Source: a virus. From it: a DNA stretch of 22,465 bases. Below are positions 1 through 22,465 of the stretch, piece after piece. Positions within the stretch are counted from its first letter, which is position 1; each line of letters opens with the position of its first letter. Location of the stretch: positions 1-22,465 of the IMG/VR virus record IMGVR_UViG_3300027747_001177; one strand, given 5' to 3'. A model generated the notes under the pieces. That model made no database searches and had not been told where the DNA came from. It saw only the letters and a program-made list of their open reading frames with translations. Both the position numbers and the translations under genes were made by a program.

Positions 1-755
1 TCTTCTGTTAATTCAATATCTTCTTTCTTCAATTTGTCATATGCTTTACCCATGTTCTGGATATCTTTGGCATTCTCTTTTGAACCCGATTGGGTTTTCC
101 CTTTCATGTATTCAGATTTTTTTTTATCCAAATATGAACTTAATGTTGATTTTGACAACTCATCAATTTGTTCAACTTCTTCTTTTTCCAGACCAAGTGG
201 ATCTTTTGCGTGCTTGACTAAAGTCTTTGCTGCATACTTTACTTCACTATCTTTACCATACATACTTTTCTTCAGACGGTCTAAGTGGTCTTTATCTGAA
301 CCACCAGTCAAAGCCTTAAATGCTTTCTTCATCAGACCTTCATCCAACTCTTTTTCAATCAATTTCTTGGCAAAAGGCATATCGTTTAGATGTTCTCTCA
401 TTTTCTTCTTTTTACCACGGAGAATGGCAAAATCTTGACCGTCAATTTTACCATTGTGATTAGCATCAATTTTAGTTTGATTACCTTTTAGTTCTTCTTT
501 GACTGGTTCTTTTTCGTCTTTTTGTTTAGAACCACCATAACGTGAACCTTCTTTTTTACCAGCACCACCTGATGGTTTAGGACCAGATTTGACTTTTTCT
601 TTGGCATCTTTAACCATATCGTCCCAACCCTCTTTAAGAAGTTCTTCTTTGACTTCTGTTGGTTGAACTGGTTGTGCAGTTTGTGTTGGTTGTTCACCAA
701 GTACTTTGTTAACCGCATCAATCATTGATTGTGACACTTTAGATTTTGCAAACAT
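1..755 (-). CDS. Partial phage protein with EF-hand-like loop (3' end outside window)
   Basis: The frame opens at ATG 755, preceded by GGAGAA seven bases upstream and 12 bases after the previous stop, and stays open for 251 codons to the window edge, so the C-terminus is missing. The product is highly charged and Lys/Glu-rich. Residues 97-108 (DANHNGKIDGQD) match a canonical EF-hand or dockerin-type calcium loop, with Asp, Asn, Asn, Gly, Ile, Asp and Asp at loop positions 1, 3, 5, 6, 8, 9 and 12. Residues 194-209 (VEQIDELSKSTLSSYL) resemble a motif I remember from uncharacterised proteins of marine T4-like phages. A nine-A run on the coding strand (117-125) lies in the frame without breaking it. 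It is the fourth gene of the late operon, so a structural or head-associated role is plausible, but no function can be assigned. Confidence 0.85.
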   Translation of the reverse strand, partial: MFAKSKVSQSMIDAVNKVLGEQPTQTAQPVQPTEVKEELLKEGWDDMVKDAKEKVKSGPKPSGGAGKKEGSRYGGSKQKDEKEPVKEELKGNQTKIDANHNGKIDGQDFAILRGKKKKMREHLNDMPFAKKLIEKELDEGLMKKAFKALTGGSDKDHLDRLKKSMYGKDSEVKYAAKTLVKHAKDPLGLEKEEVEQIDELSKSTLSSYLDKKKSEYMKGKTQSGSKENAKDIQNMGKAYDKLKKEDIELTE

Positions 756-767
756 ATTGTTCTCCGT

Positions 768-2465
768 TTATTTCTTTTTCTTTTTGGTTATATCTGAAAC
801 TTTTACTTTAACATCATTTGGTGTAACTAGAGGTTCTTTATTACTACCACCGCCAAGAACGCCACCGACACCCATATCATTTGCTCCTGGGTCATCAATC
901 GCTTCTATGACTTTTCTAAAATTTCTAAATTCTTTTTGTTCTTTATACGTTTGGTCACCTAGACCGGCTGGTAATCCAGAACGTGAACTGAATGTTGGAC
1001 CAACACCTACACCTTGAGTATTTGATCCAAACATTCTTGAAAACTTCTGCGACTTTACTTTTTCCTTGTCCTTGGAGAAGTTGCTTTCTTTTGGTTTGGG
1101 GAGGACTTCGACTTTGGGGCCGTTGTCTTCGCTATAGGCTCTGAAGGTGTAACTGGAGTTGTACTTAACGTCTCCGTCTTTGACACTATCAACTTTTCCG
1201 AGTTTTCGCTGGAATTGTTGACCTGGGGCGTTTTCTTGAATATTCCTAAAATTGTTTTTAACATTTTTAATTTCCTTAAATAAAGAACCACTTCTACGAT
1301 TCAGCCAATCTTCGGCTGTCTCTCCTAAAGTTTCAGAACCCAAAAATTCACTTGTTGATTCGTATACTGAATGGATATCTTCCTCTTTACTATCTAGGTC
1401 ACCAGTATTATCAAAATAAATGAATGTTTTAAAGGACTCATTGAAATATTTAGTATTTTCTTGTGATTTCATCCACTTGTCATGTCTAACCGATTCCAAC
1501 ATCATTTTAGACAATAATGAGTTTCTCTTTTGACTGGTTTCATTATTGGTTTCAACGAAAATCATCATTGTATCGTAACCAAGTTCTTCCAATTCTTCTT
1601 TGATAAAGGCAATTCTATCTCTATCGTCTGCCGGTCCATTAATAATAAGTGGACCACGGTTACGAATACCTTCTCTACGGAGGTCACCAGTCTTCTCCGC
1701 CAACTTCTGTTTGTCGTTCAAATAGTCTTGTGCTTGAATGAAATTTAATTCTACAATCTTAGATTCAGCAATAGCTTCACGGATAACAATATCTTTACCA
1801 GAACCTGGACCACCAGTTACAAAGATTGCTCTAAACAATCCGTAACTATAAGATTCGTGGATACCCATACCCTTGCGAGTATCGTGCATCAATTCTTTTG
1901 CGTGTGTATCAGAAACATGACTTGGAACACCATGTTTAAATTTAGAAACATCATTACTTTTAGCGTGTGCACGCATCTTGGTACCAGACATACCTTCTGT
2001 GCCTTCAGCATCAGGGTCACGTTGACCAGCAGAATGGACATGAATCTTTTTAAAATTATACAAGGCACCAGTGTGTGTACCATTAAATTTTTGTAACTTA
2101 TCTTTCATTTCTTTGACACGGTCGGAGCCAACTACCATATGAAGGTGTGACACACCCTGTTTGTGTAGTTTAGCAGCTTGGTGTAAAAATGAAGGATGTT
2201 CTTTATCTGATGACTTAAAATTAGTACCAGGAGAATATCTCTTTAGGTGTTTAATCTTTTGTGTTGCAGATAATGGATTCTTATTCTTATCTTGGCTATG
2301 TGAAGTTATAACAGTATGACCAGCACTATGTTTTGCAGCAACTTCTTTGACCTTATCAATTAATTTTAAATGACCGGTCGTGGGCGGATTCATCCGACCA
2401 TAGGTGAAAACGTGATGTGTACCATCATTATTTTCTTCCTGTACAACTTCTAAAAAGGATTTCAT
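768..2465 (-). CDS. Nucleotidyltransferase-P-loop kinase fusion, His-rich N-terminal half
   Basis: A 565-aa protein with two enzyme-like halves. Residues 18-170 look like a cytidylyltransferase-fold nucleotidyltransferase: GRMNPPTTGH at 23-32 is the (T/H)xGH signature, GSDR lies at 113-116, and SGTKMR at 160-165 matches the (I/M)SxTxxR signature of NMN adenylyltransferase-like enzymes. Residues 212-375 look like a P-loop kinase with Walker A GGPGSGKD at 218-225, in which Asp replaces the usual Ser/Thr after the lysine. The tail (about 390-565) is low complexity and ends in Lys repeats. The order NMNAT-then-kinase recalls NadR, but the substrate cannot be read here; NAD salvage or nucleic-acid end repair are both possible. 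The N-terminus MKSFLEVVQE resembles the leaders of the two upstream genes. The start overlaps the previous stop as ATGA. His is about 10% up to residue 205 and almost absent afterwards. Confidence 0.8.
   Translation of the reverse strand: MKSFLEVVQEENNDGTHHVFTYGRMNPPTTGHLKLIDKVKEVAAKHSAGHTVITSHSQDKNKNPLSATQKIKHLKRYSPGTNFKSSDKEHPSFLHQAAKLHKQGVSHLHMVVGSDRVKEMKDKLQKFNGTHTGALYNFKKIHVHSAGQRDPDAEGTEGMSGTKMRAHAKSNDVSKFKHGVPSHVSDTHAKELMHDTRKGMGIHESYSYGLFRAIFVTGGPGSGKDIVIREAIAESKIVELNFIQAQDYLNDKQKLAEKTGDLRREGIRNRGPLIINGPADDRDRIAFIKEELEELGYDTMMIFVETNNETSQKRNSLLSKMMLESVRHDKWMKSQENTKYFNESFKTFIYFDNTGDLDSKEEDIHSVYESTSEFLGSETLGETAEDWLNRRSGSLFKEIKNVKNNFRNIQENAPGQQFQRKLGKVDSVKDGDVKYNSSYTFRAYSEDNGPKVEVLPKPKESNFSKDKEKVKSQKFSRMFGSNTQGVGVGPTFSSRSGLPAGLGDQTYKEQKEFRNFRKVIEAIDDPGANDMGVGGVLGGGSNKEPLVTPNDVKVKVSDITKKKKK
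1055..1264 (-). CDS. Possible overprinted small ORF inside the kinase gene
   Basis: A 69-codon frame nested in a different reading frame of the nucleotidyltransferase-kinase gene, on the same strand. ATG 1264 has a good ribosome binding site (AAGGA, 8 bases upstream). The product would start with a short amphipathic stretch (MLKTILGIFKK) followed by a Ser/Thr/Pro/Lys-rich tail. Over roughly 1060-1240 the host frame uses unusually many C/G-ending codons (GGC, CCC, GTC, CTC, TCC, AAG) compared with the rest of this AT-rich phage, which could mean selection on a second frame. It could also be only a low-complexity linker of different origin. I do not recognise the peptide, and expression is unproven. 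Confidence 0.25.
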   Translation of the reverse strand: MLKTILGIFKKTPQVNNSSENSEKLIVSKTETLSTTPVTPSEPIAKTTAPKSKSSPNQKKATSPRTRKK

Positions 2466-3442
2466 GAATGTCCTAGCGTCTTCTTAAAAGCATTTAAATG
2501 TGTATCGTTATCCAAATCAACATGACTTTTGTTTAATCCTTTTGTTCCGGCGGGATGAAAGGCAACAGTTCTCGCACTCTTATTACCTTTTTGTTTTTCT
2601 CTTATTCTCCATTTACCTTTACCAGAAATTCTTGGTAAACCATGGCCGGTCGAATCTTTCTCACCGACACGATATGTTCCGTGGCCACCAACTTGCAAAA
2701 CATGAACGTGATGGTCTTTTAAATAACCTTCAGCTGGATGTAAATTTGGATGTTCTATTTCAGTTGTTTTTGCACGACCAGAAGCTGTTGTCTTTTCATT
2801 ATGTGGATCTGGATGATGTGTATTCATATGTTTCAATATTCCAGCTTTTTCGATATGGTGCGCATATTCAGGTCTTTTTGCTCTTTGAGAATCTTTGATA
2901 TGCCAACCTTTTTCTTTTGTATGGTGTATAGTTAACTGTCCCATAGCGGCAGTAACACCATTTTTAGTTTCTCCATTTAGTAAATGACCAGAAACTGTAC
3001 CGGCATGAAAATGGCTCTTGCTGTGTTTCTTCTTATGTTCAACAGCAAAGTCTGTACCACCAGTTGAACCTGCGCCACTCATCTCCTTTGGCATCAAACC
3101 GTGATGTTTCATTCTATCAACAAATTTAGTTTCATAATCATGTCCTTTGTTTGGAGGAGCTTCGCCAGGTTTGTGTAGTTTTGATGCAGGAATTACATGG
3201 TGGTTTCCAGTTTCATCTTCTGCATGAACATGAACTTTATCTTTTATATGTTCAACTTTGTGTATTTTTATAGCTGAACCTTTTGGTAAATCGTCATGTT
3301 CAGCCGCCAAATTATGTGAGAACTTTCCCGAACCAACATGAGGATCAATATATTTTTTTTGATGTTCAGCTCCAATTGGACCTGAACCGGTAATTTTACC
3401 TCGGCCTTCAAGTATCATCCAATGTTTAAAAGAATTTATCAT
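2462..3442 (-). CDS. His-rich protein with PD-(D/E)XK nuclease-like signature
   Basis: A 326-aa basic protein with 39 histidines (12%). From residue 102 the spacing of charged residues fits a PD-(D/E)XK nuclease core: E104 in YETKF, D131 in GGTDF, E158-x-K160 in NGETK, and Q169 in MGQL. The N-terminal 100 residues and the C-terminal third (after about 235) carry no motif I recognise. The N-terminus MINSFKHWMILE ends in I-L-E before Gly, the form of a T4 prohead protease site, and parallels the leaders of the genes on either side. Both junctions are 4-bp ATGA overlaps, so translation is probably coupled. It is the second gene behind the late promoter. The nuclease reading is motif-level only. 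The gene itself is certain from its length and overlaps. Confidence 0.75.
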   Translation of the reverse strand: MINSFKHWMILEGRGKITGSGPIGAEHQKKYIDPHVGSGKFSHNLAAEHDDLPKGSAIKIHKVEHIKDKVHVHAEDETGNHHVIPASKLHKPGEAPPNKGHDYETKFVDRMKHHGLMPKEMSGAGSTGGTDFAVEHKKKHSKSHFHAGTVSGHLLNGETKNGVTAAMGQLTIHHTKEKGWHIKDSQRAKRPEYAHHIEKAGILKHMNTHHPDPHNEKTTASGRAKTTEIEHPNLHPAEGYLKDHHVHVLQVGGHGTYRVGEKDSTGHGLPRISGKGKWRIREKQKGNKSARTVAFHPAGTKGLNKSHVDLDNDTHLNAFKKTLGHS

Positions 3443-4632
3443 TTCCTCACCTTCAATAGATTCTGTTTGGCAAATTCTGGACGATTAACCAACTTAGTAG
3501 GTTGATTATCGTGATGTACAACAAAACCTTCTGGTTTAGATTTCTTGCCGCCAATGTGGTGTTGATAATTACCCTCATGGGTTTCTAATGAATTAACCAA
3601 GTGATTCTTAGCTTGTGCTAGATGATGATGCATAGTCAATAAATTACCATAATGTGATTTGTTTTTTTCCACATGAGCAATTTGTTTGGCACCTTCAGAT
3701 GTCTTTTCGGCTTTGGACTTTTCGGTCTTCACTTTGGCTGCTTGTTTCTCATGTACATCTTTTATGTGTTCTTTGAAACCTTTGACGGAAGGAACTTCAT
3801 CGTGCCTAACTGTTTTATTGATATAAGTTGAAAGGTGGCCATGTTCACCAGAATGTGATGGATGAATTGAATCATACATTTTGTGGCCATGTGTATCGTG
3901 GATTTCTTTAGCGGCCGCCATATGTTTTTGAAATCCTGTTTCATTGGCAGCTGAGTGTTTTACTTTAGAAGTATCGTGTTCTGCACCATGGATATGAACA
4001 TCTGGATGTTCTTTGAAATTACCATGGTCGACATGAGGTGAAGCACTTTTCATATCAGCACTATACTTACTATGAACCACCACACCAACCTTAGACCTTT
4101 TAATCTTGTCTGCTTCTTTACCGTGAGCAGTATAGGTTATTGTATTTGGTGTAAAAGAGACTTTATTTTTTTCTGCTTCAAACAAATATTCTTCTTTTAA
4201 CACCTTTGTATCAGCATGGTGCATCAAATCACCTTGATATACACCAGTTTTTGGTGATACTTTTGGTAGATGTTTGAGAGCGTGTTTTAGAGCATGAGCA
4301 AGACCTGGTGCATGGCCATGGTTCTTATCAATGTCTTTTTCTGTATGGTTAATCTTTGGATTCTTATTGAAGGCAGATTTAGTAGCAACAAAGAATTTAC
4401 CATTCTTAGGGTGATGACCGAATACAATAGATGGAGAACCATCATACTTCATTGTTAGATTACTACTTTTGGCACCAGATGTCATGTTAGCGTGTGCCTT
4501 CATTAACGCAGCATGAGCGTGTTCAAAACCAGCATGGCCGTGCATCAAAGGTCTATCTTCCGCATGGTGGATGTGCTTCAGTTCCGAACCTTCGCCGGAT
4601 TCTTCTTTTAAGAATGTTGAAAACGATTGCAT
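3439..4632 (-). CDS. His-rich ligase-like protein (probably DUF6267 family)
   Basis: I start the protein at ATG 4632 (397 aa) rather than the in-frame GTG 4659, because AAGGGA lies 9 bases before the ATG and because this gives the leader MQSFSTFLKE seen in the next genes. Residues 62-65 (KYDG) fit motif I, the nucleotidylated lysine of ATP-dependent DNA/RNA ligases and capping enzymes. QGDLM at 133-137 could be motif III, KVGVVVHSKY at 181-190 could be IIIa, EGFVVH at 368-373 motif IV, and the Lys at 380 in TKLVNR motif V, all in the right order. The stretch FFVATKSAFNKNP (80-92) is what I remember as the hallmark of the uncharacterised DUF6267 family of T4-like phages. There are 49 His (12%). 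It is the first gene after the late promoter. Ligase activity is inferred, and residues 200-360 look like a lineage-specific insert or domain. Confidence 0.8.
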   Translation of the reverse strand: MQSFSTFLKEESGEGSELKHIHHAEDRPLMHGHAGFEHAHAALMKAHANMTSGAKSSNLTMKYDGSPSIVFGHHPKNGKFFVATKSAFNKNPKINHTEKDIDKNHGHAPGLAHALKHALKHLPKVSPKTGVYQGDLMHHADTKVLKEEYLFEAEKNKVSFTPNTITYTAHGKEADKIKRSKVGVVVHSKYSADMKSASPHVDHGNFKEHPDVHIHGAEHDTSKVKHSAANETGFQKHMAAAKEIHDTHGHKMYDSIHPSHSGEHGHLSTYINKTVRHDEVPSVKGFKEHIKDVHEKQAAKVKTEKSKAEKTSEGAKQIAHVEKNKSHYGNLLTMHHHLAQAKNHLVNSLETHEGNYQHHIGGKKSKPEGFVVHHDNQPTKLVNRPEFAKQNLLKVRK

Positions 4633-4676
4633 TAATTTTTCCCTTAGATTGCAACACACTTTGGTTGCCGGTTACT

Positions 4677-4684
4677 TATTTATA
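4677..4684 (-). promoter_or_regulatory. T4-type late promoter (TATAAATA)
   Basis: The minus strand reads TATAAATA, the exact consensus recognised in T4 by the gp55 late sigma factor. It lies in the only real intergenic gap, 44 bases before ATG 4632, leaving room for a short 5' leader with the AAGGGA ribosome binding site. A chance 8-mer of this composition is expected a few times per strand in 22 kb of AT-rich DNA, so the support comes from position as much as from sequence. Confidence 0.65.
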
Positions 4685-4691
4685 CAACATT

Positions 4692-4728
4692 TAACCTAAT
4701 ATGACCGGACCTTACAAAGATTCGGTTA
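4692..4728. repeat. Imperfect inverted repeat upstream of the late promoter
   Basis: TAACCTAAT at 4692-4700 pairs with ATTCGGTTA at 4720-4728 (8 of 9 pairs), with a 19-base loop. It lies between the end of the glycan island and the late promoter. The stem is AT-rich and has no T run after it, so it is a poor intrinsic terminator; a regulatory site or chance pairing are both possible. Confidence 0.3.
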
Positions 4729-4755
4729 GATACATAGTGACGAAATTGTTGGCTT

Positions 4756-5592
4756 TTAAAGTAGGCTGTCTAGCATTTGTTCTGTATTGTACTTAGATAC
4801 ATACCCCAACTGCTGAATTTTAGATATATCCAGAACCATATTTTTGGTTTGGACTTTTTTGTGAAAGTCAACAATATCAATACTGTTGAACTTAGAGGTA
4901 GAATTAAGACGAGTTCTCACATATTCCAAAGAATTTCTTAGATATACTTTCTCACCGTTACCTATGTTATAGATTTCACCAGCTGGTGCTCTTTCTATTA
5001 CCAGATTAATTGCCTGTACAACATCATCAACATGGATGTAATCACGATATAAATCTCCACCATCATATAGGTCAATATCACGGTTTTCTCTAATCTCATT
5101 AATCAGATATTGCAAGGCATTCTTTTTCTTAGATACTTTCTTGTCATCTTTACCGAGAACATTACCCAAACGTAAGATTCTCCATTGAATACCAAATGTT
5201 TCACAATATGAAATTAACAACTGTTCGGCAGTTCTTTTGGTAATTGAATAGAATCCCTTTGGGTCACAATGTGAGTTCTCTTTGGCGGGTAACTCTACAT
5301 CACCATAGACGAACCAAGAACTTATAAAGTTGAAACAGACATTCTTATTCTTGCAAGATTCTAAGACCTTTATCAGAGTAGTTAGATTGGTATCTATATC
5401 TATGAATGGGTCGGTGTGTACGTTATAATTATCGATGGTCGAAATGAAATATACAATATCAAGTGGATGAGTGTTGTTTGATTTTACTTTATAATCATTT
5501 CTTTCATTCGACCATAAAATATTTGGTGTCAGTTCTTCGTATTTTCCACCTACAAAGCCAGAGCCACCAAATACATTAATTAATCGTTCCAC
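4756..5592 (-). CDS. Extended SDR: NAD(P)-dependent sugar epimerase/reductase
   Basis: A 278-aa Rossmann protein with the nucleotide-binding loop GGSGFVGG at residues 9-16, a Ser pair at 91-92, the catalytic Y115-x-x-x-K119 (YSITK), and the extended-SDR C-terminal motif RDYIHVDD at 183-190. The family includes NDP-sugar 4-epimerases, 4-ketoreductases and 3,5-epimerase/reductases acting on the products of 4,6-dehydratases. Here it follows the RfbH-like 3-dehydrase directly, so a terminal 4-ketoreductase or epimerase of the same deoxysugar pathway is the most economical role. The start is GTG 5592, because the glycine loop needs to lie this close to the N-terminus; it overlaps the upstream stop by 13 bases. 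It is the last gene of the glycan island. Exact substrate unknown. Confidence 0.85.
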   Translation of the reverse strand: MERLINVFGGSGFVGGKYEELTPNILWSNERNDYKVKSNNTHPLDIVYFISTIDNYNVHTDPFIDIDTNLTTLIKVLESCKNKNVCFNFISSWFVYGDVELPAKENSHCDPKGFYSITKRTAEQLLISYCETFGIQWRILRLGNVLGKDDKKVSKKKNALQYLINEIRENRDIDLYDGGDLYRDYIHVDDVVQAINLVIERAPAGEIYNIGNGEKVYLRNSLEYVRTRLNSTSKFNSIDIVDFHKKVQTKNMVLDISKIQQLGYVSKYNTEQMLDSLL

Positions 5593-6863
5593 TTCTTACA
5601 TACCTTTTCAATGTAATTTAGAATCTTATCATTCCACAGAGGAGAACATCCAACAAAGAATACATTACTTAATGCCAGATTTGAATTAGGATAATTTTTA
5701 TAATTATCCAAGTGTTGATAACCAGGATGTATTAAGATGTTGCCACTAAAGTAATTACGAGTTTGAATTTTATTAGTTTCAAAGTGAGCAACTAACTTTT
5801 CTTTTACTTCTTGTGATTCACAATAGATTGGCACACCAAACCAAGATGGGTCACCTTTAGGTAAGGCATTAATCACTCTTACCTCTTTGACATTATCTTC
5901 AATAAACTTCTGAACTTTGTTTTTATATTCACGGCGTTTCTCATCAATATATTCAAACTTCTTCAATTGTTCAATACCAATAGCACCTTGCAGGTCTAGT
6001 GGTTTCAGGTTATAACCCATTGTGGAGAAAACGTATTTGTGGTCAACAACACCATCATAGTTATTCAACCAGGTATCAAATCGATTACCACAAGTACCAC
6101 ACTCCAATAGATTATTAGAACCGATACAGTAACAATCACGGCCCCACCACGACACGGAACGCATGATATTAATCAGACCATCATCATTAGTACAAACCAT
6201 TCCACCTTCACCTGTAGAGATGTGGTGTGCGGGATAGAATGATGTAGACCAACAATAGTAATAGTCTGTCAACATCTTACCATCATAGTTAGAACCTAGT
6301 GAATCACAGTTGTCACCAATCATTAGAATACCGTGTTTCGTACAAATGTCACGTAACACATCCATATCAGGAGGGTTACCAAGAACAGGTGATATAAAGA
6401 TACCTTTGGTTCGTGGTGTAATCTTTTCTTCAATCTTAGTCAAATCGAAATTGAGAGTATCTAATTCAATATCAATGAATACTGATTTCAAACCATTCTG
6501 TTCAATTGGTGCAATTGTTGTCGGAAATCCCACAGGCGACACAATAATCTCATCACCGTTTTGCCATTTTAGATAATGCTTCAATGCAGTAATCATTACC
6601 AAGTTAGCGGAACTACCTGAGTTGACCATGTGAGAATTTTTCACTTGAAACTTTTTACTGAACTTCATTTGAAACTGTGCTACTTTTTCACCTGAGGTAA
6701 TCCATTTACCGTTCAGTAATGTATCCATGGCAGCATACATTTCATTTTCGTCCCACAATTGACCTGAATATTGAACAAATTGTCCTTCTTCATAGTTGTC
6801 ATAGTTCTTTGCATAAGCAGGCCTATTCTTAGATAGAGCCTGAATCATATCACTATATTCCAT
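5580..6863 (-). CDS. rfbH: RfbH-type CDP-4-keto-6-deoxyglucose-3-dehydrase (PLP/PMP, DegT fold)
   Basis: A 427-aa DegT/DnrJ/EryC1-fold protein. At residues 208-221 the active-site loop reads SFYPAHHISTGEGG: His213 sits where aminotransferases carry the PLP-binding lysine. This is the hallmark of the E1/RfbH/AscC and ColD 3-dehydrases, which remove the C3 hydroxyl of a 4-keto-6-deoxyhexose using pyridoxamine phosphate. The Cys pattern C186-x57-C244-x1-C246-x8-C255 nearly matches the iron-sulfur ligands described for E1 (C-x57-C-x1-C-x7-C, from memory), which points to the E1/RfbH branch rather than ColD. E1 needs a reductase partner (RfbI/AscD type); none is encoded in this window. Neighbours supply a 4,6-dehydratase, a C-methyltransferase and an SDR. 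It overlaps the upstream stop by one base (TAATG). Confidence 0.9.
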   Translation of the reverse strand: MEYSDMIQALSKNRPAYAKNYDNYEEGQFVQYSGQLWDENEMYAAMDTLLNGKWITSGEKVAQFQMKFSKKFQVKNSHMVNSGSSANLVMITALKHYLKWQNGDEIIVSPVGFPTTIAPIEQNGLKSVFIDIELDTLNFDLTKIEEKITPRTKGIFISPVLGNPPDMDVLRDICTKHGILMIGDNCDSLGSNYDGKMLTDYYYCWSTSFYPAHHISTGEGGMVCTNDDGLINIMRSVSWWGRDCYCIGSNNLLECGTCGNRFDTWLNNYDGVVDHKYVFSTMGYNLKPLDLQGAIGIEQLKKFEYIDEKRREYKNKVQKFIEDNVKEVRVINALPKGDPSWFGVPIYCESQEVKEKLVAHFETNKIQTRNYFSGNILIHPGYQHLDNYKNYPNSNLALSNVFFVGCSPLWNDKILNYIEKVCKKWND

Positions 6864-8050
6864 TATAGTTCTTTCAAGTTTAAAAATTTATCATTTGGAT
6901 TGTCTCTTTGTGCCAAAATACGTTTACGTATCTCATCAAAGAAGTTCCACGCCAAAGGTACAAACATCAGTTTATCATCTTCTGTAAAAGATTTCAATAC
7001 ATCTGAACCAACTATACCAATAGAAGAACCTGGAGTATACAGACCTTGTTTCAATGGATTATCATCAATAATCATATCCATTTTTACTTTTGAGAAATTC
7101 AACAATGTGTTACCTTTGGCTGGTGCACCATAACCAACAATCTTGTATCCTTGGTCTCTACAATAGTCAACAAACGTGCTGAACGAACTAACCATGTTCA
7201 AACATTTACTTTCATATTCCCAATAAGTCTTTGTCTTGTACAAACCAGCAACTGCTTCCATGTCAATTAGATTATTAACAGTAGCTTCGGCAGTTTTATC
7301 TGCACTAATAATAAATATATAACTTATGCCATGAATAGGTGTTTTCACCACATCAATCAGATTCAACCCTGCTCTTCTACACAATAACTTCATCGAATGA
7401 ATGTTATAGAATGAAATGTGTTCGTGATAAATTGTATCAAATTCATTATTCAGAATCATATCTGCTTGAGATGTTTGAATAAAGATTAATCCTGAATGTT
7501 CTAAATTCCTTTTACAGTTCTTTAAAAACTCAACTGGATTAGGATTGTGAGCAAAAGCATTCTGACAAACAATGATATCGGCTTTATTTGAATAAGTCTC
7601 GTCAAAATATCCACACACAACTTCGTGGTTGGCAGAAGATAAGCTATATAAATTCTCAGCTGGGTCAACGCCATATGTTTTAATACCATGGGCTTTGAAT
7701 TTATTCAACTGTGAACCATCATTGCAACCAATATCCAACACAGTGAATGGTGTGATTCTACCATACTTTTCAAGGCAGAAATCGGCAAACCAATCCATAT
7801 ATTCAACATAGGTGCTGGTAGTTCCACTCACATACAGGTAGTTCTTATAGATTAAGTCTGGATTAACAGCGTGAGTCAACTGTACGTGATAACAATTTTC
7901 ACACCTGTGAATTTTTAATGGGTATGAATCTTCGTGGTCATCTTTATTCTTTTTGTAGGAATTAGCCAACGGCTGGTCATTTAAATCAAGTACCGGAACT
8001 AATTGATCCGAGTCACAAGCCAAACATCTTTTAATTTCAGTTAAGTCCAT
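6863..8050 (-). CDS. Sugar C-methyltransferase (TylC3/NovU type)
   Basis: A 395-aa protein with the three-part layout of NDP-sugar C-methyltransferases. The N-terminal zinc domain has C9-x2-C12 and C50-x2-C53. The central SAM-binding domain has VLDIGCNDG at 104-112 and the active-site motif YHEHISFY at 208-215. The C-terminal domain has GYGAPAKGN at 306-314 and IIDDNPLKQGLYTPG at 327-341. Members transfer a methyl group from SAM to a carbon next to a 4-keto group, usually C3 (TylC3 in mycarose, NovU at C5), giving branched sugars. Length is typical of the family. Together with the 4,6-dehydratase and RfbH-like dehydrase in the same operon it suggests a C-methylated deoxyhexose. The junction with the next gene is a one-base overlap. 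Confidence 0.9.
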   Translation of the reverse strand: MDLTEIKRCLACDSDQLVPVLDLNDQPLANSYKKNKDDHEDSYPLKIHRCENCYHVQLTHAVNPDLIYKNYLYVSGTTSTYVEYMDWFADFCLEKYGRITPFTVLDIGCNDGSQLNKFKAHGIKTYGVDPAENLYSLSSANHEVVCGYFDETYSNKADIIVCQNAFAHNPNPVEFLKNCKRNLEHSGLIFIQTSQADMILNNEFDTIYHEHISFYNIHSMKLLCRRAGLNLIDVVKTPIHGISYIFIISADKTAEATVNNLIDMEAVAGLYKTKTYWEYESKCLNMVSSFSTFVDYCRDQGYKIVGYGAPAKGNTLLNFSKVKMDMIIDDNPLKQGLYTPGSSIGIVGSDVLKSFTEDDKLMFVPLAWNFFDEIRKRILAQRDNPNDKFLNLKEL

Positions 8051-8778
8051 TATCTACCTTCATAAAAATTCTTATAGTTGTGAATCATATCATAATGATT
8101 CTTCATCTCACTCAAATCAAGATTTGGATTTTCTGGGAAAATATTATGTAATCTTGGATTAACACTATATTTAACACCACACAGGAAGAAATAAACTTGT
8201 AGGAAACAATCATTCCATCCTAATTGTGCTTGGTTTTGATGTAGTCTATCAAAATCTTTATCCAGAAATTCAACAAATCTATAAAAATTCTGAATGAATG
8301 TTGACGTTTTCATAATTGTTCCTGCACCAACACCATATTGTTTTCTGTCAGGTTTAACACCAGAGATTCTTTCACAAGTGTCTAGTATATCTTGGTTGAT
8401 ATAATTTCCAACAGTAATATCATATGAAGCAACTTCCCAAGTCTCATCAAATTGTATTTCATTCAAACAAATCACATCATCTTCAGAAATAATAAAATGT
8501 GTTGTATTCATACAAACAGCAGCCATCATCATTCGTTTGACGAAATTAAATACACGTATTTTATCAAAACCCCAATGAGGCGATGGATAACCTAAATCGA
8601 AATCTGCATGAAGATAGTTTACATTATATTTTCTACATATGTCATAGTGTGAACCACCAGCAGCATCACAAGCAACAAAATATGGTGCATTTGGATGATA
8701 CTTACGAAAAGAGGCAATCGAGGCCTCTAATCCGGATTTATTATCTTTATTCCAATGATATATGCCTAATGAAGCCAT
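8050..8778 (-). CDS. Probable GT-A-fold glycosyltransferase
   Basis: A 242-aa protein starting with a beta strand (SLGIYHWNK) and a stretch resembling the GT-A nucleotide-binding half. SEDDV at residues 98-102 (after the hydrophobic HFII) is a plausible DxD-type metal/nucleotide-sugar motif. HQNQAQLGWNDCFLQ at about 187-201 could carry the catalytic acid region typical of GT-A enzymes. No signal peptide or transmembrane segment is visible, so it would act in the cytoplasm on nucleotide-sugar donors. It lies between the acetyltransferase and the C-methyltransferase with one-base overlaps on each side. I do not recognise the specific family, and the glycosyltransferase call rests on fold-like pattern and context. 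Confidence 0.6.
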   Translation of the reverse strand: MASLGIYHWNKDNKSGLEASIASFRKYHPNAPYFVACDAAGGSHYDICRKYNVNYLHADFDLGYPSPHWGFDKIRVFNFVKRMMMAAVCMNTTHFIISEDDVICLNEIQFDETWEVASYDITVGNYINQDILDTCERISGVKPDRKQYGVGAGTIMKTSTFIQNFYRFVEFLDKDFDRLHQNQAQLGWNDCFLQVYFFLCGVKYSVNPRLHNIFPENPNLDLSEMKNHYDMIHNYKNFYEGR

Positions 8779-9356
8779 TAGTTTCCGCCTTTGATGATTT
8801 GATTTATTTGATTAATAATTTCCATCGTAGGTTCTTGTTGTAACAATGGTAGAATTTTATTAATCATTTCGTCTGGCAAATCCCACCACTTCATTTCTAA
8901 AAGAGCATCAATAATCTCTTTATCGAAACGAAATTTTATTAATTTTGCTGGATTGCCACCATATATTGCATAAGGTTCAATGTCTTTAAATACATGAGAG
9001 TTTGTTGCGACAACAGCACCATGGCCAACAGTAACACCAGACATGACAGTAACAGATTCTCCAAACCAAACATCGGAACCAATATTGATATCTCCTTTAG
9101 TTTGAACTTTTGGTAGAATTGCAATGTTGTTAAATATTTCGTTTCTTGGACCTAAATTACCAAATGCATAATTCGTACAAGCTTTAGGATTATGTGCAAC
9201 ACCTTCGGATGGAAAAAATCTACATCCTAATCCTATTCCAGTAAAAGCACCAATGTTGACAGAAGGTCTTGTTGGGTCAGCATAAGAAATAAATTCTCTT
9301 ACCGTTGTTGTGTAAGTATCAGTTCCATAAGTATATTTGCCTACTGATTTAATCAT
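8778..9356 (-). CDS. Left-handed beta-helix acetyltransferase (CatB/VatD-like)
   Basis: From ATG 9356 (192 aa); the upstream in-frame GTG 9365 is less likely because AGGTGG lies 5 bases before the ATG and the ATG forms an ATGA overlap with the dehydratase stop. Hexapeptide repeats run through residues 30-125 (for example IGAFTGIGLG, and INIGSDVWFGESVTVMSGV from 90). The C-terminus has YAIYGGNPAKLIKFRF, characteristic of the xenobiotic/sugar O-acetyltransferase group, which uses acetyl-CoA. The catalytic His is probably H56 or H112. In this island the likely role is O- or N-acetylation of the hexose. N-acetylation would need an amino sugar, and the only DegT-fold protein here is a dehydrase, so O-acetylation fits better. 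Confidence 0.85.
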   Translation of the reverse strand: MIKSVGKYTYGTDTYTTTVREFISYADPTRPSVNIGAFTGIGLGCRFFPSEGVAHNPKACTNYAFGNLGPRNEIFNNIAILPKVQTKGDINIGSDVWFGESVTVMSGVTVGHGAVVATNSHVFKDIEPYAIYGGNPAKLIKFRFDKEIIDALLEMKWWDLPDEMINKILPLLQQEPTMEIINQINQIIKGGN

Positions 9357-10384
9357 TTCAACCACCTTTTATTTTCTAGTGTCCATAATGTCATCTCTTT
9401 AATACGTTCACTCAGTTTGATTTTAGGTTCCCAACCAAGTGACTTTAATAAACCACCATCTAAGGCATATCGTAAATCGTGGCCAGGTCTACTACCGTGA
9501 AAGTCAACCATTTCATAAACCAGTTCTTTACCTTGTGCATCAGCAATCATTTGTGCTAGTGTTAGATTATCTATTTCTTCGGTACCAACAAGATTGAATT
9601 TAGGACAATGAGCGTGGCCATAATCACCTGTATGTTTGTAATCTTTAAGTCCTAGAATAAACATTAGTCCTTCTGCCACATCTTTGGCATGAATGTACAT
9701 ACGAGTACCTGCGTGTGTTCTAGTTGGGTCAGCATGAATGAATATCTTTTCACCATCTCTGACACGTTGAATACACATAGGAATAAACTTCTCTGGATGT
9801 TGACGTTCACCAAACACATTCATTGTATGTGTAACAACGATTGGCATTTTATATGTGTTTTCATAAGCAACACAAAATTCTTCTGCTGCAGCCTTGGATG
9901 CTGAATATGGATTTGTAGAATTATATCTATCATATTCTTTATATGAAACACCAGGAGGTGCCACACCAAATATTTCATCTGTTGAGAAATATACGAATCG
10001 TTCCAGATTAGGTAAGTGTTTACGAGCATAGTCAAGCATATTGACTGTACCAACAGTATTGTCTTGTACAAACTCTAATGGAAATTCTATACTTCGGTCT
10101 ACGTGACTGCCAGCTGCCAAATGTAAAACGATATCAACAGGACCAATGTCTTTGACAATCATTTCATTAAGTTCTGCTTTCAAATCATGGAAAACAATAC
10201 GTAATCTTTTAGAAACAACTTTTGGGTCGTGGTCTTGTAACATATCATGTAATCGATTTAGATTACCAGATATATCTAATCTATCTAAACAGATAATCTT
10301 CCAATCTGTTTCTTTAAGCATCTTGTCAATCACATGGTGAGCAATAAAGCCAGCACCACCTGTAATCAAAACATTTTTACTCAT
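9353..10384 (-). CDS. NDP-hexose 4,6-dehydratase (RmlB/RfbG-like SDR)
   Basis: A 343-aa extended SDR. Residues 9-17 (GGAGFIAHH) form the NAD-binding loop, with Ala where most family members have the third Gly. STDEIFG at 134-140 contains the Thr-Asp-Glu triad specific to 4,6-dehydratases, and Y160-x-x-x-K164 (YSASK) is the catalytic pair. HLAAGSHVDRSI at 88-99 and GERQHPEKFIP also match RmlB-type enzymes. The enzyme converts an NDP-hexose to its 4-keto-6-deoxy form, the entry step for the deoxysugar genes downstream. Sequence features look RmlB-like (dTDP-glucose), while the RfbH-like partner would use a CDP-sugar, so the nucleotide is undecided. No nucleotidyltransferase making the NDP-hexose is present in this window; the host or another phage region must supply it. 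ATGA overlap with the upstream gene. Confidence 0.9.
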   Translation of the reverse strand: MSKNVLITGGAGFIAHHVIDKMLKETDWKIICLDRLDISGNLNRLHDMLQDHDPKVVSKRLRIVFHDLKAELNEMIVKDIGPVDIVLHLAAGSHVDRSIEFPLEFVQDNTVGTVNMLDYARKHLPNLERFVYFSTDEIFGVAPPGVSYKEYDRYNSTNPYSASKAAAEEFCVAYENTYKMPIVVTHTMNVFGERQHPEKFIPMCIQRVRDGEKIFIHADPTRTHAGTRMYIHAKDVAEGLMFILGLKDYKHTGDYGHAHCPKFNLVGTEEIDNLTLAQMIADAQGKELVYEMVDFHGSRPGHDLRYALDGGLLKSLGWEPKIKLSERIKEMTLWTLENKRWLK

Positions 10385-11061
10385 AATTTAACTCCATAAT
10401 AATTGGCAACTCCGTGTTTGCCATGAAACCCTAAACTCTTACCTAACCACTCTGAATGATAATTATGTTCAATACTGAATCTGTCGGCCAATTGAACCTT
10501 AGCAAATTTAATTCCATAATTGTTGATTAGTGTATTTCTATGTATCCTACAAATAATATTGTCTTCGGGAATAAACTTATCTCCAGAGTCATCTTGTACA
10601 AAATAAAAATCACTAAACATATAATCTTGGTAATCTTCAGGTAAATTCTTTATTTTCATATCAATAAAGGCATCATATAATTTTCTGGAACGTAAACAGA
10701 AACCTCCGTTACCAACAAAACCATTATCCCATCTAGCACCAATATAATCTTGTTCTAAGAATTCATCCGTCCATGCATCAGCATTAACGGCAAAGCCATC
10801 AGCGTGAATAATTAAATTATGTTCTTCAACACAAACTTCTGGACATAATTTTAATGTTACGTGACTATAATCATTGTGATATGATGTTATCTTTGGTATA
10901 ACAATCCAAGTAACTGGTACACCAACATCTTCAGGAAAATCAATATCCGAAAACCAATAAACTCTAGTGATTTTATCTCCTAGAGTTTCTATTGTTCTTT
11001 TTAGTGCATCGATTGTAGGTTTATAGTGTAGTGTATCAATACAGGTAATACCTATTGCCAT
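10381..11061 (-). CDS. DUF5672-type putative glycosyltransferase
   Basis: A 226-aa protein matching my memory of DUF5672, a family found in polysaccharide loci. HADGF at residues 86-90, the FLEQDYIGARW region (100-110), VGNGGFCLRSRKL (115-127) and PEDNIICRI (165-173) are the conserved blocks, and LGFHGKHG lies near the end. The layout (acidic loop, then GNGGF acceptor-like loop, then E-D) suggests a GT-A-like fold. No membrane segment is seen. It overlaps the upstream gene by 10 bases and the dehydratase by 4, so all are probably translated from one message. The family's reaction is not established as far as I know. A role in glycan assembly is inferred from context. Confidence 0.7.
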   Translation of the reverse strand: MAIGITCIDTLHYKPTIDALKRTIETLGDKITRVYWFSDIDFPEDVGVPVTWIVIPKITSYHNDYSHVTLKLCPEVCVEEHNLIIHADGFAVNADAWTDEFLEQDYIGARWDNGFVGNGGFCLRSRKLYDAFIDMKIKNLPEDYQDYMFSDFYFVQDDSGDKFIPEDNIICRIHRNTLINNYGIKFAKVQLADRFSIEHNYHSEWLGKSLGFHGKHGVANYYGVKL

Positions 11062-11777
11062 TGTGTACTTTCAAAATCTAACCAATATGTGTTTAATTTA
11101 CCTTTACCTTGTGTAAGATAAAACGGTAAAGTGTGGACAAGACCACGACTAGAGTTATAGTATATCAGTTCTTCTGGTCCTCTGTCAAGAGCCCATGCAA
11201 AATGACTAGTACCAGTATCACCACCAATAAAGATTTCTGCCTCTTGTATGTGGTGAATATTCGTCATAAAATCATGTGAATACTTCCACTTTTTATAATC
11301 TGGTCTATTGTGTCTGTCTTTTATACAAATGATTTTTTCATAATCATCATACTGTTCGGTATTGTATTTGTCGATTATATCTTCAAATAGAATATTTGGC
11401 CAATTACGATATACATTATATGGAGCATCAAATAATGGAAACACAACAATCTTCTTTTTCATTTCCACTTTGTTTGGTATCTTAACCAAATCACCAGAGA
11501 TATCTCTAAAGTCCCATAAATTAACTCTACGCCAAGGCAAAGTTTCTTGGCCAGGAAGAATTGTAAAATAGTCTGTTGCGTTTAATAGAAATTGGTAGAA
11601 ATCTTGGCAATATTTTTCAGAATTTATTCCTGGCCATTCTTGTATAATGTTAAATTTAATTGTTGAATCTTTCCTAGTCTTTCTTAGATACTCAACAACA
11701 TTAGCAACGCCAATCATGTCACCATTACGTAGAGCGCCACCAAAAGTTCCAGGTTTAATATCAATAATTGTAGTCAT
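11052..11777 (-). CDS. GT9-like (heptosyltransferase-like) putative glycosyltransferase
   Basis: A 241-aa protein. The N-terminal segment IDIKPGTFGGALRNGDMIG and the C-terminal loop EIFIGGDTGTSHFAWAL (around 193-209) resemble the ADP-heptosyltransferase/GT-B nucleotide-sugar site, where a D(S/T)GxxHxA pattern contacts the donor. It is shorter than usual GT9 enzymes (about 330-350 aa), so it may be a reduced version. ATG 11777 overlaps the previous gene by 17 bases. It is one of two GT9-like proteins in the island (see 12456-13202). Acceptor and donor unknown; a divergent GT-B fold without activity cannot be excluded. Confidence 0.6.
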   Translation of the reverse strand: MTTIIDIKPGTFGGALRNGDMIGVANVVEYLRKTRKDSTIKFNIIQEWPGINSEKYCQDFYQFLLNATDYFTILPGQETLPWRRVNLWDFRDISGDLVKIPNKVEMKKKIVVFPLFDAPYNVYRNWPNILFEDIIDKYNTEQYDDYEKIICIKDRHNRPDYKKWKYSHDFMTNIHHIQEAEIFIGGDTGTSHFAWALDRGPEELIYYNSSRGLVHTLPFYLTQGKGKLNTYWLDFESTQWQ

Positions 11778-12459
11778 ATAATTTATTTCCGTCCATAGAA
11801 GAAAAATGGTGTACAGAATTTGGTGGCAGTTCTAACATCTCATCATAAGTTGAATAACCATGTAGTTGATGAATTAATCCTTTGTCTCTAATAGAATTAA
11901 GCCAAACTCTTTCTAAAGCTTGTACCGGAAGTGCATCGAATCTATGAATCTCATTCATAGAAAGTGTATCTCTAACAAACTGAACATCTCCAAAAAAACA
12001 CAAGGTACCGATACCAAAATCATCTTGTAGTGTTATGAGTTTTTGGTTTATTGATTCAAATTTTTTAATTAGTTTTGGAAAATCCAAGTTTGGTTGTTGG
12101 TCATAACAAAGCTTCAACACATTCTTAAACCCATAACGACTAAGTATATTCAAACCATTGTGTATAGCTGTCATCTCAGCAACTCCATAATTTGGTCTAG
12201 TGGGTACACCATCTATTTGCCAACAGTTATCAGAATCGTAAATTGATGAATGACAATAACTCTGTGTTTCTTCATCCAAAATAGAATGTGAGGAAAGACA
12301 GATATAATAACCAGTCTCTTTTAAATGCTTCACCAAAGTCCTAAGCATTCTACGTTTCTTTTGTACGACTGAAAAATCTCCGCAACTATGGTGTTCCGGA
12401 TCATTACCTCCAGTATAAGAAGTAATTAATATTGCGGTGTCCTTTGATACTATATTCAT
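11761..12459 (-). CDS. Uncharacterised protein of the glycan island
   Basis: A 232-aa protein I do not recognise. It opens with a strand-like TAILITSYTGG, followed by a Lys/Arg-rich helix and the hydrophobic YYICLSSHS, and has NVLKLCYDQQPNLDF at about 113-127, loosely like the core of GT-A glycosyltransferases such as the WavE group. No transmembrane helix or signal peptide is visible. The start overlaps the upstream stop as ATGA and its own end overlaps the next gene by 17 bases, so it is firmly part of the operon. A glycosyltransferase or glycan-related role is inferred only from context. Confidence 0.6.
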   Translation of the reverse strand: MNIVSKDTAILITSYTGGNDPEHHSCGDFSVVQKKRRMLRTLVKHLKETGYYICLSSHSILDEETQSYCHSSIYDSDNCWQIDGVPTRPNYGVAEMTAIHNGLNILSRYGFKNVLKLCYDQQPNLDFPKLIKKFESINQKLITLQDDFGIGTLCFFGDVQFVRDTLSMNEIHRFDALPVQALERVWLNSIRDKGLIHQLHGYSTYDEMLELPPNSVHHFSSMDGNKLYDYNY

Positions 12460-13202
12460 TTCATCATGCCTTCTAAATTATTTGCGTGAATTAAACGAGC
12501 ATTACGATTCATATAGAAATGTTTTTCGAATACCTTATCAATGTTTTTACCATTATCCCAAGACACATCATCACCAACTCTAAATTCTGGATTCCAGTCT
12601 TCTGCTTTCCATACACAATACAAAGGAACATTACATAAGTCAGCCAACATACCGACACCAGTTAAATTGGTAATAAAGGGTTTCTTTAGATTCTTAATGA
12701 TATAAGCATTTTCTAATATAGGTCTTTCAAAATCAATAAATTCATAATTGTTTAGATGTGACAGTATGTGTGTTTTTCTGCGAGCATCAATATTACCTAC
12801 AGACCACCTATCACCAACATAATATGTATCTTTGACTTCAATATCAAATTCTGGAGTTTTAATAATGAATTCATCATCAACATCAAACATTATTCCAAAA
12901 TTATCTTTCATAAAGTTTTCATAACGACAAGTTTCAATTGGTCTATTTGGGTTGTTCTTATCTTCTCTGATAGGCCATGAACTCATTTGCATGATATCAC
13001 CATACATAAACACCTCATCATCAAACATGACATCTGTGAATAAGTCCTGATACATTAGGAATTCTACAAGTCCTTTAAACTTTCTCATTTCTTTTTTGAT
13101 AGTTAAAGAATACTTACCATATTCTTTACTGATACCTGACATGACAGGTAGTCCATTTAAAAAGTCGCCAAGGTTGGCAGTTCCATTAAGATATATTCTC
13201 AT
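12456..13202 (-). CDS. Putative GT9/GT-B-like glycosyltransferase
   Basis: Start chosen at ATG 13202 (248 aa), which has AGGAAA about 7 bases upstream and overlaps the previous stop by 17 bases. The longer in-frame extension to 13271 only shadows the upstream gene. The N-terminal RIYLNGTANLGDFLNGLPV resembles the GT9 signature (a GD...LP turn after the first strand). LTGVGMLADLCNVPLYCVW at about 181-199 corresponds to the heptosyltransferase donor-site helix in position. The protein is short for the family, and the Asp of the D(S/T)GxxH motif is not evident. It lies between the HtrL-like gene and the unknown 232-aa gene. Confidence 0.55.
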   Translation of the reverse strand: MRIYLNGTANLGDFLNGLPVMSGISKEYGKYSLTIKKEMRKFKGLVEFLMYQDLFTDVMFDDEVFMYGDIMQMSSWPIREDKNNPNRPIETCRYENFMKDNFGIMFDVDDEFIIKTPEFDIEVKDTYYVGDRWSVGNIDARRKTHILSHLNNYEFIDFERPILENAYIIKNLKKPFITNLTGVGMLADLCNVPLYCVWKAEDWNPEFRVGDDVSWDNGKNIDKVFEKHFYMNRNARLIHANNLEGMMK

Positions 13203-13995
13203 TGTATTTCCTAAAAGCAATAAACCAATCATCGTGTGAGATTGGGTGTAATTCAAATTTATCAGGCTCAATCAATGAAGACATTAACAATAGTGTTTGG
13301 TCATCATCAATCAAATCTTTGGATATCAATTCATCAAAGCTTTGATTCATCAATCTTTCTAATTCAGGCCACATCTTTTGACTTGAAACAATACAGGGTC
13401 CTGTGATATGCACATCATTATTGGATATAATATTAGTTATCGTATTGCTTGGATTAAAATCTTTAATATTGAAGAAATGTATTTTATCTTTATTAAAAGG
13501 ATATTCCCATAACTTAACACTGTTTAGTGTAGATGGTTCACGGCAGTATCCAAAATCTAGCCACGCAATCAAATCGGTATCGAATACACCGGCACCAATT
13601 GCATGATTAACAAAATGTGATTTAAGGAAATTCACAAGTACATAATCTGATGACCAATACTCTGGATTTTTAACTTGATTTGGATTAATCTTAGCCAAGA
13701 ATTCTGGATTGTTTTGAACTCTTTTAATCTTTTCACGGTATTCACCAAATTGGTCCTCAAAATCTATCGTGACAACAACTGTTTTGTCCGTTTTATCTTT
13801 TCTAATTTCCCAAACTTTTTCGGCCAATTCTTCGGATGTGTAAACAACAATAGTATTATCCAAACTTGCCATATTGGCAAATCTTTCAAAGTACGTATCA
13901 TTTGTTCTTTGTAGATAGTGTGGTAGTCCTTTTTCTGGAGTCCAATCACCTCGGCCTATATCAAAGAAAGCCGTTACAATACTAATTTCATTCAT
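13186..13995 (-). CDS. HtrL/YibB family protein
   Basis: Start chosen at ATG 13995 (269 aa), with AAGG six bases upstream and one base after the preceding TAA. The open frame extends to 14094 but without comparable support. The opening SIVTAFFDIGRGDW (residues 4-17), then YLQRTNDTYFERFANMASLDN (27-47) and AWLDFGYCR (144-152), are the blocks I know from the HtrL_YibB family. That family sits in LPS core or capsule gene clusters of bacteria and resembles GT-A glycosyltransferases. The Asp in WLDFGY would then be the metal-binding residue. The biochemical role of the family is not well established. Placement among glycosyltransferases here is consistent with sugar transfer. Confidence 0.8.
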   Translation of the reverse strand: MNEISIVTAFFDIGRGDWTPEKGLPHYLQRTNDTYFERFANMASLDNTIVVYTSEELAEKVWEIRKDKTDKTVVVTIDFEDQFGEYREKIKRVQNNPEFLAKINPNQVKNPEYWSSDYVLVNFLKSHFVNHAIGAGVFDTDLIAWLDFGYCREPSTLNSVKLWEYPFNKDKIHFFNIKDFNPSNTITNIISNNDVHITGPCIVSSQKMWPELERLMNQSFDELISKDLIDDDQTLLLMSSLIEPDKFELHPISHDDWFIAFRKYNENIS

Positions 13996-13996
13996 A

Positions 13997-14863
13997 TTAA
14001 ACCTTGTATGTAAAGAACTGTGATGGGTCATCCTGTTTGAATTTCTTCTGTACAAATTCTTTCCATTCAGGTACACGGTCATATTGATGTACAATACAGA
14101 AAGGTTTACCTAATGAATTAGAAACAATACCATCATAGAATACAGGTTCAAGCTCGGTTAAATTTGGTCTGAAACCATCAATCTTAGATGGGTCAGCAAC
14201 TGTTCCTGCCTGTACAGCCCAAGCTTCATGTTGTTTTGTGTAATGAATAACATTCTTATATGGTTGAGTTTGAATCAACACATTGTAGACCGCCTGGTCA
14301 ACGATAGGAATAGGTCTATTGGTTGCATTACTGAAGATGTTGAACACCAAGTCTTTAATATATTCAGACGAACCTGCAAGCACTCCTACGTTGTAGATTT
14401 CATTGTCTTTAAATTTGTTATAGATGTAACCGCCATAAGTTTCCATTAAGTTTTGGTTGCCCCATGATTCATCTTTGTAACGAATAGATTCTGCACCTGC
14501 CACAAGTTGTTTCATATCTTTAACACCAATATTGTGGTAGTCTAACCATTCAAATGGGTCTGTCTGAAAATAAACATCTTTTACATCTGTTGTAATGACA
14601 TGGTTATACTTCTGCCAATTCTTGGAGAGATAATCATAGATGGAAAGAAATCTTAAAACGTGTACGGGAATATTGGCTTCTGGCATATCTACCAGTTCAA
14701 ATCCTTTGTTAGCCAAAATAGATTTGGTTTCGTCTGTTGCATTACCCACACACATAACTCTATGTGCATCAGGCATCACTTCACAAATTGATTCAACCCA
14801 CGGTTTAAGTTGATTGTAGTTATAGTTGGTGAATCCACCAATAATTAAGTTTTGTTTCGCCAT
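13997..14863 (-). CDS. Putative nucleotide-diphospho-sugar transferase (DVxDVxFQxDPF motif)
   Basis: A 288-aa protein. Residues 93-104 read DVKDVYFQTDPF, the DxxD block of nucleotide-diphospho-sugar transferases (the GT77-like group has DVRDVVFQ), where the first Asp residues bind the metal and UDP-sugar. IPIVDQAVYN at about 185-194 corresponds to the conserved D-Q region of the acceptor half, and CIVHQYDR near 266 to the final His strand. Preceded by GGAGAA with a five-base spacer, and its start overlaps the GT2 gene by 19 bases. No membrane segments, so cytoplasmic. Donor and acceptor unknown. Confidence 0.75.
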   Translation of the reverse strand: MAKQNLIIGGFTNYNYNQLKPWVESICEVMPDAHRVMCVGNATDETKSILANKGFELVDMPEANIPVHVLRFLSIYDYLSKNWQKYNHVITTDVKDVYFQTDPFEWLDYHNIGVKDMKQLVAGAESIRYKDESWGNQNLMETYGGYIYNKFKDNEIYNVGVLAGSSEYIKDLVFNIFSNATNRPIPIVDQAVYNVLIQTQPYKNVIHYTKQHEAWAVQAGTVADPSKIDGFRPNLTELEPVFYDGIVSNSLGKPFCIVHQYDRVPEWKEFVQKKFKQDDPSQFFTYKV

Positions 14864-15558
14864 GGTAATTCTCCATTATATTTTTCATTCATAATTCTGT
14901 TGCCGTGATGGAAGAATTCTGGTTTAACAGAACCTTCATTACCAGCAACACGATAATTTACTGTATATTGACCTGTACAATTATAGTCAGAGAATGCTTG
15001 AGACAATACATTGAACCAAACTCTATCTTGTCCCCAACCACCATGCCATACAGACGCTAATCTTATCGCATGGTCAGTCCTAAGGCAATAACAATTAGTA
15101 TCTATATGACTATAATCACCGGAAAATACTGGCCATTTACCTAAAGATTCACAATTGTCTTGGCATAGAAAGTTACCATCTTTGTCTGTTATATTACGTA
15201 ATGAATAAGACCAATCTAGGTTATTTTTCTCAATAGTTTCAATACATGATTGTACATGGTTTGGTTCTAACCAACAATCTTGGTCCAGATATAAAACATA
15301 TTTGGTATCAATTAGATGTGTGAAAGCGGCATAGACACGGTGGCCATAAAATCCATTGGCACCAACATTCAAAGGCAAATAACATTTTTCTATATTCTTA
15401 CCAGGAAAAGAATCAACAATATTCCTTGTCCTAGAATGGTTTTGTAAACCATCGGAAATAATATAACATTTTGTTTCATAGGTTTGTTCAAGTACACTCT
15501 GAACAGCCTTTCTCAACTCCGGAGAACCAGTAGTTGGTATAATCACAGTAGCAGACAT
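14845..15558 (-). CDS. Family 2 glycosyltransferase
   Basis: Start placed at ATG 15558 (237 aa): GGAG lies five bases upstream, and TAATG overlaps the previous stop by one base; an in-frame TTG at 15570 is less likely. MSATVIIPTTGSPELRKAVQSV is the classic GT2 N-terminus, SDG at 35-37 follows it, and LDQDCW at 91-96 supplies the DxD-type metal motif. GGWGQDRVWF in the C-terminal half corresponds to the conserved acceptor/catalytic ED region in altered form. No C-terminal transmembrane helices are visible, so it is a soluble enzyme. It follows the methyltransferase at the head of the island. Confidence 0.9.
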   Translation of the reverse strand: MSATVIIPTTGSPELRKAVQSVLEQTYETKCYIISDGLQNHSRTRNIVDSFPGKNIEKCYLPLNVGANGFYGHRVYAAFTHLIDTKYVLYLDQDCWLEPNHVQSCIETIEKNNLDWSYSLRNITDKDGNFLCQDNCESLGKWPVFSGDYSHIDTNCYCLRTDHAIRLASVWHGGWGQDRVWFNVLSQAFSDYNCTGQYTVNYRVAGNEGSVKPEFFHHGNRIMNEKYNGELPWRNKT

Positions 15559-16160
15559 TACCACTCCCAAAATAACTGATAGCCATTTTGTTTTATTGGT
15601 CGACCAGATTTATTCATATAATCAAAAATAAATTGGCCTTTACCAGATAGAACCTGTTGGCCATCTTTATATTCAATCCAATTATCATCAACACCGATTA
15701 GTGCACCCTTTTGCAATGAAGGACTAATTGTCAGCAATTCATACATATGGTGTAGAGCACTCATGTAGACAACCTGAGGTTCATCTCTTGGTGCATCAAA
15801 ACTATCCAAATAGAGAAAATCAATTTTCTTATTTTGTTCCAATAGTACTTCATTCAATTGTTTTAATTTTGTAACACTATCACCCAAAGTAACAGAACTA
15901 CGGAGACTCGTCATTCTACTTCTGGAATATTCTACTGATTCTTCAGCAAGGTCTACTGTCCAAAAAGTTCCACCATATTCATTAATGTACTTATCAAACA
16001 GTAAACTACTTTGGCCATCACCTTCATAATTATCTAGTTGTCTAGCACAACCAGTTTCGACAATTAAAGGGTCTTGTTTAAGTTTTAAATATTTAAAAAT
16101 ATAATCAAATCCAGGTTGTCTATGTCCTAGTCTGCTTCTCACATCATCATAAAATTTCAT
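15558..16160 (-). CDS. Class I methyltransferase-fold protein (Methyltransf_24-like)
   Basis: A 200-aa protein with a Rossmann-like SAM fold. PLIVETGCAR at 31-40 is a motif I variant, with GDGQSS at 47-52. TFWTVDLAEES (65-75) matches the strand-2 acidic end, DFLYLDSFDA is the strand-4/5 region with an Asp that can bind metal, and ALIGVDDNW is a later strand. This spacing resembles Methyltransf_24 and related O-methyltransferase/hydroxylase-like proteins found next to glycosyltransferases. It is the first gene of the glycan island, starting 2 bases after the stop of the 108-aa frame. Sugar O-methylation is plausible; the substrate is not determined. Confidence 0.7.
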   Translation of the reverse strand: MKFYDDVRSRLGHRQPGFDYIFKYLKLKQDPLIVETGCARQLDNYEGDGQSSLLFDKYINEYGGTFWTVDLAEESVEYSRSRMTSLRSSVTLGDSVTKLKQLNEVLLEQNKKIDFLYLDSFDAPRDEPQVVYMSALHHMYELLTISPSLQKGALIGVDDNWIEYKDGQQVLSGKGQFIFDYMNKSGRPIKQNGYQLFWEW

Positions 16161-16162
16161 AA

Positions 16163-16471
16163 TTACTTTCCTCTAGTTAGTTTCAATATATTTTCTATTT
16201 GTTTCTCTATTACTGGTTTACGATTAGGCCAATATATATATTCTTTGTCTCCAGTAGAATATAGTTTGGTGAGAAATGGTATAATCATCTTCTCTAATTC
16301 CAATAGTTGACTTCTGTAATTGCTAGCAGTTAATGAAGATGCTTCATATTCCGCATCTTTGGCTGCATTCGTAATGACCGCTTTATATTCTTCCTCAGAT
16401 ACAGCAGAAAAACCAAAGTCATCAACGCCATCGAACTCTTTGGATAGTTTATCAAAATCTATTAGTGCCAT
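16163..16471 (-). CDS. Conserved small phage protein, function unknown
   Basis: Start at ATG 16471 (102 aa), one base after the preceding stop; the GTG at 16489 is a possible but less likely alternative, and neither has a strong ribosome binding site. The N-terminus is acidic (DGVDDFGFSAVSEEEY at about 14-29). The C-terminus has DKEYIYWPNRKPVIEKQI at about 75-92, which I associate with an unnamed family in marine T4-like phages. Mostly helical by composition, with no metal or membrane motif. It separates the nuclease-like gene from the glycan island. Confidence 0.7.
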   Translation of the reverse strand: MALIDFDKLSKEFDGVDDFGFSAVSEEEYKAVITNAAKDAEYEASSLTASNYRSQLLELEKMIIPFLTKLYSTGDKEYIYWPNRKPVIEKQIENILKLTRGK

Positions 16472-16472
16472 T

Positions 16473-17804
16473 TTATCTAAAACCTGCACATTCTTTTTTC
16501 ATTAAATCTTTAAACTCTTTACTAATCGTACCGGTAAAAGAAGGTTGTGCACTAAAATCTCCTTTGTATCTCAATACTAAATTCAAAATGGTCAAATTTC
16601 CTTTATCTAGAGTCATTGCTACTCCAGCCGAATCACTATTTTCTTTTTTAACTTCATCAACTGAAACTTTAAATTGAGCATTTTTATATTTATTTTCTAT
16701 TCTTTTAAGTCCACATAAAGTAGTACCTAAAGGTATAAGAGATCCTTGACTTAAAGTAACTGATTTTTTTGTTACGTTTCCAACACCAGTAACTAAGGCA
16801 AAATCGAAATTATATTTTTGTAATGTTTCTGCATCCATATATTCAAATAAATTTGTTTTTAATATGATATCAATTAATCCATCAGCAAATAATTGTGAAT
16901 TTTGATTCATTATTGTCACAAACTTTTGCCATAAAGGAGAATTTTTATCCTGTAATTGTTTGTTCACCCATTGACGCATGGATGTAGGACCGGTACTTTG
17001 CTCTGACTTATATCCATCTCGATTCTTTGCGGATCCTTTGGTATTGATATATCTTCGTTCAAATAAATCTTTATCTTTTTTCTTACTCACATATAATTCA
17101 TTTCTTCCGGCTTCACTTTCGGAGAATTTTTTCCATGCTTTTTGGTCTACTATTTTTTTACCATTAGTGTCATTAATATCTGTATAATTAATATAACCTT
17201 CGTTTACAGCTTTTATAACTAAATCAATAAGGAAATTTATTCTTGTTTTTTCTAGTTGTTCATTTAATTCTTTAAAATCATCACTTAATAATAATGTATT
17301 AAATGCTTTATTAATTAAAGTTGGATCATCTGCGTTCACGGCTTTCTTCTTTTTTAAAGAAATACCAAAAAAAGTTTTTCCATCTTCAGACACCATTATA
17401 TCAGAAGAGTTATAATCGGCCATGCCTGCTGCGTTTATTTTAAACTTAATAATTTCTTTTGGCCAGGTTCCACCAGTCATATAGATTTTAACATTTTCTG
17501 TTACTCTAAACCTGTTTTTAGCCATAAAAATTTTAATTTCTTTTGCTGCAGAAATTCCCACTAAAAAATCTTGCATTATTTTTATATTTTCGGTCGAGTA
17601 TGTGTCGCCTTTTTGTAATTTTAATTTTTCAATAACTTCAGTTTTAACTGATTTATTTCCAAAAACAATATTTTCGGTAGTTTTTATTTTTTTAAGAGCT
17701 TGTTCAGAAAATTTCTTCAACATCAAAAAATCCGTAGTTGCAATTTTATAGTCTTTATTATTAAATAGTAAAGCAGCCGCAGTAGTGAGTTCGGATAATT
17801 CCAT
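16473..17804 (-). CDS. Lys-rich AT-rich protein, possible PD-(D/E)XK nuclease core
   Basis: A 443-aa protein, visibly more AT-rich (long T runs on the plus strand) and Lys/Asn-rich than its neighbours. Residues 127-168 (AGMADYNSSDI, then GISLKKKK, then DPTLINKAF) have the order of a PD-(D/E)XK core: Asp135 at a strand end, a beta hairpin, then a hydrophobic strand ending in S-L-K with Ser149 where the Glu/Asp would be. A helix with N165/K166 follows. This pattern recalls restriction-type nucleases but is not conclusive. AGG lies 6 bases before ATG 17804, three bases after the upstream stop. No homolog recognised. Composition hints at separate acquisition. Confidence 0.65.
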   Translation of the reverse strand: MELSELTTAAALLFNNKDYKIATTDFLMLKKFSEQALKKIKTTENIVFGNKSVKTEVIEKLKLQKGDTYSTENIKIMQDFLVGISAAKEIKIFMAKNRFRVTENVKIYMTGGTWPKEIIKFKINAAGMADYNSSDIMVSEDGKTFFGISLKKKKAVNADDPTLINKAFNTLLLSDDFKELNEQLEKTRINFLIDLVIKAVNEGYINYTDINDTNGKKIVDQKAWKKFSESEAGRNELYVSKKKDKDLFERRYINTKGSAKNRDGYKSEQSTGPTSMRQWVNKQLQDKNSPLWQKFVTIMNQNSQLFADGLIDIILKTNLFEYMDAETLQKYNFDFALVTGVGNVTKKSVTLSQGSLIPLGTTLCGLKRIENKYKNAQFKVSVDEVKKENSDSAGVAMTLDKGNLTILNLVLRYKGDFSAQPSFTGTISKEFKDLMKKECAGFR

Positions 17805-17807
17805 TTT

Positions 17808-18917
17808 TTACCTAATAATCTCTATGTGTTTTCCTGAAGTCCAAACTTCTAGTTCGGTACGCAATCTACCCTCAGATTTGAGAGTTTCGTACCTATTTAT
17901 AGCTTTATTTTTCCACCATGTAACAATATTCTGTAGTTCATGTTTATGGTAATTTTCTCCTGGTAAAAGTGTATCGGTTTTACAACCCATATACTCTACT
18001 GTATTTTTAAATCCGTAATCAGAAACATAATATCTTTTCTTTTCTGTCAACCCTTTAGCGTTCTCAATCGTTAGCTGGAATGCCTCCCCTTCAGATGTTC
18101 CTTTTAAGGATGCTTTAGTCAAAGCAATAATCTTGGTAAAGGTTCTAAGTTTTCTAGAAGTGGTAGATTCATCACCACCCAATAAATCACCAACTTTACC
18201 TTCCACATAGTCTTTTAATTCAATATATCTTGAACCGTGCATCATTGGTACCATATCGGATTCGGTCAGACCTTTAAAACGAATGTAGGGTTTCATACCA
18301 TCATACTGCGATACTTGTTTAGTTGAACCATACAAACTGGTTGTCTCAAACAAACAAAGATTCATACCATATTTCTTATTACAGATTTCTCTTACTGTAT
18401 GACTGGTACAAATAGCAGATAGAAGTTTACCACCAAGATAATTAAAACCAAATGGCTGTGATGGTACAATTACGAATCCCATGATAGTAGACTCATTGAA
18501 TCGTTTAGATGTATCAGGATTCTGAATCCAGACCTGTCCAAGCAATTCATTTCTTGGTTTCATATAGATTACTGGTGAACCCAAACGAATGAATCCTAGA
18601 ATCTTTCCTGTGTTCTTTTCTTTGACTGCCAGCTGAATGTTTCTTCCGACTGGTGCCTTATTGACATGAGAACTGGTGATGGCAAGTAATGTTTCCCATG
18701 TATCATTTGGTATCTCACACACTTCAATATCCATATCATTTGGGTGCATAGAAAAATCTGAAAACAAATCGTCTTCAGGTGGAAACAATGATGATGGAAG
18801 TTGAGCAACAGACTTCAACTTTTCATCTCTCATGTATTGTTCAATGTCACCAAAGTTGGCAAAGTAATCATTAAATGCCTTGGCACAATACAAGGCATCT
18901 TCTCTAGTTAAAATCAT
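17808..18917 (-). CDS. DUF4338/DruA-like protein (tentative)
   Basis: A 369-aa protein. Residues 106-225 have the layout I remember for DUF4338, the DruA domain of the Druantia defence system. It runs ILGFIRLGSPV, then GQVWI with a downstream KRFNES, then IMGFVIVPSQP and LGGKLLSAIC, and finally CLFETTSLYGST followed by Y-D-G and G-L-T (ET...G.T...G.T). The N-terminal 90 residues and C-terminal 120 residues (Lys/Arg-rich, WWKNKAINRY near 334) are not recognised. It lies directly downstream of the helicase and 64-aa genes in what would otherwise be a replication module, overlapping the latter by 4 bases. A phage-carried DruA relative could act in DNA recognition, inter-phage exclusion or counter-defence. 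The family call is from pattern memory and needs a profile search. Confidence 0.55.
   Translation of the reverse strand: MILTREDALYCAKAFNDYFANFGDIEQYMRDEKLKSVAQLPSSLFPPEDDLFSDFSMHPNDMDIEVCEIPNDTWETLLAITSSHVNKAPVGRNIQLAVKEKNTGKILGFIRLGSPVIYMKPRNELLGQVWIQNPDTSKRFNESTIMGFVIVPSQPFGFNYLGGKLLSAICTSHTVREICNKKYGMNLCLFETTSLYGSTKQVSQYDGMKPYIRFKGLTESDMVPMMHGSRYIELKDYVEGKVGDLLGGDESTTSRKLRTFTKIIALTKASLKGTSEGEAFQLTIENAKGLTEKKRYYVSDYGFKNTVEYMGCKTDTLLPGENYHKHELQNIVTWWKNKAINRYETLKSEGRLRTELEVWTSGKHIEIIR
17894..17901 (-). promoter_or_regulatory. Possible internal late-promoter octamer (TATAAATA)
   Basis: A second exact TATAAATA on the minus strand, within the coding sequence of the DruA-like gene and about 90 bases before ATG 17804. 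It could give late transcription of the nuclease-like gene and the glycan island. It is inside a coding region, and this many chance matches are expected in AT-rich DNA, so it is weak. Confidence 0.2.
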
Positions 18918-19108
18918 ATTCTAAATTTTTCCAATACTTGGTTAGCCAAATCAAAATTGTTAATTGGTGGTTCTTCATTAATAGAAACCATAGACACACT
19001 AAATCCTAAGTCTGACCTCGGATCATATCTCAATATAACCTGGTGCGTTTTTGGATTCCATTCGCCATGAAATTTAATATTTACATTTTTTATTTTATTG
19101 AGCATCAT
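18914..19108 (-). CDS. Small phage protein, 64 aa, unknown
   Basis: A 64-aa protein beginning Met-Met. The first ATG (19108) overlaps the helicase stop as ATGA and has AAGGA eight bases upstream, so I prefer it over 19105. It opens with a Lys/Asn-rich strand (MLNKIKNVNIKFHGEW), followed by VILRYDPRSDLGF and a helical C-terminus (LANQVLEKFRI). No known motif. The tight overlaps on both sides make it a real gene, translated with the helicase. Confidence 0.7.
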   Translation of the reverse strand: MMLNKIKNVNIKFHGEWNPKTHQVILRYDPRSDLGFSVSMVSINEEPPINNFDLANQVLEKFRI

Positions 19109-20493
19109 ACTTTAAATCCTTCAAATTTCTTCTTAACTGTTTCACGATTACCAAATGTGTTTAATGGTTTATCGTGGCCTGCATCAGCAAGACCCGTTTG
19201 TGCTGATTGTTCAATATCAAATAATTTCATTTTAGAACGGTCAATACCAACAGTAAATCTCTTATAATATGTTGGGTCATTGTAACGATTCTTTAATTGT
19301 TTAACCATAATTTGTCCGAGTTCTTCTAGTTCTTCAGAAGAAATCAAAGCAAACATTAAGTCGGCGGTAGCAGGCAACCCAAACGATTCACTCGTATCTT
19401 CCAAACCAGGATCAGACGAAGTGAATCCGCTGCGGGTAGTTTGAGTCGCAGATACAATAGGAACATTATGTTCAACCGCAAGACCTCTAAGTTCTTCTGC
19501 GATAGACTTGACATAGGTGTAAGAGTTAATATTTGCACCAGCCTTAATACGAGAAGAACAACAGATATTAAGATAATCCACAAAGATAATATCAGGAATG
19601 AAAGACCTTTTGAGATTAAGTTCATTGAGTAAAGTCCTAAAATGAGTTGTGGATGCTGAAGCTGTTGGATATTCTTTGATGATTAGTTTGCCTGTGGTCT
19701 TTTCACGGACTCTAGCAACCTTTTTATCATACATATCTTTCGGTAATTCAATCAAATCATCCAATGTAACATTAAGGAGATTTGCATCAATACGTTCTGC
19801 AATTTTTTCTTCAGCCATTTCAAGTGTGATGTACAAGACATTCTTACCTTGTACCATAGCGCCAGCGGCAACGTGACACATAAAAAGAGACTTACCGACA
19901 CCAGTGCCAGCAAGAGCAATGTTAAGGGTCTTAGCAGGTAGTCCGCCTTTTGTAATCTTGTTAAAGTATTCCAAGTCAAAGGGGATTCGTTCTTCTTTTC
20001 TGTGATAGAATTCATATCGTTCATCAGAGTTCTCCAAATAATCGTGACCAACAGTTGTATCGAAGCTTACCGCCAAGGCGTCCGAAAGTATCTTGGGAAT
20101 CGCACCTTTCTCATTCTGCTTGTCTTTTCCGTCAAGTATAGAAATGGACCCCAGTACTGCATTGTAAATCGCTTTTTCTTGGCAAAACTTTTCGGTTTTA
20201 TCAACAAGCCATTGTATCTCGGTACTTGTTTCCTTATTAGATTCAATCTCTTTGAGATAAGTTTGGCACTTCTCCACTTCGTCATCTGTAAGAGAATTCC
20301 TCTCTTTGACGGCAATACCGATTGCTTCAATCGCCGGTGTAGTATTGTAAGTTTCTGTGAATGATGTAATTTCATTGAATATTGTTTTTTCAGTTCTATC
20401 TGAGAAATATTCTGGTTTCAAAAAAGGTAATACTTTTCTCAAGTATTCTTCATTATAGACCAAATTCTTTAGTATCGCTTGTTCCAGTTTCAT
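19105..20493 (-). CDS. 41: Replicative DNA helicase, gp41/DnaB type
   Basis: Start placed at ATG 20493 (462 aa) with GGAAG six bases upstream. The longer frame to 20544 lies inside the previous gene and has no better signal. The N-terminal helical domain (1-150) is followed by a RecA-like core: Walker A AGTGVGKS at 195-202, the catalytic Glu region LEM at 224-226, Walker B IIFVDYLNI at 302-310, and SATQTTR at 348-354 (the sensor/DNA-loop strand typical of DnaB). This matches the T4 gp41 hexameric 5'-3' helicase, which works with primase gp61 and loader gp59 at the fork (neither in this window). Length is close to T4 gp41 (475 aa). The start overlaps the upstream gene by 41 bases. Confidence 0.92.
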   Translation of the reverse strand: MKLEQAILKNLVYNEEYLRKVLPFLKPEYFSDRTEKTIFNEITSFTETYNTTPAIEAIGIAVKERNSLTDDEVEKCQTYLKEIESNKETSTEIQWLVDKTEKFCQEKAIYNAVLGSISILDGKDKQNEKGAIPKILSDALAVSFDTTVGHDYLENSDERYEFYHRKEERIPFDLEYFNKITKGGLPAKTLNIALAGTGVGKSLFMCHVAAGAMVQGKNVLYITLEMAEEKIAERIDANLLNVTLDDLIELPKDMYDKKVARVREKTTGKLIIKEYPTASASTTHFRTLLNELNLKRSFIPDIIFVDYLNICCSSRIKAGANINSYTYVKSIAEELRGLAVEHNVPIVSATQTTRSGFTSSDPGLEDTSESFGLPATADLMFALISSEELEELGQIMVKQLKNRYNDPTYYKRFTVGIDRSKMKLFDIEQSAQTGLADAGHDKPLNTFGNRETVKKKFEGFKV

Positions 20494-20773
20494 CAGCCAC
20501 TTCCTGTTCAATATTACTACCCATAATTTCGACAAGTAAATCACCTAGGTAATTCTTAAACTTCTCATCTTTTTCCAATTTCTTGGGCTTATCTACAGGA
20601 GATTCTAACACATCATAAGCAAAAAGTAAATAGACCTGGTCATTCTTTTCTTCAAACTTTACCTTACCATATTTAAATATGGTATCTTTATATGGTCCAT
20701 CCAAAAACCTAATGTGTACCGATGTACCATCATTCTTTGGATAGATAAAACAATAATCTACGCCTTCAATCAT
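20453..20773 (-). CDS. Conserved phage protein between UvsX and helicase, unknown
   Basis: Start chosen at ATG 20773 (106 aa): GGAG precedes it by 7 bases and it overlaps the previous stop by 8 bases; the frame open to 20821 is an extension without signal. The N-terminal two thirds (VDYCFIYPKNDGTSVHIRFLDG and onward) suggest a small beta barrel (KDTIFKYGKVKFEEK, then VYLLFAYDVLES). The C-terminus is acidic and helical. In T4 the gene between uvsX and 41 is gene 40, but I see no convincing resemblance. Its end overlaps the helicase start by 41 bases, so translation is probably coupled. Confidence 0.7.
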   Translation of the reverse strand: MIEGVDYCFIYPKNDGTSVHIRFLDGPYKDTIFKYGKVKFEEKNDQVYLLFAYDVLESPVDKPKKLEKDEKFKNYLGDLLVEIMGSNIEQEVADETGTSDTKEFGL

Positions 20774-21017
20774 TCCATTTCTCCGTTTGTTCAAAAGATT
20801 GTTCCTGTATTGTCTTTTCACCAGTTACTTTTCGTGGTGAAGAACACATAGGACAATTTGATACACCACAATCTAGTGCGTGATGTTTAACTAACTTATG
20901 TGGTTCTTTAATTTCCACACCATGCGTTTTGGCAATCTTAGTTTGTTTCTTAATTATGTTTTCTGTTTTCAGAATTCGTTTCGAATGCTTGATTCTACTT
21001 TCTTCATCACTCATCAT
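20766..21017 (-). CDS. Small Cys-containing conserved phage protein
   Basis: An 83-aa basic protein. The N-terminal half is a Lys-rich helix (RIKHSKRILKTENIIKKQ). The C-terminal half has C50, C55 and C58 in LDCGVSNCPMCSSPRK plus H45/H46, a possible zinc-binding knuckle followed by the helix KTIQEQSFEQ. I recall this His-x-LDCG-x-x-x-C-x-x-C-x-x-PRK arrangement from many small proteins of diverse tailed phages, none with a known function. It begins ATGATG: ATG 21017 makes an ATGA overlap with the uvsX stop, while ATG 21014 is better spaced from GGAG, so the start may be one codon later. Binding of nucleic acid or a partner of UvsX is speculation. Confidence 0.8.
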   Translation of the reverse strand: MMSDEESRIKHSKRILKTENIIKKQTKIAKTHGVEIKEPHKLVKHHALDCGVSNCPMCSSPRKVTGEKTIQEQSFEQTEKWND

Positions 21018-22087
21018 TCAACTCCGTTGGTTGTTTCTACCTCAAATGTTTCATGTATATCACTCGACATAATATTACCAGAAGCAACACGATATTTGTT
21101 CTCAACAAAATCTTGGAATGATTTGTCTTTGATGATAGGCATCCAGAATTCTTTTGTATCAGTATCTTTAATACGATATTTCTTTTCTTCTATAACCCCT
21201 GTCTCGGTATCAACTTTGCTGTACCACCCATTCGTTGGTTTGACAACGTGTTTGGACTCAAGTGCAAGGTCAAGTAAACCAGACCACTTAGAAATACCAC
21301 CATCAAAAGAAACAGTAACAGGGATTTTCGATTTTTCTTTGACATATCTAGATTTCTCCACGTTGATAATGAAATTATAACCGATAACATCGGTGCCTTC
21401 TTTTTCTTGCTGACGGCCAATAATGAAGATATTATCAGCAGAGTAATAAGAACCTGTACCACCACCAACAATTGCTTTAGGGAACATACCAATTTCCATG
21501 TATGTATGATTTACAACAACCATTGGAATATCTTTTAATGACAAGTGTGGTGTTACCATACGGAACAAACTCTTAACTTGTTTTGCTCTGGACATATCAG
21601 CAACCGATTTACCATCAAGTGCATCATCAACTTCTTTCTTGGATGCCAAGTTACCAATTGAATCAATGACGATAATTAATTTATCACCACGTTCAAGATT
21701 GGTCAACTGTGACATGATATCAAATTTTAATTGCTCAATATCAGTAAGGGGAGTATGCAAAACACGATTAGTGTCAATACCGAAACTGTCAAAGTAGGAT
21801 TGTGGTGTACCAAACTCAGAATCATAGAATAGAAGCGCTGCATCAGGATATTTGTCCATATAAGATTTGGCCATCAATAATGAAAATGCTGTCTTAAAAT
21901 GCTTGGATGGACCAGCCCACATTGTAAGACCTGGAGTTAGACCACCATCCAACTTACCAGAAAGTGCCACGTTAATAATTGGCACAGCGGTTTGAATCAT
22001 ATCTTTGTTGTTAAAGAATTTTGATTTCGAAAGAATAGCCGAATCTTTAATCGAACTATTCTTTTTAATTTTGTCAAGTATACTCAT
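21014..22087 (-). CDS. uvsX: UvsX RecA-like recombinase
   Basis: A 357-aa RecA-family protein of the T4 UvsX branch. Walker A reads GPSKHFKT at residues 59-66, the non-canonical GPSKxxK(S/T) form of UvsX (T4 has GPSKSFKS). YDSEFG at 88-93 holds the catalytic Glu, LIIVIDSIGN at 137-146 is Walker B, and VVVNHTY at 190-196 is the loop strand. GGGTGSYYSAD after it is the DNA-binding loop L2 region. UvsX forms the presynaptic filament for recombination-dependent replication and repair, helped by UvsY, which I do not see here. ATG 22087 overlaps the upstream stop by 4 bases and has AAGGA at about 6 bases. Length is close to T4 UvsX (391 aa), slightly shorter. Confidence 0.95.
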   Translation of the reverse strand: MSILDKIKKNSSIKDSAILSKSKFFNNKDMIQTAVPIINVALSGKLDGGLTPGLTMWAGPSKHFKTAFSLLMAKSYMDKYPDAALLFYDSEFGTPQSYFDSFGIDTNRVLHTPLTDIEQLKFDIMSQLTNLERGDKLIIVIDSIGNLASKKEVDDALDGKSVADMSRAKQVKSLFRMVTPHLSLKDIPMVVVNHTYMEIGMFPKAIVGGGTGSYYSADNIFIIGRQQEKEGTDVIGYNFIINVEKSRYVKEKSKIPVTVSFDGGISKWSGLLDLALESKHVVKPTNGWYSKVDTETGVIEEKKYRIKDTDTKEFWMPIIKDKSFQDFVENKYRVASGNIMSSDIHETFEVETTNGVE

Positions 22088-22465
22088 TTATTTTCCTTCT
22101 CTTTAAACGCAAATGGTTCATTATAATCGTACTTAGGCTGTAATTTTTTAACAGGAGGAATTTTTATTTCCTCATGGTGTTCTGCGTGCAGACCAGGTAT
22201 TAATTCTTCTCTCCTAATTTGTATTCCTGGTGATTGGCCAAGTGGAGGAATTGTTTCACCATTAACATCATCAATCACAATAGGTTGTGGTTCTTCTATC
22301 TTTGTAATATTCTCAGCAGCAACTTCTACTGTATCTTCTTTTTTCTTCCATTTAGCCATATGTTGTTTGAATTCTTCAGTCAACTGCGGACCAGTATCTT
22401 CTTCAACGACAACTTCAGGTACAACAACTTTCACTTCTTGTGTTACAATAACAGGTTCAGCAACA
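22084..22465 (-). CDS. Partial acidic proline-rich protein (5' end outside window)
   Basis: The frame is open from the window edge to a TGA at 22084, so the N-terminus is missing. An in-frame GTG at 22434 exists, but the frame continues upstream of it without a stop, which makes a start outside the window more likely. The visible part is rich in Val, Glu and Pro (VVVPEVVVEED, then QPIVIDDVNG, IPPLGQSP), with a short basic stretch HMAKWKKKED, and looks largely disordered. It ends four bases into uvsX. I do not recognise it; a linker or tail of a larger phage protein is possible. Confidence 0.7.
   Translation of the reverse strand, partial: VAEPVIVTQEVKVVVPEVVVEEDTGPQLTEEFKQHMAKWKKKEDTVEVAAENITKIEEPQPIVIDDVNGETIPPLGQSPGIQIRREELIPGLHAEHHEEIKIPPVKKLQPKYDYNEPFAFKEKENK

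Follow-up and report, generated by a model that had tools for sequence, protein, structure and literature searches.

Capsid-targeting-like leaders on three consecutive late gene products of a T4-like phage contig

The locus described here raises the question of why three consecutive late proteins of a T4-like phage begin alike, and whether this common start addresses them to the phage head. The window, that is, the whole stretch of DNA analysed, is a viral contig of 22,465 bases from a lake-type T4-like phage. At the protein level, the named phages nearest to it belong to the Kyanoviridae, e.g., HTVC008M, Melnitz and cyanophages; close relatives are found among environmental contigs in IMG/VR.

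A late operon with a shared leader

An earlier note on this DNA had claimed that three proteins start with MQSFSTFLKE, MINSFKHWMILE and MKSFLEVVQE, that their genes directly follow a late promoter, and that no other gene in the window has such a start. Translation confirmed the three starts exactly, and the T4-type late promoter TATAAATA was located at 4684, upstream of the three minus-strand genes. The features are as follows.

4677..4684, minus strand: T4-type late promoter TATAAATA, 52 nt upstream of the P0001 ATG
4603..4632, minus strand: P0001 leader MQSFSTFLKE, similar to a capsid-targeting sequence (CTS), ATG at 4632
3439..4632, minus strand: P0001, DUF6267 (Pfam E 1.3e-94)
3407..3442, minus strand: P0002 leader MINSFKHWMILE, CTS-like, longer variant, ATG at 3442
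2462..3442, minus strand: P0002, no Pfam family, resembling PD-(D/E)XK nucleases in its motif only
2436..2465, minus strand: P0003 leader MKSFLEVVQE, CTS-like, ATG at 2465
768..2465, minus strand: P0003, NMNAT/cytidylyltransferase-like domain, P-loop kinase and C-terminal tail
3..755, minus strand: P0004, next gene of the cluster, without a CTS leader, with one weak EF-hand/dockerin-like loop

Preceded by a conserved T4 late promoter, P0001, P0002 and P0003 are translationally coupled as one operon. ATGA overlaps join P0001 to P0002 (3439-3442) and P0002 to P0003 (2462-2465). The promoter TATAAATA was found within 300 nt upstream of 104 of 155 distinct P0001 homologues, mostly 40–59 nt away, against a background of 0.86% of random 300-nt tiles. 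It preceded only 1 of 52 P0002 homologues and 3 of 154 P0003 homologues, which fits a single late operon. The encoded proteins are 326–565 aa long; two of them, P0001 and P0002, are basic with a very high His content. His-richness was rejected as a hallmark of the leader, since distant DUF6267 members with the leader contain only 1–2% His.

The shared leader is real and well above chance. A strict pattern, M-x-x-[FY]-x-x-[FYWVIL]-[LIVMT]-x-E, was derived from T4 ipII and ipIII and the first relatives seen. It matched 2 of the 28 called window genes, P0001 and P0003, and the P0002 leader is a variant two residues longer. Of internal Met residues, 7 of 5,012 fitted the pattern in the six related genomes and none of 141 did in the window, so that about 0.04 matches would be expected in 28 starts. 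In T4, the strict pattern selected ipII and ipIII only, out of 253 called genes. An exact 30-base DNA version yielded 0–3 matches per genome in ten isolates, and its reversed form yielded none; one match in P-TIM40 sits within a large gene and was discarded as spurious.

A search of related genomes for the leader, suggested in the earlier note, gave 21 strict matches among approximately 1,350 genes of six near-complete relatives, 17 of them at the cargo locus. The remaining four lie outside the locus, two in each of two genomes (G002 and G004), and three of these four use GTG or TTG starts.

Residue-level constraint and distribution of the leader

In the P0001 leader, constraint is position-specific and falls on residues 4, 7, 8 and 10. 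Among 97 distinct N-termini of homologues with at least 45% identity, not pre-filtered by the pattern, F4 was present in 96, F/Y7 in 96, L/I8 in 97 and E10 in 95. Entropy was 0.08–0.65 bit at these four residues and 1.9–2.5 bits at positions 2, 3, 5, 6 and 9; it was mostly 1.6–2.7 bits at residues 12–25, and the stretch past residue 11 varied in length as well as in sequence. The fixed sites differ in their synonymous codons among homologues, with six codons used for L8. In the AlphaFold2 model of P0001 (pLDDT 89.6), residues 1–17 are disordered.

Amber-suppressor mutagenesis of T4 IPIII assigned targeting mainly to residues 4 and 7 and processing to residues 8 and 10 (reviewed in PMC9026906), and processing after residue 10 is annotated in GenBank X04567. 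That the same four positions are constrained here and critical in IPIII is the strongest sequence argument for equating the leader with a CTS.

The other two leaders depart from this scheme to a limited extent. P0003 has F4 and carries V in place of F/Y at aromatic position 7; its relatives in the strict set keep F/Y4 and E10, with mainly V, L or I at positions 7 and 8. The earlier note had stated that LKE and ILE fit the cleavage rule of the prohead protease gp21 and that VQE is a near match. This held for P0001, for P0002 (ILE) and for P0003, in whose relatives L or I occupies the site in 27 of 51 distinct strict leaders. A P0003 sub-clade with the leader MKSFLEKLE has a poorer cleavage site (KLE). 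Leaders of P0002 relatives include MKSFGSFLNE, MISFKSFLLE and MHSFKSFLVE. The gp21-type prohead protease family, Peptidase_S77, is encoded by 8 of the 9 related contigs; the window is only a fragment.

The leader is kept in homologues down to approximately 30% identity, including those of Melnitz and DLP_6. Melnitz encodes four consecutive leader-type starts (MQGFKTFLSE, LINFSKYITE, MKKFSELTSE and MKKFSEIIEA). Further examples are the DLP_6 DUF6267 protein (MMKFTQFLAE), the P-TIM40 NMNAT (MRFLDFIKE) and distant DUF6267 members (MNNFNQFLTE, MQSFLTFLTE). Among close relatives of the S-SM1 homologue of P0003, all 21 distinct N-termini, from 80 contigs, keep the strict leader. Relatives of the window carry additional leader genes downstream (MKSFKQFVTE, MKTFKEYINE).

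Otherwise conserved homologues without the leader, which the earlier note had named as counter-evidence, do exist, and its refuting condition is fulfilled to that extent. Many marine DUF6267 homologues have no leader, and there the adjoining NMNAT has it. Some P0002 homologues (73–95% identity) have another N-terminus followed by the same [IL]-x-E|GRGK junction; packaging may have been lost in these, or they may carry a second type of address. The leader appears to shift among neighbouring cargo genes, as inferred from sequence alone.

Virion proteomes and enzyme content

Homologues of P0003 have been detected in four phages by published mass spectrometry of purified virions. In S-SM1, T4-GC190 was named as a virion protein (PMC3037559), and the GenBank record ties it to SSM1_190, a P0003 homologue starting with MKKFSAFLNEAE. 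The other three are S-SZBM1_140 (PMC9146016; MRFRQFIIEA), S-SCSM1 gp91 (PMC9602691; MKSFLQFLKEAA) and S-CREM2 gp154 (PMC10665884; MKNFSSFLTEAD). The S-SM1 virion protein list comprises 41 proteins. T4-GC15, a core virion protein named together with GC190, was ruled out as cargo: it corresponds to SSM1_017, is annotated as a tail protein and lies outside the cargo cluster.

For S-CREM2, detections in Table 3 of the published proteome were compared with all 219 genes. All three genes with the strict leader, gp6 (SAM hydrolase), gp14 (kinase) and gp154 (NMNAT), were detected, versus 49 of the remaining 216 (Fisher's test, p = 0.013; p = 0.0022 among non-structural genes). The untagged neighbouring enzymes gp4, gp8, gp10 and gp11 were undetected. 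A looser pattern, which adds gp13 and gp136, gave 5 of 7 detected. The strict motif, unlike the looser one, was fixed before the proteomes were opened; gp6 and gp12–15 were inspected by eye before the genome-wide count. The Cas9-like gp12 contains RFASFMAEA at residues 18–26, and its true start may therefore be misannotated, a possibility inferred from sequence alone.

Across the four proteomed phages, 5 of 7 matches to the exact ATG DNA pattern were detected (p ~ 0.0035; the S-SCSM1 denominator is approximate). Virions of S-SZBM1 contain the tagged NMNAT, and the adjoining untagged DUF6267 protein is absent from the table of detected proteins. No detection is recorded for the small leader-bearing proteins S-SZBM1_191 and S-SCSM1_30. 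Leaderless proteins were detected as well, so the leader is not the sole route into the virion. The authors of two of the proteome papers stated that abundant cell proteins can be carried over in CsCl-purified virions.

Packaging of P0003 is well supported, through its homologues and without proteomics of the source phage. For P0001 and P0002, for which there is no proteomics, packaging is probable by leader, operon and analogy.

P0003 consists of an NMNAT-like domain fused to a P-loop kinase; this is established at the domain level, and activity is inferred. Its CTP_transf_like domain (Pfam E 5.3e-07, above the cut-off; approximately residues 20–205) carries TTGH at 29 and SGTKMR at 160, corresponding to the NMNAT motifs (H/T)xGH and SxTxxR, and the kinase domain carries GGPGSGK at 218. 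In HTVC008M the kinase is encoded by its own gene, with matches to Zeta_toxin and AAA_33.

P0001 is probably a covalent-nucleotidyltransferase (ligase)-like enzyme, a provisional assignment without activity data. Its candidate motifs are K62-Y-D-G, D135, E368-G-F-V and K380-L-V, and K62, D64, G65, E368, G369, V371 and K380 are invariant in 49 diverse DUF6267 members. The protein has motif I (KxDG), motif IV (EGxV) and the motif V lysine of the covalent nucleotidyltransferase/ligase superfamily. Outside the family, Foldseek matches were enriched in DNA and RNA ligases and capping enzyme, all with E above 0.03. They included, in the PDB, DNA ligase I, the Pnkp1/Rnl/Hen1 RNA repair complex, NAD+-dependent ligases, tRNA ligase, RNA editing ligase and capping enzyme, and in BFVD, RNA ligase 2 and DNA ligases; each match is weak and mingled with unrelated folds. 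One DUF6267 member matched RNA_lig_T4_1 (E 0.018). Alignment of DUF6267 with single T4 ligases by hhalign gave nothing, and the T4 ligases were not ranked when the DUF6267 profile was compared with all T4 proteins, which is why the ligase reading remains provisional. A single PHROG profile matches both P0001 and P0003, though in different parts, and the whole DUF6267 fold is spanned by an S-PM2 protein whose annotation is cytidyltransferase-like; together these point to DUF6267–NMNAT fusions.

P0002 may be a PD-(D/E)XK-like nuclease, a tentative reading based on motif only and without structural confirmation. Its invariant set, E104...D131...E158-x-K160...Q169, is kept in P-TIM40 at 25% identity. 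No family was found in Pfam, PHROGs or NCBIfam. The AlphaFold2 model was poor, including the motif region, and a PDB fold search with it gave no match. By tblastn, no match was obtained in isolated phages, the only weak link being the P-TIM40 protein.

Interpretation and comparison with known systems

We consider it likely that the leaders of P0001–P0003 are T4-type capsid-targeting sequences on injected cargo enzymes. The earlier note had proposed prohead-loaded cargo enzymes, and this was supported: loading into the prohead has strong support from the CTS match and the homologues in virions. Its further claim, trimming after LKE, ILE and VQE followed by injection, was not shown and is inferred by analogy with T4. 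In the proposed mechanism, the late promoter would drive the coupled operon, whose first three products would be addressed by their N-termini. The prohead core would be bound through the aromatic residues 4 and 7, and L/I8 and E10 would form the gp21 cleavage site. The enzymes would enter the core during head assembly, be cut after the glutamate and stay with the packaged DNA. The presence of tagged relatives in purified virions suggests that the source phage probably injects the enzyme set with its DNA. This cargo, comprising a ligase-like enzyme (DUF6267), a putative nuclease and a protein in which an NMNAT is fused to a P-loop kinase, would then act at time zero of infection, before phage gene expression, with nucleic-acid ends and/or NAD+ as the most likely targets (substrates inferred).

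The best-placed rival explanation holds that the leader is an amphipathic docking helix tethering the enzymes to one another, the replisome or the membrane, and that the NMNAT homologue in virions is contamination. Short amphipathic helices are a common docking device, the cluster sits among the replication genes gp41 and gp61, and carry-over was raised by the proteome authors themselves. However, the pattern matches T4 ipII and ipIII including the cleavage residue E10, detection was repeated in four phages in separate studies, unrelated tagged enzymes of S-CREM2 were detected and their untagged neighbours were not, and the operon has a late promoter. This rival is very unlikely. Also very unlikely is that the leader directs these proteins to the prohead as core scaffold or structural helpers. 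T4 internal proteins do sit in the core, and P0001 and P0002 are basic and His-rich like DNA-binding internal proteins; yet the NMNAT and P-loop motifs of P0003 and the ligase-like invariants of P0001 are kept, so that catalysis seems conserved, and in S-CREM2 the tag occurs on a SAM hydrolase, a kinase and an NMNAT. Chance or common ancestry of the three genes, conceivable for a leader of only 10 residues, is all but excluded by the low background, the empty reversed control, the dissimilarity of P0001–P0003 outside the leader in family and domain content, and position-specific constraint with synonymous variation.

A bolder extension of the cargo-enzyme reading is possible as one joint claim: T4-like phages at large, coliphages as well as cyanophages and lake phages, would use the CTS to address cargo, and a conserved cargo locus between gp41 and gp61 would deliver a repair kit. 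Ligase-like DUF6267, nuclease-like P0002 and NMNAT–kinase P0003 would be ready at infection, and the fusions (DUF6267–NMNAT in S-PM2, NMNAT–kinase in P0003) would join enzymes of one pathway, e.g., for the healing and sealing of ends, or for ligation coupled to the regeneration of NAD+. Incoming DNA or tRNAs might thereby be shielded from host defence.

CTS-directed internal proteins and injected Alt of T4 are textbook knowledge (PMC3012670, PMC9026906), and NMNAT-like virion proteins of cyanophages, along with speculation that these pass into the host, have been published. No link between the CTS and cyanophages or their enzymes was found in the open-access literature searched (subscription papers were outside its scope), where the sole paper containing both terms was a T4 review. 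Within that scope, no earlier account of the CTS link of virion enzymes or of the multi-enzyme operon was found; packaged enzymes as such were already known. The leader offers a simple sequence rule for why NMNAT, SAM hydrolase, kinase and possibly a Cas9-like nuclease occur in cyanophage virions, predicts further injected proteins of abundant aquatic T4-like phages, and makes a testable system of what had been isolated oddities in proteomes. DUF6267, present in several hundred sequenced cyanophages, gains a possible place of action.

Among known systems, T4 IPI, IPII and IPIII share with P0001–P0003 the 10-residue N-terminal layout, the constrained residues 4, 7, 8 and 10, a late promoter and basic proteins. 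Their mature parts are unrelated, and family profile searches gave no T4 internal-protein match for P0001–P0003; IPIII as a query retrieves enterobacterial phages. In contrast to the T4 proteins, P0001–P0003 are enzyme-like, large and encoded in one coupled operon, with cleavage and injection inferred. T4 Alt, an ADP-ribosyltransferase, is an enzyme packaged in the head, cut at an ITE site and then injected, but its leader (MELITE) and enzymatic activity differ. T4 gp61.1 has the leader MKTFKEFIKE and lies in the gp41–gp61 interval like the cargo cluster of the relatives; unlike P0001–P0003, it has 54 residues and no enzyme domain. A parallel to P0003 in content is provided by the NMNAT-like virion proteins of cyanophages (T4-GC190 and those of S-CBWM1, S-SZBM1, S-SCSM1 and S-CREM2), which are homologous to its N-terminal domain. 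Four of these phages (S-SM1, S-SZBM1, S-SCSM1 and S-CREM2) have the same kind of leader as P0003, whereas DUF6267 in the marine phages examined is mostly leaderless and P0003 additionally has a kinase domain.

Composition and surroundings of the proposed cargo cluster

Three stretches of the window are considered here:
3-755: P0004, the next gene of the cluster after P0003 (NMNAT-like and P-loop kinase domains), without a leader resembling a capsid-targeting sequence (CTS)
2462-4632, minus strand: P0001 (DUF6267, provisionally ligase-like) and P0002 (no Pfam family), both with CTS-like leaders
4756-15570: a gene series with the helicase region on one side and the cargo cluster on the other

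P0001 and P0002 are the most histidine-rich pair in the window (12% versus a median of 2.4%) and share no similarity. Across six near-complete related genomes, P0001 homologues ranked first or close to first in histidine content and were basic, with a pI of mostly 9-10. Conservation of the histidine columns was mostly absent, and distant marine DUF6267 proteins contained only 1-2% histidine.

P0004 carries a single EF-hand/dockerin-like loop, DANHNGKIDGQDF, supported by a weak Pfam match. Similar Asp-rich loops were found in SSM1_191 of phage S-SM1 and in SCSM1_92, the latter among the listed virion proteins.

The genes at 4756-15570, assigned by eye, are sugar-, aminotransferase-, epimerase-, glycosyltransferase- and methyltransferase-like. 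The series was absent from the corresponding place in Melnitz. It resembles a surface-glycan island.

Alternative N-termini of P0002 homologues

Part of the P0002 homologues, 73-95% identical (in L130, L088, L012 and within G006:C1:114304-116345), had a different N-terminus, either MNINQLTRQQQIFLERAG...ILE|GRGK or MIDRQKQIYWERAG...ILSE|GRGK. A similar start, MISLQRKIWLDRAG, was observed in G006 on the gene preceding this homologue. The alternative N-terminus may represent a second address class.

Leader-bearing proteins in cyanophages and T4

SSZBM1_191 of cyanophage S-SZBM1 and SSCSM1_30 of S-SCSM1, the latter adjoining the terminase gene, belong to a leader-bearing family of small proteins (~105 aa) with the N-terminus MKSFKSFLSESVNISGDFNGNLY. 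Despite the leader, there is no record of either protein being detected in virions. In S-CREM2 gp12 (7704-10313), a Cas9-like virion protein, the CTS motif RFASFMAEA occupies residues 18-26; its start could therefore be misannotated, or the address could be internal.

T4 gp61.1 (AF158101, 18966-19130), a hypothetical protein of 54 residues, has the CTS-like start MKTFKEFIKE. It lies in the gp41-gp61 interval, which is also the site of the cargo cluster in aquatic relatives.
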